Source: Sulfurimonas gotlandica GD1 (lineage in GTDB: Bacteria > Campylobacterota > Campylobacteria > Campylobacterales > Sulfurimonadaceae). From it: DNA of 64,000 bases. A program made the position numbers and the translations under genes. The notes beneath the pieces were generated by a model. The model had not been told where the DNA came from. It worked only from the letters and a program-made list of their open reading frames with translations, and ran no database searches. Each line of letters begins with the position of its first letter. Position 1 is the stretch's first letter. Location of the stretch: positions 2,046,001-2,110,000 of the forward strand of contig NZ_AFRZ01000001.1 in assembly GCF_000242915.1 (NCBI RefSeq). The letters run 5' to 3'. Positions 1-64,000 of this stretch are shown piece by piece.

Positions 1-3000
1 TTTCGGTATCAAATCATAATAAAGATATAGAAAATTTAATAAAAAAACTAGAGGCAACAAAAAACCTTTCAGATATTGATTCTAAAAAATTATCACATCT
101 AATTCAACATTCCAAAAAAATATATTACTTTATGAATGAGATAAATAAGCTTGAGGAAAAGGCACATCCTATTGATTTCGATAAGGACCTATTTATATTA
201 AGAGATTCTTACAATATCTATTTTAATGGTGTGTCAGAACGTGCAAAGCTATACCAAATAATACTTCTTATAGTTGGTCTGTTGATGTTTGTTTGGGTAA
301 TGTACTCAATAATTAGAATAAGACTCTCAGAGGCAGAAAAAGAAAACGCTTTAAACGAATTGCATTTTCAAAAATTTGCACTGGATGAACATGCTATCGT
401 TAGTATAACAGATGCTAAGGGTAAGATACTTTATATAAATGATAAATTTTGTGAGATTAGTCAATTTCAAAGAGGTGAATTAATAGGTAAAAACCATCGT
501 GTTATTAAATCTAATGAACATCCTGATTCTCTATTTAAAGAGATGTGGGAGACAATAAGCAGTGGTTCAGTATGGCATGGAGAGATAAAAAATAGGAAAA
601 AAGATGGAAGTTTCTATTGGGTTAAATCTACAATAGTACCTTTCGTTGATGATAGTGGAAAACCATTTCAGTATATTTCAATTAGAACGGATACAACTAA
701 GCAAAAAGAATTAGAAGAGCGTTTTCAAGATCAAGCAAATTTTTTAAATTCGATTACTGATAATATAACTGAAGGACTTATGGTAATTGACGATACAGGT
801 AATTTGATATATTCAAATAAATCAGCTTCTACATTATTAGAACAAAGAGATGATGAGCTACTTGATTCTAATTTTTATTCTGATGTCCTTGTTGAAAATG
901 AAAATATAACTTTGAGTAAGTTTGATAGTTTAATGAAAAAGAGTGGTGTATTGCACTCTGACGATGTACTATTTAAGACTAAAAATGGTAAAAATATTGA
1001 TATTGAAATGAGTGCAGTGTCTGTTTTAAGACATAATAAAAAATCATTAATTGTCGTATTTAAAGATATATCAGATCGTAAAATACTTCAAGATTCTCTT
1101 ATAGAAGCAAAACTTATAGCAGAAGAAGCAAGTAAGACTAAAAGTAATTTCCTTGCTAATATGAGTCATGAATTGCGTACACCATTGAATGGAATTATAG
1201 GTATGAGTTATATTGCGCTAAATCAGGATACTGATCCACGAATTAAAAATTATCTTGATAAAATTCACACCTCAGGTAACATTCTTCTAAAAATAATTAA
1301 TGATATTCTTGATTTTTCTAAAATTGAAGCAGGTAAGTTAGATGTTGAATCTATAGAGTTTAACTTGGACGATATGCTTAAAAAACTTTCTGATTTTATT
1401 CATCTAAAAGCATACGAAAAAGATCTTGAGTTAGTTATTTTTAAAGACCAAAATACTCCTACTTCTGTTATTGGAGATCCATTAAGAATAAATCAAATAT
1501 TACTAAATCTATTAAGTAATTCTATTAAATTTACAGATCATGGAGAGATTGAAATAAGTGTTGAAGCATTAATACTTGATGCTGCTGATTCTAAGTTAGT
1601 CTTTACTATTAGAGATACTGGTGTTGGGATGACTAAAGAAGAGCTAGATAGAATATTTAACTCTTTCTCTCAAGCTGATAGTACCATAGCTAGGCGTTAT
1701 GGAGGAACAGGTCTTGGGCTTACGATTACAAAGCAGCTTATTGAGCTAATGGATGGAAATATTAGTGTTGAAAGTGAAAAAGGAGTTGGTACTACCTTTA
1801 AGGTAGAGTTGCCTTTACATACATCTAAGCGTGATATAGTTGTTAAACAATATTCTGAAAAACTGCAAAACATACATTGCTACTTATTTAAGCTAAATAG
1901 TGTTTTTGAACGTCAAATCAATAAAATTCTTACATCGATGAATATTAAATCAACTTCAGCAGATTCTTTTGATTTAATTCCTAAAAATATAGATGAAGAT
2001 AATACTTCTATATTAATTACCGAATATAATGATTCTGTAGATGTATGGATAAAGGGAGTAAGTGAAAAATTACCAGTACTTATTTATTATACTCCTCATG
2101 ATGATATACATGTTTCATATTTACAGCATACAGGAAAGGTTCAACCCGTCTCTAAGCCACTGAATAGTTCCGTTTTTTATGATAGCATCATGATGTTGTT
2201 GTTTGAAACAGAAAAAACACAGTTACAAAAAGAAAAAGTTTCATATGAAAATATAAGTGCCAAAGTCTTACTGGCAGAAGATAACGAAATCAATCAGATG
2301 GTCGCTATAGAGTTTTTAGAATCATTTAATTGTGATGTTGATGTTGTAAACAATGGTAAAGAAGCAGTAGAAAAACTAACTACAGATAAATATGATATAG
2401 TTTTTATGGATATACAAATGCCAGAGATGGATGGTTTGAGTGCAACGAAGATGATAAGAGAAAAGTTAAAACTTGATATTCCTATTGTTGCTATGACAGC
2501 TAACGCTATGAAGCAAGATGTAGAAGCAAGTCTGGCAGTTGGTATGAATGCCCATATATCAAAACCGATTGATCCAAATGAGATAAAGAAAAACTTGCAG
2601 AAATTTGTAAAAAAATCAATTGTTGTAACCTCACAACATGAATTAAATACTTTAGAAGAGATAGATGATTCACAAGATGAAGATGAGCAGAGTGTAGCAA
2701 TGTTATTAAAAATTTCACAGTCTGAACTTGGTGTATCAGATACTGTGATGGAAAAATTTGTAAATAAATTTATGTCAACATTAGATAACTCTATCTCTGA
2801 ATTGCAAAAAGGTATTAATGATAGTGATTATGATAAAATTCAAAAAGCGGCGCATAAATTACGTGGCGCAGCACTAAATCTAAGAATTACTCCTTTAATT
2901 GAAGCCACACAAGAGATGGAACATAATGCAAAAGAAGAAAATACAATTGATTATGCAATACATCTTGACAAAATTGTAAATTTTAAAAATAGCTACAAAG

Positions 3001-3029
3001 AGTACTTAAAAAGCAAAGAGGAGCAATAG
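1..3029 (+). CDS. Hybrid sensor histidine kinase (PAS-PAS-HisKA-HATPase-REC-Hpt), 5' partial
   Basis: The reading frame is open from base 3 with no stop before the Met at 132, so the true N-terminus lies outside the window and only the C-terminal 1000 or so residues are seen. Numbering from the Met at 132: a membrane segment at about 40-62, two PAS domains (about 75-185 and 195-315), an H-box with MSHELRTPL near 345, N-, G1- and G2-boxes (GGTGLGL) of the HATPase, a receiver domain near 710-830 with phospho-acceptor DIQMPEMDG, and a C-terminal Hpt domain (AAHKLRGAALN) near 905. This is a complete phosphorelay in one membrane protein. It is one base from the HD-GYP regulator that follows, its likely partner. 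The signal sensed cannot be told. Confidence 0.93.
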   Translation, partial: SVSNHNKDIENLIKKLEATKNLSDIDSKKLSHLIQHSKKIYYFMNEINKLEEKAHPIDFDKDLFILRDSYNIYFNGVSERAKLYQIILLIVGLLMFVWVMYSIIRIRLSEAEKENALNELHFQKFALDEHAIVSITDAKGKILYINDKFCEISQFQRGELIGKNHRVIKSNEHPDSLFKEMWETISSGSVWHGEIKNRKKDGSFYWVKSTIVPFVDDSGKPFQYISIRTDTTKQKELEERFQDQANFLNSITDNITEGLMVIDDTGNLIYSNKSASTLLEQRDDELLDSNFYSDVLVENENITLSKFDSLMKKSGVLHSDDVLFKTKNGKNIDIEMSAVSVLRHNKKSLIVVFKDISDRKILQDSLIEAKLIAEEASKTKSNFLANMSHELRTPLNGIIGMSYIALNQDTDPRIKNYLDKIHTSGNILLKIINDILDFSKIEAGKLDVESIEFNLDDMLKKLSDFIHLKAYEKDLELVIFKDQNTPTSVIGDPLRINQILLNLLSNSIKFTDHGEIEISVEALILDAADSKLVFTIRDTGVGMTKEELDRIFNSFSQADSTIARRYGGTGLGLTITKQLIELMDGNISVESEKGVGTTFKVELPLHTSKRDIVVKQYSEKLQNIHCYLFKLNSVFERQINKILTSMNIKSTSADSFDLIPKNIDEDNTSILITEYNDSVDVWIKGVSEKLPVLIYYTPHDDIHVSYLQHTGKVQPVSKPLNSSVFYDSIMMLLFETEKTQLQKEKVSYENISAKVLLAEDNEINQMVAIEFLESFNCDVDVVNNGKEAVEKLTTDKYDIVFMDIQMPEMDGLSATKMIREKLKLDIPIVAMTANAMKQDVEASLAVGMNAHISKPIDPNEIKKNLQKFVKKSIVVTSQHELNTLEEIDDSQDEDEQSVAMLLKISQSELGVSDTVMEKFVNKFMSTLDNSISELQKGINDSDYDKIQKAAHKLRGAALNLRITPLIEATQEMEHNAKEENTIDYAIHLDKIVNFKNSYKEYLKSKEEQ

Positions 3030-3030
3030 T

Positions 3031-4068
3031 ATGGTTAATAGTTTAAATGTAATGATTGTTGATGATGAAGAGTTAAATATAATGATTTTAGAAGAGTTAG
3101 TCTCATCTCAAAATCACAAAGTAACGGCATTTGAAAATCCACTTGATGCTTTAGATTATGTGAAATCCAATGAACCTGACATTGTTTTGATTGATTATAT
3201 GATGCCTGAAATGGATGGTATTGAACTTACTAAACATATTAAAGTACATTATCCTGATATGATAGTCGTTATGATTACTGCAGCAGGAGAGCAACAAGAC
3301 CTAAAAATACAAGCACTTGAAGCTGGAGTGACTGATTTTTTATTAAAGCCTATAGATACTGTAGAGGTGCAATTGAGACTTAGAAATCTTGCTGAGCTTC
3401 GCTATTCAAAAAAGCTTATGAAAGAATATAATAAAAATCTTGAAGAGGATGTTTATAAAGCAACCGAGCAGATATTAGAAGGATATCATGAAGCATTACA
3501 GATTATTTCCAATGCTGCTGAGTATAGAGATCCTGAGACATCAAACCATATCAACAGGGTTGCTCACTATAGTAAATTGATTGGAGAAAAACTAGGATTA
3601 AGTAGTGAAGAGCAAGAGATAATTTTTTATGCATCCCCATTACACGATGTAGGGAAAATCGCTATTCCGGATGCAATCCTGCTTAAACCAGGGAAATTGA
3701 CAGATGAAGAGTTTGATATTATGAGATCACATTCTTTAAGTGGTTTTGAGATATTGAAAGATGCTAAAAATCCATATTTAAAAGCTGGTGCAGAGATCGC
3801 ATTATCACATCATGAACGCTATGATGGTAATGGTTATCCAAACAAGGTTAAAGGTGAGGATATACATTTGTATAGTAGAGTAACAGCTGTTGCTGATGTG
3901 TTTGATGCTTTGACCTCAAGTAGGCCTTATAAAGAGGCATGGCCATTTGAAAAAGCGATTCAATTAATTGAGAGTGAAAAGGGAGGTCATTTTGACCCTA
4001 TTATTGTTTCTATTTTTGTAGAAAACATCGATCAGGTTCAAGAAATTTTTAATCATTTCAATAATTAA
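3031..4068 (+). CDS. Two-component response regulator with HD-GYP c-di-GMP phosphodiesterase domain
   Basis: 345 residues. An N-terminal receiver domain (VDDEE near 10, phospho-acceptor in DYMMPEMDG near 55, KPID near 107) is followed by a linker helix and an HD-GYP domain with HINRVAHYS, HDVGKIAIPD and HHERYDGNGYP, the metal and active-site motifs of c-di-GMP-hydrolysing HD-GYP proteins. A good Shine-Dalgarno sequence (GAGGAG) sits just inside the end of the upstream kinase gene, so the two are co-transcribed and probably translationally coupled. Family knowledge: phosphorylation of the receiver tunes cleavage of c-di-GMP. The specific output is not known. Confidence 0.93.
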   Translation: MVNSLNVMIVDDEELNIMILEELVSSQNHKVTAFENPLDALDYVKSNEPDIVLIDYMMPEMDGIELTKHIKVHYPDMIVVMITAAGEQQDLKIQALEAGVTDFLLKPIDTVEVQLRLRNLAELRYSKKLMKEYNKNLEEDVYKATEQILEGYHEALQIISNAAEYRDPETSNHINRVAHYSKLIGEKLGLSSEEQEIIFYASPLHDVGKIAIPDAILLKPGKLTDEEFDIMRSHSLSGFEILKDAKNPYLKAGAEIALSHHERYDGNGYPNKVKGEDIHLYSRVTAVADVFDALTSSRPYKEAWPFEKAIQLIESEKGGHFDPIIVSIFVENIDQVQEIFNHFNN

Positions 4069-4354
4069 TTTGAAATTGAAAATAGTTATATTTTGAATTA
4101 TAAGAAAAAGTAATTATTATGACTGGAATTTTGGAATTTAAAAACTAAAATTTTATAGTTTTGTTTTAGAAGGTATTATACTTTTAACTAACAACTTTAT
4201 TTTTACCGCCATTGTAGCTATATATAGTTTTTCATCATCTTTTTAACAGTATAACCAAGCTCAAGAAAAGTCAGCTTAAAAATGGTCTAGTTTTAGGGAG
4301 AGCTACAGTAGGATTTAATATAAGTTTTTTTTCATTAAATCCATTTTCATTAAG

Positions 4355-4450
4355 CTCTTAGTTTTGGAACAATTTTTAGTAACAGGAAGATTGTTCCAAA
4401 TAGAGTTGAATTTTGGAACATACTCCAAAAGGTACTGATTCTGGAACACT
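4355..4450 (+). repeat. Dispersed double-hairpin repeat, copy A
   Basis: Begins ctcttagttttggaaca. Hairpin 1 pairs 4362-4372 with 4391-4400 (ttttggaacaa / ttgttccaaa). Hairpin 2 pairs 4411-4417 with 4424-4430 (ttttgga / tccaaaa). A copy about 85% identical by eye lies at 11972-12055 in the same orientation, and more diverged copies at 20778 and 49354. Confidence 0.65.
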
Positions 4451-4689
4451 TAAGGCCTATTTGTCATAAGCGGAGTCAAAATTGGCACTTTTTAGTGTAA
4501 GTGTATCCATAAACTAGGGATTTATTGGTTGATAAGTTGCTGAAATCAGCCTCGCCATTGACAGCAAATGGTATAAGTTTCATAATAAAAAATTTAAATA
4601 GCACTATAGGACGTATAAATGAGCTGTGGAATGATCTCAATAAAGTAGACACATTTTAACTCAACATCTCACCAATATAGCATAATTTC

Positions 4690-4717
4690 AAACTGATTTT
4701 AGGCATCAGTTTTTTTT
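4690..4717 (+). terminator. Rho-independent terminator
   Basis: Stem aaactgat / atcagttt with a 7-base loop, followed by a run of eight T. Oriented on the plus strand, it may be the end of a lost gene or serve as an insulator against read-through into the convergent gene at 4727. Confidence 0.65.
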
Positions 4718-4726
4718 CATTATATT

Positions 4727-7700
4727 TTATTTTTCTTGTATATTGTTGTTTTTACACATATAAACTTTACAAAGGACCTGTTTAAGAAATATTCCTGTAT
4801 TTTTATTTTGCCAAAGCACTATATTGTCAATATCAGCATTTTTTTCTAAAGTATATCCTTCTGATTGCTTTTGAAGTATCTTGCTACTTAATCGTTCTGG
4901 CTTATCATTATCTGCAGCAGCTAATCTAACAATTTGATCATTATTTTTGTATATCCCAAAACCATTAAATATAAATTTTATATTAACTGTCTCCCCGGCA
5001 ATTGGATTAGAACGACTAATACCATCTACACTATATTCATTAGATAAAGCGATATCTCCTAAAGCCATTAAAAATACTAGCCTATCTGGCTCTTGGTCAT
5101 TTTTATCATACTCTGTAACATCATCGCAATAGTTAGTTAAAAAGTCTAAAAAATTATTTTTTATATGGATAGATAATTTATTTTTTGCTCTTGTTATAGC
5201 TACATATATTAATCTCTTATCATAGTCATCTTTAATAAAATTCTCGTCAATACAAATGTATACAGAATCAAACTCTTTACCTTTAGCTTTATGCATAGTT
5301 GATACTATTACATCTGCTCTGCTTATCTCAAATTCTTCAAATGTAATCTCTTCTAAATATTCCTCGAATACAGTTATAAAATGCTTTTGACTATATTGAA
5401 TATTATCTTCATACTCATCCATGAATCTTTTTATTACACTTTGAGCTAATCGATAGTTTTTGGAATTTGAATAAATAGCTTCAAGTTTATCTAGAGCTTT
5501 GTCTATATCATTCTCTTTCCAAAAGAATAAAAAATCTTGTAGCTCTATTAAATTTCCAAGACTAAAACCATCTTTAGAAGTGATATATTTTGCTTTGATA
5601 TTGTTTGCAATAAGTTGAGAATATATTGTTAATATTTCATCATTGTTTCTTGCTAGGATGGCTATTGTTTCAGAACTATCATGAGATACATGTTGGACTA
5701 TGTTATGAATGTAACTAGAGTTCTGATATTTAATAAAATTAATCTCTCCATTTTCATTAGAGTTGGATAACAGTTTTTTTGTCTTTAACCTATTAGATAG
5801 AATCTCACTATAGCTATTAGCGTACTCTATTATATTTTTTTTGCTTCTATAGTTTGTAGATAACTCATACTGTGAATAGTTTGACTCCTCTGTTGTTACT
5901 AAATCTTTAGTCTCTTCTTGTATTACTTCAAAATCATTTTTAAAGTGCTTAATATAAACTATGTCTGCTTTATCCTTTCCAAAATTATTTATACATTGGT
6001 CATCATCTCCAACAGCAATAATTTTTTTATCATTTGACATTTTTGAATATATAGCTTGTATAAATTCATATGTATCTTTACCTACATCTTGATACTCATC
6101 TAAAACTAGCATTTGAATATATGGTAAATTTATTTCATCATTCTTCAACATATTACTAGCTAGAGCGATAACACTATGTAAAGCAGATTGGTCATTTTTT
6201 ATATTTGTACCAAGTAACTCTATTGCAAAAGAATGGAAAGTGTATATTTTCATAGCATATACTTGGTTACCAATCAATTTTTTAAGTCTGTTTTTGAATT
6301 CTGCCACAGCAACTCTAGAATGAGCTAGCATCAAAAAGTACTCAGCTTTATTATTTTCTATCGTAACTAATGAAGCTATCTTATGAACTAAACTTTTTGT
6401 TTTACCACTACCAGGACCAGCAAGAACCATTATTGAACTGCTTTTATTATCCTCAAATATTCTTTTTTGCTCATCATTCAAATCATGTATTATCTCTTTT
6501 AATCGCTCTTTTGTTATTGGAAGTTGAATCTCTTTATCATTAAATTTATATTTTTTCTTAAATTTACTATACTCCATTCCAAAATAGTCTTCTACAAATT
6601 CAGATGTTTTATTCCAGCCATCTTTAATTAATTTTTCTAAAAATGCTATTTGAATATGGATTGATTCAATTTTTCTTTCATAGTATGGCTTAAGGCTTTT
6701 GTTATAGTGTTCTCTTTTCTTATAAGGTGTTCTATTTTCGATATCTTTTTGTTTATCTATTTTAAATGACTGATAATATATCAATCTCCCTCGTCTAAGA
6801 TTAAAGCTGTCTTTCATAAGCTCATGTAAATATACGATGGAATGATGAAATCCGTTAAGAGTTAATTCTTGTATTGCATCATATTCAACTTTTAATTTAT
6901 TTGTTGAAATTTCTATCTCCCCATCTTCTTTACCACTTAACTCTTTAAGAATATTCTTTATAATAAATTCACATGTTTGTTTTCTAATATTTATTAATTT
7001 CTCAAGCTTATTTATATCAAATTTATCTAACTCAAAACTACATATATCCTTATGAAAATGAGCATTAAATATATTGAATTTTAGTTTTGATAGATGCGTC
7101 CAACTTTGAATAATTTTTTTAATTGTTTTTATATCATTCGTTGAATCACTACTAGTAAAGCTATTTATTTCTCTTAAGTCCAGTTTTGTTTCATATTCTG
7201 GTAAATATTTAAGTTGATTAAAGATTAATTTTTCCATCTCAAAATATTTTTGAAAATCTTTCTGAACTGAATTTTTAACATAGATACTAATGTCATTATC
7301 ATATTCAAGTAATTTTTCTTTTTGAAGTCCGTACAATACATCAAATATAATATTCTTTTTGACACCAACAATATCAGCTAAATCATCAACCTCAATAGCA
7401 TCAACTTTACTTCTTTGAATTATATTTTGCATTACTACAATCATATACTCATATATTTTTTCATACTCTTCTTGCTTTGGGTCTAATACATTATGAACAT
7501 GTTCCATACTTCTTTTTTCTTTATCAATAGAAGTAGCAAAAATCTTATAACTATTTCTTCCTCTAACAATAATTCCTGCTTGTTCCAGTTCTAACAAAGC
7601 TGTTTTTATCATTGTTTCATAATCAATTTTAGAGTCTTCGGTATCAATACCCATTTTTTCAGCTATCTGCTTTGGGGAAAGATATATCTCATCTCGCTTC

Positions 7701-9667
7701 TCTTTTTTCAATTCTCGAACAACTCTCTCAATTTCATGGTATTCAAGTCTTGAGTGATTGAGTTGAGAAAAGGTTCTATTAAAGTCATCTTTAGAGTACA
7801 AAACGATACATTCTGCTTTTAATTTATCACTTCTAGCACCTCTTCCAGATTCTTGCAAATATGATTCTAAACTATCAGATTGTTCATAATGGATAACTGT
7901 TTGTATATCTGGCTTATCAATACCCATCCCAAAAGCAGTTGTTGCGATTACTATATCTATTTTATTATCTATAAAGTCATTTAGTATGGCACCTTTATCT
8001 CTACCTTCTCTTTTGCCACTTTCTATCTCATCATCTATTTTTGAATAAAATGGTTCTATAACTAAATCCAACTCATGCAGTCTTTCATCATGATTTAGTG
8101 TTTCACTTAACTCTCGACATTCTCTTGCGTTCTGAGGTATGTAGATGATAGTTGGCTTTTTACCAATTCGCATCAACTCTTTTATGAGTTGTTCATACTT
8201 ATCTTTTTTACTGTTAACCTCTATAGCTCTATACTCTAGGTTATATCTTTTACTTGAAGCTATAAACTCTTTTAATTCAATATCTAATTTATCAGCAAAA
8301 TATTGTTTTATATCTTTTAGTACTTCTGGTTTTGCAGTAGCTGTAAAGCATGAAACAGGAATTTTTGGTTGAAATTCAGAACTCTCTTCAAGCTCTTTTA
8401 TTGAGTTTGCCACAAAATAATAATCGTGTCTAAAGTCGTGTCCCCATGATGAAAAACAGTGTGCTTCATCAATTACAAATCTCTCTATAATTCTTTTTTG
8501 AAGTGCTTTAAAAACAGAGTTAGAACGGAGTGCTTCTGGAGCTATATAGAGAATATCTACTACACCATTTTCAACCTCAGTTATAATATTCATTCTTTCT
8601 ATTGGACTAAGGTAACCACTTATTGCAACAACACTAAAGTTTTGATTTGCATCTTTAAAGCTATCTACATGATTTTTCATTAATGCCTGCAAAGGAGAAA
8701 TTACAACTGTTAAACCTTTATATGCCTTTGCTTTTATAAGTGCTGGCATCTGGAATGTAAATGTCTTACCACCACCAGTTGGTAAAATAGTCAGTATAGA
8801 GTCACTACCTAGTGCACTAGCGATGATATCTCTTTGTGATATTGTATTATTCACTTCAGCTGAACTTTCTTCTGAAAATAAATCTACTTGATCCTTATTT
8901 ACTAAATTACTCTCTTTCTCAAAAGGTCTAAAAGATGGTATTTTAAATTCATCTAGTGCAAATTTTTCTAAATCAATACTTGCCTCGTTAAATGTAAGCG
9001 CTTTTAATACCTCAACAACATTAGGATATCTTTTTAAAATAACAGAAGATACAGAAGCTTTATTATCAAGATAGAGGTATGATATAGCAAATGACAGTTC
9101 AGTTGGATGATTAATTTTTATATCTTCAAATTTTTCTTTACTACTGTAAATTTTATTTTTTATAATGTCATATATATTTACACTAGCTGGCACTACATTT
9201 TTATATTTAAAATAACTACTAAAATATTTATCATCGTATAAAAGAGATACAAAGATATTTTGAAGTTCTCTCTCTAGGTTAGTAAATTTTTTGTCTAATA
9301 AAATAAATAATGATTTAGTTTCTTGAGCATCTCCTAATGGCTCATTCTCAATATTTATTTCAGTTTTATAAGGCTTGTCCAACTTATGAGTTTTTTTATT
9401 TACAAACAGAAGCATTGATAAAAATAAAGTATCAATTATTGGTGTTTTTTCTACTATTTGATTTAAGCTAGTTTGGGATAAAAATTTCTTGTCATGGTCT
9501 ATAAAGTTATGACCGCAGATATAATTAGGTTGATTTTGTTCAAGTGTTGTTTTTATATCATTTATAGAAGTTGTTGATTTTTGTATATCATTTAAAAGTA
9601 ATCCAAGTCTGTCTATCTTGCCACTGTTAACAATAACTTCTATATCAATATAAGCAATATTATGCAT
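4727..9667 (-). CDS. Giant DNA helicase fusion: DEDD-type exonuclease - RecQ helicase - UvrD/Rep helicase
   Basis: 1646 residues, more than twice the length of RecQ or UvrD. Residues 1-115 resemble a DnaQ-like 3'-5' exonuclease: D-x-E in AYIDIE (8/10), GHNFIDHD (52-59) and LGDAQET (D113). The catalytic His expected five residues before D113 is an Asn, so activity is uncertain. Residues about 280-700 are RecQ: Walker A TGGGKTF (297-303), FVIDEAHCFSSWGHDFR (397-413), TTAFGMGIDKPD and QESGRGARSD. Residues about 1060-1570 are a UvrD/Rep SF1 helicase: GPGSGKT (1084-1090), LDEYQD, STNYRSK and VAITRAK. Probably a defence or DNA-processing protein, since the core RecQ and UvrD are normally separate. 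RBS taggaa and start ATG at 9667; a TATAAT lies at 9695-9690. No partner gene is directly coupled to it. Confidence 0.9.
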   Translation of the reverse strand: MHNIAYIDIEVIVNSGKIDRLGLLLNDIQKSTTSINDIKTTLEQNQPNYICGHNFIDHDKKFLSQTSLNQIVEKTPIIDTLFLSMLLFVNKKTHKLDKPYKTEINIENEPLGDAQETKSLFILLDKKFTNLERELQNIFVSLLYDDKYFSSYFKYKNVVPASVNIYDIIKNKIYSSKEKFEDIKINHPTELSFAISYLYLDNKASVSSVILKRYPNVVEVLKALTFNEASIDLEKFALDEFKIPSFRPFEKESNLVNKDQVDLFSEESSAEVNNTISQRDIIASALGSDSILTILPTGGGKTFTFQMPALIKAKAYKGLTVVISPLQALMKNHVDSFKDANQNFSVVAISGYLSPIERMNIITEVENGVVDILYIAPEALRSNSVFKALQKRIIERFVIDEAHCFSSWGHDFRHDYYFVANSIKELEESSEFQPKIPVSCFTATAKPEVLKDIKQYFADKLDIELKEFIASSKRYNLEYRAIEVNSKKDKYEQLIKELMRIGKKPTIIYIPQNARECRELSETLNHDERLHELDLVIEPFYSKIDDEIESGKREGRDKGAILNDFIDNKIDIVIATTAFGMGIDKPDIQTVIHYEQSDSLESYLQESGRGARSDKLKAECIVLYSKDDFNRTFSQLNHSRLEYHEIERVVRELKKEKRDEIYLSPKQIAEKMGIDTEDSKIDYETMIKTALLELEQAGIIVRGRNSYKIFATSIDKEKRSMEHVHNVLDPKQEEYEKIYEYMIVVMQNIIQRSKVDAIEVDDLADIVGVKKNIIFDVLYGLQKEKLLEYDNDISIYVKNSVQKDFQKYFEMEKLIFNQLKYLPEYETKLDLREINSFTSSDSTNDIKTIKKIIQSWTHLSKLKFNIFNAHFHKDICSFELDKFDINKLEKLINIRKQTCEFIIKNILKELSGKEDGEIEISTNKLKVEYDAIQELTLNGFHHSIVYLHELMKDSFNLRRGRLIYYQSFKIDKQKDIENRTPYKKREHYNKSLKPYYERKIESIHIQIAFLEKLIKDGWNKTSEFVEDYFGMEYSKFKKKYKFNDKEIQLPITKERLKEIIHDLNDEQKRIFEDNKSSSIMVLAGPGSGKTKSLVHKIASLVTIENNKAEYFLMLAHSRVAVAEFKNRLKKLIGNQVYAMKIYTFHSFAIELLGTNIKNDQSALHSVIALASNMLKNDEINLPYIQMLVLDEYQDVGKDTYEFIQAIYSKMSNDKKIIAVGDDDQCINNFGKDKADIVYIKHFKNDFEVIQEETKDLVTTEESNYSQYELSTNYRSKKNIIEYANSYSEILSNRLKTKKLLSNSNENGEINFIKYQNSSYIHNIVQHVSHDSSETIAILARNNDEILTIYSQLIANNIKAKYITSKDGFSLGNLIELQDFLFFWKENDIDKALDKLEAIYSNSKNYRLAQSVIKRFMDEYEDNIQYSQKHFITVFEEYLEEITFEEFEISRADVIVSTMHKAKGKEFDSVYICIDENFIKDDYDKRLIYVAITRAKNKLSIHIKNNFLDFLTNYCDDVTEYDKNDQEPDRLVFLMALGDIALSNEYSVDGISRSNPIAGETVNIKFIFNGFGIYKNNDQIVRLAAADNDKPERLSSKILQKQSEGYTLEKNADIDNIVLWQNKNTGIFLKQVLCKVYMCKNNNIQEK

Positions 9668-9689
9668 TTGTTTCCTAATAATAATGCTT

Positions 9690-9733
9690 ATTATATCTCA
9701 TTTTATAATTATATTTAATATTATTATAAAATG
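9690..9733 (-). promoter_or_regulatory. Promoter with overlapping inverted repeat (candidate operator) for the RecQ-UvrD fusion gene
   Basis: A minus-strand TATAAT at 9695-9690 is placed for a transcript starting about 16 bases before the ATG at 9667. Directly upstream, covering the -35 region, is an 11-bp perfect inverted repeat (cattttataat at 9699-9709, attataaaatg at 9723-9733). Such placement fits a repressor site, but AT-rich palindromes also arise by chance. Confidence 0.4.
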
Positions 9734-9815
9734 AAAAGTTGAAATTTGCACTCATTTTCCTAGGTAAGCCAATAAAATAGGATAACATTATTAAATTTTC
9801 TGCCTAAATATGGCT

Positions 9816-9842
9816 TTCGTTTGACAATGCTTGCCAAACGAA
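9816..9842. repeat. Intergenic hairpin
   Basis: ttcgtttgaca (9816-9826) pairs at 10 of 11 positions with tgccaaacgaa (9832-9842) around a 5-base loop. It has no T-run on either side, so it is not a typical terminator. It abuts the larger inverted-repeat element at 9842-9966. Confidence 0.5.
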
Positions 9843-9966
9843 CAGTAAAAATAGGTCAATTAATACATATCTGAATAATATGTCGATACTGTAAAGGAAC
9901 TGTGATATGTCATTTGACTGTACCGGACTAAACAACCTTAGTTTTATTAATTGAGATTTTTACTGT
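9842..9966. repeat. 125-bp element with 21-23 bp terminal inverted repeats (MITE-like)
   Basis: acagtaaaaataggtcaa... at 9842-9864 is the reverse complement, apart from the central agg/c difference, of ...gagatttttactgt at 9946-9966. The inside is non-coding and contains a shorter hairpin (acatat / atatgt). It resembles a non-autonomous miniature inverted-repeat element or a large cruciform. No second copy or target duplication was seen in the window. Confidence 0.5.
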
Positions 9967-10008
9967 ATAGCACTATCCATCTACTCATTAACTTTCTTTA
10001 TTAAAATA

Positions 10009-11754
10009 TTAAGTATTAATATCCCAGCGTTTTAAACCTCTAATTGAAGAAGTAATCTCCAACTGCTCTGATATTGCTAAAACCAATTTATCTTTCCAGC
10101 TAGATGATACTGGATCTATTTTAAAAGAGCTGTACACTTCATGTTCAAATCTTTCAGAAGCTTTGTCTTTCATGTATTCCCAGTAAGTAATCATTAGATT
10201 TTTTTGCTTATTAATTAAATCCATACTGACTAACATATCACTTTTTGAACCATTCTCTTTCTTAGAAGCAGGAAGCAGATTCCATAAATCATTATTTGCA
10301 TATACTGAATATGGCATCACATGATCGACTTCATATGTAGATATCTTTTTAGAGCTCCACACTGATCTAAGTTCACCATAGTCTTTTTCATATTGATCAT
10401 AAACTTTTCTTGCAAACAGTGTATCTCTTTCCGCTATAAAGTCTCTTGATAGAAGTGTGACTATATCGCCTGATGTTATATTGGAACCACTTTTACTTGA
10501 CAACTTCTCAGTGAATCTAGCCCACCTCAATGTTATTGAATCTTCTATCCAAGAGCCATATCTGTAGAGTTCATGATACGCACTTTGTTTAATGCCAATA
10601 GTGACACAGCTTTCTATAAGTGACTTTGGATTTATTGATTGATTTCTTTTTGCAAATGTTTTTGAACCTTGACCAATAATAAAAAAACTTTTGTCATCAA
10701 ACGAACTCCCGGAGTATTTTACAGGACCACTTATTACTGTGTTTATAATTGAGTTTATTAACTCTCTGACAAGATTGAATTCATCACTGGTGTTTGATAT
10801 TCCTTTTTGAAACTCATTGTAAAATGTATGATATGGATTTGAAATATTCTTTTTTCTATAAAACCTTATAGTCTCTTCTAAATGTTTTCTAAATGCAAGT
10901 TTGTTTGAACTCTCTTCAGAACTTCTTTGGGGAATAAAGATCTCACCATCCATGAGCTTCCAGTACGACTCTATCCACTTTTCAACTATCATACTTATAG
11001 GAAAAAAGACATAACCATCTTTAAACTCTGAAAATCTGTTAAGTGGTGATGATGCAATTTGAGAAAAAGATCTTAATAGTGCAAATTTATATGTACTGTC
11101 TTTTGAATCCTGAGATAGTATTGACTCAATCTGATCAATCCCTTTTTTGGAAACTTCTGTATATTTATAAACCTGTGTAACCCAGACTAGCTCCTCTCTT
11201 CCCAAGCCGTCAGCATTCAAACTTGATTCAATTAAATTGAAACCGAAAGTTTCAAACAACAGTGCAAGCTGTTCAGGATTTATATTTTCAAAAAAGCGCG
11301 GGTCATTATCTCTGGATAATGTTGAATAACTTAATATTAATGTCCCATTGGGCTTTAAATATTTTTTTATATTTAGTATCGCTTCAAAATGCTCTTCTTT
11401 TGGAATGTGCATCCATGTAGCAACAGAATATATGACACTAAAAGATTCTTTTAGCTCTTGTGGCAAATTCAATGATGGCAATACAGAGTGGAATAATCTA
11501 TCTCTTATAGAAGGATATTCTGTCTTTAAAAGATTTACAAAAGATTCAGATCCGTCTACTCCCCATCCAAGAATACCTCTACGCTTTAAATGTAGCAAAT
11601 CCCGCCCTGAGCCAAAACCTATATCAAGAACTTTATCAGCACCACCAGTATACTTATCGATGAGTTTATGCACTTTGCTCATATCAGCTGAGTTATATCG
11701 TTCATATAGCTCATGAGAGTTTTGATTATAATAATCCAGAGTTTTTGATTTCAT
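10009..11754 (-). CDS. Fusion of SAM-dependent methyltransferase and HNH nuclease
   Basis: 581 residues. The N-terminal 200 or so are a class I methyltransferase: motif I VLDIGFGSGRDLL (42-54), GWGVDGSE for the ribose-binding acid, and the small-molecule-type strand VIYSVATWMHI. There is no N/DPPY, so it does not look like a DNA amino-methylase. The middle (about 210-450) is unrecognised. The C-terminal part has an HNH fold: EVDHVMPYS (D477, H478), NDLWNLLPA and KENGSKSD, the classic DH...N...NxxKS arrangement. It stands alone between helicase and restriction modules. It might be a defence nuclease whose methyltransferase domain senses or modifies something else; the substrate is unknown. Confidence 0.82.
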   Translation of the reverse strand: MKSKTLDYYNQNSHELYERYNSADMSKVHKLIDKYTGGADKVLDIGFGSGRDLLHLKRRGILGWGVDGSESFVNLLKTEYPSIRDRLFHSVLPSLNLPQELKESFSVIYSVATWMHIPKEEHFEAILNIKKYLKPNGTLILSYSTLSRDNDPRFFENINPEQLALLFETFGFNLIESSLNADGLGREELVWVTQVYKYTEVSKKGIDQIESILSQDSKDSTYKFALLRSFSQIASSPLNRFSEFKDGYVFFPISMIVEKWIESYWKLMDGEIFIPQRSSEESSNKLAFRKHLEETIRFYRKKNISNPYHTFYNEFQKGISNTSDEFNLVRELINSIINTVISGPVKYSGSSFDDKSFFIIGQGSKTFAKRNQSINPKSLIESCVTIGIKQSAYHELYRYGSWIEDSITLRWARFTEKLSSKSGSNITSGDIVTLLSRDFIAERDTLFARKVYDQYEKDYGELRSVWSSKKISTYEVDHVMPYSVYANNDLWNLLPASKKENGSKSDMLVSMDLINKQKNLMITYWEYMKDKASERFEHEVYSSFKIDPVSSSWKDKLVLAISEQLEITSSIRGLKRWDINT

Positions 11755-11930
11755 ATTATAAGTTTATCGAAATAAATTTTATATTTAGAATCATGCATAT
11801 ATTTATCGGCTTAGACAGCTTATTATAGGAAATATAATCAAATATTTGTGCCTAATAAAATACAGGCATTAACACTAAATGTACCTGATTAACATTTTTG
11901 CTCTAAAAGCATGCCTGAAAAAACAGAAGT

Positions 11931-11953
11931 GGAATGTCCCCTATAAGCTAGAC
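11931..11953. repeat. Left 23-bp inverted repeat flanking the restriction cassette
   Basis: Contains ggaatgtcccc then ctagac. Its reverse complement matches 21197-21219: 11 bases (ggggacattcc) and 6 bases (gtctag) are exact, with the 6 between offset by one. The pair encloses about 9.3 kb. Confidence 0.6.
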
Positions 11954-11971
11954 AGTGATATATTCAACAAC

Positions 11972-12055
11972 CTCTTATTTTTGGAACAGTTTTTAGTAAC
12001 GAAAGAATTGCTCCAAATAGAGTTGAATTTTTGAACATGCTCCAAAAAGTACAGA
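11972..12055 (+). repeat. Dispersed double-hairpin repeat, copy B
   Basis: Same orientation as copy A and about 85% identical by eye, from ctctta through tgctccaaaaagtac. Each hairpin arm here carries one mismatch. Confidence 0.62.
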
Positions 12056-12084
12056 TTGAGGGACTTAATCAGAAATATCAATAT

Positions 12085-12206
12085 TTAAAACCCATTTATA
12101 AGTATATTTTCAAATTCATCAGCAGGGATAGGCTTAGAGTAAAAATAACCTTGAATATTTTACATCCATTTTCAGCATAATTGAAGTTTGCGCTACCACA
12201 GTCATG
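12085..12206 (-). pseudogene. C-terminal remnant of an EAL-domain c-di-GMP phosphodiesterase
   Basis: Read on the minus strand, QGYFYSKPIPADEFEN and INGF-stop match the normal end of EAL domains. Just before it, ENGCKI appears in another frame and further residues in a third, so at least two frameshifts separate the pieces. Only the last 40 or so codons survive. It is debris from a rearrangement at this junction. Confidence 0.72.
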
Positions 12207-12347
12207 TATTCACATTATGTTTCAATCGACTTGTCATAACCGTCATTAACATCCAAATTATCTATATCTTATTGTTGAGCTTACGCAGGTTGCAGTTCTA
12301 TTAATTCATCATGGAGTTAATATCGTTTCTTTTTATCTCTGATAGGA

Positions 12348-12353
12348 TATAAT
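12348..12353 (+). promoter_or_regulatory. Probable -10 box of the hsdMSR promoter
   Basis: TATAAT about 50 bases before the hsdM ATG, preceded by a T-rich stretch. No clear -35 is visible, which is common for Campylobacterota sigma-70 promoters. Confidence 0.4.
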
Positions 12354-12405
12354 CATACCTATTGTCACGAGATTTAGTGAAAAAATATTAACAAAAAGAT
12401 AAAAA

Positions 12406-13860
12406 ATGTTTGAACAAACTTTTAAAAATATAGACGATATCCTCCACAAAGACGCTGGTTGTGGGAGCGAACTTGATTATGTAGAGCAGACTTCGTGGGT
12501 TTTATTCCTCAAGTATTTAGATGATTTAGAGAAAGACAAAAAAACTGCCGCTGAATTAACGGGTAAAACCTATACGGATATTATTGCTCCTGAGTATCAG
12601 TGGAGTGTTTGGGCTACTCCAAAAGATAAGGATGGAAAGCTCGACCATCATAAAGCATTGTCTGGGGATGATCTCAAAGACTTTGTTGACCATAAGCTGT
12701 TCCCGTATCTTAAGAAGTTTAAAGCTGATGCTGAAAGTGCTGATACTATCGAGTATAAGATTGGTGAGATATTCAGTGAACTCAAAAACCGTATACAGAG
12801 TGGCTATAACCTTCGTGAAGTCATCAACCGTATTGATGAGCTACGATTCCGCACTCATGCTGAAAAACATGAGATGAGCCATCTCTATGAAGACAAGATA
12901 AAAAACATGGGAAATGCAGGGCGTAATGGTGGTGAATACTATACGCCTCGTGCTCTCATTAAAACTATTGTCAAAGTCGTGGCTCCTCAAATCGGTGATA
13001 AGATTTATGATGGTGCTGTTGGTTCCGCTGGATTCTTGGTTGAGGCGTTCGAGTATCTCAAACACAGCAAAAATCTCACAACTGCCGATACAGAAATATT
13101 ACAGAAGAAAACGTTTTATGGGAAAGAGAAAAAGTCTCTGGCGTATATCATCGGTACAATGAACATGATTTTACACGGGGTAGAAGCTCCCAATATCATC
13201 CATACCAATACTCTTGCTGAAAACCTTGCAGATATCCAAGACAAAGACCGCTATGACGTCATCCTGGCCAATCCTCCGTTTGGTGGAAAAGAACGTGCTG
13301 AAGTACAGCAAAACTTCCCTATCAAAACGGGTGAAACGGCTTCACTGTTCATTCAACATTTTGTCAAAATACTAAAGGCTGGTGGTAAAGCGGGTATTGT
13401 TATCAAAAACACTTTTTTGAGCAATACAGACAATGCTTCTGTGAGCTTGAGAAAGCTTCTACTTGAAAACTGTAATCTTCATACCGTTCTTGATTTACCG
13501 GGCGGTACGTTTACGGGTGCTGGTGTTAAAACTGTGGTTCTCTTTTTTGAGAAGGGTGTTCCTACTCGAAATGTATGGTTTTACCAGCTCAATCTCGATA
13601 GAAATTTAGGAAAAACCAATCCACTCAATGAAAAAGATTTGGCTGAATTTGTAGAGTTACAAAAAACATTTGCAACTGGTGAAAACTCATGGTCGGTTGA
13701 TGTAGCTAGTATTGACCAAAATACCTATGACTTGAGTGCCAAAAATCCCAATAAAAAAGAAGAAGCTGCTTTGCGAAAACCGCAAGAGATACTTGAAGAG
13801 ATGAAAGCTTTGGATGAAGAGAGCGCTGAGATATTAGCTTCAATTTTGGAAATGCTATGA
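12406..13860 (+). CDS. hsdM: Type I restriction-modification system, DNA adenine methyltransferase subunit HsdM
   Basis: 484 residues, normal for HsdM. The N-terminal helical HsdM domain (about 5-130) is followed by an N6-adenine methylase domain with SAM motif YDGAVGSAGF (201-210) and catalytic motif ILANPPFGG (NPPF 289-292). In the complex, two HsdM and one HsdS methylate the recognition site and protect host DNA. Its stop overlaps the hsdS ATG (ATGA). Base composition looks clearly G+C-richer than the flanking island genes, suggesting separate acquisition. Confidence 0.96.
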   Translation: MFEQTFKNIDDILHKDAGCGSELDYVEQTSWVLFLKYLDDLEKDKKTAAELTGKTYTDIIAPEYQWSVWATPKDKDGKLDHHKALSGDDLKDFVDHKLFPYLKKFKADAESADTIEYKIGEIFSELKNRIQSGYNLREVINRIDELRFRTHAEKHEMSHLYEDKIKNMGNAGRNGGEYYTPRALIKTIVKVVAPQIGDKIYDGAVGSAGFLVEAFEYLKHSKNLTTADTEILQKKTFYGKEKKSLAYIIGTMNMILHGVEAPNIIHTNTLAENLADIQDKDRYDVILANPPFGGKERAEVQQNFPIKTGETASLFIQHFVKILKAGGKAGIVIKNTFLSNTDNASVSLRKLLLENCNLHTVLDLPGGTFTGAGVKTVVLFFEKGVPTRNVWFYQLNLDRNLGKTNPLNEKDLAEFVELQKTFATGENSWSVDVASIDQNTYDLSAKNPNKKEEAALRKPQEILEEMKALDEESAEILASILEML

Positions 13861-14981
13861 AGCAAGGATGGGCAGTAAAAAAGTTGGGTGAGTTATGTGA
13901 GTTATATCAACCAAAAACAATTTCATCTAAAGACATGTGTGAAGATGGTCAATATCCTGTTTTTGGTGCAAATGGAATTATTGGAAAATACGATAAATAT
14001 AATCACGAAGAACCGCAGTTGCTGATTACATGTAGAGGCGCGACGTGTGGCTCTGTTAATATTTCAGAGCCTCAATCTTGGATAAATGGAAATGCAATGG
14101 TTGTCCGTCCAATTGACGATTCATTGCATATTAAGTTTGTCGAATATTTATTTCGTGGAGGGATAGATATTTCTAAAACAATTACAGGTGCGGCACAACC
14201 TCAAATTACAAGACAATCATTATCGCCTATTTTGATTTCATTTCCGCAATCCTTTCCAGAACAGCAGCGCATCGTCGCCATTTTAGATGAAGCCTTTGAA
14301 GCTATAGCAAAAGCAAAAACCAATGCCGAACAAAACCTCAAAAATGCAAAAGAACTTTTTGAGAGTTATCTGCAATCGGTGTTTGAAAATAAAGGTGATG
14401 GTTGGGAGGAAAAAACATTAGAGGATGTTTGTAAAATTACTTCAAAGCTAATTGACCCTAAAAAATCTGAATTTCAAAACCTAGTGCATGTTGGAGCAGG
14501 AAATATTGAATCCCAAAAAGGTACTTTAATTGACCTAAAAACTGCAAAAGAAGAAAATCTTATTTCAGGTAAATTTTTATTTGATGAGTCCATGATTCTT
14601 TATAGTAAAATTCGTCCATATCTTATGAAAGTAGTGAACTGTAATTTTAAAGGCCTTTGCAGTGCCGATATTTATCCTTTATGGCCATTTGATAATAAAA
14701 TGCAAAAGGACTTTTTATATCATTTACTTTTGAGCAAAAATTTTACAGAATATGCCATTCTTGGTTCTCAGCGTGCTGGTATGCCTAAAGTGAATCGAGA
14801 ACATCTTTTTTCTTATAGGTTTTATCTTCCTCCACTTTCAGAACAAGAACAAATAGTCCAAAAACTTAATGCCCTCTCTGCTGAAACCAAACGCCTAGAA
14901 ACCATTTATCAAAAGAATATAGAAGACTTAGAAGAACTCAAAAAGTCAATTTTACAGAAAGCTTTTAACGGAGAGTTGTGA
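13857..14981 (+). CDS. hsdS: Type I restriction-modification specificity subunit HsdS
   Basis: 374 residues with the two-half layout of HsdS: target recognition domain 1 (about 1-135), central conserved helix starting FPEQQRIVAILDEAF, target recognition domain 2 (about 180-320), and a matching C-terminal helix PPLSEQEQIVQKLNALS...ILQKAFNGEL. The two domains set a bipartite recognition sequence. They look more AT-rich than hsdM and hsdR, as expected for fast-exchanging specificity modules. Overlaps hsdM by 4 bases and hsdR by a TGATG junction. Confidence 0.95.
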   Translation: MKQGWAVKKLGELCELYQPKTISSKDMCEDGQYPVFGANGIIGKYDKYNHEEPQLLITCRGATCGSVNISEPQSWINGNAMVVRPIDDSLHIKFVEYLFRGGIDISKTITGAAQPQITRQSLSPILISFPQSFPEQQRIVAILDEAFEAIAKAKTNAEQNLKNAKELFESYLQSVFENKGDGWEEKTLEDVCKITSKLIDPKKSEFQNLVHVGAGNIESQKGTLIDLKTAKEENLISGKFLFDESMILYSKIRPYLMKVVNCNFKGLCSADIYPLWPFDNKMQKDFLYHLLLSKNFTEYAILGSQRAGMPKVNREHLFSYRFYLPPLSEQEQIVQKLNALSAETKRLETIYQKNIEDLEELKKSILQKAFNGEL

Positions 14982-17371
14982 TGAACGAAGCGGAAACGAG
15001 AGCAGAACTGATAGACCCACAGTTAAAAGCTTGTGGCTGGGGAGTGGTTGAAGGCTCTCGTATCTTGCGTGAATACAATATCACCGCTGGAAAGATTCAG
15101 ACGGGTGGAATTAGAGCTAAAAAGCTGACCGCTGATTATGTACTCGTCTATAAAGGGATTAAGCTCGCTGTTGTCGAAGCCAAGAGTAATGATCTCGGTG
15201 TTGGTGAAGGTGTGATGCAAGCTAAGCTATATGCGCAAAAGCTGAGCCTAGAAACGACCTATTCAACCAACGGCAAAGAGATATACAGTATCTGTATGAA
15301 AACGGGCGCAGAGGGAGTTGTCAAACAGTATCTTTCTCCTGATGAATTATGGAACAAAACCTTCGCAGTACAAAACGAGTGGCGAGAAAAGTTTAGCAAT
15401 GTTCCGTTTCAAGATGTTGGTGGAAGCAAGGGTGCTCGATATTACCAAGAGTTAGCCGTAAACAATGCACTCGAAGCGGTAGCCAATAATAAAGAGCGAA
15501 TATTGCTCACGCTGGCTACGGGAACGGGTAAGACGTTTATCGCGTTTCAAATCGCATGGAAGTTGTTTCAAACGAGATGGAATCTCAAGCGTGATGGAAG
15601 CAGACGCCCTAGGATATTATTTCTTGCGGATAGAAACATATTAGCAGATCAAGCGTTCAATGCGTTTTCAGCATTTGCCGAAGATGCACTGGTTCGTATC
15701 AATCCAAAAGAAATTAGAGCCAATGGAAACGTGCCAACCAATGGCAGTATCTTTTTCACCATCTTTCAAACGTTTATGAGTGGTCGAGATAGTGATGGCA
15801 ATTCAGCTCCGTATTTCGGGGCGTATCAACCCGATTATTTTGATTTTATCATCATTGATGAGTGTCACCGTGGTGGAGCCAATGATGAGGGGAACTGGAG
15901 AGGTATTTTGGAATATTTCTCTCCAGCTGTTCAGCTAGGGCTTACCGCAACACCAAAGCGTCAAGATAACGTTGATACCTACAGATACTTCGGTGAGCCA
16001 GTTTATGTCTATTCACTCAAGGAGGGCATTAATGATGGCTTTCTGACACCGTTTAAAGTGAAGCGCATTAAGACTACACTTGATGATTACATCTTTACCA
16101 GTGATGACCAGATCATCGAAGGTGAGATAGAAGAAGGCAAGCTTTATACCGAAGCTGATTTCAATAAAATCATTGAGATTAAAGCCAGAGAAGCCAAGCG
16201 TGTTAAGATTTACATGGATGATGCCAATCAAAATGAGAAGGCAATTATCTTCTGTGCTACGCAAGACCATGCAGCAGCTGTTCGGGATTTGGTTAATCAG
16301 GATAAAAAAAGTAAAGAGCCGAATTACTGTGTCCGTGTTACTGCAAACGATGGAGAGACTGGAGAACAGTTTCTGCGTGAGTTTCAAGATAATGAAAAGT
16401 TCATTCCAACGATATTGACCACTTCGCAAAAACTCTCTACTGGAGTTGATGCTAGAAACATTCGTAATATCGTTTTGATGCGTCCAGTCAATTCGATGAT
16501 TGAGTTTAAACAAATCGTCGGACGTGGTACACGATTATTTGATGGAAAAGAGTTTTTCACTATATATGACTTCGTAGACGCCTATCATCATTTTGCAGAC
16601 CCTGAGTGGGATGGAGAACCAATAGAGCCAGAGCTATGTTCGAAATGTGGAGAAGACCCTTGTGTGTGCGTAAAAACACCTCCTGCACCATGTAACATAT
16701 GCGGACAGACACCTTGTATATGTGAGAAAGAACCACCTGAACCTTGTTCGGTTTGTGGAGAAGCTCTATGCGTGTGTAAGAAAAAAGTCAAAATCAAATT
16801 GTGTGATGGTAAAGAGCGTGAAATTCAGCACATGATGTCAACGTCATTTTGGAGTGCTGATGGGAAACCAATTTCGGTTGAAGAGTTTTTGTCAAATCTC
16901 TTTGGTTCACTTCCTGATTTCTTCAAAAGCGAAGAAGAGCTGCGAACTATTTGGAGCAATCCATTAACTCGGAGAACATTACTAGAAAAACTGGATGCTG
17001 CAGGGTTTGGCAAAGAAAAACTGACTACATTACAAAAGCTCATTGATGCTGAAAAAAGTGATTTGTTTGATGTATTGGAATACGTATTTGACAGCGATAT
17101 TAAACCAATGACGAGAGAAGCTAGAGTTGCAGCATCTCATGCAACCATCTTCGCATTGTTGAATGAAAAACAAAGAGAGTTTATTGATTTTGTATTGAGT
17201 AAGTATGTTGAGACAGGTGTCGAAGAGCTTGACCAAGATAAATTGCCAATACTGCTGATTAATAAATATCAGTCATTGGAAGATGCAAAAGATATATTAG
17301 GTGACGTAGCTAGTATTAGCTCGATGTTTATAGAGTTTCAACAATATTTGTATCAGCAGCGGGTGGCGTAG
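14981..17371 (+). CDS. hsdR: Type I restriction endonuclease subunit HsdR with tandem Cys-rich linker
   Basis: About 796 residues from the ATG in the TGATG overlap with hsdS (a GTG one codon earlier is possible). The N-terminal PD-(D/E)XK nuclease has DYVLVYKG and VVEAKSND. The SF2 translocase has ATGTGKTF, FIIIDECHRGG, GLTATPKR and QIVGRGTR. At about 554-602 are three tandem C-x2-C-G-x-x-x-C-x-C units separated by proline-rich spacers, probably metal-binding. The C-terminal part resembles the EcoEI-type R subunit end. It cleaves unmethylated DNA after translocation as part of R2M2S. Confidence 0.95.
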   Translation: MNEAETRAELIDPQLKACGWGVVEGSRILREYNITAGKIQTGGIRAKKLTADYVLVYKGIKLAVVEAKSNDLGVGEGVMQAKLYAQKLSLETTYSTNGKEIYSICMKTGAEGVVKQYLSPDELWNKTFAVQNEWREKFSNVPFQDVGGSKGARYYQELAVNNALEAVANNKERILLTLATGTGKTFIAFQIAWKLFQTRWNLKRDGSRRPRILFLADRNILADQAFNAFSAFAEDALVRINPKEIRANGNVPTNGSIFFTIFQTFMSGRDSDGNSAPYFGAYQPDYFDFIIIDECHRGGANDEGNWRGILEYFSPAVQLGLTATPKRQDNVDTYRYFGEPVYVYSLKEGINDGFLTPFKVKRIKTTLDDYIFTSDDQIIEGEIEEGKLYTEADFNKIIEIKAREAKRVKIYMDDANQNEKAIIFCATQDHAAAVRDLVNQDKKSKEPNYCVRVTANDGETGEQFLREFQDNEKFIPTILTTSQKLSTGVDARNIRNIVLMRPVNSMIEFKQIVGRGTRLFDGKEFFTIYDFVDAYHHFADPEWDGEPIEPELCSKCGEDPCVCVKTPPAPCNICGQTPCICEKEPPEPCSVCGEALCVCKKKVKIKLCDGKEREIQHMMSTSFWSADGKPISVEEFLSNLFGSLPDFFKSEEELRTIWSNPLTRRTLLEKLDAAGFGKEKLTTLQKLIDAEKSDLFDVLEYVFDSDIKPMTREARVAASHATIFALLNEKQREFIDFVLSKYVETGVEELDQDKLPILLINKYQSLEDAKDILGDVASISSMFIEFQQYLYQQRVA

Positions 17372-17372
17372 A

Positions 17373-17411
17373 ATGATGGGTATTGAAGAGAAGATGAGGA
17401 TACCTCTTTAA
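17373..17411 (+). CDS. 12-codon leader peptide upstream of the anticodon-nuclease gene
   Basis: ATG ATG at 17373 opens a 12-codon frame (MMGIEEKMRIPL) whose TAA overlaps the next gene's ATG (TAATG). The downstream gene lacks a well-placed Shine-Dalgarno of its own, so re-initiation from this mini-ORF could limit expression. Whether it is translated is inference. Confidence 0.3.
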   Translation: MMGIEEKMRIPL

Positions 17412-19648
17412 TGGCAAAAACTGAAATTAAACAAGTGATGGATATTCAAAAAATCGGTCCGCATTCAAGTTTACATTTTGAAGGAATATCTAGTTCACTT
17501 AAAACTGCTATATATGCAAACAATGGAAGCGGCAAAACTTTTTTAAGTAGAATTTTTCGCATTTTAGAAGATATGCGAATTGAATACACGGACAAACTAA
17601 TTTCTTTTGGAGAAAATAAGAGTCATTTTGAATATATTATAAATGATGGAATAGATACCCGCAAGCTCACTATTGATTTAAATAGAGGGGCTAGCGCAAT
17701 TTGCAATAATGAGACAGGATATATATTTCACACATTTAATAGTGATTATGTTAGAGATAATATTGAAGCATTACGTTATAAGCCAAGTGGTGAAATAGAA
17801 GGATATATACTAGGAAAAGAAGTTATTGACTTAACCAAAGAAAAGAATGAACTTCTTATTAAAGAAGCAGCGTTTGAACTCGGAAAAGAACAAGCTATAC
17901 AAAGAATCGATGTTCATTGTAAGGAACTAACAAAGCCTGAATTTGGTATCCGATCCAATACGAGTGAGTTTCAAAACTTCACTTTTAAAAATATTTATAA
18001 TCTTCTAACCTTTGATTACAGTGAAGAGAAAACATTCGAGGAATTAAAAAAAGAAAATACAAAATTAAATACACTTCCAGATGATTATCAAGATATTCAG
18101 TTGCTACGCTTTTCAAGTAGTATTGACATAGACTTTTTGGAAGATATACAATCAATATTGGATGAAGAATATTCAAAAAGTCATTTTGCTGAAGAATTTA
18201 AATCGAAGATAAAAAATAAACAACTTTTTGTCGAAGAAGGCTTGAAGCATGTTAATGGAGCTACGTGCCCATTTTGTGAAACACCTTTTGATGAAAAAGC
18301 ATTGAGTGTTATTGACCAATATACGTTATATTTAGATGATCAAGAAGCAAAAATCATATCAAAGATTGACTCGTTGATTCTAGCTATAGCTAAGCTCTTT
18401 GAACTATTTTCTAATAAACAAAAAAACTCTTTCAAAGTATTAGCTGATTTTGAAAGGCTTAAGCAGTATCTTCCCTCTTTCGCAGAAAAATCACTTATCC
18501 ATCTTGAAGACTCAAAGGAAATAATTGAAGAGATTGAAAAAATCCAAATACTATTGTCTACCAAGAAGCAGACCATAGATCAAAAATATCAGTGTGATAT
18601 AGAAGTTGAAAGGATCATTTCGTTTATAGACCAAAATACGAAGATTTCAGAAGATAATGACAACTTAATTCAAGCTATAAATACTCAAAAAAACAACCTA
18701 AGTAAAGAAAAATTAGCTATTAAAAAAAGACTATGTATTGCTAAGTACTTGCATGTTCTTCATAGTGAAAAGGTAGCTATAGAAGTTTTAAAGCAACAAC
18801 AAGAAGAGATAAATATTTTAAAGCACGATATACTCGGAAAAGAGCTTCGGGCTAAAGAAAGTAAAAAAGATAAAGTTGCAGAAGCATTCAAAGAAAATCT
18901 TGATACATTTTTTTCTGGAAAATATGAATTTGATAAAGATAGTTTTTGCTTAAAATTTAAAACATACAATCTCATAGAAAATGCATCGGACGTTCTAAGT
19001 GATGGCGAGAAAAGCATTGTCTCCTTTTGCTATTTCTTAGCTGATACACACAATAAAGTGTCAACTCAAGATGATTATAAAAAACTTTTCTTTATCATTG
19101 ATGATCCAATATCCAGTATGGATTTTCATTATGTATACTCTATCGCTCAACGAGTCCGGTACCTAAATGAGGTTTTTTCAGTTGAACGAGTTAGATTTTT
19201 AATCTTGACGCACAATCTTGAGTTTATGAGTATATTGATCAGAAATAATATTATTGAAAATAATGCTAAATACATCATAGAAGCAAAGCAAATTAAAAAA
19301 CTAAAAGATGAATTAATTATGCCCTATGAAGAGCATCTTAGAGATGTTTATGATGTAGCATTAGGAAAAGTAGAACCCACCCACACGACTCCAAATTCAA
19401 TAAGAAATATTCTTGAAACTATTAATAAATTTGAAATGCCTGATAAAGATTTTAAAATCTATTGTGAATCAGTAGGTATTTTTGAAAATGCATATTTGTA
19501 CTCATTAATACATGACAATTCACACGGTAGCTATAGAAGCAATTCGGCTTACACACCTGAAATGCTTATAAATGGTTGTCAAAAAGTTATTGAAATAATT
19601 TCTGCAAAATTCTCTGGTCAAATTAAATTAATGGAAAGAAGAGATTGA
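17411..19648 (+). CDS. rloC: PrrC/RloC-like anticodon nuclease (ABC-type ATPase with zinc-hook)
   Basis: 745 residues. ABC-type NTPase head: Walker A NNGSGKTF (37-44), signature LSDGEKS near 530, Walker B FFIIDDPISSMD near 560-571. A central coiled-coil region carries a zinc-hook-like CPFC (286-289), the feature that separates RloC from PrrC. The C-terminus has R665, E669 and H701. PrrC's nuclease triad is Arg320, Glu324, His356, with the same spacings of 4 and 32. Family knowledge: these enzymes cut tRNA anticodon loops when restriction is inhibited or DNA is damaged, and rloC genes are linked to type I loci in Campylobacter. It follows hsdR directly, as a backup suicide arm. Target tRNA unknown. 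Confidence 0.87.
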   Translation: MAKTEIKQVMDIQKIGPHSSLHFEGISSSLKTAIYANNGSGKTFLSRIFRILEDMRIEYTDKLISFGENKSHFEYIINDGIDTRKLTIDLNRGASAICNNETGYIFHTFNSDYVRDNIEALRYKPSGEIEGYILGKEVIDLTKEKNELLIKEAAFELGKEQAIQRIDVHCKELTKPEFGIRSNTSEFQNFTFKNIYNLLTFDYSEEKTFEELKKENTKLNTLPDDYQDIQLLRFSSSIDIDFLEDIQSILDEEYSKSHFAEEFKSKIKNKQLFVEEGLKHVNGATCPFCETPFDEKALSVIDQYTLYLDDQEAKIISKIDSLILAIAKLFELFSNKQKNSFKVLADFERLKQYLPSFAEKSLIHLEDSKEIIEEIEKIQILLSTKKQTIDQKYQCDIEVERIISFIDQNTKISEDNDNLIQAINTQKNNLSKEKLAIKKRLCIAKYLHVLHSEKVAIEVLKQQQEEINILKHDILGKELRAKESKKDKVAEAFKENLDTFFSGKYEFDKDSFCLKFKTYNLIENASDVLSDGEKSIVSFCYFLADTHNKVSTQDDYKKLFFIIDDPISSMDFHYVYSIAQRVRYLNEVFSVERVRFLILTHNLEFMSILIRNNIIENNAKYIIEAKQIKKLKDELIMPYEEHLRDVYDVALGKVEPTHTTPNSIRNILETINKFEMPDKDFKIYCESVGIFENAYLYSLIHDNSHGSYRSNSAYTPEMLINGCQKVIEIISAKFSGQIKLMERRD

Positions 19649-19651
19649 ACC

Positions 19652-19941
19652 ATGTCAAGTAAAACCCCCATCTATGTCCAAACTGTGGCACCGCTATCGA
19701 TGTCAACGAAATCCTCTATCATCAGCTAGAGGATGAAATGAAGCGAAAGTTCGAGACTAAAATAACTGAGCAAAAAAGGCAGTATGAAAAAGCGATGGCT
19801 GAGTTCAAAGCCAAAGAGGAAGCATTTGATGAGCAACTTCGTGAAAGTGTATCGACCCAATTCAAAGCTGAACGTCAAAAATTCACTGAGTTTCAAATTC
19901 TCATAAACCCGAAGGAATTTGGGAACAACTTTTCAAGATAG
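19652..19941 (+). pseudogene. Decayed DUF2130-type gene, N-terminal fragment
   Basis: Opens MSSKTPI, then needs a one-base shift to read CPNCGTAIDVNEIL, after which a coiled-coil-like stretch (about residues 30-90) runs to a premature stop. DUF2130 proteins normally start with such a CPxCG knuckle and run past 400 residues. Starts four bases after the anticodon-nuclease gene, so it may once have been the last gene of the cassette. Confidence 0.62.
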
Positions 19942-20140
19942 CTGCCGATAAGCTGCCGAAACCATTCTCAAAGAACTCCTAAAACACTCTAAACACCTTA
20001 GAAACAAACGGTTCTAACAGAATCTAAGCAGCTATACCATTGTGAATGTAAGCCTCCGGCTGATAATAATCATAGTATGATACAAAGTTATGTAGCTAAC
20101 AAAGTGAATAAAAATCCTTTGAATTCTATAGGAGTTAAAA

Positions 20141-20431
20141 ATGATAACAGTAATTCATCGAGATGTTTCATGGACTGAATTGGTTCTCGAAGCAATGACG
20201 AAAAGCATAAATGAGTGTCTTGGTGTTCATGAAGGTATCAACCCAGATAATAATGAAAAATATATACGAGAATTATATATTCAAACAATCAAATACCTAA
20301 AAGGCTTAAAATCAATAATTATAAAAGAACTTAGTACAGAAACATCTTCACATCTTCAAAATACACACTTCATTGAACTAAATCTACTTAGACAAACAAC
20401 CTACTACAAACTTAATACAACTAGACCATAA
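20141..20431 (+). CDS. Small hypothetical protein
   Basis: 96 residues, not recognised. Helical and soluble, with no membrane segment. A good Shine-Dalgarno (ATAGGAG) sits 7 bases before the ATG. It stands alone between the decayed DUF2130 gene and further debris, so it could be functional or a residue of a larger locus. Confidence 0.55.
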   Translation: MITVIHRDVSWTELVLEAMTKSINECLGVHEGINPDNNEKYIRELYIQTIKYLKGLKSIIIKELSTETSSHLQNTHFIELNLLRQTTYYKLNTTRP

Positions 20432-20899
20432 TCACTCCCAAATATTTATAATTTTTTAGAAATTAGTCAAGGATATTCTTGTGCTAAATTTTTAGCATTT
20501 ACCATTGATAAATATAAGGAAATAAATTCATGAACAAAATCATTTTTATAGTATTAGTTATATGTATAATTGCACCAAATCTTTACTAATCATAAGCCTT
20601 ATAACTCAACACAAAGCTCATTATAGCTCTTTCGATACAGCTTCCTAATCACTTATGTATGTAAGGGTTAAAAATGCTGTAACAAGGAATTAGTGTATAC
20701 CCTCAACAGCAGAAAACCTTATTTGCCTTACTTTTTAGCTTCATGTAGCGAAGTATGATGGGGGAATGTTTCTACAACTCTTATATTTGGAACAAGTAAA
20801 GCTGTTATAAATCTTGTTCCACAAAGACCTGAATTTTGGAACAACAACTTTTTTGCTCCAAAACTTACATATCAAGAGAATAAACGTAAAAATTTTACT
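20432..20899. other. Intergenic stretch with decayed signal-peptide ORF and repeat copy C
   Basis: About 470 bases. At 20530-20589 a 19-codon ORF (MNKIIFIVLVICIIAPNLY) preceded by aaggaaat looks like an isolated signal peptide, probably the start of a lost secreted protein. Repeat copy C lies at 20778-20865. Nothing else is recognised. Confidence 0.45.
20778..20865 (+). repeat. Dispersed double-hairpin repeat, copy C
   Basis: ctcttatatttggaacaag...cttgttccacaaag...ttttggaacaac...gctccaaaac. The sequence differs from copies A and B, yet both hairpins still pair, including an added G-C pair in hairpin 1 (ttggaacaag / cttgttcca). Confidence 0.55.
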
Positions 20900-20977
20900 T
20901 TGAATCGAAAATCACAAAAGATTCGTATTCTAGGTTGTGATATAATTCAAAATACTGAAATAGAGGGTTTTGATATT

Positions 20978-21154
20978 ATGACTTATGGAGAATATTATTA
21001 CCGTGTTAAGTATGATATGAAACTTGTAAATGGAAACTGGGTATCAAAACCAGCTTATATGAAAATCCCTCGAAGAATGTCTAGAAAAGATGCTGCCATT
21101 TATTACACTGAAAAACTTAGAAAGTATTGGGACAATATAAAGGAAAATAAATAA
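20978..21154 (+). CDS. Small hypothetical protein between repeats
   Basis: 58 residues from the ATG at 20978 (MTYGEYYYRVKY...). A TTG start at 20900 would give 84 residues but has no ribosome-binding site. Tyr- and Lys-rich, not recognised. The downstream sequence contains agttccaaaac, similar to the repeat arms, so this may be an ORF carried inside the repeat unit. Confidence 0.35.
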   Translation: MTYGEYYYRVKYDMKLVNGNWVSKPAYMKIPRRMSRKDAAIYYTEKLRKYWDNIKENK

Positions 21155-21196
21155 GTATTTTTCAAAAAAGTTCCAAAACCTACTATTTTAGTAAAT

Positions 21197-21219
21197 GTCT
21201 AGTTATAAGGGGACATTCC
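21197..21219. repeat. Right 23-bp inverted repeat flanking the restriction cassette
   Basis: gtctag...ggggacattcc, the inverted partner of 11931-11953. It abuts a truncated gene fragment on its right, suggesting an insertion junction. Confidence 0.6.
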
Positions 21220-21379
21220 AGCTGAAGAAAAATTATGTCAAGAACAACAAAAAGCGGCTGAAGCAATCAAAAAAATGGAAGTTGAAATAGATCAAGAAAT
21301 TGTAAATATTGTGAGAGCAGCTGTAAAAAATGGAAAATATTTAGGAGATATAGCAAGCGCAATAAAAGTGCTAATTTAA
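21217..21379 (+). pseudogene. C-terminal fragment of an interrupted gene
   Basis: About 53 codons read in one frame (after the inverted repeat: PAEEKLCQEQQKAAEAIKKM..., ending IKVLI-stop) with no start or ribosome-binding site. Helical, coiled-coil-like, family unknown. It starts exactly at the right inverted repeat, as if an element had inserted into or deleted the 5' part. Confidence 0.45.
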
Positions 21380-21481
21380 ATAAGCTTATCATATTATAAT
21401 GAACTTCTATAAGTGATTCATTATTTCTATTTCAGTGTTTGATAGACAAAATATGTCTATAAGATAAAATATACTAATACC

Positions 21482-22984
21482 ATGAAAATATTAAATAAAG
21501 AGACATACAAATTATCATTACATCAAGAAGAGGTTTTTACCCAAATAGTTTCTCAACTTGATACGAAAGTAAGTTCTATTCTAAAGAGTACGAATATTGA
21601 AGATTATTTATTGTCTCTTACTGGTCCTGCTGGAACTGGTAAAACATTCTTAACAACTCAGATAGCTAAGTATCTAGTGGAAAAACGCAAAGAATCAGAA
21701 TATCCAATGAGTTCTGATTTTGACTTTACAATCACAGCCCCAACACATAAGGCAGTAGGTGTTTTATCAAAACTACTTCGTGAAAACAATATCCAATCAA
21801 GTTGCAAAACAATACACTCCTTCCTTGGTATTAAACCATTTATAGATTATACAACGGGAGAAGAGAAATTTGTTGTAGATAAAACTAACAAAAGAAAAGA
21901 TAGAACTTCTATATTGATAGTTGATGAAAGCTCTATGATTGGAAACACACTTTATGAGTATATTTTAGAAGCGATTGAAGATAAAAGAGTAAATGTTGTT
22001 TTATTTATTGGCGATCCGTATCAGCTACTTCCTATTGAGAACAGTAAAAATGAGATATATGACTTGCCAAATAGATTTTTCCTCTCAGAAGTTGTTAGGC
22101 AAGCTGAAAATAGCTATATTATCAGAGTAGCTACTAAATTAAGAGAAAGAATCAAAAATCAAGATTTCATAAGTTTACAGCAGTTTTTTCAAGAAAATAT
22201 GGAAGATGAAATTACATTTTTTCACAATAAAGAAGCATTCTTGGAAGATTTTTACAAAGAAGAGGAGTGGTATAAAGAGAATAAAATCCTAGCAACTTAC
22301 AAGAACAAAGACGTTGACGCTTTTAACAAAATTATTAGAAATAAATTTTGGGAACAAAAAGGCAATACTACGCCTTCGACACTTCTTGCAGGAGATATGA
22401 TTAGGTTTAAAGATGCTTATACAGTGGGCGACATTACCATATATCATAATGGGCAAGAGTTGCAATTAGGAAGTACTGAAGTGAAATATCATGACTCATT
22501 ACATATTGAGTATTGGGAGTGTAAATCTATCTATGCTTTAGAACAACAAGTATTTAGAGTTGTTAATCCAGATAGTGAAGCAGTATTTAATCAAAAACTA
22601 CAATCGCTTGCAACAAAAGCAAAACAAGCAAAATTTCCTGACAATAAAAAACTATGGAAACTTTACTATGAAACAAGAAATATGTTTGCCAATGTACAAT
22701 ACATTCATGCTTCGACTATACACAAACTTCAGGGAAGCACATACGACGTATCCTACATCGATATATTTTCATTAGTCCATAATCACTATATGAGTGATGA
22801 AGAAAAGTATAGACTGTTATATGTAGCCATTACAAGAGCAAGTAAAGATATTAAAATTTTCATGAGTGCTTTTGATAGAACATCGGATGAGAAAGTTATA
22901 ATCAATAATCAGAATAGTGAAACTATGAATACCTTAAAACAGTTGCATGATATTGATATTATTTTAAAAGATTTAGATTTATAA
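21482..22984 (+). CDS. Dda/RecD2-like SF1B DNA helicase
   Basis: 500 residues. Walker A TGPAGTGKTF (47-56), Walker B ILIVDESSMIG near 144, GDPYQLLP, a UvrD_C_2-type motif STIHKLQGSTYD and YVAITRASKD. Length and order of motifs match the small 5'-3' helicase Dda of phage T4 rather than full RecD. Such helicases unwind short duplexes or clear proteins from DNA. It has its own TTG/AT-rich upstream region, and converges on the last gene of the large minus-strand operon. Whether it belongs to that system is unknown. Confidence 0.85.
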   Translation: MKILNKETYKLSLHQEEVFTQIVSQLDTKVSSILKSTNIEDYLLSLTGPAGTGKTFLTTQIAKYLVEKRKESEYPMSSDFDFTITAPTHKAVGVLSKLLRENNIQSSCKTIHSFLGIKPFIDYTTGEEKFVVDKTNKRKDRTSILIVDESSMIGNTLYEYILEAIEDKRVNVVLFIGDPYQLLPIENSKNEIYDLPNRFFLSEVVRQAENSYIIRVATKLRERIKNQDFISLQQFFQENMEDEITFFHNKEAFLEDFYKEEEWYKENKILATYKNKDVDAFNKIIRNKFWEQKGNTTPSTLLAGDMIRFKDAYTVGDITIYHNGQELQLGSTEVKYHDSLHIEYWECKSIYALEQQVFRVVNPDSEAVFNQKLQSLATKAKQAKFPDNKKLWKLYYETRNMFANVQYIHASTIHKLQGSTYDVSYIDIFSLVHNHYMSDEEKYRLLYVAITRASKDIKIFMSAFDRTSDEKVIINNQNSETMNTLKQLHDIDIILKDLDL

Positions 22985-23067
22985 TCTTCTTTTTCAAGAA
23001 AAAATGATCTTAAATACTAAGAATATAATAACTCATAAGAGCATGCTCCTTAGGTTCGTTTATAAAA

Positions 23068-24819
23068 TTAAGTAAAAATACTATTCATATCCATATTGAA
23101 ATTTCTGCCTGTAAGGAGTGTAATATTGTTTGAATCAGCTATTTTCTTCTTAACTACTTGACTATTAGGGGGAAAACAAGAAGCTAAAATTCCTTCACCT
23201 TTTAAACCACCAAAATATCTAGTAATGTTTTGCAGTTTCATTATATGATCACTTTTTATGTTACCTGCTTTACACTCTACAATATATAATTTTTTCCCAT
23301 CTGTAAAAATGATATCAAGCTCTTGATAAGTATCTCCAATAATATTCTTTAGTTTGCTTAAACCAAATGAATTATTCTGATTTCCTTTATCTTTAAAGGC
23401 GATTTCTAGTCCTATTCTAAGGTCGTAAATGATTTGATTTTCGAGTAGTGGTTTAAATTGGATATATACATACTCTTCAAACCATCCTCCAGTAATGTAT
23501 ACGGGAAAATCCCTCCAGTTTGAGAAAGTAAAGACTTTATTTCCAATTTTTATAGTAACATCATAATCTTTTGTATATTGTATTTGAATTGTATTCTTTT
23601 GTATAGAAAATTTTTGTCTGTCATCTACATAAGGAATCATATCCCTATAAAGTTTTGCTATATTTGATCGGTGTTCCCAAAGAAACATAGTTAATTCTTC
23701 TCTTCCTTCTAAGTTAATATTTTGAATTTGATCCCAATATCCTTTTTTGGATATTGATAAATCATTACTATGTAACGTAATAAAAGTTTCTACAGAGGTT
23801 ATAGGTTTAATATCTTGATTTTTGAAATCATTTAGAAAAATTAATTTATCGTGAATAATATCGAAGTAAAAAGGTGTTGCATTTATCTTTTTACATGCTG
23901 CTAACGCCCCTGCATACATAAGTTTTGTCCCACCAGTTAAATTAAAACCAATTTTTTGATGAGAAGATGTGTTTTGAAGATAGGTTAGAATTTTTTCTTT
24001 TACATCTGATGGGTCAAATGGATTTATTTTCAATTCATCAAAGCTTGAATTACCAATAAACTGCTTCATTATTTTAGCTGGATATTGTTCAGAATTAATA
24101 AATACATGTTTTTGACTTGGGAATTGTAAAACACCCAATAAGCTAGGCATTCTTTGTTCTCCAAAAAGATGAAATAAAATATCATATTCTTCAATATGTT
24201 TATCAGAATCAACTATTTGTTTACTGTGCCAATCTAACCACTCTTGAGGTAGAGAAACAATTTCAGGTTTTTTATTTGCAATTGGTGAAACAAGAAGGTT
24301 TTTCTTTAAATTTGGTTGTCTTAATGCCGCAAAAGCCCAAACAAAAGCCATTACAGGAGTGCCTGGGCTTAAATAAAAAAAGACTTCTTTTTCAACATTC
24401 CATGATGCTACTATATCTAATGCTTGAACAGCAATATCATAAATACCCTCAGTATCATTCAAATGAGTCAATTTAACGGAATGAAAACTAACTTCCGTGT
24501 TTTTTTTATTCTCTTTGAGCTCTCTTTTAACCCAGTTAATAAAGTTAGTATGTGCTAAGTCTGTATTTGAATAAGTATTTATAAAATTCCATAGTTCAGT
24601 TTGCTTATTACTTATAAAATTACTTTGTGCTTTTTCTAAATCATTCTCAAAAATATTTTGTTCAATATTTCCCTTTTCTTTATTTGTATATCCTAAAATT
24701 AGTACATCAGTATAACTTTCTGCTTTTAATGCACTTAATATTGGACCATCACCATATTCTATACTTAGAGATGCTCTTAAATCTGTAATCCCATACCATG
24801 TTATTAATACTTTTTTCAT
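23068..24819 (-). CDS. Two-CARF PD-(D/E)XK nuclease (Card1/Can1-like) without CRISPR context
   Basis: 583 residues. The N-terminal Rossmann-like region (1-190) contains YLSPGTPVMAF (149-159), a CARF-type ligand loop. A second CARF-type module (about 215-335) has GFNLTGGTKLMYAG (291-304), the DUF1887/Card1 signature. The C-terminal nuclease has GGWFEEYV (444-451), ELD (500-502) and VECKAG (514-519), i.e. E...ExD...ExK. Card1, Can1 and Can2 are activated by cyclic oligoadenylate made by type III CRISPR. No cas10 or other cas gene is in this window, so the activator must come from elsewhere or differ. Last gene of the operon, one base after the kinase-like gene. Confidence 0.86.
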   Translation of the reverse strand: MKKVLITWYGITDLRASLSIEYGDGPILSALKAESYTDVLILGYTNKEKGNIEQNIFENDLEKAQSNFISNKQTELWNFINTYSNTDLAHTNFINWVKRELKENKKNTEVSFHSVKLTHLNDTEGIYDIAVQALDIVASWNVEKEVFFYLSPGTPVMAFVWAFAALRQPNLKKNLLVSPIANKKPEIVSLPQEWLDWHSKQIVDSDKHIEEYDILFHLFGEQRMPSLLGVLQFPSQKHVFINSEQYPAKIMKQFIGNSSFDELKINPFDPSDVKEKILTYLQNTSSHQKIGFNLTGGTKLMYAGALAACKKINATPFYFDIIHDKLIFLNDFKNQDIKPITSVETFITLHSNDLSISKKGYWDQIQNINLEGREELTMFLWEHRSNIAKLYRDMIPYVDDRQKFSIQKNTIQIQYTKDYDVTIKIGNKVFTFSNWRDFPVYITGGWFEEYVYIQFKPLLENQIIYDLRIGLEIAFKDKGNQNNSFGLSKLKNIIGDTYQELDIIFTDGKKLYIVECKAGNIKSDHIMKLQNITRYFGGLKGEGILASCFPPNSQVVKKKIADSNNITLLTGRNFNMDMNSIFT

Positions 24820-24820
24820 T

Positions 24821-25471
24821 TTATTCCTTGATTAATTTTAATATTTTACTGCCTATAACAGATTGAATATTTTTATATTCATCTGGTAATATTCTTATAA
24901 TTAAGTCACTATCAAAATATTTAGCTGTACCAATTATTATCTTTTTTGTTTTTTCTTCATCCCATTCATAATGCATATGCTTATTCGGGTCAATTACTGT
25001 CTTTGTATTTAGTAAATCGTCAAATACTTCATATTCTCTTATCATCCTCAATAGGATCTCTTCATCCACTCCATGTGCATCAGTCTTTTCATCTGTTATT
25101 AATTGAGACTGTACATGTTGTTCTAGTTCTCTAGGATCTAATGTTAATATTAATATTTTATAATTATGTTCTCTAGCAAGTTGAGTATATGCTTCTGTTT
25201 GCCAAGGAGCTATATTTGTATTATCACAAATAATTACGTCTATTTGGTTTTCAATACTTTCTTGGAACGAAGCAAAATTTTCTTGATGATATTTTTTAAG
25301 ATTTTTAATATCAAATATATACTTTCCTTGTTGCATAAAATATTCATCTGTTGAGTGTACCACAACTTGTAAGTCATTTTTTTTAAGTTCAAGAACAATA
25401 CAATTAGTAATTGTTGTTTTACCACTACCTGGTACTGCTCTATTTATTATAACTGTTTTTTTAATCATCAC
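24821..25471 (-). CDS. Polynucleotide-kinase-like P-loop protein
   Basis: 216 residues. Walker A RAVPGSGKTT (11-20), STDEYF (40-45, the acceptor-side Asp), IICDNTN and W at 90-100 match the AAA_33/N4BP2-type polynucleotide kinases related to T4 Pnk and phage-type 5'-kinases. It would phosphorylate a 5' OH of RNA or DNA. It overlaps the upstream 1159-residue gene by 11 bases and is one base from the CARF nuclease. Pairing with a nuclease suggests end-processing of cleavage products or of a ligand. The substrate is inferred only from family. Confidence 0.75.
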   Translation of the reverse strand: MMIKKTVIINRAVPGSGKTTITNCIVLELKKNDLQVVVHSTDEYFMQQGKYIFDIKNLKKYHQENFASFQESIENQIDVIICDNTNIAPWQTEAYTQLAREHNYKILILTLDPRELEQHVQSQLITDEKTDAHGVDEEILLRMIREYEVFDDLLNTKTVIDPNKHMHYEWDEEKTKKIIIGTAKYFDSDLIIRILPDEYKNIQSVIGSKILKLIKE

Positions 25472-28400
25472 TAATACCTATTATTTTAATGCTATTCGCA
25501 GAATTAGTATCACCTGTTAAATAAATTCTTAGTGCATGTAATAAATCAGGGATACTTTTAAAATCTTCTTGTTTAACTAATTCTATTTTTAATCTTGTAT
25601 GAAGAGGGATATTTTTTTCTACATACAACTTTGTAATTTCATCTATTACTTTAACATACTTTTTGGTTAGTAAATTTTGTGGACATAATATGTCTTTGGT
25701 TTTTTTTCTCAATCTAATTAATGCTAATAGTAGTTCAAATTGTTTCACCAAATTTCCCATTACTGTTTTTTTATTTTTATTAACTTTTAATGTATTAAAG
25801 TTATACTCCATAGTTATCAATAAACTTTCAATTATTTTATTTGCATCATATTTCAGCAAAATAAAAATAAAGTTTTCAGATCTCCAGCTTGCAATAGCTA
25901 AAATATTCATAATGACATTAGATAAAGAACAATTATTTACATTATTTAGTACATTACTAAGAATGTCTTTTTGCCATTGTAATTGACATGAACCAAGAGA
26001 AAGAGCAAGATGTAAAGAATATTTTTGATTTCTATCTAAATCTGAAGAAAACTTTACTAATGTATTTGAAATCTCCGTAGGCATATCTTGATGAAGTGAT
26101 GATAAAAAGAATAATAGTTCATTCTTTAATTTTACAGAAACTTCTTTATCAGACATTAATTTCAAAGATAGTTTAATATAAACATGAACTTTTTCTCTAA
26201 AATCATCTGGAGTATTGCTTTCAACTAAAGAGTGCTCATTCCACACAGTCAATAAAGGATATCGTATACTACCTACTGCCTTAACAATTTTTTCTGTTTT
26301 ATCATAAATTGATTTCTCTGCAAGTTCATTCTGTAATTTTGTGATTATTTCATTCTCAATAATATCTATATCTAAATTTGAGAATCTTATATTCTTGCCT
26401 ATAAAACCATGTGTTCCTTCATTAATATTTAAAAAAACTTCGTCACCCTCAGATAAATTACTAGGGTCTATATTCTCAACAAAGTTTTTAGCAGGACAAA
26501 AGATGCTATTGCCATTAACATTTACTCTACAATAGTAGTTTCTATTCTTATCATAAGCTCCCCACTCAAAATACCCAGTTTCTTTTGAGTTTACACTTGC
26601 AATTGCTTCATTAATATCTCTATCTATGATAAACTGAGGTACTTTATTAATTTGTAATAAATCTAGTCTTTCCAGTATCCATTCTAATAAGTTTGAATAT
26701 CCACTTCCATCTCTTTTTGGATCTCTTAAAAAGTCTTCCCATTTTCTTTTGGGTGGATATTCCGGTGTCGGTAAATGTTGACAATCCTTATACTGTATCT
26801 CTTTCCAGTTCACTTTTAATGGTTGAATAGAATTGTCTAGAGCACAAAATATTAATTTATAAGGAGTTTCAGCTTCATAGCTATATGTTAACTTCAATTC
26901 ACATACTAAATTATCTGTTAAAGGTAAATCATTGGAAGTTATATAGGCTTCAAAATTTATATTTTCTTCATCAGAGATTAAAGGAAATGATAGTTTACTA
27001 GTATTTGCAGGAATTATGAAATGGTTAGAAATTTCAATATTTCCATTTATTACTTCACTGTTATCATCTACCAATACGAATTCGTCAAAATATCCATGCT
27101 TAACTATTTGCATAGCTAGTTTTGGTAGATGTTCTCTCCATAAAGTAAATCCATCTTTTTCATACCGCAATAATTTATCAAAATTATTTAAATTTTCTAT
27201 ATTATCATCATCTAAATAAGTTGTATCTTTCTGAAATAGTTTATTACTTGTATACATTTTCTTTATTTTACCTAATGACGTTTCATCAAGTCTTGTATTT
27301 GGTATTTTTAACTTTTCAAGAGTCAGGATGTCGTCATTATTTTGAAAAACAATATTTTCTTTTTTTAGTATCTTAATACCATTTTGTAAAAATTTATTTA
27401 AAAGCTTTTTAGAAGTTTCTCTAGGGAAAATTTCACTTACAGCATCCAAAATATCTGTAGACTCCGTTAATCTTTTTGTTGGGTGTTTTTCAATATATAA
27501 ACAATTTGTTATTGACTTTAAGGTTTCATCATATCTTATTAAAAGTGGAGTAACAAAAATAGTGTTGTTATGATCTTTTTGTATATATATTAATGTATCC
27601 CCCTCATTACAATCACTTTCAAAAAGATATTCTAATCCAGCTAATATACTTTTAGGAACAACTCTATTGTTTTTAAAATAGCTATTAATAGTTTTTTTAA
27701 CTTGAGAAAACTCGAAAATATTTACATAGTCTGGAATGATATAGTTGACTTTGGAAGATTTAAAATATTTTGTAAAATCTTCTAAAAAATATTTAAGAAT
27801 ATCAGTATCATAAGTTTTTAATATTTCTGGTAAAGTAAAAATTTCTCGATTTAAATCAATAACTTTAGTATTATTTGCATTTATTATTTGCGTATCTATT
27901 TTTTGTTTTATTAGTATTGGAAAATTAATTATGTCATCATTAATTTTACAGATAGGGGATAGTCTAAATAAATCTAAATATACATTATCTGATACTATTG
28001 GATTAATACCAAAAATTCGATTCTGATTAAGAGATATTTCTAATTGATCTTCAATAAGAGTTTTATTTATATTATCAATGTCTTTAAATTTAGAGATATC
28101 AGTATTAGATATTTTAATATTCAACAGCTTTACTTTATTTAATAAAGCATTATTAAAATCACATTTTATTCCAAATGAGTGAGTGTCTATTTCTATCTTT
28201 GATGGTTTAACTAATGTATTTGATTTATATTGTAATTTTGCCAACATATCCATTATAATGATTAAGTATGTTTGTTTCGGATACATTTTCAATAATTTAT
28301 CAATTTTTTCATTTAAACTATTTAACCACTTATAACTCTTAAATATCTTACTATAATGTTGATGATGTAGTAAGATATTATTGTAAACAACTCTCTTATA

Positions 28401-28940
28401 CTCATCTATACTTTTAGCATCATCACTTTTTAGCCATTTCCTAATCTTAATAAATAAATGAGTAAATTCTTGTAGATCATCCCTCTCATCATATACTAAA
28501 ATAAGTTTTTTCAGTAAGATTTTAAATATTCTATTTTCATAAGTGTCTACATTGTCATATCTTTTAACAGTCTTTATTTTATTGTTTTTGAGTTTTTCTT
28601 TAATTGTTCGTCCATTTTGACGACTAAGCCATAAAATACTTTCTCGATCAAATTCTTTGGCTTGAGATACAGGTAGTATCTTGTGCTCTCTTTTTATCTC
28701 TTTATTTATATTTCTTATTAAATATAAAATTGTATCTTGAGTATATTCTAAAATATAATATATATCATCATAAAAAGTATCTTTTTTATAATCAAATTGA
28801 CTTATATTTTCTAAAAAAGTAAATAGATCTATTTGAGTGAAATTTCCTATACTTTTATCAAAGGTAGAATTTTTATTGAGCCAACTTAGAGAATACAGAA
28901 TCTCTTTATTCTCTTCCTTATAAAGATTTAAAAGCTCCAT
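25461..28940 (-). CDS. Large DUF2357-like protein with possible cold-shock-like domain, partner of McrB-like ATPase
   Basis: 1159 residues. The N-terminal third resembles DUF2357 proteins found beside McrB-like ATPases: EFDRESILWLSRQNGR near 112-127 and VDTYENRIFK near 151-160, the ENR-F signature also seen in McrC-like proteins. Around 800-870, a beta-rich stretch (GYFEWGAYDKNRNYYCRV... GDEVFLNI) could be a cold-shock or OB-like fold. The last 280 residues look like helical repeats. I see no PD-(D/E)XK motif, so it is not a complete McrC nuclease. Immediately downstream of the McrB-like gene (gap 1 base), so probably its partner. Confidence 0.6.
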   Translation of the reverse strand: MELLNLYKEENKEILYSLSWLNKNSTFDKSIGNFTQIDLFTFLENISQFDYKKDTFYDDIYYILEYTQDTILYLIRNINKEIKREHKILPVSQAKEFDRESILWLSRQNGRTIKEKLKNNKIKTVKRYDNVDTYENRIFKILLKKLILVYDERDDLQEFTHLFIKIRKWLKSDDAKSIDEYKRVVYNNILLHHQHYSKIFKSYKWLNSLNEKIDKLLKMYPKQTYLIIIMDMLAKLQYKSNTLVKPSKIEIDTHSFGIKCDFNNALLNKVKLLNIKISNTDISKFKDIDNINKTLIEDQLEISLNQNRIFGINPIVSDNVYLDLFRLSPICKINDDIINFPILIKQKIDTQIINANNTKVIDLNREIFTLPEILKTYDTDILKYFLEDFTKYFKSSKVNYIIPDYVNIFEFSQVKKTINSYFKNNRVVPKSILAGLEYLFESDCNEGDTLIYIQKDHNNTIFVTPLLIRYDETLKSITNCLYIEKHPTKRLTESTDILDAVSEIFPRETSKKLLNKFLQNGIKILKKENIVFQNNDDILTLEKLKIPNTRLDETSLGKIKKMYTSNKLFQKDTTYLDDDNIENLNNFDKLLRYEKDGFTLWREHLPKLAMQIVKHGYFDEFVLVDDNSEVINGNIEISNHFIIPANTSKLSFPLISDEENINFEAYITSNDLPLTDNLVCELKLTYSYEAETPYKLIFCALDNSIQPLKVNWKEIQYKDCQHLPTPEYPPKRKWEDFLRDPKRDGSGYSNLLEWILERLDLLQINKVPQFIIDRDINEAIASVNSKETGYFEWGAYDKNRNYYCRVNVNGNSIFCPAKNFVENIDPSNLSEGDEVFLNINEGTHGFIGKNIRFSNLDIDIIENEIITKLQNELAEKSIYDKTEKIVKAVGSIRYPLLTVWNEHSLVESNTPDDFREKVHVYIKLSLKLMSDKEVSVKLKNELLFFLSSLHQDMPTEISNTLVKFSSDLDRNQKYSLHLALSLGSCQLQWQKDILSNVLNNVNNCSLSNVIMNILAIASWRSENFIFILLKYDANKIIESLLITMEYNFNTLKVNKNKKTVMGNLVKQFELLLALIRLRKKTKDILCPQNLLTKKYVKVIDEITKLYVEKNIPLHTRLKIELVKQEDFKSIPDLLHALRIYLTGDTNSANSIKIIGISDD

Positions 28941-28941
28941 A

Positions 28942-31602
28942 CTAATCTTCTTTTAGGTAATTTGCACTATTCCATATAAATTGTCCATAAGGGTTATCCA
29001 TAGATAATTCAAAATCTTCTGTTATTTTAAAATCATTTTGATGTATTATTTCCCGAATATTATGTAATACTTCTTTCTCTTTTCCATGTGTTTCAATTCC
29101 TCTTAATTTTGGCATTATCTTTTGTACTAGTTGCTCTTCAAATGCATATTTAACATTTAAAGCTAGTTCATCTTCATTATGAATATTTTGAATAACTAAT
29201 GGATGATTATTAATATAATATTCCATTGATTGCCATACTCTATGTCCTATGGCTCTTCCAGTAGGTGTTAAATAATCATTAATTTTATTTGCAATATCTT
29301 TATATTTATACAATACTTCTATATTATCTTTTGTGAATACAGATTCCTTTTGTAGCCATTTGTTCCAAGTATCTCTATTTAAATATTCAAACTTTTTTAT
29401 TTCATCAAGAGTTTTTAATTTTCCCCTGCTTAAAAGTTTATCAGGTCTTGGAAAATTAATTGCAAAACTTCTATCTAATACCTTGTCTGAAAGTGCTTTT
29501 GTAGTTTCATCTTCATTCATTGTTCCAATCCAGAGGACATTTCTATCTAATGGTAGTGGATAATTCATACCGGCACCAAGTTTAATATCTAAATTTACTC
29601 CGTCTTTCCCTCGTCTTAATTCAAACTTACTTAGAAATTCTGCAAAATAAAGCTCTATATGAGATAAGTTCATTTCATCTAAAAGTATCATATTCATACT
29701 TTCTTGCCAGCCAAATTGTGAATCATTTTTACTTTGTGCGGTTTGAAGTAAAAATTTCAATATATTTGATGAATCAAATTTATTTTCAATGGTATTATAA
29801 TATCCCAACATTGATTCTGGAGAATCCCAAGTAGGTTGAACGGCTTCTGCTAAAAAGTTGAATCCACCAAAATGTGAATAAAGTTTTGGAAGTTCAGATT
29901 TACCTGTTCCACTTACACCTGCTAAAACAGTCAATGGAGAGTACTCGGCACTTTTAAGTGCGGTATGAAATGCATTTAGTAATCTTCTTGGATACTCAAC
30001 TCCATATGTTTTCATATTAGACTCAATTGAATCCAAATATTTTATCTCATCTGTTACATTTATTTCAGAGTCTAACTCTCGTTTTAAGAAAGGCTCCCTT
30101 CTTATGTCTTCAACTCTAAGCTCTTTCTCTTTGGATTGAGTAAAGAGTTGATTCATGCTATCAAGTCTATTCTGTAATATTTGATTTTCCGATTTTAAAA
30201 AACTTATCTCTTTGAGTTTTTCAGATAATATATTATTTTCACTTCTTAATTGTTCTATGCTTTCAATTTCAATTCTAAAATTTTGGTTTTCTTGGTATAA
30301 ATTTTTCATTTCTACCTCAAATGATAGAAAATCAATCTCTTTTTTACTTTCTATTTCACGTTTTTGTTTTCGAATCTCTTCAATTTTTTCTTTCAAGATT
30401 CTCAGCTCACTATTTTTTTCTTTTAACTCTTGTGGTAAGTCTCTATCTTTAAATTTTTCATGTTCATCAAGTTCATCTTTTAAATCAAATAATTCTTCTT
30501 TTAGTTTTTGAATCTCTAGCTCATGATATTTTAACTTATCTTGATAAGTTTTTATCTCTTCACTAACTTTTTCTTTAGCTTGTTTATATAGCAGGTCTTC
30601 TTGAGATTCTAAATATTTTTCTTTAGCTAAAATTTCATTCTCTTGAATTTTAAGTTTACTCTCTTTTTGTATTATACTTTCTTCTTTTTTATTTATATCA
30701 ATCTCTTTAGTTTTATACAATTCTTCTATTATTTTATTTATCTCTTCAAGTTTACTTACTTTTTGTGCTTCTTGTCGGTGAGTAAAAATCTCTTTTTCAT
30801 TAGCTATTTCTTCTTTATACTCATTTAACACTTTCTCTTTTTGAGATTCAAATATCTCTTTGGCTTGAGAAAACATTTTTTCCGATTGATTAAGCTCTTG
30901 TTGCCATTGTGTAAGCTTTAACTCTTTTTGTATCAGATCATCTAACTTAGTATGAATTTTTTCATAATCAGTTTTTATACTTTTTAAAAACTCATCTTTT
31001 AATTGTGTCAGGGTTTTTATTTTTTGTTCTTCTAATTTTGTTTTATGCTTTAATTCTTCTTCAATGAGTTTTTCTTCTAAAGCTTGTTTTTGTTCCTTCA
31101 TATACTTTTCAAACTCAGTTTTTTCTTGTTTAAACTGAGTGTTTTGATCGATCAGTTTCTTTTTAAATAATGCTAGATATTTGATTTTTATGTCAACTTG
31201 CGCTTCTTTGGTAATTTCAGTATTTTCAATACCTAAGTCTTTACAAATTTTTGTAACCATATCGATACCTACACCCATTTCATTGGCTAATTCTTCTTTC
31301 GTCATTTTAGTCTCTCCATTATTTGTTTGATCGTCAGTATATTTTTCTTCAGATGGTTCTTCTTTTTCAACTACAGCTTTATGAATTTCACTTTTTGATG
31401 AAGAGGAAGCCTTAACTTCTACTTCTTGTGTTGATGTATCGCTATTCATAATGAAGTTCATCAAACTTTCAGCTTCTTGTATTGTTACTGTACTTTGTGC
31501 TGACTTTACTTCTATGCCCAGTTCCGAAGCTTTTTCAACAACGTCTTTAGAAGTTATTCCTAGCTCATTTGCAATTTCGTGTATTCTTATTTTTTCTATC
31601 AT
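28942..31602 (-). CDS. IF2_N - coiled coil - McrB-like AAA+ NTPase
   Basis: 886 residues. Residues 1-52 (RIHEIANELGITSKDVVEKA) match the IF2_N domain of translation initiation factor IF2. A second, weaker copy lies at about 98-150 (TKEELANEMGVGIDMVTKIC). A Lys/Glu-rich coiled coil spans about 150-510. The AAA+ domain has Walker A AGVSGTGKSEL near 560, Walker B MILLDEMNLSHIE near 640 and the McrB sensor GTMNEDETT. McrB NTPases drive McrC nucleases on modified DNA. Here the recognition domain is replaced by IF2_N and coiled coil, which might contact tRNA or the ribosome, or be a DNA-binding winged fold. ATG overlaps the upstream stop by 4 bases. Confidence 0.85.
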   Translation of the reverse strand: MIEKIRIHEIANELGITSKDVVEKASELGIEVKSAQSTVTIQEAESLMNFIMNSDTSTQEVEVKASSSSKSEIHKAVVEKEEPSEEKYTDDQTNNGETKMTKEELANEMGVGIDMVTKICKDLGIENTEITKEAQVDIKIKYLALFKKKLIDQNTQFKQEKTEFEKYMKEQKQALEEKLIEEELKHKTKLEEQKIKTLTQLKDEFLKSIKTDYEKIHTKLDDLIQKELKLTQWQQELNQSEKMFSQAKEIFESQKEKVLNEYKEEIANEKEIFTHRQEAQKVSKLEEINKIIEELYKTKEIDINKKEESIIQKESKLKIQENEILAKEKYLESQEDLLYKQAKEKVSEEIKTYQDKLKYHELEIQKLKEELFDLKDELDEHEKFKDRDLPQELKEKNSELRILKEKIEEIRKQKREIESKKEIDFLSFEVEMKNLYQENQNFRIEIESIEQLRSENNILSEKLKEISFLKSENQILQNRLDSMNQLFTQSKEKELRVEDIRREPFLKRELDSEINVTDEIKYLDSIESNMKTYGVEYPRRLLNAFHTALKSAEYSPLTVLAGVSGTGKSELPKLYSHFGGFNFLAEAVQPTWDSPESMLGYYNTIENKFDSSNILKFLLQTAQSKNDSQFGWQESMNMILLDEMNLSHIELYFAEFLSKFELRRGKDGVNLDIKLGAGMNYPLPLDRNVLWIGTMNEDETTKALSDKVLDRSFAINFPRPDKLLSRGKLKTLDEIKKFEYLNRDTWNKWLQKESVFTKDNIEVLYKYKDIANKINDYLTPTGRAIGHRVWQSMEYYINNHPLVIQNIHNEDELALNVKYAFEEQLVQKIMPKLRGIETHGKEKEVLHNIREIIHQNDFKITEDFELSMDNPYGQFIWNSANYLKED

Positions 31603-33527
31603 AAGTTATTCTCCATTAGAATTTTGATTAATTTAAAACTATCAATCTTTAATTTCCTTAGATACTCAAGTGAAGTTTGTTCAATCTCCTCTATTGATGG
31701 ATTAGAATGTTTTCGCTCAACAAGAATCTTTTGTAGTAGATTTATTACTTCTGCATCTATATCTTCTAGATAATAAAGATAGACCAAAAAATAAGCTCCT
31801 AAACTAGCCTTTTGATTTTTTTGAGCTTCTTCAATATTGATAGGATTAACCGATAATAAACTAATATTTAAATTATTTTCACCTATTTTTTCTATAATTT
31901 CATCTTTACAAGTTATTTTTCTTCTATCTGCACATAATATTGCAACTATATTTTTAAATATGTATTCAAATGATGAATAAAGTTGATTGATTATTTCTTT
32001 AACAATAATATATTTATTTTCTTCAAAATTAAGTTCATTTAGATAATAGTTAATATAAACCAGATTATTCTGCACTTCTTGTGGTAATTCTTTAAGAATA
32101 TCTATTGATAATTCAACTTCTAAGTCTATATAAGAGTTTTGAAAATATATATCATCATTGTTTTCTATATTATTAATATTACTTTTTTCTTTTATTCTTA
32201 GTATAAGAGAGATAACTAAGTAAATTGTTTTAATGTAGTTTTCTATTGTTGAGATTTCAATATTAGTTAAAGTTTCTTCATGCCCAGAGTGCTTTAATGG
32301 ATTTCTTATACTAAACAAATTACTTATTGTGTACAATAAGTTAGGATATTTCATAGCAACTTCATAAATTTCATCTTTTTTGTAAAATAAAGATTTTGCA
32401 ATAAATTTTTGTAAATTATCTTGCTTTGAGACATTGAAAATTGGTAATTTATCAATTTTAATATTTAAATTAAATCCAGCTTTTAGTGCCAATTCATATA
32501 GTAAGTTTTTATTTTTTAAACTTTCTGTGTCATTTAGGTTTTTAACATAATTCTTAAATGTTTGCTCTAAACCATCATACAAAGATTTCATTATTTTGTC
32601 TTTATAAAAAATAATACTAGCTTTGCTATTAGTATGATTTAACTTCTCTTTATTATTCTCTATCTCTTGAATATTTTTTAAAACTTCAGGGAAGTTTATT
32701 ATTTTATTTTCAAAGGGTACATCTATCTTGTTTACTTTCAATTCTATATCTTGCTTTAATTCACTTCTAAAATATGAAATTAAGTTTTGATGCTGATTCT
32801 TATATATCTCTCTAAATAAAATAGAATAATCATTAGTAAATCCATTACTAATAATAATTGAATCATTGCTATTTTTTGGCATGTATAGTTTTGCATGAAG
32901 ATAAATTAATTCATTGGTGTTCACTATATCAATTTTAAAATTTTGATAGTCTATTTTTGAAAAATTTTCATAATTTTTTTGATTGTGTAAATAAATTGAT
33001 TTTATAATATCTTCTCTTGTAGGTGCTGAAGCTTGCTCATTAAATCTATCTACTAGGATTGCTTTAGTCTTTCGGTTAGATGATATTTTTTGTTTGAATG
33101 CTATTTCTCTATAAATATCCTCTTGAAATTTTTTATTATTCTCAGGATAAGAAAACTCATTAAGATCTTTTGTGATTATTGGTAATAATTCCCCGGTATA
33201 AGCCTCCTGGTAAAATAGATATACATTGACTTCATTCTTTTCAATATCATCATTTCTATCTGATAGCTTTAGTTGCTTTAACCTTTTTAGCACTAGCTTG
33301 ATAATATCTTTATTTTCAAATCCCAATAAAGATGATAGTCTATCTATATCAGTAAATAAGCTATCATCTATATCAGTCAGTTCTAATATAGTCTCTTCTA
33401 AAAAGTTTAATTTGTTCTCTCTAGAAGTTTCAATAGGAACTTTATATATCCAACAGGGAATAAGTAAATCTTTTTTTAACTTATAATCAATACTATCTTT
33501 ATCAGATTCTACACTCAGTATTTTCAT
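31599..33527 (-). CDS. Large hypothetical protein with HEPN-like RNPLKH motif
   Basis: 642 residues, family not recognised. The N-terminus (about 25-75) may be a winged helix. The remainder is mostly helical. At about 407-412, RNPLKHSG matches the R-x4-H pattern with Asn after Arg that marks HEPN ribonucleases such as those of Cas13 and many toxins, and lies next to a long helix (ENYIKTIYLVISLI) as expected. A second stretch near 610 (ERKHSNPS) is weaker. The gene sits between the UPF1-like helicase and the McrB-like ATPase with 4-base overlaps at both ends, so it is part of the same machine. The HEPN assignment is tentative. Confidence 0.5.
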   Translation of the reverse strand: MKILSVESDKDSIDYKLKKDLLIPCWIYKVPIETSRENKLNFLEETILELTDIDDSLFTDIDRLSSLLGFENKDIIKLVLKRLKQLKLSDRNDDIEKNEVNVYLFYQEAYTGELLPIITKDLNEFSYPENNKKFQEDIYREIAFKQKISSNRKTKAILVDRFNEQASAPTREDIIKSIYLHNQKNYENFSKIDYQNFKIDIVNTNELIYLHAKLYMPKNSNDSIIISNGFTNDYSILFREIYKNQHQNLISYFRSELKQDIELKVNKIDVPFENKIINFPEVLKNIQEIENNKEKLNHTNSKASIIFYKDKIMKSLYDGLEQTFKNYVKNLNDTESLKNKNLLYELALKAGFNLNIKIDKLPIFNVSKQDNLQKFIAKSLFYKKDEIYEVAMKYPNLLYTISNLFSIRNPLKHSGHEETLTNIEISTIENYIKTIYLVISLILRIKEKSNINNIENNDDIYFQNSYIDLEVELSIDILKELPQEVQNNLVYINYYLNELNFEENKYIIVKEIINQLYSSFEYIFKNIVAILCADRRKITCKDEIIEKIGENNLNISLLSVNPINIEEAQKNQKASLGAYFLVYLYYLEDIDAEVINLLQKILVERKHSNPSIEEIEQTSLEYLRKLKIDSFKLIKILMENNL

Positions 33528-36500
33528 AATATCTTACCTTTATCTTCACATAATTGTAAAAAATTATACAATTCCTCAACATCTTGTTTCGATCTTTCAC
33601 TATTAAAAAACTCCCTATCACCTACAACTATTAAACTCTTTTTTTGCCTACTCATGCTTACACAAAGTCTATTCTTTGAAATTAAAAATCCAAATAGATT
33701 ATAATTCTTTAATTTGCTATTTATTTGTTTTACATTTTTACTTCTTACTACTGATAAAAAGACAATATCAAATTCCATTCCTTGAAATGAGTCAACGGTT
33801 CCTACTTTGAGTCTATCCTTAAAAGATTCTCTTTCATCTTTAGAAAATTCTTGCTTTATTTTATTCTCTATCAATGTTACTTGCTTCCTGTAAAATGTAA
33901 TTATTCCAAAATCAAATTTTTTACCTTCTTCTGAGAATATCCATTTTCTAAGATAGTCTACAATTTTTGTTGCTTCGCACTCTCTACTCCACGCCCCTTC
34001 TTCTTTACATTCACTATTTTTAACATCAATCCAAATTGCAGGAGTATTCTCAATTTCTTTTAAACCTTGATAAAAGTATTTTTGCACATCTTTTAATGGT
34101 GATTCAAATCCTTCCTTATGCATATCATAAAAATTCTCACTTATGAATTTTCCTAATAATGGATGTGTTCTATATTGATTTTTAAGTGTGATTGCTCTCT
34201 TGATACCATCATAGCTTTCTAGTTTTTTTGCTCTATCCTTGAGATAACCAAACATACTTTTTGTTATAAAATCATCCTCACTGAGTTCACTGTCTTTTAT
34301 AACATTCTCATCTACAATATGGGGCAGTTGTCTATGATCACCCACTAAAATAATTCTTCTTTTCGCTTGAACCATTACTATTAATAAATCCATAGGTGAT
34401 ACTCTTGCCGCTTCATCTATAATGACAGTATCATATACTACAGAATCTTCTTTCGCTATTTTTTTTGCTTTTGTAATATCTTTCCCCATTGATTGTTGAG
34501 TTGTTGATGAAAATACAAAGCTATACTCTTCTATCAATGATTTTAAAGCAAATGGATTATTTTCAAGCTCATTAATATAGTTAGCTAAAACACTACTAAG
34601 TTTATCCTTTGTTGTTCCGCCCATGGACAATTCTTTTTCTATATCATCCTTTAATTTAATTATTTCATTATTTGGCTTTTCTGCTTTAAATATAGTTCTT
34701 GGATAGAGTCTATTGATTAGTGAGTATTTTAATTTCTGTATTTTTATCAAATAGGCATCTAAATCACTATCTACATTTTGTAAAATATTTTTCTCTTCCT
34801 TGTTTAATAACTGACCTATACCTGAGGCTAATAAATCTTCATTTCTTTTTTCACCATCATCATTAAAAGCAATCATGGTGGTTCTTAATGCGTAAATATA
34901 TTTTAATTTTTCTACATTATCTACTGTTGATTGTTCAAAACTCTCTAATAGCTCGTTTGAATAAAGAAGAGTTTTTGAATTTAACAAAGTTGATAACTCA
35001 AAAATAATATGTTTTAATAATTTTATTGCTAGTCTTTGTGATGGAGTTTTAATATATATATCAAAGTACTGTTCTAAATCTTTTATTTTTTGATAATTAC
35101 TGAGTTCTGGTAAGTTTTCTTTTACATTTGTAGAAATTTCATTACCCCACTTCATTACATTTTCAAAAGAGGTGATATCCACTAATGTAGTGGACTTTTT
35201 TCCAAACTTTGGAGTGGGTAGGCCATTGACATTGAGTCTTGAAATAATGTTTTCTACGGCATCATGTTGAATTCCAGTTACAAGGATATCTCCTTTTGTT
35301 TGTGCAGTTTTATCAGCCTGTTCATTAAGTATTTCGATAATGGCAGTTACAATAGTCGTTTTTCCAGTTCCTGGTGGTCCTTGAATAATAGCAATATCTG
35401 GAGTGTTTAATGCTATATCAATAGCTTCCATTTGATTGTCTGTCGGAGTATTACTGAAAATTTTATTTTCAATGCTTTCTGTTAATCCTTCTATTTTCTT
35501 TGCTTTTTTATTATTTTGATACTTTTTTATATTTTCAGTATCTTCAATGATTAATCCTAAAAATGGGTTTGCGCTCTTTCCGGTGAGTAATCTTTTTCTA
35601 GCTTCAAGTTTCCTCTCTATTTGTACTTGATCACCATAAATAGATAATATATTTTTTTTATTTTTCAACTTAGATATATTTTTATCTGTTTTTATAGTTA
35701 CTAAACCATGCTCGACCTTAGATATCTGGAAAGTTTCTATTGTTTCCTTTTTTAATCCTAGAGTATTCCTTTGTTCAAGTTGTGCTATGTATTCATCCCA
35801 CGAATAATCATCTTTGATATATGAAGGAATTACATCAACAAATGATAAATAATCATTTTCCTCTAGTTCTTCAGGAATTGATTCAAACTTTAGATCATAA
35901 CCATCAGCAGTTGGTATGGGGTCATCTAATAATTTTAATTCACCTATAGCTTTTGCTTTTTTTAAGAGTATTTCACCTTCAAGCTTCGAATATTCATCCC
36001 ATTTTTTCAAATAACTATCATCGTTCTCTACTATATTGCCTAAATCTTTAGCTATTTTTTCACTAACTAAGCCATTTTTAAATTCTATATCTGCTTTTAT
36101 AAGCTGTAAAGAGTCTTTTTTAATATTATTTTTATATGAGACTAATTTTGTAGCAGTAAATCTATAGTCACCAGCTTCTGTAATATCTTTTTTAACTGGT
36201 AAGTGAATCATATCTCCATAAATAGAAAAAGCAAGTTCTTTCATAACTGTTTGCTGAGGACACTTATCTATATACTCTTCTTCTTCTTTAATAATAAATT
36301 TCTTTATCTTTATTTGTTCTTCTTTTTCCAAATTATTAAGTGTAATGTTGTTCTCAATCTTTTCAATTTGATTTTTAAGATTTTTTATATTATTTACATG
36401 TGTTGCTGTTAAAAATTGAAAAATTTCTTCTTTTGATGAATTCCCACTTGACACTAAAAAATATGTTTCATTATTGATTTTAATTGATATTTTTTCTTTT

Positions 36501-36895
36501 AATACTTTTGCAAGATAATTTATATCATCTTTGTTTTTTATAATTTTTCTTTTTCTTGCTGTTGCCAAAATTTCTTCATCTATTGAAACATAAAAAGGTA
36601 CAAATAAATTTCTAATAGGGTAAGAAAAAAATATAATTTCCATTGTAAAGTACTTATCTCTCGATGCTTCAATGATATTGATAATTGCTGTATAATTTTT
36701 CACTTGAAAGAAAAAATCTATTTCATCTAACTTGTTTTTATCAATTATTTCAATCTTATATATTTTTTCATTGATAAATATAGAATAGTTATTATCATAC
36801 TTTAAAAATCCAAGTCCAATCTCTACTCTAGTGCTATTTAAGTTTTTTACTTCAACTTGAAATACTGTATCTGTTTTAATTGCATCTAAAATCAT
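33524..36895 (-). CDS. UPF1-like superfamily 1 DNA/RNA helicase
   Basis: 1123 residues. After a long N-terminal region (about 1-480, beta- and helix-rich, unrecognised) comes a P-loop IIQGPPGTGKTTIV near 503-516. The DEAD-like motif VIIDEAARVSPMD lies near 825, followed by GDHRQLPHIV, NQYRTHPLLG, and the C-terminal motifs VDSFQGMEFD and SMSRQKKSL. This is the AAA_11/AAA_12 order of UPF1/DNA2-type helicases, which run 5'-3' on RNA or DNA. It overlaps the kinase gene by 4 bases, linking it to the phospho-signalling triad. Confidence 0.85.
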   Translation of the reverse strand: MILDAIKTDTVFQVEVKNLNSTRVEIGLGFLKYDNNYSIFINEKIYKIEIIDKNKLDEIDFFFQVKNYTAIINIIEASRDKYFTMEIIFFSYPIRNLFVPFYVSIDEEILATARKRKIIKNKDDINYLAKVLKEKISIKINNETYFLVSSGNSSKEEIFQFLTATHVNNIKNLKNQIEKIENNITLNNLEKEEQIKIKKFIIKEEEEYIDKCPQQTVMKELAFSIYGDMIHLPVKKDITEAGDYRFTATKLVSYKNNIKKDSLQLIKADIEFKNGLVSEKIAKDLGNIVENDDSYLKKWDEYSKLEGEILLKKAKAIGELKLLDDPIPTADGYDLKFESIPEELEENDYLSFVDVIPSYIKDDYSWDEYIAQLEQRNTLGLKKETIETFQISKVEHGLVTIKTDKNISKLKNKKNILSIYGDQVQIERKLEARKRLLTGKSANPFLGLIIEDTENIKKYQNNKKAKKIEGLTESIENKIFSNTPTDNQMEAIDIALNTPDIAIIQGPPGTGKTTIVTAIIEILNEQADKTAQTKGDILVTGIQHDAVENIISRLNVNGLPTPKFGKKSTTLVDITSFENVMKWGNEISTNVKENLPELSNYQKIKDLEQYFDIYIKTPSQRLAIKLLKHIIFELSTLLNSKTLLYSNELLESFEQSTVDNVEKLKYIYALRTTMIAFNDDGEKRNEDLLASGIGQLLNKEEKNILQNVDSDLDAYLIKIQKLKYSLINRLYPRTIFKAEKPNNEIIKLKDDIEKELSMGGTTKDKLSSVLANYINELENNPFALKSLIEEYSFVFSSTTQQSMGKDITKAKKIAKEDSVVYDTVIIDEAARVSPMDLLIVMVQAKRRIILVGDHRQLPHIVDENVIKDSELSEDDFITKSMFGYLKDRAKKLESYDGIKRAITLKNQYRTHPLLGKFISENFYDMHKEGFESPLKDVQKYFYQGLKEIENTPAIWIDVKNSECKEEGAWSRECEATKIVDYLRKWIFSEEGKKFDFGIITFYRKQVTLIENKIKQEFSKDERESFKDRLKVGTVDSFQGMEFDIVFLSVVRSKNVKQINSKLKNYNLFGFLISKNRLCVSMSRQKKSLIVVGDREFFNSERSKQDVEELYNFLQLCEDKGKIL

Positions 36896-38301
36896 TTTAC
36901 TATCTCGATCTCTACTAATATTGTTGTATTTTTTACATCTTCTATAATTATCTTTATGCCTTCTTCAAATTTTGTTAATCCAATCCCTTTTCTCGTATTA
37001 ACCATTGGTGTTTTAGATTGAAAGTATATATTTTCTTTTTCTTTTTCAAAATAGAGATCTACTCTTGTTTTTTTAATAAAATTTATTTCTAAGAAAGTAT
37101 CATCAATTTTTAAAATATCAAAGGATTTAAAAAGGTACATTGGTAATTCAATTCTTTTTGTATTATCTGTTATCTCAGTAATATATTTCCATCGTTCTTT
37201 TAATTTTTGGCCATCCTTGTATAAATAAGATTTTACAATCAATCTTTTAGGCTTTTTACTATCACAATATGGACATTTTTCAAATATTTCATCATAATAA
37301 CTCATCTTGCAATTATTACATTTGATAGTTTTTGTCGCTGCTTTTTCCAATGTTTCTATCCAAATTGGTAATGTAGGTCTTTTAAATTTATCATCTTTCC
37401 CTTCTTCAAAGAGTTTATGAAAAAGTAAATCTAATTCATTTGTTATTGCTAGATTGTGTCTTAATCCAGCTTTGCTTTTATTTGAGTTATCATTACCATC
37501 TTCTATCCATGGTAATTCCCATTGCTGTTTTGAATAAGTATCACTATCCCAATCTGATTCCTTATTGCCAGAACCATTAAAAGGATGAGTGGTTGTGAGA
37601 GTTAAAAACGATAATATTCCAAAAGCAAAAATATCACTGTATAATGAATTTGCTTCTCCTCTTACAACTTCAGGTACTTCAAAATTAGGGGTAAAAATAA
37701 CATTTTTATTTATTGATTCATATTCAATATTATCCGCATCTATAAGATAAACTAAAGGTATATCATCTTGATTAAGAAAAATATTATTATGAGAAATGTC
37801 AAAATATATAAGTCCTCTTATGTGAAGCCGATATAAAGTTATTGCTAATCTACTTAAACTATAAAGTCTTTTTCTTAGTCCTCCAGTTTCTAAATAGTAT
37901 GTAAAATATATTGCACTTCGTTCATCATTTTGACTAAGATCTAACAAAAAATCAGGAATCACAATCTTTTTTGCTTTTTCCTTTGAAAGTTCACTTGGAA
38001 ATAAAGAAGAAAATGGCTCCATGCCATCTAGAAGGTTCATTACGTATCCAGCTTCATTTTTAAGAACCGCTAATGGCTTCGCTATATTTATATTATTTGG
38101 CAAAGGTTTGAATATTAGTTTTTTTATTTTTTGATGGATTTTTTTTATTTCATCACTATTTGTAATAGTTTGATCATTTGATAATACTAATTTTATTACT
38201 GTATCCGCATCTTTTGTTTTATATACAACACCTTGTCCACCACGACCTAATTCTTCATCTATATAGTGTGTATTATTAAATTCATCAATATATTTATTCA
38301 T
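36892..38301 (-). CDS. Ser/Thr protein kinase with C-terminal zinc ribbon (TerY-P type)
   Basis: 469 residues. Kinase fold: glycine loop GRGGQGVVYKT (19-29), VIKLV with the ATP-binding Lys, catalytic loop YFDISHNNIFL (Asp kept, HRD changed to YFD), metal motif IDADN in place of DFG. A zinc ribbon follows at about 329-352 (CNNC...CPYC), then a beta-rich tail of about 110 residues that might be a recognition domain. Known precedent: a vWA-PP2C-kinase triad (TerY-P) tied to tellurite-resistance-type and conflict loci. It overlaps the PP2C gene by 8 bases, a typical kinase-phosphatase pair. Confidence 0.87.
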   Translation of the reverse strand: MNKYIDEFNNTHYIDEELGRGGQGVVYKTKDADTVIKLVLSNDQTITNSDEIKKIHQKIKKLIFKPLPNNINIAKPLAVLKNEAGYVMNLLDGMEPFSSLFPSELSKEKAKKIVIPDFLLDLSQNDERSAIYFTYYLETGGLRKRLYSLSRLAITLYRLHIRGLIYFDISHNNIFLNQDDIPLVYLIDADNIEYESINKNVIFTPNFEVPEVVRGEANSLYSDIFAFGILSFLTLTTTHPFNGSGNKESDWDSDTYSKQQWELPWIEDGNDNSNKSKAGLRHNLAITNELDLLFHKLFEEGKDDKFKRPTLPIWIETLEKAATKTIKCNNCKMSYYDEIFEKCPYCDSKKPKRLIVKSYLYKDGQKLKERWKYITEITDNTKRIELPMYLFKSFDILKIDDTFLEINFIKKTRVDLYFEKEKENIYFQSKTPMVNTRKGIGLTKFEEGIKIIIEDVKNTTILVEIEIVK

Positions 38302-39016
38302 TTGATTCCTTTATAAGTGTAACAATAGTTTTATCATCAGTATGACCACGAACAGGCCAGTTCTCTAACCATTTTTTTATCTCTTTATTTCTTTTTAATG
38401 GAGATAATTTTTTATAATTGGAAACATAATTTTTAAAAAAGTCTAACATCCGCTCTTTTTTAATATCTTCAGATATACCGTCACTGCAAAGTACTATATT
38501 ATCAACTTCTTCTTCAGCATAAATTTTCCATTCTATCAATGTTTCTCTTCCAAATGGAGTTGTGTAGTTTGTAAACGAATCTTTATCTTCTTCTATTAGT
38601 CTGCTATTAGTTCCTAAAACAGCGATAGCACCATCGCCAACTCTACCAATATATATTTTTTTATTTTTCACTATTCCAAAAAGTAAAGTTGTAGCTGTCT
38701 CATCTGCTGTATAAGGGTTAATATTCATTTTCCATAAATCTCGGACTAGTGGCTCAAATAGTACTCTATCCTTTGCATCAAAATCAAATATTTTACTTGC
38801 TTGAACAACTGATTTAACCAGTGCATTAGATCCAATATGAGAATAACTTTTACTTCCTAATCCATCACATACAATGCCTATTATTCCCCAACTGAACTGT
38901 TTTACAACATATGCATCTTGGTTGGGAATATTATTTTTAATGTGAAGCGGACCAATTTGAGATACTCCCCAGCCACTCCATATATTACCATTCATATTCA
39001 TCATTCTCTTCTTCAA
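38294..39016 (-). CDS. PP2C-type protein phosphatase
   Basis: About 235-240 residues. Metal-site motifs of the PPM/PP2C family are present: NQDAYVV near 30, IVCDGLGS near 50, VGDGAI near 120-125, LCSDGISEDI near 175. Such Mn/Mg-dependent phosphatases reverse Ser/Thr phosphorylation. The frame overlaps the upstream vWA gene by 32 bases if the first ATG is used; a later Met (MNGNIWSGWG) would reduce the overlap and is a plausible start. Opposes the adjacent kinase. Confidence 0.9.
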   Translation of the reverse strand: MKKRMMNMNGNIWSGWGVSQIGPLHIKNNIPNQDAYVVKQFSWGIIGIVCDGLGSKSYSHIGSNALVKSVVQASKIFDFDAKDRVLFEPLVRDLWKMNINPYTADETATTLLFGIVKNKKIYIGRVGDGAIAVLGTNSRLIEEDKDSFTNYTTPFGRETLIEWKIYAEEEVDNIVLCSDGISEDIKKERMLDFFKNYVSNYKKLSPLKRNKEIKKWLENWPVRGHTDDKTIVTLIKESNE

Positions 39017-39431
39017 TATTACTTAAGGTATTGTATGTAAATAATATATATTCTATTGCAGCTATGATATTCTCAGGTTCAAAAACTTTTAAAGTAGCTT
39101 TTTCTAAATAATCAATATTAGCATCAATTCCTATTGAAATAGAAATGAGATTGTTTAATTTAACTTCATCATTAAACAATCCGTCACTTATTAAAATATT
39201 GTACATGAGATTTGAATTACTTAAAAAGTTATTTAATATATTCATATTCATATTCTTATCAAATCTAATTGAAGTTATTCTATCTACAATCTTTCCGTCA
39301 AATGTATAAGTAGTACTTTGTAGATTATTAAATTCACAATAATCCTGTATAGACTTTACTGCATATATAGCAGCACTATCTTTCCCCATTTCGGTCATAC
39401 TTCCAGAAGTATCAATAAAAATATTAATCAT
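38985..39431 (-). CDS. Small von Willebrand factor A (vWA) domain protein
   Basis: 148 residues, a single compact vWA fold. The MIDAS motif is FIDTSGSM (D7, S9, S11) and a later strand has LISDGLFND. It is shorter than TerY and lacks any extra domain. vWA proteins bind partners through a metal, often under phospho-control. It overlaps FtsK-like and PP2C genes on either side, so the order is FtsK, vWA, PP2C, kinase. Confidence 0.8.
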   Translation of the reverse strand: MINIFIDTSGSMTEMGKDSAAIYAVKSIQDYCEFNNLQSTTYTFDGKIVDRITSIRFDKNMNMNILNNFLSNSNLMYNILISDGLFNDEVKLNNLISISIGIDANIDYLEKATLKVFEPENIIAAIEYILFTYNTLSNIEEENDEYEW

Positions 39432-41970
39432 TTTTAGCCTTATACGGTTTAAAATAAACTATATCAGAAGTAATAAGGTTTGAAAATACTCCTTGATTTT
39501 TTGGTATTGATTTAATCATTGATGTATTTGAAATAGATAGTAAAGAATTGGCATTTTCTTCATTAAGATTAAAGCCATATCTAAGCTCAAATAATGATAA
39601 AAAATCTCGTTGTTTCATTTGAACTCTTTTATAATTATCTATAAATAAAATTACATATATATTATTTTTATAGCCATATTCAACTATATCCTTAAATTTA
39701 TCAGCTAGGGACAATTCTTTTTGCATTCCTCCAAAACTTTGTTTAGGATGTAATTCATTCAACCCATCAAAAGAATCTATTAGAATAAAACTATTTTTTT
39801 CTAAATCTTCATTAAAAATATTTGCACTATATGTTTTAATAAGACGGTCAAGTGCAATTTCTTCATCTTGTGCTATATAATAAATATTTTGTATCTTGCT
39901 GTTGTTTAGTAAATTTTCTACAATAGTATTTATAATATTTTGCTTTTCAATTTTTCCACGACCAGATACAATAAGATTGTTTCCAATCTCTTTTTTAAAT
40001 TCAATTTTAAATTCATTCTCTTGAAAGTTTAGCTCTTTACCTAAGTAAAATTCAAAGTTACTTTTCTTAAAAAAGTTTTCATTTGGTAAATCTGGCAAAG
40101 TCATACCATTATATATATTGATATCTTTTTTATAATTTTGTTCATTAATTAATTTAAGTAGTTTATCTTGATTTTTTCTGGAAGCATAAGGAATAAAAGA
40201 CTTTTTATTTCCATCTCTTACTCCTCCCATATCATTATAAATAACTTCAGGTTTTCCCTTTAATCTGGCAGCTTCTACATTTTGGGTACTTAAAATAGAC
40301 ATAGAATCTTCTTCACTCATAACCAATGCTATTCTATTGCCAATTTGACTTTTTAATTGTGATATTGAGATTGCTTCTATACCTTTCAATGTTTGAGTAG
40401 AAAGGATTAAGTGTATGCCATAACTTCTACCTTTTCTTAATATTTCGTTAAATAAATCTTCAATTCTTTTAGAATTTTTTATACTAAATAAAACTTGAAA
40501 TTCATCTATAATAATTACTAATCTTGATAGTGTATTATTGCTTTCTCTATATTCTTTAAAATCTTTTACTTTTTCATTTTTAAATAATTGGGATCTTTTG
40601 TTTTTTTCTTCAATAATATATTCTAAAAAAGTTTGCCCATAGTTTATATCACTATGAATAGCAATAAGTGAAGAGTGCAAAAGAGGAGGACTAACATAAC
40701 TGTTAAATTCAACGCCTTCTTTATAGTCTAATAAGAACAGCTCAACTTCATCAGGCGGATAAAAATAAGCAATGTTCTGAATCATTACATGGAGTAAATT
40801 AGATTTACCACTTCCACTTCTTCCACCTATTAAAGTGTGATGTTCAGAGTCATCAAATCCTATTTTAAAATACACCTTTTCTTGATTTATATCCCATCCA
40901 ATTGGTATTTTGAGTCCATCAGTTGAATTAGATTGCCAAAATGCATTTTCATCCCATAACTCATCAATTTCACTTTTTATTTGAGATTCTTTTGCATAAA
41001 AATCATTGATATTGTTTAATAGTTTATTTAATTCATCTTTACTTGGCAGTAATTCTAATGAATCTTCAAGTTCAAGTATTTTAAACTTTTCTTTAAATTG
41101 GAATTTTATATTTTCTAACTCGTTACCATATTCAACTAACAACTCTTTTATATCCTCAATCTTTCCATTGTCTTCAATAATTAAAAGTGGTAAGATACCA
41201 ACTTTTGGACCAAATTTAATAATCCGTTTTAAATACATTAAACTATTGTTTGAAAATTGTTCAGGTACACCCACCATAACAATAACTTTTAGTGGTAAAA
41301 TAGATTTTGAATTTTCACTATTAAATTCATTCCAATCTTTATATCCTACTAATTGTTTCTGTATTAAACTTTCAAGATAATCAGCAGTATGCTTTAAACT
41401 CTCTTCTATTTCATCACTATATGTTAATATTCTTTGTTTATATATAAAATCATTATCTAAAACTCCTCTTATAAAAGACAACGATTTCCCTATAGTTAAA
41501 GTATCAATTAAAACAAATTCAAGCTTATTTAACGGAGAAACTTGAAGAACTCTTAAGATAAATTGCTGAATATAATGCATACTTTCTAATTTGTAAGAAT
41601 AGAATGCTTTTTCAATTGGGAAAGGTAACACTCTAGGTATGTAGAGGTCATCTTTTATAGTTTTATGATCTATTTTCATTCTTCCAAATATTATAAAATT
41701 TGGAAATTTATCTTTTTTTGTAATACTTAGTTGTGTTAAATGTGGTTGTAAGTTTCTAATAGATTTTATTTTTTTATCAAGCAGAGTGATATTCTTTTGA
41801 AACTTACTTTCAAAATCTTTTTTCACTTTTTCTATTCTTTGCTTTCTTTCATTATATTTATTTGTAGGTAATGTGTCTGATGGATAGTCTTGCTCAATAA
41901 TATCATTTGCATTTTGTTGTTCTTGAAAAGAATCTTCTAAATTATATAAATACTCAATATACTCTTTCAA
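39424..41970 (-). CDS. FtsK/SpoIIIE-family ATPase, EssC-like
   Basis: 848 residues. A predicted coiled coil lies near 1-75. A first degenerate ATPase-like region (about 85-320) is followed by an FtsK/SpoIIIE domain with Walker A GGRSGSGKSNLL near 382 and Walker B LVIIIDEFQVLF near 482, then a third, degenerate copy (about 660-840). Multiple FtsK-like modules are the layout of EssC/EccC, the motor of type VII secretion, which recognises WXG100 substrates. Unlike EssC, I see no membrane segments, so it may act on soluble partners or dock on another protein. It sits two small genes away from the SUKH gene and close to the WXG100-like gene. Confidence 0.85.
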   Translation of the reverse strand: MKEYIEYLYNLEDSFQEQQNANDIIEQDYPSDTLPTNKYNERKQRIEKVKKDFESKFQKNITLLDKKIKSIRNLQPHLTQLSITKKDKFPNFIIFGRMKIDHKTIKDDLYIPRVLPFPIEKAFYSYKLESMHYIQQFILRVLQVSPLNKLEFVLIDTLTIGKSLSFIRGVLDNDFIYKQRILTYSDEIEESLKHTADYLESLIQKQLVGYKDWNEFNSENSKSILPLKVIVMVGVPEQFSNNSLMYLKRIIKFGPKVGILPLLIIEDNGKIEDIKELLVEYGNELENIKFQFKEKFKILELEDSLELLPSKDELNKLLNNINDFYAKESQIKSEIDELWDENAFWQSNSTDGLKIPIGWDINQEKVYFKIGFDDSEHHTLIGGRSGSGKSNLLHVMIQNIAYFYPPDEVELFLLDYKEGVEFNSYVSPPLLHSSLIAIHSDINYGQTFLEYIIEEKNKRSQLFKNEKVKDFKEYRESNNTLSRLVIIIDEFQVLFSIKNSKRIEDLFNEILRKGRSYGIHLILSTQTLKGIEAISISQLKSQIGNRIALVMSEEDSMSILSTQNVEAARLKGKPEVIYNDMGGVRDGNKKSFIPYASRKNQDKLLKLINEQNYKKDINIYNGMTLPDLPNENFFKKSNFEFYLGKELNFQENEFKIEFKKEIGNNLIVSGRGKIEKQNIINTIVENLLNNSKIQNIYYIAQDEEIALDRLIKTYSANIFNEDLEKNSFILIDSFDGLNELHPKQSFGGMQKELSLADKFKDIVEYGYKNNIYVILFIDNYKRVQMKQRDFLSLFELRYGFNLNEENANSLLSISNTSMIKSIPKNQGVFSNLITSDIVYFKPYKAKND

Positions 41971-41979
41971 TCTGTCCCC

Positions 41980-42198
41980 TTATGGTAAAATAGTTCTTGC
42001 TTCTAATAGCATTTGATCAACTTCTAATATCTTGATTTTTTTTTCATTTTCTTCTATCATCGATAGATTATTTAATATGTTATTTATAGGATCTAATATT
42101 TCATTTACAACTGAACAACCAAAATCATCATTTACATTTTCACTAAAACTCGAACTAATATTTAAAAATTCATTTTGTATTGGTCTAAAGTCTGCCAT
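41980..42198 (-). CDS. Small hypothetical protein between immunity and FtsK-like genes
   Basis: 72 residues, acidic and helical, not recognised. RBS aggaaag before the ATG. The two-helix profile with a hydrophobic heptad would suit a WXG100-like partner or a chaperone, but it has no W-x-G turn. Spaced 9 bases from both neighbours. Confidence 0.6.
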   Translation of the reverse strand: MADFRPIQNEFLNISSSFSENVNDDFGCSVVNEILDPINNILNNLSMIEENEKKIKILEVDQMLLEARTILP

Positions 42199-42206
42199 AC
42201 TCTTTC

Positions 42207-42596
42207 CTAGCTCAAAGCTTCAATAAATTTATCAAAATCAAATAAATATTGAATTCCATTGTTTTCATGGTTATAAAAATAAACTTTTAAATTATCCAAA
42301 TCTATTAAGTAATAATTTCCAAAGCCATCCTTTGCCAAAGGTATAAAATCTTTTATATTTTCTTTTAAATTATCAAATGAATCATAGAATGACTCCTCGG
42401 AACTTTCATTGAAATTTAATATATTATTTACAATATACTCACTACTTTCTACTTTGAATCTATCATTTTTAGGATAGGATGCATTTGCTTCCATTAAAAA
42501 ACTCATCAACTCTACAGGTAGTTTCTTTTGAATATATTTTTCAATATTTTTTATACTGTTATCATTAAGTTCAATATTTAATTGCCATTCATTCAT
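42207..42596 (-). CDS. SUKH (SMI1/KNR4) family immunity protein
   Basis: About 129 residues from the ATG at 42596, chosen because it has RBS aaggga and overlaps the toxin stop as ATGA. Contains the SUKH pattern: KKLPVELMSFLMEANA near 30, then IPLAKDGFGNYYLIDLD near 88 and a C-terminal FDFDKFIEAL helix. SUKH proteins are common immunity proteins for nuclease toxins in contact-dependent or type VI/VII systems. Here it directly follows the HNH toxin it presumably neutralises. Confidence 0.83.
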   Translation of the reverse strand: MNEWQLNIELNDNSIKNIEKYIQKKLPVELMSFLMEANASYPKNDRFKVESSEYIVNNILNFNESSEESFYDSFDNLKENIKDFIPLAKDGFGNYYLIDLDNLKVYFYNHENNGIQYLFDFDKFIEALS

Positions 42597-43642
42597 TTTT
42601 GTTCCCTTTCTGTCCAAAGCAAAAAACCACCATCATGTCTTACTTTATCGTGTTTATCAGACTTGATTAATTGTATTCTTCCAGGTGGTGGATTGCCATC
42701 ATGATGCCAAGTATACCCTTCAGGATTCTTACCAATATATATCTGTTTTAATTGTCTATTAGTAAAAAAATTTCTTAATTCTTCATCTTCTTCAACTTTA
42801 TTTTTCAAATGAACATTAGCAACTCTAAAGTGTTGCGCTCTTGATTTATCATAATCCTTTGGCTTAATAAAAACATCACATCCACTTTCAAATTCTGGTA
42901 ATCCATATTTACTAATTTTTACATTTTCACTTTGTGCATATTGGCTCTCTCTAAAATTTTCTTTTTGGCGATTAAGTTTTTCAATATATGCTTTATTTAA
43001 CTCTTCTTTGCTAATCTTTCCTTGCTTGTATTGATATAGTTGATACTGATATTTTTCTGTAACTACATCTCGCTGTTGTTCAATAGATGAATTGCTATAG
43101 TCTTGAGATAAATAACTTTCCAAAATAGACTCTGCATTATTTAATCTAATACTCAAAGTTTGGCATAACGAATCAAAACTATTTATACTACTACTAAATA
43201 TTGTTTGCAAATATTCTAAAAGCTCATTGCAATTATAATGAGCTCTATTTACAAGCTCAACTCTTTCTTCCATTCTATACCTTGATTGTTTAGCTTCTTC
43301 ATATTCTTGCTCAGCTATTCTAACTTCATTAGCTGTTCTTGCTACTTCTGCACTAGCAGATGCAATAGCCATTGGATTTTCTGAAGCTTCCGCTCCAGCC
43401 AATTCAGCCTCTGCATGTAAATGTTCAGAAATTTTAGCAGTTAATACACCTTCAGTATATACCTCTTTAGTTTGAGCGCGTTCAAGCATATTTTGTGATA
43501 GTATCAACTCTTGTTCAACTTCATTTAATTGATTTGTTACTTCATTAATAGAAATATTAACTTCATCATTAGTTGAAATTAAGACAGTACTCGCCGAAGA
43601 GTTTACATCTTGTAAAATTTCAATATTTTTTACAGATACCAA
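42593..43642 (-). CDS. Polymorphic toxin: helical N-terminus with C-terminal WHH-type HNH nuclease
   Basis: 349 residues. About 20-215 is long amphipathic helix (coiled coil, resembling secretion-domain parts of type VII substrates, but not a clear LXG domain). The C-terminus (about 290-349) has GYTWHHDG (309-316), RIQLI, then KHDKV (H331) and RHDGG (H336): the W-H-H ... H ... H pattern of WHH-subfamily HNH/ENDO VII toxins that cut DNA. It follows the WXG100-like gene by two bases and overlaps its SUKH immunity gene, a classic effector-immunity pair. Confidence 0.83.
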   Translation of the reverse strand: MVSVKNIEILQDVNSSASTVLISTNDEVNISINEVTNQLNEVEQELILSQNMLERAQTKEVYTEGVLTAKISEHLHAEAELAGAEASENPMAIASASAEVARTANEVRIAEQEYEEAKQSRYRMEERVELVNRAHYNCNELLEYLQTIFSSSINSFDSLCQTLSIRLNNAESILESYLSQDYSNSSIEQQRDVVTEKYQYQLYQYKQGKISKEELNKAYIEKLNRQKENFRESQYAQSENVKISKYGLPEFESGCDVFIKPKDYDKSRAQHFRVANVHLKNKVEEDEELRNFFTNRQLKQIYIGKNPEGYTWHHDGNPPPGRIQLIKSDKHDKVRHDGGFLLWTEREQK

Positions 43643-43643
43643 A

Positions 43644-43913
43644 TCAGCTTCCTAAATAGTCTCTAAGTCTATTTGATAAAACTTTTAAATAATCTACTTT
43701 GTCTAATGAATTATTTTCAAATTGTGCTAAAACACTTAAAAGCTCTTTATAGTCATCTTCAAAAGCAATTCGTTTTTCATCTTGCCAACTGTCTCCTAAT
43801 GATTCAAAAGAATGATTTAAAGAATTTGTAGAATCTTTTAATGTTTCTAAAAAATTAAGAAGTTGATTTGCAAATAATTCTAGCTCTTCCGGGTTTCCTT
43901 GTACTTGAGACAT
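43644..43913 (-). CDS. WXG100-family (ESAT-6-like) small protein
   Basis: 89 residues of helix-turn-helix. The turn is SLGDSWQDEKRIAFEDDY with Trp at 43 (W-x-D rather than strict W-x-G), length and spacing as in WXG100 proteins, which are substrates and partners of EssC/EccC-type ATPases. It stands between the TerY-like gene (12 bases away) and the toxin gene. It is unusual in a Gram-negative of this kind. Whether it is secreted or acts as an internal adaptor is unknown. Confidence 0.78.
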   Translation of the reverse strand: MSQVQGNPEELELFANQLLNFLETLKDSTNSLNHSFESLGDSWQDEKRIAFEDDYKELLSVLAQFENNSLDKVDYLKVLSNRLRDYLGS

Positions 43914-43925
43914 ATCTATTTCTCC

Positions 43926-44615
43926 TTATATATCAAAATTATCTAAATCATCTAAATTAATATCACCATTATCTAAACTTTCTTTAATATTAATTGTCTG
44001 ATTTTTATTAACTGATTTTGTTCTTTGAGTAACTGACATAGTTATTTTTTTAAATTCATCTATAATATTTTCTGCATCTTCAGCATAAAAGAGAGAGTTT
44101 TCACATCCCTCTATAAACATATTTAAAACAGTTTTATCAGCTGCTCCAATTGCCAATGCCATTCGATCACATTTTTTTGTTCTACCTGTGCTGACAAAGT
44201 CATCTAATGGCTGTCTCCAGTCATCATTTGGTTCACCATCTGATAACAACACAATAGTTGGACGATAATCTCTTCCTTTAAAAATATCTTTGTCTTCTAT
44301 CATCGCTTTACCCATTTTAAAAGCTGCCCCCATTGGAGTACTTCCAGAAACAGTTAAGGGTTTAAAATCTATTTTAGAAACCTCAGTAAGTGGTGTATGT
44401 AAATCAACTCCATTTTCACTTCCAAAAGTAATAATAGATAATTTTATAAAGGTTTCCATAGTTTCAGCTTTTTTAAAACTGTTTAACATTGATTCAACTG
44501 CTTTATTTAATGTATCTATATTCTCTCCTTGCATACTATAACTTACATCTAATAATAAAACTACTGGTATTGACTTTGGTTCTTCTACTACAAAGTCTGC
44601 TGGATTAAATGCCAT
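43926..44615 (-). CDS. TerY-like von Willebrand factor A (vWA) protein
   Basis: 229 residues. MIDAS strand VVLLLDVSYSMQG (D-x-S-x-S near 22-27), then SGSTPMG (the MIDAS Thr) and IVLLSDGEPNDDW with the MIDAS Asp, as in TerY. Acidic tail (NGDINLDDLDNF) at the C-terminus. TerY proteins are central hubs of the TerY-P triad with a PP2C and a kinase, both present downstream. First large gene of the operon, 52 bases after a small basic ORF. Confidence 0.88.
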   Translation of the reverse strand: MAFNPADFVVEEPKSIPVVLLLDVSYSMQGENIDTLNKAVESMLNSFKKAETMETFIKLSIITFGSENGVDLHTPLTEVSKIDFKPLTVSGSTPMGAAFKMGKAMIEDKDIFKGRDYRPTIVLLSDGEPNDDWRQPLDDFVSTGRTKKCDRMALAIGAADKTVLNMFIEGCENSLFYAEDAENIIDEFKKITMSVTQRTKSVNKNQTINIKESLDNGDINLDDLDNFDI

Positions 44616-44667
44616 TACTATTCCTTGATTTTTAATAAATTATAGTGCTTATTGTTATATTTAAAGC

Positions 44668-44805
44668 TTAATTGTTCTCAAACATTTTATAGTTTTTTCG
44701 AGAATAGTCTTTTTTTGATTTTTTTACTCTAGTAACTGGGTTAAAACCCCAAGTTACTCTACTCTTAATCTCTGAAGTTTTAATTTTTAATAACTGCTTA
44801 CTCAA
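44668..44805 (-). CDS. Small basic protein (45 residues) at the head of the operon
   Basis: TTG start at 44805 preceded by a strong GGAGGTG at a spacing of 5. Product rich in Lys and Arg: LSKQLLKIKTSEIK (1-14), VTWGFNPVTRVKKSKKDYSR (17-36), ending MFENN. The VTWGFNPVTR stretch feels like a conserved small-protein motif, but I cannot name it. A basic RNA- or DNA-binding role is a guess. It has no overlap with the next gene (52-base gap) and a shared transcript is likely. Confidence 0.6.
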   Translation of the reverse strand: MSKQLLKIKTSEIKSRVTWGFNPVTRVKKSKKDYSRKNYKMFENN

Positions 44806-44838
44806 TTTTCACCTCCATAAAATATAATTAACATAATA

Positions 44839-44869
44839 ACTATATTAAAAGACTTTTTATGTCTATTAA
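44839..44869 (-). promoter_or_regulatory. Candidate promoter and operator of the large operon
   Basis: Minus-strand TAGACA (44865-44860) and TATAGT (44844-44839), 15 bases apart, would start transcription about 27 bases before the TTG at 44805. A 9-bp imperfect (8/9) inverted repeat, ttaaaagac at 44845-44853 and gtctattaa at 44861-44869, covers the -35 and spacer. It is a candidate site for the WYL regulator encoded nearby. Spacing is below the usual 17, so confidence is limited. Confidence 0.35.
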
Positions 44870-44910
44870 AACACTAATTCTAATTCTCACCTAGTTTAAT
44901 TAATTATTAG

Positions 44911-44938
44911 TAGACAATATTTGACTATTTAATATAAT
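44911..44938 (+). promoter_or_regulatory. Candidate promoter of the divergent plus-strand cluster
   Basis: TAGACA (44911-44916) and TATAAT (44933-44938), 16 bases apart, about 36 bases before the ATG at 44975. The same -35 hexamer as in the divergent operon promoter. Confidence 0.4.
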
Positions 44939-44974
44939 ATTATACAAGATATGACACAGTAAAAGGATTAAAAT

Positions 44975-45199
44975 ATGTTCATTAAGATGAAAGAAAACTT
45001 CACATCAGAAGTGGAAAAATATGCACGAAAAAACATAATTGCTAAACTAAAAGTGCAAGATATAGATTACTTACAATTGGATGATGCAGACTTTAATGGT
45101 TTGGTCTCTGATGAGATAAAGATACTTAATAGTGATAGTAAAAAAGTTGGTGCTGGTATTGGCATAGGTATTTTAATCACTTTAGTAACTGGAATATAA
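44975..45199 (+). CDS. Small protein with glycine-zipper-like C-terminal membrane segment (paralogue 1)
   Basis: 74 residues. RBS aaaagga 7 bases before the ATG. A charged helical N-terminus is followed by KKVGAGIGIGILITLVTGI (56-74), a G-x-x-x-G-rich membrane segment at the very end. The next gene encodes a relative with the same layout. Family unknown. Could oligomerise in the membrane. Confidence 0.6.
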   Translation: MFIKMKENFTSEVEKYARKNIIAKLKVQDIDYLQLDDADFNGLVSDEIKILNSDSKKVGAGIGIGILITLVTGI

Positions 45200-45206
45200 G
45201 GAGATT

Positions 45207-45452
45207 ATGATGATAGAACAAGCTGAAAAAATATATAACGATGGTAAAGCAAGTTTAGAGTCCCTCTTGAGAAAAAAAGCTTACTCTGAAGTAGAGGATA
45301 TTTTAAAAGATAAAAATATAGATATTAATGCTGTGAGCGATGAAGATATAGAAAACCTTGTTGCTGCAAAAGCTCAAGATACTATGAATACTATAAAAGG
45401 GTTTGGTGTTGGAACTGCATTTACCATTGCCCTATCTTTAATAGGATTCTAA
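45207..45452 (+). CDS. Small protein with glycine-rich C-terminal membrane segment (paralogue 2)
   Basis: 81 residues, same layout as its upstream neighbour: acidic helical part with VSDEDIENLVAAKAQD (compare DDADFNGLVSDEIK) and a C-terminal GFGVGTAFTIALSLIGF. It follows by 7 bases with RBS taaggaga. Tandem duplication followed by divergence. Function unknown. Confidence 0.6.
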   Translation: MMIEQAEKIYNDGKASLESLLRKKAYSEVEDILKDKNIDINAVSDEDIENLVAAKAQDTMNTIKGFGVGTAFTIALSLIGF

Positions 45453-45453
45453 A

Positions 45454-45831
45454 ATGTTTAAAGCACTTAAGTATTTACTATTAGCAAATCTTTACAGTAG
45501 AGCTAAAAGAAGTTTTATTGCTCTATTTATCTCTGTAGTTTCTTTGATACTTATTACTTTTATTATGGGAGATATCATAAGTGTGTCGAGTGGGGTTTCT
45601 CTTTACTCACTCATAATAGCTAAATGGTTTATAGTGTTAGCAGTACTTGGTTTTATAGTATTTAATATTTTAAAAATAATCAATATAGCCACAAGTCCAT
45701 TTACAAAAGAGACTACCGTCCATACAGTAGTAACATCAGAGGTTGATATGAAAAGAGAGAAAATATTAAACAAAGAAAAACTCTTTACAAAAAGTGATTC
45801 TATCTTGAAAAAATATATAAAGGCTCAATAA
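45454..45831 (+). CDS. Small membrane protein
   Basis: 125 residues with two hydrophobic segments (about 20-42 and 50-73) and a charged, Lys-rich C-terminus (about 95-125), so probably a cytoplasmic tail. Follows paralogue 2 after one base, and its stop overlaps the next ATG (TAATG). Not recognised. Confidence 0.55.
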   Translation: MFKALKYLLLANLYSRAKRSFIALFISVVSLILITFIMGDIISVSSGVSLYSLIIAKWFIVLAVLGFIVFNILKIINIATSPFTKETTVHTVVTSEVDMKREKILNKEKLFTKSDSILKKYIKAQ

Positions 45832-46163
45832 TGAAACGTAAAAATAATGACTGCGATATGCTTTTAAATAATGCAGAGGGTGTTATAAATAATTTAGGTA
45901 ATTGTATTGACTCAGTATTTGATAAGAAAAAAACAAAAATGAATGTAATTGGAAGTATTCTTGGTGTTGGTACTTCACTCACTAAACTTGCCTTTAATGC
46001 AACTGGCTGTGCTATCAAAAATACACCCAAAGCTGTAGTTACGGTCGCAGCTATTAAGAGAAAAATTGTTAATACTGCTGCAGAGGGATATAACGAGTAT
46101 CAAAAGCAACAAAAAAAAGATGCATTAGATGCCAAAATACTGCAACTAAAATTCAAGGCTTAA
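45831..46163 (+). CDS. Hypothetical protein, Lys-rich
   Basis: 110 residues. A short hydrophobic stretch (about 43-57, VIGSILGVGTSLTKL) may be membrane-associated, followed by a basic C-terminus. The start overlaps the preceding stop, suggesting translational coupling. Not recognised. Confidence 0.5.
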   Translation: MKRKNNDCDMLLNNAEGVINNLGNCIDSVFDKKKTKMNVIGSILGVGTSLTKLAFNATGCAIKNTPKAVVTVAAIKRKIVNTAAEGYNEYQKQQKKDALDAKILQLKFKA

Positions 46164-46165
46164 AC

Positions 46166-46528
46166 ATGATTCGCTTAGTGTTTATACTGATATTTCCATT
46201 ACTGTTTGTAGGTTGTTCTCATCCACCAAAAAAATATAATGAACGACACTATCAGACACTTCTGTGTAATGAGCTTGATGGAGAAATGGAATATGTTCTC
46301 AAAGACAGAACTCGTGTGGATTGTTTAACAGATGAGTATGCAATTGAAGTTGATTTTGCAAAGAAGTGGGCAGAAGGTATAGGTCAGTCACTACATTATG
46401 CTCATATGACAGGTAAAAAACCTGCAGTTGGGTTCATTATGAACGATGATAAAGATCAACGATATTTTAAACGATTAAATACTTTGGCAGAGAAGTATCA
46501 GATTAAAATATTTGTAATAGAGAAATAA
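46166..46528 (+). CDS. Lipoprotein of a widespread unnamed family
   Basis: 120 residues. Signal peptide with lipobox LLFVGC (Cys17). The body has TRVDCLTDEYAIEVDFAKKWAEG and IGQSLHYAHMTGKKPAVGFIM, the recurring pattern of a small conserved family, possibly with a restriction-endonuclease-like fold (D...E-x-D). Its function is not known to me. Joins the cluster after three bases. Confidence 0.6.
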   Translation: MIRLVFILIFPLLFVGCSHPPKKYNERHYQTLLCNELDGEMEYVLKDRTRVDCLTDEYAIEVDFAKKWAEGIGQSLHYAHMTGKKPAVGFIMNDDKDQRYFKRLNTLAEKYQIKIFVIEK

Positions 46529-46546
46529 AATTAAAAGAGGTGAAAA

Positions 46547-46807
46547 ATGAAAACAGATACAGAAGATTTATTGGATAGTTTGAAGTTTAGTTATATTCAA
46601 TATAAAGCGTGTACGAGTAATGATAATGCAGTAAATACAGCCTATACACAAGGTTACTGTATAGCCTTAGAAGATATTTTGGAAGTACATTTTGGAGTGA
46701 CACCAAATAAAATAATAGAGATAAGAAAAAGTATTCTTGGAGACAACCCTTTAGGTAGAATGTATACTGAAATCCCAATGGATTTTCTAGAAATAGTAGA
46801 AATATAA
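46547..46807 (+). CDS. Small soluble protein, paralogue flanking mini-FtsZ (first copy)
   Basis: 86 residues; RBS agaggtg. LLDSLKFSYIQYKAC and YTQGYCIALEDIL, then KIIEIRKSILGD. The gene at 47166 has the same pattern (LLESLRLGYIEYRDC, HVKGYCVTIEQIL, KIIEIKRPIIGD), so the two are paralogues. Family unknown. Confidence 0.6.
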   Translation: MKTDTEDLLDSLKFSYIQYKACTSNDNAVNTAYTQGYCIALEDILEVHFGVTPNKIIEIRKSILGDNPLGRMYTEIPMDFLEIVEI

Positions 46808-46845
46808 ATATAGTTTTGTTCGTCAAAATATACATGGAGTTTATA

Positions 46846-47169
46846 ATGAAAGATTTTAAAGTGACAGAAAAAATAGGTACAGATGGTATCAAAATAGTAG
46901 TAATAGGTGTTGGCGGTGGCGGTAGTAATATGGTAGACAATCTAGTTCAGAGTGATATAGCAGATAAAGTAAAATTAGTAGCTATTAATACCGATGCTCA
47001 AGCTCTTAAAAATTCTAAAGTTCCACATAAGCTTCAAATAGGAAAGAAGATAACTGATGGTAAAGGTGCCGGAATGAATCCAGAAGTAGGAAAAGCATCT
47101 GCCATGGAAAGTTATGACGAAATTAAAGACATGTTAATGAAATTTTCTGAAAAGGAAGATACACAATGA
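46846..47169 (+). CDS. Mini-FtsZ: isolated N-terminal half of an FtsZ GTPase domain
   Basis: 107 residues from the ATG at 46846 with RBS tggag (a TTG ten codons earlier is unlikely). Residues about 17-95 match FtsZ: IKIVVIGVGGGGSNMVD, INTDAQALK, then GKGAGMNPEVGK. It stops before the GGGTGTG tubulin signature and lacks the synergy loop, so it cannot hydrolyse GTP alone. The frame is intact and its stop overlaps the next ATG (ATGA), so it seems a maintained gene, not a relic. It might poison or decoy host FtsZ. No evidence of function is visible. Confidence 0.82.
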   Translation: MKDFKVTEKIGTDGIKIVVIGVGGGGSNMVDNLVQSDIADKVKLVAINTDAQALKNSKVPHKLQIGKKITDGKGAGMNPEVGKASAMESYDEIKDMLMKFSEKEDTQ

Positions 47170-47450
47170 TACAGATACCTAAAGAAGAATTACTAGAGAG
47201 TTTAAGACTTGGATATATAGAGTATAGAGATTGTGTTATTACTGGTTCTGATGCAGTTGATTTGGCACATGTGAAAGGTTATTGTGTGACTATTGAGCAG
47301 ATATTAAGTGCTTATAGTGGAGTAAGTAAAGAGAAAATTATAGAGATAAAAAGACCTATTATCGGAGATGTTTCCTTGCGAAGAGGTAAAAAGCAAGATA
47401 GTAATACTGATTATGATGTACCAACAATCTTTAGAAAACAGTTTGACTAA
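47166..47450 (+). CDS. Small soluble protein, paralogue flanking mini-FtsZ (second copy)
   Basis: 94 residues. Paralogue of the 46547 gene (see shared motifs there) with an extra basic tail (RRGKKQDSNTDYD). Overlaps the mini-FtsZ gene by four bases (ATGA), so the two are probably translated together. Could be a partner or antidote, but that is a guess. Confidence 0.6.
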   Translation: MIQIPKEELLESLRLGYIEYRDCVITGSDAVDLAHVKGYCVTIEQILSAYSGVSKEKIIEIKRPIIGDVSLRRGKKQDSNTDYDVPTIFRKQFD

Positions 47451-47461
47451 AGGAAACTAAG

Positions 47462-47857
47462 ATGTCATTACACATAATGTACGATCATCAATGCTCAAAA
47501 TGTGAAGCCTTTTATATCCCCTATGAAAAGGATGTTAGCTGTCCAAATTGTGGATTAAATGAAGAAGAGATATATGACATTGTTCCTCAATTAGCTCATT
47601 CCGCTAATTATCAAATGGACACTATGGGTTTTTATACACCAATAGCTTGGTGGACTGGTTCTTTTGGAGATTATGTAGCACTTATTATTTTTCAGATATT
47701 GGATGCTTATAATAATCAAGAAGAAGAAAAAGAGTTTCAAGAGATTGCACTTGATTATTGTAATAATAGAACATGGGGCAACCAGTTATATATGAAAGAT
47801 CATATTTGTAATTTATCACATAAAGTGTATTTAGCTATTCAAGAAAACAAAAAATAG
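47462..47857 (+). CDS. Hypothetical zinc-finger-like protein
   Basis: 131 residues. CSKC (11-14) and CPNC (27-30) form a possible zinc ribbon near the N-terminus. The remainder is mainly helical and soluble, with aromatic patches (AWWTGSFGDY). Not recognised. Preceded by RBS aaggaaac, 11 bases after the previous stop. Confidence 0.55.
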   Translation: MSLHIMYDHQCSKCEAFYIPYEKDVSCPNCGLNEEEIYDIVPQLAHSANYQMDTMGFYTPIAWWTGSFGDYVALIIFQILDAYNNQEEEKEFQEIALDYCNNRTWGNQLYMKDHICNLSHKVYLAIQENKK

Positions 47858-47870
47858 ATATGGAGCGACT

Positions 47871-48299
47871 ATGTTAATCATTACCAATAAAAGCCAATTA
47901 AAAGCCTACACAAGGTTGTCAGATAAAGATGAATGGATAAAAAACTTCAGACTCTATTATCAGGAAAAAGCGACAAACTTGATTTGGTATGATGGTAAGA
48001 TTATCTATATTCCACAAGAGTATTTTGAGTTAAAGAATCTTGTTAATGTTGACATAACTAAGAAATATAAATGCTCCATTTTCTTATTTGAAATTAACTT
48101 GATAAAAGAGCTAAAGAAACTAAATATCGACTTTCTGCTTGAAGACAACCTTGCCAGACTTGTTAGCATATTAGAGATGAGTGGTGGAGTTGGATTAAAC
48201 GATGATGTCGCTATCGAATTAATAGACGATAACGATTACTCAAGATTTTATGAACCAATTTATCTTGGCAATGGAATTTGGATTAATGTAGACTCATGA
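47871..48299 (+). CDS. Hypothetical protein
   Basis: 142 residues, no recognised motif. Soluble, with moderately acidic C-terminal part (NDDVAIELIDDND). RBS tggag before ATG. Ends about 60 bases before the WYL regulator, which has its own promoter candidate. Confidence 0.5.
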   Translation: MLIITNKSQLKAYTRLSDKDEWIKNFRLYYQEKATNLIWYDGKIIYIPQEYFELKNLVNVDITKKYKCSIFLFEINLIKELKKLNIDFLLEDNLARLVSILEMSGGVGLNDDVAIELIDDNDYSRFYEPIYLGNGIWINVDS

Positions 48300-48302
48300 T
48301 AA

Positions 48303-48330
48303 TTGTTTCTACATTTAAACATAGTATAAT
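48303..48330 (+). promoter_or_regulatory. Candidate promoter of the WYL regulator gene
   Basis: TTGTTT (48303-48308) and TATAAT (48325-48330) 16 bases apart, with the start codon about 34 bases downstream. Confidence 0.45.
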
Positions 48331-48363
48331 AATCACAATAACTTCATCTATAAAGGATTCATC

Positions 48364-49323
48364 TTGTCTGACATAACTACTATACGAAAATACAACATCA
48401 TACTAGAAGAGTTTACTCTATCTCAAGATAAAACTTTAACTGCATATGATGAAGCATTAACTAGTAGACTTCCTCAAGGCACAAAACAGCTCGGTAGACT
48501 CTTAGCAGACTTAGAGTCAGAGTTTGATGCTATTATAAAAGTTGAGGGTAAAAAGAGAGATACATATAAGCTGATCAAGCCCGTAGATCTGTTTGTTGAA
48601 ACATTTGAGCATACCGATAACATAGATTGGTTTTTTCATATGGCTCATGATGCAGACCCTGAAATATTTAAAGCATTAGAGAGTTATACAAATAAGAATA
48701 AGCATGTTTATAAATTTATCAATATGCCATTTGAAGATATAGAAGAATTAAAATCTAATGGTATTTTAAAAAAGTTAGAGGTAGCTGTTAAACTTGGCGA
48801 GTATAGAAAGATTAAATTCGCTGGCCTTGATGCTATAGATAATTTAAGATGTTTAAAACTCCTTTTTATAGATAACAACTGGTATATTGCAACATCAGGA
48901 GAAGATGATAAAGTATGGTTAAGCAGAGTCTCTTTTATAGAAGATGTTTCGTATGCTACAAATATAAGTAAATTTCAAAAATCATCAGTCAAACAACAGA
49001 TGAAGTTTATAGATAATCATATTCAAAACTCACTCACTCGATACGATGTACCGGTAAAGACTGCGACAATAAAATCGACACCTGACAAAGCTAGATATTT
49101 TGATAAAGGAATGAAGAAGTTTTTATCTTCCCAGAAGTTCAAAGAGAAGCTTGATGATGGCAGCATTGTATTTACGCTTGAATATACACAACCTCTAGAA
49201 ATACTTCCATTTATTCAAAAGTGGTTACCTTACTTAGTGATTTTAGAGCCACAAGATTTAAAAGAAGAATTTATAGGTAACTTGAATATTGCACTTAGTA
49301 AACTAGAAAATAATCAAAAGTAA
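48364..49323 (+). CDS. WYL-domain transcriptional regulator
   Basis: 319 residues from a TTG with RBS aaagg. The N-terminal part (about 1-75) is a helix-turn-helix region (TKQLGRLLADLESEFDAI). The middle has the WYL fold: KLGEYRKIKF and LKLLFIDNNWYIATSGE. The C-terminal WCX-like extension ends PYLVILEPQDLKEEFIGNL. WYL regulators such as CapW and BrxR control defence islands. It is the last gene of the plus cluster and the obvious candidate to control the divergent operon. Confidence 0.85.
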   Translation: MSDITTIRKYNIILEEFTLSQDKTLTAYDEALTSRLPQGTKQLGRLLADLESEFDAIIKVEGKKRDTYKLIKPVDLFVETFEHTDNIDWFFHMAHDADPEIFKALESYTNKNKHVYKFINMPFEDIEELKSNGILKKLEVAVKLGEYRKIKFAGLDAIDNLRCLKLLFIDNNWYIATSGEDDKVWLSRVSFIEDVSYATNISKFQKSSVKQQMKFIDNHIQNSLTRYDVPVKTATIKSTPDKARYFDKGMKKFLSSQKFKEKLDDGSIVFTLEYTQPLEILPFIQKWLPYLVILEPQDLKEEFIGNLNIALSKLENNQK

Positions 49324-49353
49324 ATGATATACATAGCAATACCATAATCATCT

Positions 49354-49420
49354 ATCTCTAGGTTTTGGAGCATATTCAGTGATTACAAGATTTAGATGTT
49401 CCACAAAGTGTTCAAAAAGT
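49354..49420 (+). repeat. Double-hairpin repeat family, diverged copy D
   Basis: tctctaggttttggagcat...atgttccacaaag keeps hairpin 1 (with a G-T pair) but hairpin 2 is lost. It lies near the right side of the island. Confidence 0.4.
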
Positions 49421-49486
49421 CTAAATGTCGAATTCTCACAAACCCTTAGGAATATTGGAACAAAAAAAATGATTATTCTCTGAGAA

Positions 49487-49831
49487 CTAAATCTCAAAGA
49501 ATGTTTCAAGCTGAGTATTATCGGCAACTTTATCACTAACAAACAAGCTAACTCCAAAATCAGCCTCCAACACACAAACTACCTGACAATACCCATCAAA
49601 CTCCTCAATCATTTCAACGTAATTACTAAGAGGTTCAGGTGTATAAGATAGACAAGAGTGTTCAAGTGGAATAGGGCGCTGTAACTCCTCAATAGACTCT
49701 ATAATTATGAAATATCCGTAAGAGTTGAAAATAAAATCTGATGGTAATCTTTTAAATTCTGTTCTTAGCCCTTCTCGTAGAATTTTATCATCTACGAGCT
49801 CTATATCTTCTATTGAATGTATAGGTATCAT
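49487..49831 (-). CDS. Hypothetical protein
   Basis: 114 residues, acidic, alpha/beta; no recognised motif. Last of four minus-strand genes, overlapping the small membrane protein by 4 bases. Confidence 0.55.
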   Translation of the reverse strand: MIPIHSIEDIELVDDKILREGLRTEFKRLPSDFIFNSYGYFIIIESIEELQRPIPLEHSCLSYTPEPLSNYVEMIEEFDGYCQVVCVLEADFGVSLFVSDKVADNTQLETFFEI

Positions 49832-50013
49832 TTGTTTTTCACCTTAAAATATACAAGTGAAGCGGCTACTAAAACTACAATTACCAATGTTAGATATATA
49901 CTTGTGAAGTATCCAATTATTGAAGAAATGATAGAAACTATTAGGGCTATAAACCCTCCCTGTAAAAATCCTATACCTGCTATAGCTATTAATATGATAA
50001 TAAAAGCAATCAT
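49828..50013 (-). CDS. Small two-span membrane protein
   Basis: 61 residues, almost all hydrophobic, with segments at about 2-32 (glycine-rich GIGFLQGGF) and 37-56, ending in basic KVKNK. Both ends overlap the neighbours by four bases, so it is translated within this mini-operon. Function unknown. Confidence 0.6.
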   Translation of the reverse strand: MIAFIIILIAIAGIGFLQGGFIALIVSIISSIIGYFTSIYLTLVIVVLVAASLVYFKVKNK

Positions 50014-50705
50014 TTTTTAGTCTCCTTCATCGGAGATAATCTAAAGAGTTGACCTGATGTATCTTGATTACCGTTATAGATCACCTTACGAACATACTGC
50101 TTTAAATCACTACCTTCACTTATGAGTCTGCCAAGTCTGCGTTTCTCAGCTACCTCAAAAGATTCGTTGAGATTAAGGGTATAACTCTCTTGATCAAATA
50201 GAACAGAAATTAGTCTATCTCCAAAGAACTCTTTGATAATTTTCTCTAGTTTTGTTTTATGCTTTGTGAGGTCAATCGCTTTTCTTTGTTCAAGAGTTGA
50301 GAGAATGTAGCAATAGACATAGCCTGTATCATCAGATTTTGCATTAGTTTGTGAGTTGGTAGTTTGGGGTGGATTTTTGGTTTTAGGCTCTTGTGCAACA
50401 ACTATGGAAGTATCTTTTTTACTAAGTAGAACAGTGAGTTTTTGCCAATCATCTTCAAAATCACCATCTTGTGAAGTTGAAACTGCAATGTCATAATCTT
50501 TTTTGAACTTGTTTATGACTTTGCACTCTTTGGATTTTTCGTACCATTCAAGAGCTTCACTGTCGCTAGTGTTTTTAAAATCAAATACTATAGTTACATT
50601 GTCATCTTTTACTTCCACTGCTATTGAATCAGGGATTAGTGATTTAGGATAACTAGCGCCTCTTGTTTGATAATCATCATTTGTAAGTTTGAGTAACTCT
50701 TTCAT
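50010..50705 (-). CDS. Hypothetical protein
   Basis: 231 residues. N-terminal alpha/beta part (about 1-100), a Pro/Asn/Gln/Thr-rich linker (about 105-125), and a C-terminal domain starting TGYVYCYILSTLEQR. Not recognised. Directly follows the DUF2958 gene with no gap. Confidence 0.6.
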   Translation of the reverse strand: MKELLKLTNDDYQTRGASYPKSLIPDSIAVEVKDDNVTIVFDFKNTSDSEALEWYEKSKECKVINKFKKDYDIAVSTSQDGDFEDDWQKLTVLLSKKDTSIVVAQEPKTKNPPQTTNSQTNAKSDDTGYVYCYILSTLEQRKAIDLTKHKTKLEKIIKEFFGDRLISVLFDQESYTLNLNESFEVAEKRRLGRLISEGSDLKQYVRKVIYNGNQDTSGQLFRLSPMKETKK

Positions 50706-51011
50706 TTAGTTACCTCTCTTTACAACTGATAATAATGTTGGAGTAAAATGTAAATCTCGTTCAACTGGCAAGCCTAAAACGCTTCTAACACTTTCTAGTT
50801 CATCAAGGTTGAAGTAACCTAGTTCTGATTCATGTCCAATGACATAACCAAAACACAAATTCTTATCTTCTTTGGATATTTCAATTATGTACCAAGTCCA
50901 ATTACTATCGGGAGTAAAAAGCTTGATGTGACAAATAGGATCTTTGACATTTTCTGTTTCGTAGAGATTAGGAATTGCTTCCAACAATGTGTTTGGTATT
51001 AATTTGCTCAT
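50706..51011 (-). CDS. DUF2958 domain protein
   Basis: About 101 residues from the ATG at 51011 (RBS ggag, spacing 7), preferred over an upstream ATG 27 codons earlier. Contains LFTPDSNWTWYIIEIS, LGYFNLDELESVRS and LPVERDLHFTPTLL, the signature of DUF2958, a family carried mostly by plasmids and integrative elements. It fits an island edge. Confidence 0.83.
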   Translation of the reverse strand: MSKLIPNTLLEAIPNLYETENVKDPICHIKLFTPDSNWTWYIIEISKEDKNLCFGYVIGHESELGYFNLDELESVRSVLGLPVERDLHFTPTLLSVVKRGN

Positions 51012-51251
51012 GAGAGGCTCCATATTATAAAATAGATGTGTAAACATCAGATTTAAAATATATGAGTATAAGAGTGTGAAATTAATTTTCAAAATTTTAT
51101 ATAACGAAAAAAAAGAGCAGGGACTAAAAAGGGGCTAAAATTGATTAATTGTAATTAAATAGTAGGATTTTGATAATAAATGTAAATGTGATTGATTTGA
51201 AATAAATGTGCTGGAAATGACATGTTTTTGAAGGCTAACAGTACAAAAAGA

Positions 51252-51328
51252 TGGTGTCAGAGGGGGGACTCGAACCCCCGACCCCCGGCTTATGAGACCA
51301 GTGCTCTAACCAGCTGAGCTACCCTGAC
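51252..51328 (-). tRNA. tRNA with anticodon CAT (elongator Met, or Ile2)
   Basis: 77 bases, 5' end at 51328, with CCA encoded at the 3' end (51254-51252). Acceptor stem gtcaggg / ctctgac with one G-T pair, D-arm, anticodon stem ctggt / gccgg enclosing loop ctcataa, T-arm with ggttcgagtcc. The normal first base pair excludes the initiator. Its 3' end faces the accessory island. Confidence 0.92.
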
Positions 51329-51423
51329 ATCTATTTTGTAGGTCGGAATTATAACCATGGAAAGCTTTTGTTTTCCTTTTGCTGGTTTATAATCCCAAAA
51401 TTTGTAAAAAAAGTTGCTTGAGC

Positions 51424-53262
51424 TTAAAAGCTTTCTCCCACTTCAGTGTTGTTTAGCATATCCTCATTAAAGGCTACAACTTGGTTTCTTCCGCCTTCTT
51501 TTGCCTGGTACAGAGAGATGTCTGCAAACTTAATACACTTCCAAATACTCTCACTGTCTTTTGGAAAGCTTGAGCATCCAACACTTAGTGTTTTAGAGAA
51601 GCTCTCTCCATTTGCATATATTTTTTGTTTAGAAAATTCGGTTCTTATACTGTTCGCAATTTGTACTATATTATTTGCTTCACAGTTATATAGAAGCACT
51701 AAGAACTCTTCTCCTCCATACCTGATAGCGATGTCAGCTTTGCGAATACTCTTTTTAATAACACCTGATATTATGCGAATAGCCTCATCACCTACATCAT
51801 GCCCGTAGTTGTCATTTATCATCTTAAAGTAATCAATATCAACCATCAGCACACCATAGCTAGTTCCTGCTCGCACAGCCTGAGGTATAGAAACATCTGC
51901 AAACTCATCTAAAAACTTACGGTTGTACATATCTGTAAGCTGATCTACTCTAGCCATTTTATTAAGTGTTTGCATCAGCTTTTTACTAATAATAGCTGGT
52001 CTTGCAGTAGTTATATAGTCTTCGATATCACTTGTGATAGATCTTACATACTCTGTTGTCTTTTCATCTCTTGTAACGATTGTAAGAACTAATGTCAACT
52101 CATTTGATATTGTGTATGGTGTGCATATGTACTCTGTCGCTTCGAGTTTGTATAGTTCACAAGAGTTTTTAAAGATACTAGAGTCTACACTTGCATGAAT
52201 CCGATCTGCTCTACACTCTCCATTTAAAACCTGACAATGACACTCTTCTTCTGTATAGACAATCTTTTTGATTTTATTCATTGTGTCTATCTCTATCATA
52301 GTAAAATCATCAAGTTTAAAGCGATCTTTTAGAACCGACGCAATTCTATTATATATATCTTCAAGCTCTTTGTCATTTTCTATGGTTTGTTTAAATTTGT
52401 ATATATCTGAAAGTCTTTCGATTGTGGAATTTATATTTACTAAAGGATCAGGTTCTTTTACGTAATTTTTGTTTTTTATAAATACATAAACTTTTTTGTC
52501 TAACTCTTCAAATGTATGTTGTAGCTTCTCAAGCATAGAGTTTAGCATATCTGCTACAGTCTTACTCTCTTTATTATGGTGTCCCTTAATACGAACAGAA
52601 TAGTCACCACGATATGCATTTTGCATAACGTCTCTTATGGAGTAAAATATACTGACAAATGGTTTTATAAATCTGGTTATAACAATAAATACGAAAATAA
52701 TTGTGATAATAGTGATTGCCATATTATAAAGTACAGTTTTTAGGCTGCTTGTTCGTATCTCAGTAATATCCATTACCATACTTACAACACCTAAAACTTC
52801 ACCTTCTTTAGCTTTGTGACATGCCATACAGTTAGGAGTTCCATATTCTGTAGCTACAAACGGTATGCTGACACGCATCATGCTTTGGCTAGGTGTTTCT
52901 GTCGTAAAAGATTTTGTTTCTCCAGATTTTAACACCTCTGTATCTATCTTATCTCTAGGTGTTTCATTGTTATGACCTTCACCATACTGCTCAATAACAG
53001 TAGGAGATCTGGCAATCCATAACTGATTGATTTTTTCTACACTTCCAATTTGATTTAGAAAATAATCTCTCTGGTTCATTATGCCGTTTACCATATGAGA
53101 AGTAAGCCCGATTTTAACAATTTCTGCAGTTAGATTTGCTTTGTTTTCAGCTGTTTTTACGCCATACTCTCTAAAGTTTACAGCGGTACTAATAATCATT
53201 GAAATAAAGAAAATAGAAAAAATAATGACTAACGCAGTGATGACCTTTTGTCTGGATTCCAT
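51424..53262 (-). CDS. Diguanylate cyclase with heme-type CxxCH sensor domain
   Basis: 612 residues. Membrane segments at about 9-30 and 178-198 enclose a periplasmic sensor of the DUF3365 type with CMACH (about 147-151), a covalent heme site, suggesting redox, oxygen or NO sensing. HAMP-like linker, a cytoplasmic GAF-like region, then GGDEF with RYGGEEF (active) and upstream RKAD, the product-inhibition I-site (R-x2-D five residues before the motif). Makes c-di-GMP. Isolated gene next to the tRNA. Confidence 0.9.
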   Translation of the reverse strand: MESRQKVITALVIIFSIFFISMIISTAVNFREYGVKTAENKANLTAEIVKIGLTSHMVNGIMNQRDYFLNQIGSVEKINQLWIARSPTVIEQYGEGHNNETPRDKIDTEVLKSGETKSFTTETPSQSMMRVSIPFVATEYGTPNCMACHKAKEGEVLGVVSMVMDITEIRTSSLKTVLYNMAITIITIIFVFIVITRFIKPFVSIFYSIRDVMQNAYRGDYSVRIKGHHNKESKTVADMLNSMLEKLQHTFEELDKKVYVFIKNKNYVKEPDPLVNINSTIERLSDIYKFKQTIENDKELEDIYNRIASVLKDRFKLDDFTMIEIDTMNKIKKIVYTEEECHCQVLNGECRADRIHASVDSSIFKNSCELYKLEATEYICTPYTISNELTLVLTIVTRDEKTTEYVRSITSDIEDYITTARPAIISKKLMQTLNKMARVDQLTDMYNRKFLDEFADVSIPQAVRAGTSYGVLMVDIDYFKMINDNYGHDVGDEAIRIISGVIKKSIRKADIAIRYGGEEFLVLLYNCEANNIVQIANSIRTEFSKQKIYANGESFSKTLSVGCSSFPKDSESIWKCIKFADISLYQAKEGGRNQVVAFNEDMLNNTEVGESF

Positions 53263-53418
53263 AAATAAACCTTATAATTTTTTTTTAGATTCTATCACAA
53301 AAACCATATATAATTATAATAAAACAGTAAAAAAGACAATTTTAAGACTAATTTCTCTCAAAAAAATCAAATTAATATACTTTAGAACATACTGCATGTA
53401 AAAATATTTACCAATAAT

Positions 53419-53436
53419 TTACCTATAATTGGGTAA
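53419..53436 (+). promoter_or_regulatory. groESL promoter with small inverted repeat
   Basis: TATAAT at 53424-53429 lies between TTACC (53419-53423) and GGTAA (53432-53436). No CIRCE element (TTAGCACTC / GAGTGCTAA) is present upstream of groES, so heat-shock control may not use HrcA here. The role of this short repeat is uncertain. Confidence 0.35.
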
Positions 53437-53477
53437 TATCCAATTTATAAAATATATATAAAAAAATAAGGATGTAT

Positions 53478-53738
53478 ATGAACTTTCAACCATTAGGCAA
53501 AAGAGTTTTAGTTAAAAGAGTTGAAGAAGCAAATACAACTGCTTCTGGAATAATTATTCCTGATAGTGCAACAGAAAAACCGTCACAAGGTGAAGTTGTA
53601 GCTGTTAGTAAAGAAGTTACAGAGTTAGCAAACGGAAACGTAGTTTTATTTGGCAAGTACTCAGGAAACGAAGTTTCTCTTGGCACGGATAAATTTTTAG
53701 TATTAGATACTGATGATATTTTTGGGATAATAGGATAA
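53478..53738 (+). CDS. groES: Co-chaperonin GroES
   Basis: 86 residues from the ATG at 53478 ([14 protein letters not shown]), chosen over an ATG two codons earlier because RBS aagga ends directly before the latter. Length and ending [10 protein letters not shown] are those of GroES. Contains the mobile-loop segment [19 protein letters not shown]. Forms the lid of the GroEL cage. Two-gene operon with groEL four bases after. Confidence 0.97.
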
Positions 53739-53742
53739 TTTA

Positions 53743-55377
53743 ATGGCAAAAGAAATAATTTTTTCAGACAATGCTCGTAATGCATTAGCTCGCGGTGTTC
53801 AAAAACTAACAGATGCAGTAAAAGTAACTATGGGACCTCGTGGTCGTAATGTACTTATTCAAAAAAGTTACGGTTCACCTGTAATCACTAAAGATGGTGT
53901 TACAGTTGCTCGTGAGATCGAACTAAAAGACAAACTTGAAGATATGGGTGCTCAACTTGTAAAACAAGTAGCATCTAATACAGCTGATGAAGCAGGTGAC
54001 GGTACTACAACAGCTACAGTTTTAGCAAACGCTATTTTTAGTGAAGGTCTAAGAAATATTACTGCTGGAGCAAATCCGGTTGAAGTAAAACGTGGCATGG
54101 ACAAAGCTTGTGAAGAGATACTTAAACATCTAAAAGCGGCTTCAAAAGTCGTAAACGGCAAGCAAGATATAGCACAAGTAGCTTCTATCTCTGCTAATTC
54201 TGATAGCGCAATTGGTGATATGATTGCAGAAGCTATGGAGAGAGTTGGTCAAGATGGTGTTATCACTGTTGAAGAAGCTAAAGGAATAAGCGATGAACTA
54301 GATGTTGTTGAAGGTATGCAGTTTGACCGCGGTTACTTAAGCCCTTACTTCATCACAAACACTGAAAAAATGACTGCTGAGATTGAAAATCCTTGGATTC
54401 TTTTATGTGATAGTAAAGTCTCTTCACTTAAAGATTTACTTCCAGTTTTAGAGCAAGTTCAAAAAACTAGTCGTCCACTTTTAATTATCGCTGAAGATGT
54501 TGAAGGTGAAGCACTTTCAACTCTGGTTGTAAATAAACTTAGAGGTGTTTTAAATATTTCTGCTGTTAAAGCTCCGGGCTTTGGCGATAGAAGAAAAGCA
54601 ATGCTACTTGATATTGCAACTTTAACTGCTGGAACTGTAATCTCTGAAGAGACAGGTCACACACTTGAAGGTGCAACTATCCAACATCTTGGTCAAGCTT
54701 CTCGTGTAATTATTGACAAAGACAATACTGTTATAGTAAATGGTGCAGGTACGGTAGAAGCAGTTGCTAGTAGAATAGCTGAAATTAAAGTTCAACTAGA
54801 TGCTACAACTTCAGAATATGACAAAGAAAAACTTCAAGAGCGTCTTGCAAAACTTAGCGGTGGGGTAGCAGTTATTAAAGTTGGTGCTGCGACTGAGACT
54901 GAGATGAAAGAGAAAAAAGATCGTGTTGACGATGCACTTTCTGCAACTAAGGCTGCAGTTGAAGAGGGAATCATCATCGGTGGTGGTGCTGCTTTAGTTC
55001 GTGCTGGAGCAAAGGTTAAACTTGAGCTTGGAGGTGATCAGCAAATCGGTTGTGAAATTATCCTTCGTGCTGTAAAAGCACCTATCAAACAAATCGCTCA
55101 AAATGCCGGTTATGATACTGGCGTTGTTGTAAATGCAGTCGAGAGTGCTACAAATGAGAACATTGGTTTTAATGCTGCAACTGGTGAGTATGTAGATATG
55201 TTTGAAGCGGGAATCATCGATCCACTTAAAGTTGCTCGTGTAGCTTTACTAAACGCAACTTCTGTTTCAAGTTTACTTCTTACAACAGAAGCAGCAATAT
55301 TTGAAATCCCAGAAGAAAGCTCAGCAGATATGGGTGGCGGAATGCCTTCACAAATGGGCATGCCTGGAATGATGTAA
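53743..55377 (+). CDS. groEL: 60-kDa chaperonin GroEL
   Basis: 544 residues, normal length. [20 protein letters not shown] start, ATP-binding [10 protein letters not shown] near 86-95, and GGM-rich end ([16 protein letters not shown]). It folds newly made proteins with GroES. Ends with a stem-loop terminator at 55399-55421. Confidence 0.98.
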
Positions 55378-55398
55378 CAAGAGTTACATCATCTTTTT

Positions 55399-55427
55399 AA
55401 ATCCCTATATTTTAGGGATTTACTTTT
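55399..55427. terminator. Bidirectional terminator between groEL and the cupin gene
   Basis: 9-bp perfect stem aaatcccta / tagggattt with a 5-base loop, followed by a T-rich stretch on the plus side; it also lies just past the end of the convergent cupin gene. Confidence 0.75.
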
Positions 55428-55780
55428 TAAACAATTTTTATACAATCTTCACCATTTGGAATAAGACATAAAAAACTGTATGTTTCATTACCAATTGTTT
55501 CATAAGAGTGAGCTATTCCAGCAGGTATAAGTAAAATATCTCCGCTTGCAGCTTCAAAAGTCTCATCTCCTATTTTTACTAATGCTCGTCCGCTTAGCAC
55601 ATATTGCTCATGTTCAACTGTATTTGTGTGAAATGGCATATGCCCTCCGGCCTCAATAGTAAAATTACGCATAGCGAAATTAGGCGATTCTTCCTGTGAG
55701 AGAAGCATCTTCATTTTAACACCTTTACCAGCCTTTTGTTCAACGGCTTCAATACCACCAATTTGTTTATGTAAATACAT
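55427..55780 (-). CDS. Small cupin-domain protein
   Basis: 117 residues, a single cupin barrel with metal-binding motifs GGHMPFHTNTVEHEQYVLSG and GDILLIPAGIAHSYE, i.e. HxH-like then E and H. Small cupins bind a metal and often sense or modify small molecules. The substrate is unknown. RBS agagg before the ATG; it stands alone, convergent to groEL. Confidence 0.88.
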   Translation of the reverse strand: MYLHKQIGGIEAVEQKAGKGVKMKMLLSQEESPNFAMRNFTIEAGGHMPFHTNTVEHEQYVLSGRALVKIGDETFEAASGDILLIPAGIAHSYETIGNETYSFLCLIPNGEDCIKIV

Positions 55781-55896
55781 ATAAACCTCTTTTAAACGAA
55801 AAATAAATTTTTAGAAGAATAGCATAAAACATAAAGTAAAAAAATAATAATTCGCAGTATAATTTAGAAATTAAGTTTTAAATGGGATGTTGACTT

Positions 55897-56466
55897 ATGA
55901 AAATGGAAATTATTGAGCGATATGAAAGAACACCGGAAGATGAAGTTATTCTTGATATTAGTGCAGAAAAAATAGAAGATTTATACGACGATTTTGATAA
56001 AAAGTCACATTTTTTAAAAAAAGATTTAAATCAGGATCTTGTAGATTACATAACCGAGAGTGTAGATGAAATTGAAGATGAAAAATTTATTATTCAGTTT
56101 AATTTAGAGATAGAGACAATAGAAGAGAATATTTCTAGAGTTAGAAACAGTGTAAACAAATTTTTTATCTACATGAAAGAGTTGGAATCAAGAAAAATGA
56201 AGGATATGGTCAGAACATCATTGATTCTTTTATTTATAGGTCTGATACTTGCAACAATTTCCGTACTTATGAATCAAAGCGAATCAGCTGATACTGATAT
56301 TGTATTTGGCGTCATTGCAGAAGGTTTAACGGTTGCTGCCTGGGTGTCACTTTGGGAATCACTTGCAACTTTTCTGATAAAATGGATGCCAAATAGAAAA
56401 AAGATTAGACTTTATCAACGTATTTCTGCTGCAAAGATTACTTTTACCTTTAACAAAAAAATATAG
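55897..56466 (+). CDS. Hypothetical membrane protein
   Basis: 189 residues. N-terminal 105 residues are acidic and helical, followed by two membrane segments (about 107-127 and 138-165). The cytoplasmic side ends with a basic tail. Not recognised. No close operon partner. Confidence 0.7.
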   Translation: MKMEIIERYERTPEDEVILDISAEKIEDLYDDFDKKSHFLKKDLNQDLVDYITESVDEIEDEKFIIQFNLEIETIEENISRVRNSVNKFFIYMKELESRKMKDMVRTSLILLFIGLILATISVLMNQSESADTDIVFGVIAEGLTVAAWVSLWESLATFLIKWMPNRKKIRLYQRISAAKITFTFNKKI

Positions 56467-56479
56467 CTGCTATATAAAA

Positions 56480-58084
56480 CTAGCTGTGCTCGTGAAAAAT
56501 GACTCTGTTCTTTCCGCTGTGTTTAGCTTTATAAAGAGCTGTATCAGCATTGTGTACTATGCTCTGGTGAGTGTCTTCACTCGTATACTCAGCAACACCA
56601 ATACTACATGTTATTTTTTCTGCTTCTTCAAAGTCATATGTGCTGATGCTTTCTCTGATTTTCTCAGCTACAAGAAGTGCATTGTCCATTGAAGTCTCAG
56701 TTGAGATGACTATAAACTCTTCACCGCCCCATCTTCCAAAATAGTCACTCTCTCTGATACTATTAGCTACAACTTTTGCTATGCTTTTTAGAACTTTATC
56801 ACCAATATTATGTCCATAAGTGTCGTTGATATTTTTGAAATTATCTATGTCAAATATGATTAAAGAGAGTTCATGGTTATAGCGTTTAGCTCTTTTTAGC
56901 TCTTTAATTAAAATAGTCTCAATAGATTTTCTATTATGAATTTTAGTCAGATGATCAACATTTACTAGTTTTAGCAAAGTACGGTTTTTAATCTCTAGCT
57001 TACTTTGATAGCTATTTACGATATTGATATAGTTGTTAAATATCTTTCTCATCATATACAGAGATAAAAGAAGAAGAACTATCCCAGATACAATAGATAT
57101 GTTTTTGATCATATCTAATTTATCAGTGTAAAAATTTAAGTTTTTAACAAAAAGGATTTTCCCTATCTCTTTATTTGATATATCTTTTATCGTATTTACA
57201 GTAAAAATTACACTGCTTGAACCTTTGTTTTTGATTATGGATAGACTGTCAGTCTTTATTGTAGTAGCAATACAGTTGCATCCTTTATCATCTTTACAGT
57301 TGCACACCGGTGCAGTTGTACAGTTACAAAGAGTCGAAGTTTTACAAGCACATAGATGGTTGAGATCAGATTCTATGGAATAGTAATCATTAGAGTAAGA
57401 ACTATAAGTTATATTCTTATTGTTCTCATAAATTATTTCAAAAATATTCTTTTTCAGAAGTAATAGACTTTGAAAGTCATAGTTTTTATTGAATGTATCT
57501 AAAATATAGTTGATATTGATTCCAAATTCAAAAACACCTAAAAAATCATCTTTTTTATTAAAAACAGGAAGGGCAAGTCTGTAGTAAACTCCATATCTTC
57601 CGGCTTCCATAGCAATTTGTTTTGTTTTTGTTTTGTTGACTTTGTTTATCATATGCCTAATAGAGCTAAGATCATCTCCAAATTTTTCTGGTTTGTGGAG
57701 TCTTAAAAAACTTTTTGTATCTTTTGTATGAAAGTGCATTATTTTTAAGTAAGGGTTTTCATCACTTAATTTTTTGTATATTGGTGCTGTAAGGTTTAGA
57801 AGCTCTTTTCTATCATTGTGCTCAAAAGCATCTATAATTTCTTCATTTATTAAAATATTATTAGCAACAGATTCGTATCTAAGGACAACATTTCTTAGTG
57901 TATTTGAGTATATTTTTGAAGCTATGTTTTGTTCTTCTTTTAAAATAAGTTCAAGTACAAATTTATGGTGAAGGTAACCCATATATAGAAAAAAGATTGT
58001 AATAAAACTGATAATTCCTAAAATTGTAAAGAACATCGGTTTAGTGCTATTTGCAAGTTTTAAGTTACTACTGCTTTTCTCCAA
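56480..58084 (-). CDS. Diguanylate cyclase with periplasmic sensor carrying a CxC-rich insert
   Basis: 534 residues. Membrane segments near 17-40 and 325-345 enclose a periplasmic Cache-like sensor domain (about 45-320) containing four CxC units within about 30 residues (245-280; CAC, CNC, CNC, CNC), which look like a metal- or redox-binding insert. C-terminal GGDEF with RWGGEEF and RESD I-site before it, so an active, product-inhibited cyclase is likely. The insert is unusual for the family. Divergent to the next gene. Confidence 0.9.
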   Translation of the reverse strand: MEKSSSNLKLANSTKPMFFTILGIISFITIFFLYMGYLHHKFVLELILKEEQNIASKIYSNTLRNVVLRYESVANNILINEEIIDAFEHNDRKELLNLTAPIYKKLSDENPYLKIMHFHTKDTKSFLRLHKPEKFGDDLSSIRHMINKVNKTKTKQIAMEAGRYGVYYRLALPVFNKKDDFLGVFEFGININYILDTFNKNYDFQSLLLLKKNIFEIIYENNKNITYSSYSNDYYSIESDLNHLCACKTSTLCNCTTAPVCNCKDDKGCNCIATTIKTDSLSIIKNKGSSSVIFTVNTIKDISNKEIGKILFVKNLNFYTDKLDMIKNISIVSGIVLLLLSLYMMRKIFNNYINIVNSYQSKLEIKNRTLLKLVNVDHLTKIHNRKSIETILIKELKRAKRYNHELSLIIFDIDNFKNINDTYGHNIGDKVLKSIAKVVANSIRESDYFGRWGGEEFIVISTETSMDNALLVAEKIRESISTYDFEEAEKITCSIGVAEYTSEDTHQSIVHNADTALYKAKHSGKNRVIFHEHS

Positions 58085-58341
58085 ACAAATTCCCTTTTTA
58101 TTGTATAAATCAACTCTAACGCCTATCTAATAAATCTGTAATATAATAGTAATATAACTTTGGTGTCAAAATAATGTGATACTGTTATTATAGCTATTTA
58201 TATATAATTTTTTTATTTAATACTATATAAAATAGTAAAAAAGAGACTTAACAAGTGTTTACTTTACATTAGATGCTATACTTCAGATGTCAGAAAATAT
58301 TCTGGCGTATAGCATATATGCTTAATTTAGAGGGGGATAGT

Positions 58342-59937
58342 GTGGAGTACGAAGCAATGCTTGTTCAGTATAAAGATGCTGTAGATAAGAGTAGTATCTT
58401 TTCAAAAACTGATGTCAGTGGCACTATAACTTATGTGAATGATAAATTTTGCGAGGTGACTGAGTACAGCAGAGAAGAACTTCTTGGCCACACTCACGCT
58501 ATAATAAAAGACCCAACTGTTTCAAAATCTGTGTTTAAAGAGATATGGAAAACGATTACAGCTGGTAATATTTGGAATGGTGTATTAAAAAATATAAAAA
58601 AGGGAGGTGGATTTTACTATGTAAATTCTACTATATACCCCATAAAAGATTCAGATGGAAAAATATTAGAATATATATCGATTAGACAGGATATTACTGA
58701 ACTTATAAAAAGCCAACAACTACTGGAGATATACTCAACAGATACTCTAACGCATCTGCCAAATAGAAAAAAACTGAATGAGAGACTAAAATCAAACGAA
58801 GATGAGTTGATGGCTATACTCTTAGATATCAAAGATTTTATTGTTATTAATGATTTGTATGGTGAAAATATTGCTGATTTAGTACTTGTTGAAATTGCCA
58901 AGAGATTAAATACTTACATAAAAAACGAGAGCGTAATACTTTATAAACTTGATGCAGATCGTTATCTTATTTTAGTAGATGATGCGAGTTTATTTAGTAA
59001 ATATGAGTCATTGATAGAGTTCACTCTTCTCTCAGAAGATAATTTTATCATCAATGATATAGTCGTCACTTTTAACATCTCAATGGCAACTGGTTCAACA
59101 GAGCTACTAAGTAAAACATCTCTAGCTCTTAAAGAAGCTAAAAAAACAAAAAGCAGATATTTCCCATACAATGATTCAATTAATACAAAAGAAGTTCATA
59201 AACTAAATTTAAAAAGATTTAATGACTTTAAAGATGCCCTTATCAATGATAGGATTGAACCATTCTTCCAGCCGATTGTAGATGCTAATACTGAAGAGGT
59301 TGTAAAGTATGAGTCTTTGGCAAGAATAAGAGACGCAGATGGAAACATAATAGCTGTTTCTGACTTTTTAAGCATCGCAGAAAAGAGCAGTTTCTTTGAA
59401 AACTTCACAAGACAGATCATTCAAAAGATATTTGCAATATCAAAAGCCTCAAATAAAGAGCTTACCATTAATCTTACCTATGAAAACATAAACTCAGAAA
59501 AGTTACTTAACTATATAGAAAATAGACTTAAAATGCATAAAGGGCCTGCAATAACTTTTGAGCTACTCGAATCTGAAGAGATTAGTGACTACAGTGTCTT
59601 AGAAAACTTTAGTAGTATGGTTAAAAAATATGGTTCTTTAATTGCGATAGATGACTTTGGAACCGGATACTCAAACTTTACCCATCTTTCTAGATTTAAA
59701 GCTGATTTTGTAAAGATAGATGGCTCAATCATTAGTAAAATAGAAGAAGATGAAAATTCTAGGCTGATAGTATCAATTTTAGTAGAGTATGCAAAAAGAA
59801 ATAATATAAAAGTAATTGCAGAATATGTGTCTAGCCCGGAGATAGCAAAAATGGTTAGGGATTTAGGTGTTGATCTACTGCAAGGATATCATTATGGCAA
59901 AGCGGAGAGTGCTGCTTTTTATAATTTGACTTCTTAA
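58342..59937 (+). CDS. PAS-GGDEF(degenerate)-EAL c-di-GMP phosphodiesterase
   Basis: About 531 residues from the GTG at 58342, chosen because AGAGGGGG lies 5 bases before it (an ATG at 58273 would add 23 residues with no clear RBS). PAS domain about 1-125, then a GGDEF-like domain whose motif is replaced (DADRYLILVDD), then EAL: QPIVD, YESLARIRD (the E-x-L Glu kept), DDFGTGYSNFTHL and KIDGSII. Predicted to hydrolyse c-di-GMP, perhaps with GTP or PAS control from the degenerate parts. Confidence 0.9.
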   Translation: MEYEAMLVQYKDAVDKSSIFSKTDVSGTITYVNDKFCEVTEYSREELLGHTHAIIKDPTVSKSVFKEIWKTITAGNIWNGVLKNIKKGGGFYYVNSTIYPIKDSDGKILEYISIRQDITELIKSQQLLEIYSTDTLTHLPNRKKLNERLKSNEDELMAILLDIKDFIVINDLYGENIADLVLVEIAKRLNTYIKNESVILYKLDADRYLILVDDASLFSKYESLIEFTLLSEDNFIINDIVVTFNISMATGSTELLSKTSLALKEAKKTKSRYFPYNDSINTKEVHKLNLKRFNDFKDALINDRIEPFFQPIVDANTEEVVKYESLARIRDADGNIIAVSDFLSIAEKSSFFENFTRQIIQKIFAISKASNKELTINLTYENINSEKLLNYIENRLKMHKGPAITFELLESEEISDYSVLENFSSMVKKYGSLIAIDDFGTGYSNFTHLSRFKADFVKIDGSIISKIEEDENSRLIVSILVEYAKRNNIKVIAEYVSSPEIAKMVRDLGVDLLQGYHYGKAESAAFYNLTS

Positions 59938-59983
59938 GAGTAAAAGTCTAGTATCAAAAAGTGATACTAGAGTGTAAAAACTA

Positions 59984-60493
59984 TTATCTAGCTTCTTTTA
60001 TAGCTTCAAGTGCAGCTTCGTAGTTTGGCTCTGCTGTTACTTCAGAAACAATTTCTTTATAAGTGATAATACCACTTCTGTCGATTACAAAAACAGCTCT
60101 TGCACTTAAGCCTTTTAGCTTATTATCGTCCATTAAAACACCGAAAGCTTTACTAACGTCCTTGTTGATATAATCAGATGCTACAGTTAAGTTCTCGATT
60201 CCTTCAGTAGTACAAAAACGATCAGCCGCAAATGGTAAGTCCATAGAGATAACAGTAGTCTCACAGATGTCTAGATTATTGACATCAACGTTAAATCTTC
60301 TTGTCTCAGCCGCACAAGTGTCAGTATCGAGTGAGGGTACAGTAATGATTAATTGTATTCTATCTTTTGCTCCGCCAATCTCTACATCATTTAAATCAGT
60401 TCCAGTCGCTATTACAGATGGTGCTGCATCACCAACGTTAAGTGGAGTACCTGCCAAGTTTACAGTAGTACCATTGAAAGTTGTTGTTTGCAT
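59984..60493 (-). CDS. tpx: Thiol peroxidase Tpx
   Basis: 169 residues. Peroxiredoxin fold with TDTCAAETRRFN around the peroxidatic Cys, and the resolving Cys in FCTTEGIEN. Reduces peroxides using thioredoxin; periplasmic or cytoplasmic depending on signal, which is absent here. Stands alone. Confidence 0.95.
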   Translation of the reverse strand: MQTTTFNGTTVNLAGTPLNVGDAAPSVIATGTDLNDVEIGGAKDRIQLIITVPSLDTDTCAAETRRFNVDVNNLDICETTVISMDLPFAADRFCTTEGIENLTVASDYINKDVSKAFGVLMDDNKLKGLSARAVFVIDRSGIITYKEIVSEVTAEPNYEAALEAIKEAR

Positions 60494-60594
60494 GTAGTTT
60501 CCTTAAATAAATTTTAAATTATATTATCATAAAAATAATGTAAGTTATCTTATTTAGTATATAATTGCTATCTAAAAAATAATAAAGAGTAATA

Positions 60595-60840
60595 ATGCAA
60601 AACCCTTTTGAAACAGGTCATATAAAAAACTATATTTTACTTTATGTCAGTGTAGTCGTGATAGTGGTACTGTTTTTTATAGCTAGTACAGTGTTTAGAG
60701 AAAATGAAGAAATTGAGAAAAAAGTTTTTAAAACACAAATGACTAAACCGATAAATGAGATGCAAAAAGTAGTGGAGAAAGATAAAGAAGAAGAGCCTAG
60801 TCTTACTTCTAAGATTAAGCTCATGGACAAAGCCTACTAA
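60595..60840 (+). CDS. Small single-span membrane protein
   Basis: 81 residues with one membrane segment (about 14-36) and a charged C-terminal tail. Convergent to the exbD gene. Not recognised. Confidence 0.6.
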   Translation: MQNPFETGHIKNYILLYVSVVVIVVLFFIASTVFRENEEIEKKVFKTQMTKPINEMQKVVEKDKEEEPSLTSKIKLMDKAY

Positions 60841-60844
60841 AGAG

Positions 60845-61237
60845 TTACTCTTTAGTAACTATGTATAGCTGCTCGTGTTTTAATCGTTTTAGTATATCCA
60901 TAACAGTAACAAAATCTTGAAATCTTGACTCTTTGTCACTTCTTAGAACTACAGTCTGTTTTTTGTCTATTTGAGATAGTTTAGCTTCAAGTTCTTTGGT
61001 ATCTACTTTTTCTTTATCAAAAAACATCTCACCTTTAGAATTTACATAAATATTGATCTCTTTTTTAAGATCTTCTTTTGTAGAGGCTTTCGCTTGTGGA
61101 AGTTCCACAGGAATAACCCCTTGTTTTATAAATGTAGCTGTCGTTAAAACCATAACCAAAAGAACAAGCATAATATCAATAAATGGTATAACATTTATTT
61201 GATCAAACCTTTTTGGTTGTTTTCTGCATCTAGCCAT
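60845..61237 (-). CDS. exbD: ExbD/TolR-family protein
   Basis: 130 residues, single N-terminal membrane segment with the key Asp (NVIPFIDIMLVLLVMVL) and a periplasmic domain. With ExbB it uses the proton gradient to energise TonB-type transporters (or, if TolR, the envelope). Two bases from exbB. No tonB is seen nearby. Confidence 0.93.
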   Translation of the reverse strand: MARCRKQPKRFDQINVIPFIDIMLVLLVMVLTTATFIKQGVIPVELPQAKASTKEDLKKEINIYVNSKGEMFFDKEKVDTKELEAKLSQIDKKQTVVLRSDKESRFQDFVTVMDILKRLKHEQLYIVTKE

Positions 61238-61239
61238 TT

Positions 61240-61689
61240 TTAATTCTCTTTTGTGTCTTGAATCACATCATAGGCAGTTAAGATTTTCTCTACTTTACGA
61301 AGCACGATTGTGTAAGCAACAATAGCAGGCATCGCAACAATAAGACCCATAGCGGTAGCTTTTAGTGCAAGAGCTAGACCAGTCATGATCTTCTTAGCAT
61401 CTACAGCTCCAACATCACCCATAGTGTAAAAAGTAATCATAATTCCAACAACTGTTCCAAGCAGTCCAACATAAGGAGCATTAGCACCTATAGCGCTGAT
61501 TACACCGATGTTGTCAGTAAGGTCAATCTCCAGTACATCTCTATGTTTATAATCATCTAAACGAACACTCTTATAGAACATCATTCTCTCTATAAATAAC
61601 CATAGAGTTACTACACTCATAAGTATTAAAATTCCCATTACACCGTAGTCCAGTGCCTCTTCTGCGTAAGATAAAAAGTTGCCTTCCAT
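61240..61689 (-). CDS. exbB: ExbB/TolQ-family protein
   Basis: 149 residues with three membrane segments (about 15-35, 65-85, 105-130) and GLLGTVVGIMITF, typical of ExbB/TolQ. Forms the motor with ExbD. Short for the family (usually 150-240), consistent with an epsilon-type ExbB. Confidence 0.93.
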   Translation of the reverse strand: MEGNFLSYAEEALDYGVMGILILMSVVTLWLFIERMMFYKSVRLDDYKHRDVLEIDLTDNIGVISAIGANAPYVGLLGTVVGIMITFYTMGDVGAVDAKKIMTGLALALKATAMGLIVAMPAIVAYTIVLRKVEKILTAYDVIQDTKEN

Positions 61690-62549
61690 TAATCGTCCTT
61701 AAATTTTAGTAGTACTGTTGTGCCAAGCCCAAGTTTGGATTTGAAGTTCAGTTGTATGCCCTGCGAGTCGCAGAATCTTTTTACCATGCTAAGACCTATT
61801 CCAAAGCCACGCATAGTATCATTAGATTGATAATAGTTGTCAAATATCTGAATAAGTTCTACTTCATCCATCCCACAACCATAATCTTGTATGTGGAGTG
61901 TATAATCATTTAATTTTATTTCACATTTATTACTATTTGGTGAGTATTTTACAGCATTATCTATGATGTTGTCAATGACTTTCGCTAAGCCTGTTCTATC
62001 ACTAGTAATTTGCGTAGAATAAAGTTCAAGTTGAAATTCCATATGAGGATAGATATGCTTTAAAAATTCTACTCTCTCCTTGACTAACTCATCAACAAAA
62101 AAAATCTCTTTTATCTCGTTGAGTGATTGTTTTTTTATCATGTAGTCTAACTCATTATATCTCTCTTGGAGCATATTACAAGCTATTTCTATCCGTGAGA
62201 GCCTTTTTAAATCTTTTTCACTTTGCATATTTTTTTTAATCATATTAGCGTTAGTGATAATAGTACTAATAGGAAGGTTTAACTCATGAAGAGTCTCTTT
62301 AGATAGATTTTGAAGATTTGTTACATGCTCTTGTAGAGGATCAACTGCAAGTTTAGAAATCATAACGCCGCCAAGAATGCTAAAACAAATCATCACAATA
62401 GCAAGAAGAAAAATATTTTCAACTTCTACAACGGCTAAAAAGTAATGAAGAGTGCCCAAAAATGCACTTACCGTTAAAAAGTAGTAGATAAAGATGCTGA
62501 TACGAAGATTACGGAACAAGCTTATACCCAATCCCGCGAATGTTCTCAA
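61689..62549 (-). CDS. Sensor histidine kinase
   Basis: About 276-286 residues. Two N-terminal membrane segments, no periplasmic domain of note, H-box HELNLPIST near 90, N-box VIDNIIDNAVKYSPN and G-box GFGIGLSMV. The start overlaps the regulator gene by up to 41 bases; a TTG at 62519 would reduce this to 11. Pairs with the upstream response regulator. Confidence 0.9.
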   Translation of the reverse strand: MRTFAGLGISLFRNLRISIFIYYFLTVSAFLGTLHYFLAVVEVENIFLLAIVMICFSILGGVMISKLAVDPLQEHVTNLQNLSKETLHELNLPISTIITNANMIKKNMQSEKDLKRLSRIEIACNMLQERYNELDYMIKKQSLNEIKEIFFVDELVKERVEFLKHIYPHMEFQLELYSTQITSDRTGLAKVIDNIIDNAVKYSPNSNKCEIKLNDYTLHIQDYGCGMDEVELIQIFDNYYQSNDTMRGFGIGLSMVKRFCDSQGIQLNFKSKLGLGTTVLLKFKDD

Positions 62550-63162
62550 TAGTCATCTGTGGAAGTAACTGCTTAATGCGGTTTATATAAACTCGTATAG
62601 CTCCATCACTTCCAGTTTGTGAAACACTCCATAGCTCATCACTAATTAGCTCTTTTGGTACAGTGTTATTTACATGTTTCATAAGAAGCAGAAGAAGAGC
62701 ATACTCTTTTTTTGAAAGATCAAGTTCTATCTCATCATAAGAGATTCGTTTGTGAACTTCATCGTGACAAAGTAGCTCAATGCACTCTACACTACTTGAT
62801 TTACATCTTCTAAGAAGTGCACGAAGTCTAAGAAGTAGTTCATCGCTGTCAAAAGGTTTAGTAATATAGTCATCTGCTCCACTCATAAAACCACGAGTGA
62901 GCATCTCTTTGTCTTTGTGTGAAGTTAAGAAGATTGTTGGTGTTGAGTCATTTGCATCACGGAGCTCTTTTAAAACTGTTACACCGTCGATAAGAGGAAC
63001 ATTTATATCTAATATATATATGTGAAAATTCTGATTATAGGTAGCGTCTATGGCACTTTGGCCATTTGGGACATGAGTGACTTCAAAGTCATTCTCCTCT
63101 AGTAAATCAACAAGAGTCTCCCCAAAGAGGAGATCATCTTCTAAGAGTAAAATTTTAGTCAA
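62509..63162 (-). CDS. OmpR-family response regulator
   Basis: 217 residues from a TTG at 63162 that overlaps the pyrC stop (TTGACTAA), reading MTKILLLEDDLLFGE; a longer frame start has no support. Receiver with DINVPLID and phospho-acceptor Asp, KPFD, then a winged-helix DNA-binding domain with IRVYINRIKQLL. It partners the kinase downstream; targets unknown. Confidence 0.92.
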   Translation of the reverse strand: MTKILLLEDDLLFGETLVDLLEENDFEVTHVPNGQSAIDATYNQNFHIYILDINVPLIDGVTVLKELRDANDSTPTIFLTSHKDKEMLTRGFMSGADDYITKPFDSDELLLRLRALLRRCKSSSVECIELLCHDEVHKRISYDEIELDLSKKEYALLLLLMKHVNNTVPKELISDELWSVSQTGSDGAIRVYINRIKQLLPQMTIENIRGIGYKLVP

Positions 63163-64000
63163 CGCTCGCAATTGCCCAGTTGATTGCTTGACCTGCATAC
63201 ATAGGTACAACATTGCCATATTTTTCAGGGATTACGAAAGTTCTCTTCTCTAGAATGATTTCTTTAAACTCTGGGCAGATTCCGTAGATGTTCTGTGCAT
63301 TATCACTTACAAACGCTTGAAGGTTGTCAAGTTTGTTATACTGCTCAAAAATCTCACAAAGAAGTTGAAGAGCAATAGGTGCTGTAAATACACCCGCCGC
63401 ACAACCGCAACTCTCTTTTTTATCTTGAGGATGAGGTGCTGAATCAGAACCAAACATAACTTTAGGATGTGCTTCTAGTGCAACACTTAGCAGTGCATCT
63501 AAATCCTCAGGTCTTTTTGCGATAGGTTTACAAAAATTGTGAGGCATCATCATTCCTCCAACAACATCATCAAGAGTTAAAAGAAGGTGGTGAACCGTAA
63601 TAGTTGCATATAGGTTGTCAAACCTGTCTAACATAGCTACCGCTTCTTTTGTTGTGATATGCTCCATAATGATTTTTAGGTCTGGGAAGTTTGATGCTAG
63701 CATCTCATAGATGCTCATAAACTCAGCTTCTCTATCCATAACAAAGCCGTCAGTCTCACCATGAACACAAAGTGGAATGTTTAATGTACTCATAGCTTCG
63801 AGAGTAGGGCGCATCTCTTCAATATCAAAAGATGAAACACCGCCTTCAGAGTTTGTAGTGATTCCTGCAGGGTAAAGTTTTATAGCTGTGATTTCTTCTG
63901 AAACACTCTTTAAAAATGCTTTGTCATAGTTCTTGTAAAAAAGTGTCATATATGGTTCAAAATAGTCGTTAGGAACGGCTGCCATTATACGCTTTTTGTA
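63155..64000 (-). CDS. pyrC: Dihydroorotase PyrC, N-terminus beyond the window
   Basis: The frame is open to the window end; upstream codons read YKKRI before the Met at 63985, matching the interior of PyrC, so about 60 N-terminal residues are missing here. Visible metal and substrate residues: KLYPAGITTNSEGG with the carboxylated Lys region, CVHGE, EHITTKEA, GSDSAPH (the metal-site Asp). Type II dihydroorotase of pyrimidine synthesis, cyclising carbamoyl-aspartate. Confidence 0.95.
   Translation of the reverse strand, partial: YKKRIMAAVPNDYFEPYMTLFYKNYDKAFLKSVSEEITAIKLYPAGITTNSEGGVSSFDIEEMRPTLEAMSTLNIPLCVHGETDGFVMDREAEFMSIYEMLASNFPDLKIIMEHITTKEAVAMLDRFDNLYATITVHHLLLTLDDVVGGMMMPHNFCKPIAKRPEDLDALLSVALEAHPKVMFGSDSAPHPQDKKESCGCAAGVFTAPIALQLLCEIFEQYNKLDNLQAFVSDNAQNIYGICPEFKEIILEKRTFVIPEKYGNVVPMYAGQAINWAIASVD

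Follow-up and report, generated by a model that had tools for sequence, protein, structure and literature searches.

In the 64-kb window, as we call the whole stretch of DNA that was analysed, an operon of 15 minus-strand genes runs from 44615 down to 23068 (21.5 kb), in which neighbouring genes are never more than 12 bp apart and many overlap slightly. Its last gene is an open reading frame of 583 amino acids with an ATG start codon, which encodes a predicted nuclease carrying two CARF domains. The genes, in the order in which they would be transcribed, and the basis on which each was assigned are as follows.

43926..44615, minus strand: first-gene VWA protein, TerY-like, with DVSYS..T..D (sequence)
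43644..43913, minus strand: WXG100 protein (Pfam)
42593..43642, minus strand: helical protein fused to a colicin-DNase/WHH (HNH) toxin domain (Pfam)
42207..42617, minus strand: SUKH/SMI1 immunity-like protein (Pfam)
41980..42198, minus strand: 72-aa protein in the place of a second WXG100-like protein (position only; no Pfam match)
39424..41970, minus strand: EssC/FtsK-like ATPase (profile matches)
38985..39431, minus strand: internal short TerY-like VWA protein (DTSGS start, position and overlaps; no Pfam match, and the middle Thr not recognised by eye)
38294..39016, minus strand: TerY-P PP2C phosphatase (Pfam)
36892..38301, minus strand: TerY-P serine/threonine kinase with a C-terminal CxxC..CxxC zinc ribbon (Pfam and sequence)
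33524..36895, minus strand: CnuH, UPF1-like SF1 helicase (AAA_11/AAA_12 and IGHMBP2-family matches)
31599..33527, minus strand: CnuE with two HEPN motifs (RNPLKH, R408..H413; RKH, R605..H607)
28942..31602, minus strand: CnuB, NxD-motif McrB-like GTPase with a long charged coiled-coil-like region (N-terminal IF2_N; N696-E-D698)
25461..28940, minus strand: CnuC homologue, McrC/DUF2357-type (homology to DUF2357/CSD proteins)
24821..25471, minus strand: AAA_33/KTI12-type P-loop protein, polynucleotide-kinase-like (Pfam, PADLOC, PHROG)
23068..24819, minus strand: two-CARF PD-(D/E)XK nuclease (CARF1 about 1-190, RtcR-like; CARF2 212-341, Can2/Card1-like; nuclease 438-583)

In the nuclease protein, two Pfam families exceeded the cut-off, CARF_Card1 (215-341) and Card1_endonuc (441-556), and the PADLOC family CARF4--CARF_PDDEXK spanned the full length with 860 bits. 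An AlphaFold model (mean pLDDT 85, pTM 0.66) predicted Rossmann-like folds for residues 1-190 (approximately) and 212-341, and after them a linker module and, at 438-583, a nuclease fold, the placement of the CARF and nuclease domains relative to each other being uncertain owing to the pTM value. When we aligned 39 homologues, the loop SPGTP of CARF1 (151-155), the TGGTK (295-299) of the CARF2 loop NLTGGTK and the residues E448, E500, D502, E515 and K517 of the nuclease were all found to be invariant, and therefore these are not chance motifs. The protein thus retains the complete E..ExD..ExK set and carries an intact predicted catalytic site in a computed domain structure. An earlier note on this DNA had described two tandem CARFs and a Card1-type E..ExD..ExK nuclease in one chain, which Pfam, PADLOC, the AlphaFold model and the alignment jointly confirmed; the kinship with Card1-type proteins that it had drawn held for CARF2 and the nuclease, but CARF1 turned out to be of a different, RtcR-like type.

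The part comprising CARF2 and the nuclease aligned with Can2 and Card1 by sequence, and with the Can2 structure 7bdv by fold (Foldseek E 3e-20, TMt 0.79). Mapping the cA4 contacts of Can2 manually from the printed alignment, we observed that Thr42, Lys99 and Tyr118 correspond to S/T243, K299 and Y318 of CARF2, which were kept in 39 of 39 homologues, so that CARF2 retains three of the four cA4 contacts common to Can1 and Can2. The fourth, Ser19, corresponds to Gly220 and is Gly in all 39, therefore cA4 itself may not fit CARF2. VC1899, a relative which is not activated by cA4, has lost these contacts (PMC7969007). CARF1, on the other hand, was nearest outside its own family to RtcR_PspF2 in the PADLOC family comparison, where RtcR-type families matched with E values of 1.3e-14, 3.9e-5 and 8.7e-3 and the family CARF_PDDEXK_TM fell between them (1e-8). 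Its profile also matched the CARF domain of Escherichia coli RtcR in hhalign (probability 74%, E 2.8e-5, 92 residues of a single template), while CARF2 (probability 1.7%) and shuffled controls gave no match. The RtcR-likeness of CARF1 is thus a PADLOC and hhalign result, a Pfam scan of CARF1 alone having returned no RtcR match. Judged by sequence, CARF1 and CARF2 are unlike, one being RtcR-type and the other Can2/Card1-type, and this contrast places two separate ligand hypotheses on one protein. The CARF domain of RtcR binds 5' tRNA halves with a 2',3'-cyclic phosphate end (PMC7790460) and is also reported to bind proteins, namely RtcAB (PMC9650030). Its resemblance to CARF1 may therefore serve as a lead on the ligand, namely RNA with a 2',3'-cyclic phosphate, although a ligand in common would be a guess because the match extends over 92 residues of one template. 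CARF1 also occurs on its own: at L018 1501-2043 we noticed a stand-alone CARF1, 37% identical, without the remaining nuclease protein, directly after a large ORF whose C-terminal half is membrane-like.

Compared with known CARF proteins, Can2/Card1 (DUF1887 family) resembles the CARF2-nuclease part in sequence, fold and all catalytic residues, whereas the window protein has the additional N-terminal CARF1, Gly for Ser19 and no type III CRISPR partner. Can1 of Thermus thermophilus likewise combines a pair of CARFs with a PD-(D/E)XK nuclease in a single chain, but it has a second, nuclease-like domain, while the model of the window nuclease predicts a single nuclease fold and nothing between the CARFs, and the RtcR-like CARF1 is no duplicate of CARF2. 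RtcR itself is a CARF-AAA-HTH activator; the window protein resembles it in the CARF domain, has neither AAA nor HTH, and has a nuclease as its output. It also differs from a CBASS effector, as no CD-NTase was found in the window operon or the genome.

The operon as a whole is an extended type III-A CoCoNuT, an antiviral kind of system which has already been described, and the nuclease is its effector and no stray CRISPR part. For extended type III-A CoCoNuTs a protein has been reported which combines a D-ExK nuclease with two distinct CARF domains, whose RING nuclease motifs differ (Bell et al. 2024, PMC11090510). In common with these the window has the 2xCARF D-ExK nuclease, two VWA genes around an EssC-like ATPase and a WXG100 protein, the TerY-P triad (its internal VWA recognised by sequence and position only), CnuH adjoining CnuE, the RxxxxH and RxH motifs of CnuE, an NxD CnuB with a coiled coil, and a DUF2357-type CnuC which lacks PD-(D/E)XK and has a cold-shock domain in its homologous family. 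The N696-E-D698 and Walker motifs of CnuB were invariant in an alignment with 8 homologues, the coiled coil being judged from sequence, and RNPLKH (408-413) and RKH (605-607) of CnuE lined up with homologues. In the homologous family of CnuC, DUF2357 was found in 10 of 11 proteins and CSD in 4 of 11; the window CnuC itself gave no Pfam match and no PD-(D/E)XK was found in it, and in a profile search of PDB sequences, in which the Hsp70-like NBD/SBD and the HEAT repeats were sought, cold-shock proteins were the only matches. Three features set the window apart. Its toxin is a colicin-DNase/WHH protein with a SUKH partner, in place of the D-ExK coiled-coil protein and DNA mimic of published CoCoNuTs; its CnuB has an N-terminal IF2_N, unlike the published ones; and its nuclease gene, which most of the relatives examined carry between the ATPase and the internal VWA, comes last, following CnuC and the kinase-like gene at the 3' end. 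IF2_N is the N-terminal domain of translation initiation factor IF-2 (Pfam 6.4e-15), and a scan of two plasmid CnuB homologues did not find it.

An alignment query with the nuclease returned 42 relative loci, and CoCoNuT, TerY-P or EssC/SpoVK-type genes lay within the fetched flanks of 40 of them. The exceptions were L022, a short contig with a kinase-like gene and a C-terminal fragment which looked CnuC-like by eye, and L063, a partial match. Enterobacterial and Caballeronia plasmids carried the same operon with annotated WXG100, FtsK, VWA, PP2C, kinase and DUF2357 genes, and no relatives of the nuclease were found in the phage records or viral contigs searched. The nuclease gene followed CnuC in nine other relatives as well, while its placement at the 3' end behind the kinase-like gene was seen in the window and in an Arcobacter MAG. 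In the nuclease tree the window and L022 were sisters (100/100), nested among relatives in which the gene lies between the ATPase and TerY-P, and hence two changes must be assumed along this tree to account for the 3' position, gene positions having been assigned by hand. We treat this placement as gene-order variation and not as a core feature. Some relatives showed peculiarities of their own. At L017 829-2118 the nuclease part was joined to a DNA-methyltransferase-like stretch and at L019 849-2689 a kinase-CARF-nuclease gene was split across several frames, which recalls the fragmented CoCoNuT genes of Helicobacter (PMC11090510). A Klebsiella plasmid with an operon relative (L020) carried an annotated mcr-10.1 at 8612-10231, about 10 kb from the nuclease gene. 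WCX/WYL-type regulators were present near the operon in the window (48364-49323, plus strand) and near the nuclease gene of the Arcobacter relative (L022 3254-4246).

We then searched for sources of cyclic nucleotides. Profile searches of the window and the genome bore out the statement of the earlier note that the window holds no cas gene; the operon setting, an extended type III-A CoCoNuT, had however escaped it. Since an effector of just this make-up (2xCARF plus D-ExK) is described in CoCoNuTs, the lack of CRISPR is normal for this nuclease family and no anomaly. A type III locus elsewhere in the genome with its own cyclase had been named beforehand as the finding that would count against the note, and none was found: the source genome (one contig, 100% complete) returned no RAMP (Csm/Cmr) and no Cas1 match, and no Csm1 match above the cut-off. 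A CD-NTase as the suggested source of the activator was not found either, there being no SMODS match in the genome, and the operon contains no cyclase-like gene. As far as these searches reach, the canonical sources of cyclic oligonucleotides are absent from this genome; the activator may still be made by an operon protein or come from an unlinked source, as the note proposed. We considered 23 genomic matches to the Cas10 palm domain as candidate cyclases and rejected them, all eight that were fetched carrying GGEEF and being diguanylate cyclases; among sub-cut-off Csm1 matches two of four carried GGEEF, and the two other fetched stretches had no GGDD-type motif. In the relatives' genomes, many of which are drafts so that counts of absence are approximate, RAMPs were present in 5 of 42 and SMODS in 13 of 40, with neither in 25 of 40, and therefore the nuclease cannot as a rule depend on CRISPR or CBASS. 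The source genome also lacks RtcB, and therefore the canonical RtcAB-type RNA-end cycle is absent.

The gene directly preceding the nuclease gene matched AAA_33/KTI12 in Pfam and a polynucleotide kinase family in PHROG (E 1.6e-11), its best PHROG (1.5e-16) being named only ATPase, and two phage relatives which we inspected adjoin a putative RNA ligase 1. It occurred in 4 of the 397 genomes of the phylum sample, each of which also had the CARF-nuclease. In two of these (G078 and G185) the kinase-like domain was fused to CARF2-nuclease, replacing CARF1, and in G366 the kinase/CARF-nuclease region was broken into several frames. The fused form is already listed in PADLOC as CARF_PDDEXK_AAA (PDLC01900), which shares the kinase-like domain and CARF2-nuclease with the window, but the two are separate genes here and the window nuclease has the CARF1 that the fused protein lacks. 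Almost none of the relatives has the kinase-like gene, therefore it cannot be essential; the paper on CoCoNuTs (PMC11090510) does not, as far as we found, mention it in its main text. Its coupling to the nuclease points to RNA ends as the currency of the system.

HEPN and PrrC-type RNases leave 2',3'-cyclic phosphate and 5'-OH ends. We consider it somewhat more probable than its opposite (about 55%) that the nuclease is an abortive-infection effector of the CoCoNuT which is fired by products of RNA cleavage and not by a CRISPR signal, the ligand itself being presumed. Following the published CoCoNuT proposal, phage infection would trigger the CnuB/CnuC GTPase complex and the CnuH helicase, with the threshold presumably set by the TerY-P kinase and phosphatase pair. 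The HEPN protein CnuE, and perhaps also the neighbouring putative PrrC-like protein, would then cut RNA and produce 2',3'-cyclic phosphate and 5'-OH ends, which, possibly after trimming or phosphorylation by the kinase-like product, may become ligands of the RtcR-like CARF1, either alone or alongside another nucleotide bound by CARF2. By homology to Can2 the nuclease would open and cut DNA and RNA unspecifically, and the growth of the infected cell would stop. The lack of RtcB, the rarity of the kinase-like gene among relatives and the narrow basis of the RtcR match count against this reading. RNA fragments with cyclic ends have been suggested as CoCoNuT signals, mainly for RtcR-like regulators (Bell et al., PMC11090510). 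A more specific version, which we advance only tentatively, would do without CRISPR and have the nuclease set off by RNA fragments of the system's own making: CARF1 would read cyclic-phosphate ends from the operon's own HEPN RNase, the kinase would edit these ends and CARF2 would act as a second lock. If true, this would be a CARF effector with no need for a dedicated cyclic-nucleotide synthetase.

The activator could instead be a cA4-like cyclic oligonucleotide made by a synthetase that has escaped recognition, encoded in the operon or elsewhere in the genome, and CARF1 would then assist CARF2 in a structural or an autoregulatory (ring-nuclease-like) role. We regard this as rather doubtful, although S/T243, K299 and Y318 match three of the four Can1/Can2 contacts which the cA4-insensitive VC1899 has lost, the differing RING nuclease motifs of the two CARFs would suit it, and a cyclase might exist which matches neither Cas10 nor SMODS profiles; against it speak the Gly at the position of Ser19 in every homologue, the lack of a cyclase domain in any operon protein, and the absence of CD-NTase and Cas10 from the genome, along with that of SMODS and RAMPs from 25 of the 40 relatives' genomes. 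That the nuclease borrows cyclic oligoadenylate from type III CRISPR or CBASS where these co-occur appears very improbable, since the minority of relatives' genomes with RAMPs (5/42) or SMODS (13/40), which would permit it, is outweighed by the majority with neither, the complete source genome included, and by a nuclease gene which travels with CoCoNuT genes, on plasmids too.

It is also conceivable, though we hold it improbable, that the CARFs sense no diffusible ligand and that a protein partner (the kinase-like protein, CnuC or phosphorylation by TerY-P) switches the nuclease. The kinase-like domain which stands in place of CARF1 in G078 and G185 suggests that partners may dock on the N-terminal half, and the reported binding of RtcAB by an RtcR CARF agrees with this; but ligand-loop residues which are invariant in both CARFs of 39 homologues from many phyla count against it. 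With the operon recognised, a seemingly orphan CARF nuclease finds its place in a known defence class, and a concrete question is raised, namely what activates CARF effectors where neither Cas10 nor CD-NTase exists. The two-CARF D-ExK nuclease of CoCoNuTs was already known; what is added here is the RtcR-like CARF1, the CARF2 contacts, the coupling with the kinase gene and the local variation in gene order.

The window holds other genes of interest. On the plus strand, 12406-19648 contains what look by eye like type I restriction-modification genes and, after them at 17411-19648, the gene of an AAA_13 protein. This protein matches PADLOC PDC-S06 over its full length and PrrC in part, and on inspection its C-terminus (SIRNILE...LIHDNSHG) recalls the motifs of anticodon nucleases. 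A comparison of this PrrC-like protein with solved structures gave no match; from its sequence it is a possible, putative source of cyclic-phosphate tRNA ends. A 1646-aa protein (4727-9667, minus strand), in which a RecQ-type helicase appears by eye to be joined to a UvrD-type helicase, and a methyltransferase-HNH fusion recognised by Pfam (10009-11754, minus strand) are likely to be further defence genes. Upstream of the operon, a 117-aa ORF (46816-47169, plus strand) corresponds to the N-terminal part of an FtsZ/tubulin GTPase (Pfam 5.9e-18) without the C-terminal half. Finally, a 105-nt direct repeat (4343-4447 and 11960-12064, 82% identical), with a third partial copy of 30 nt at 20814-20843, has its copies spaced between the gene cassettes of the island.
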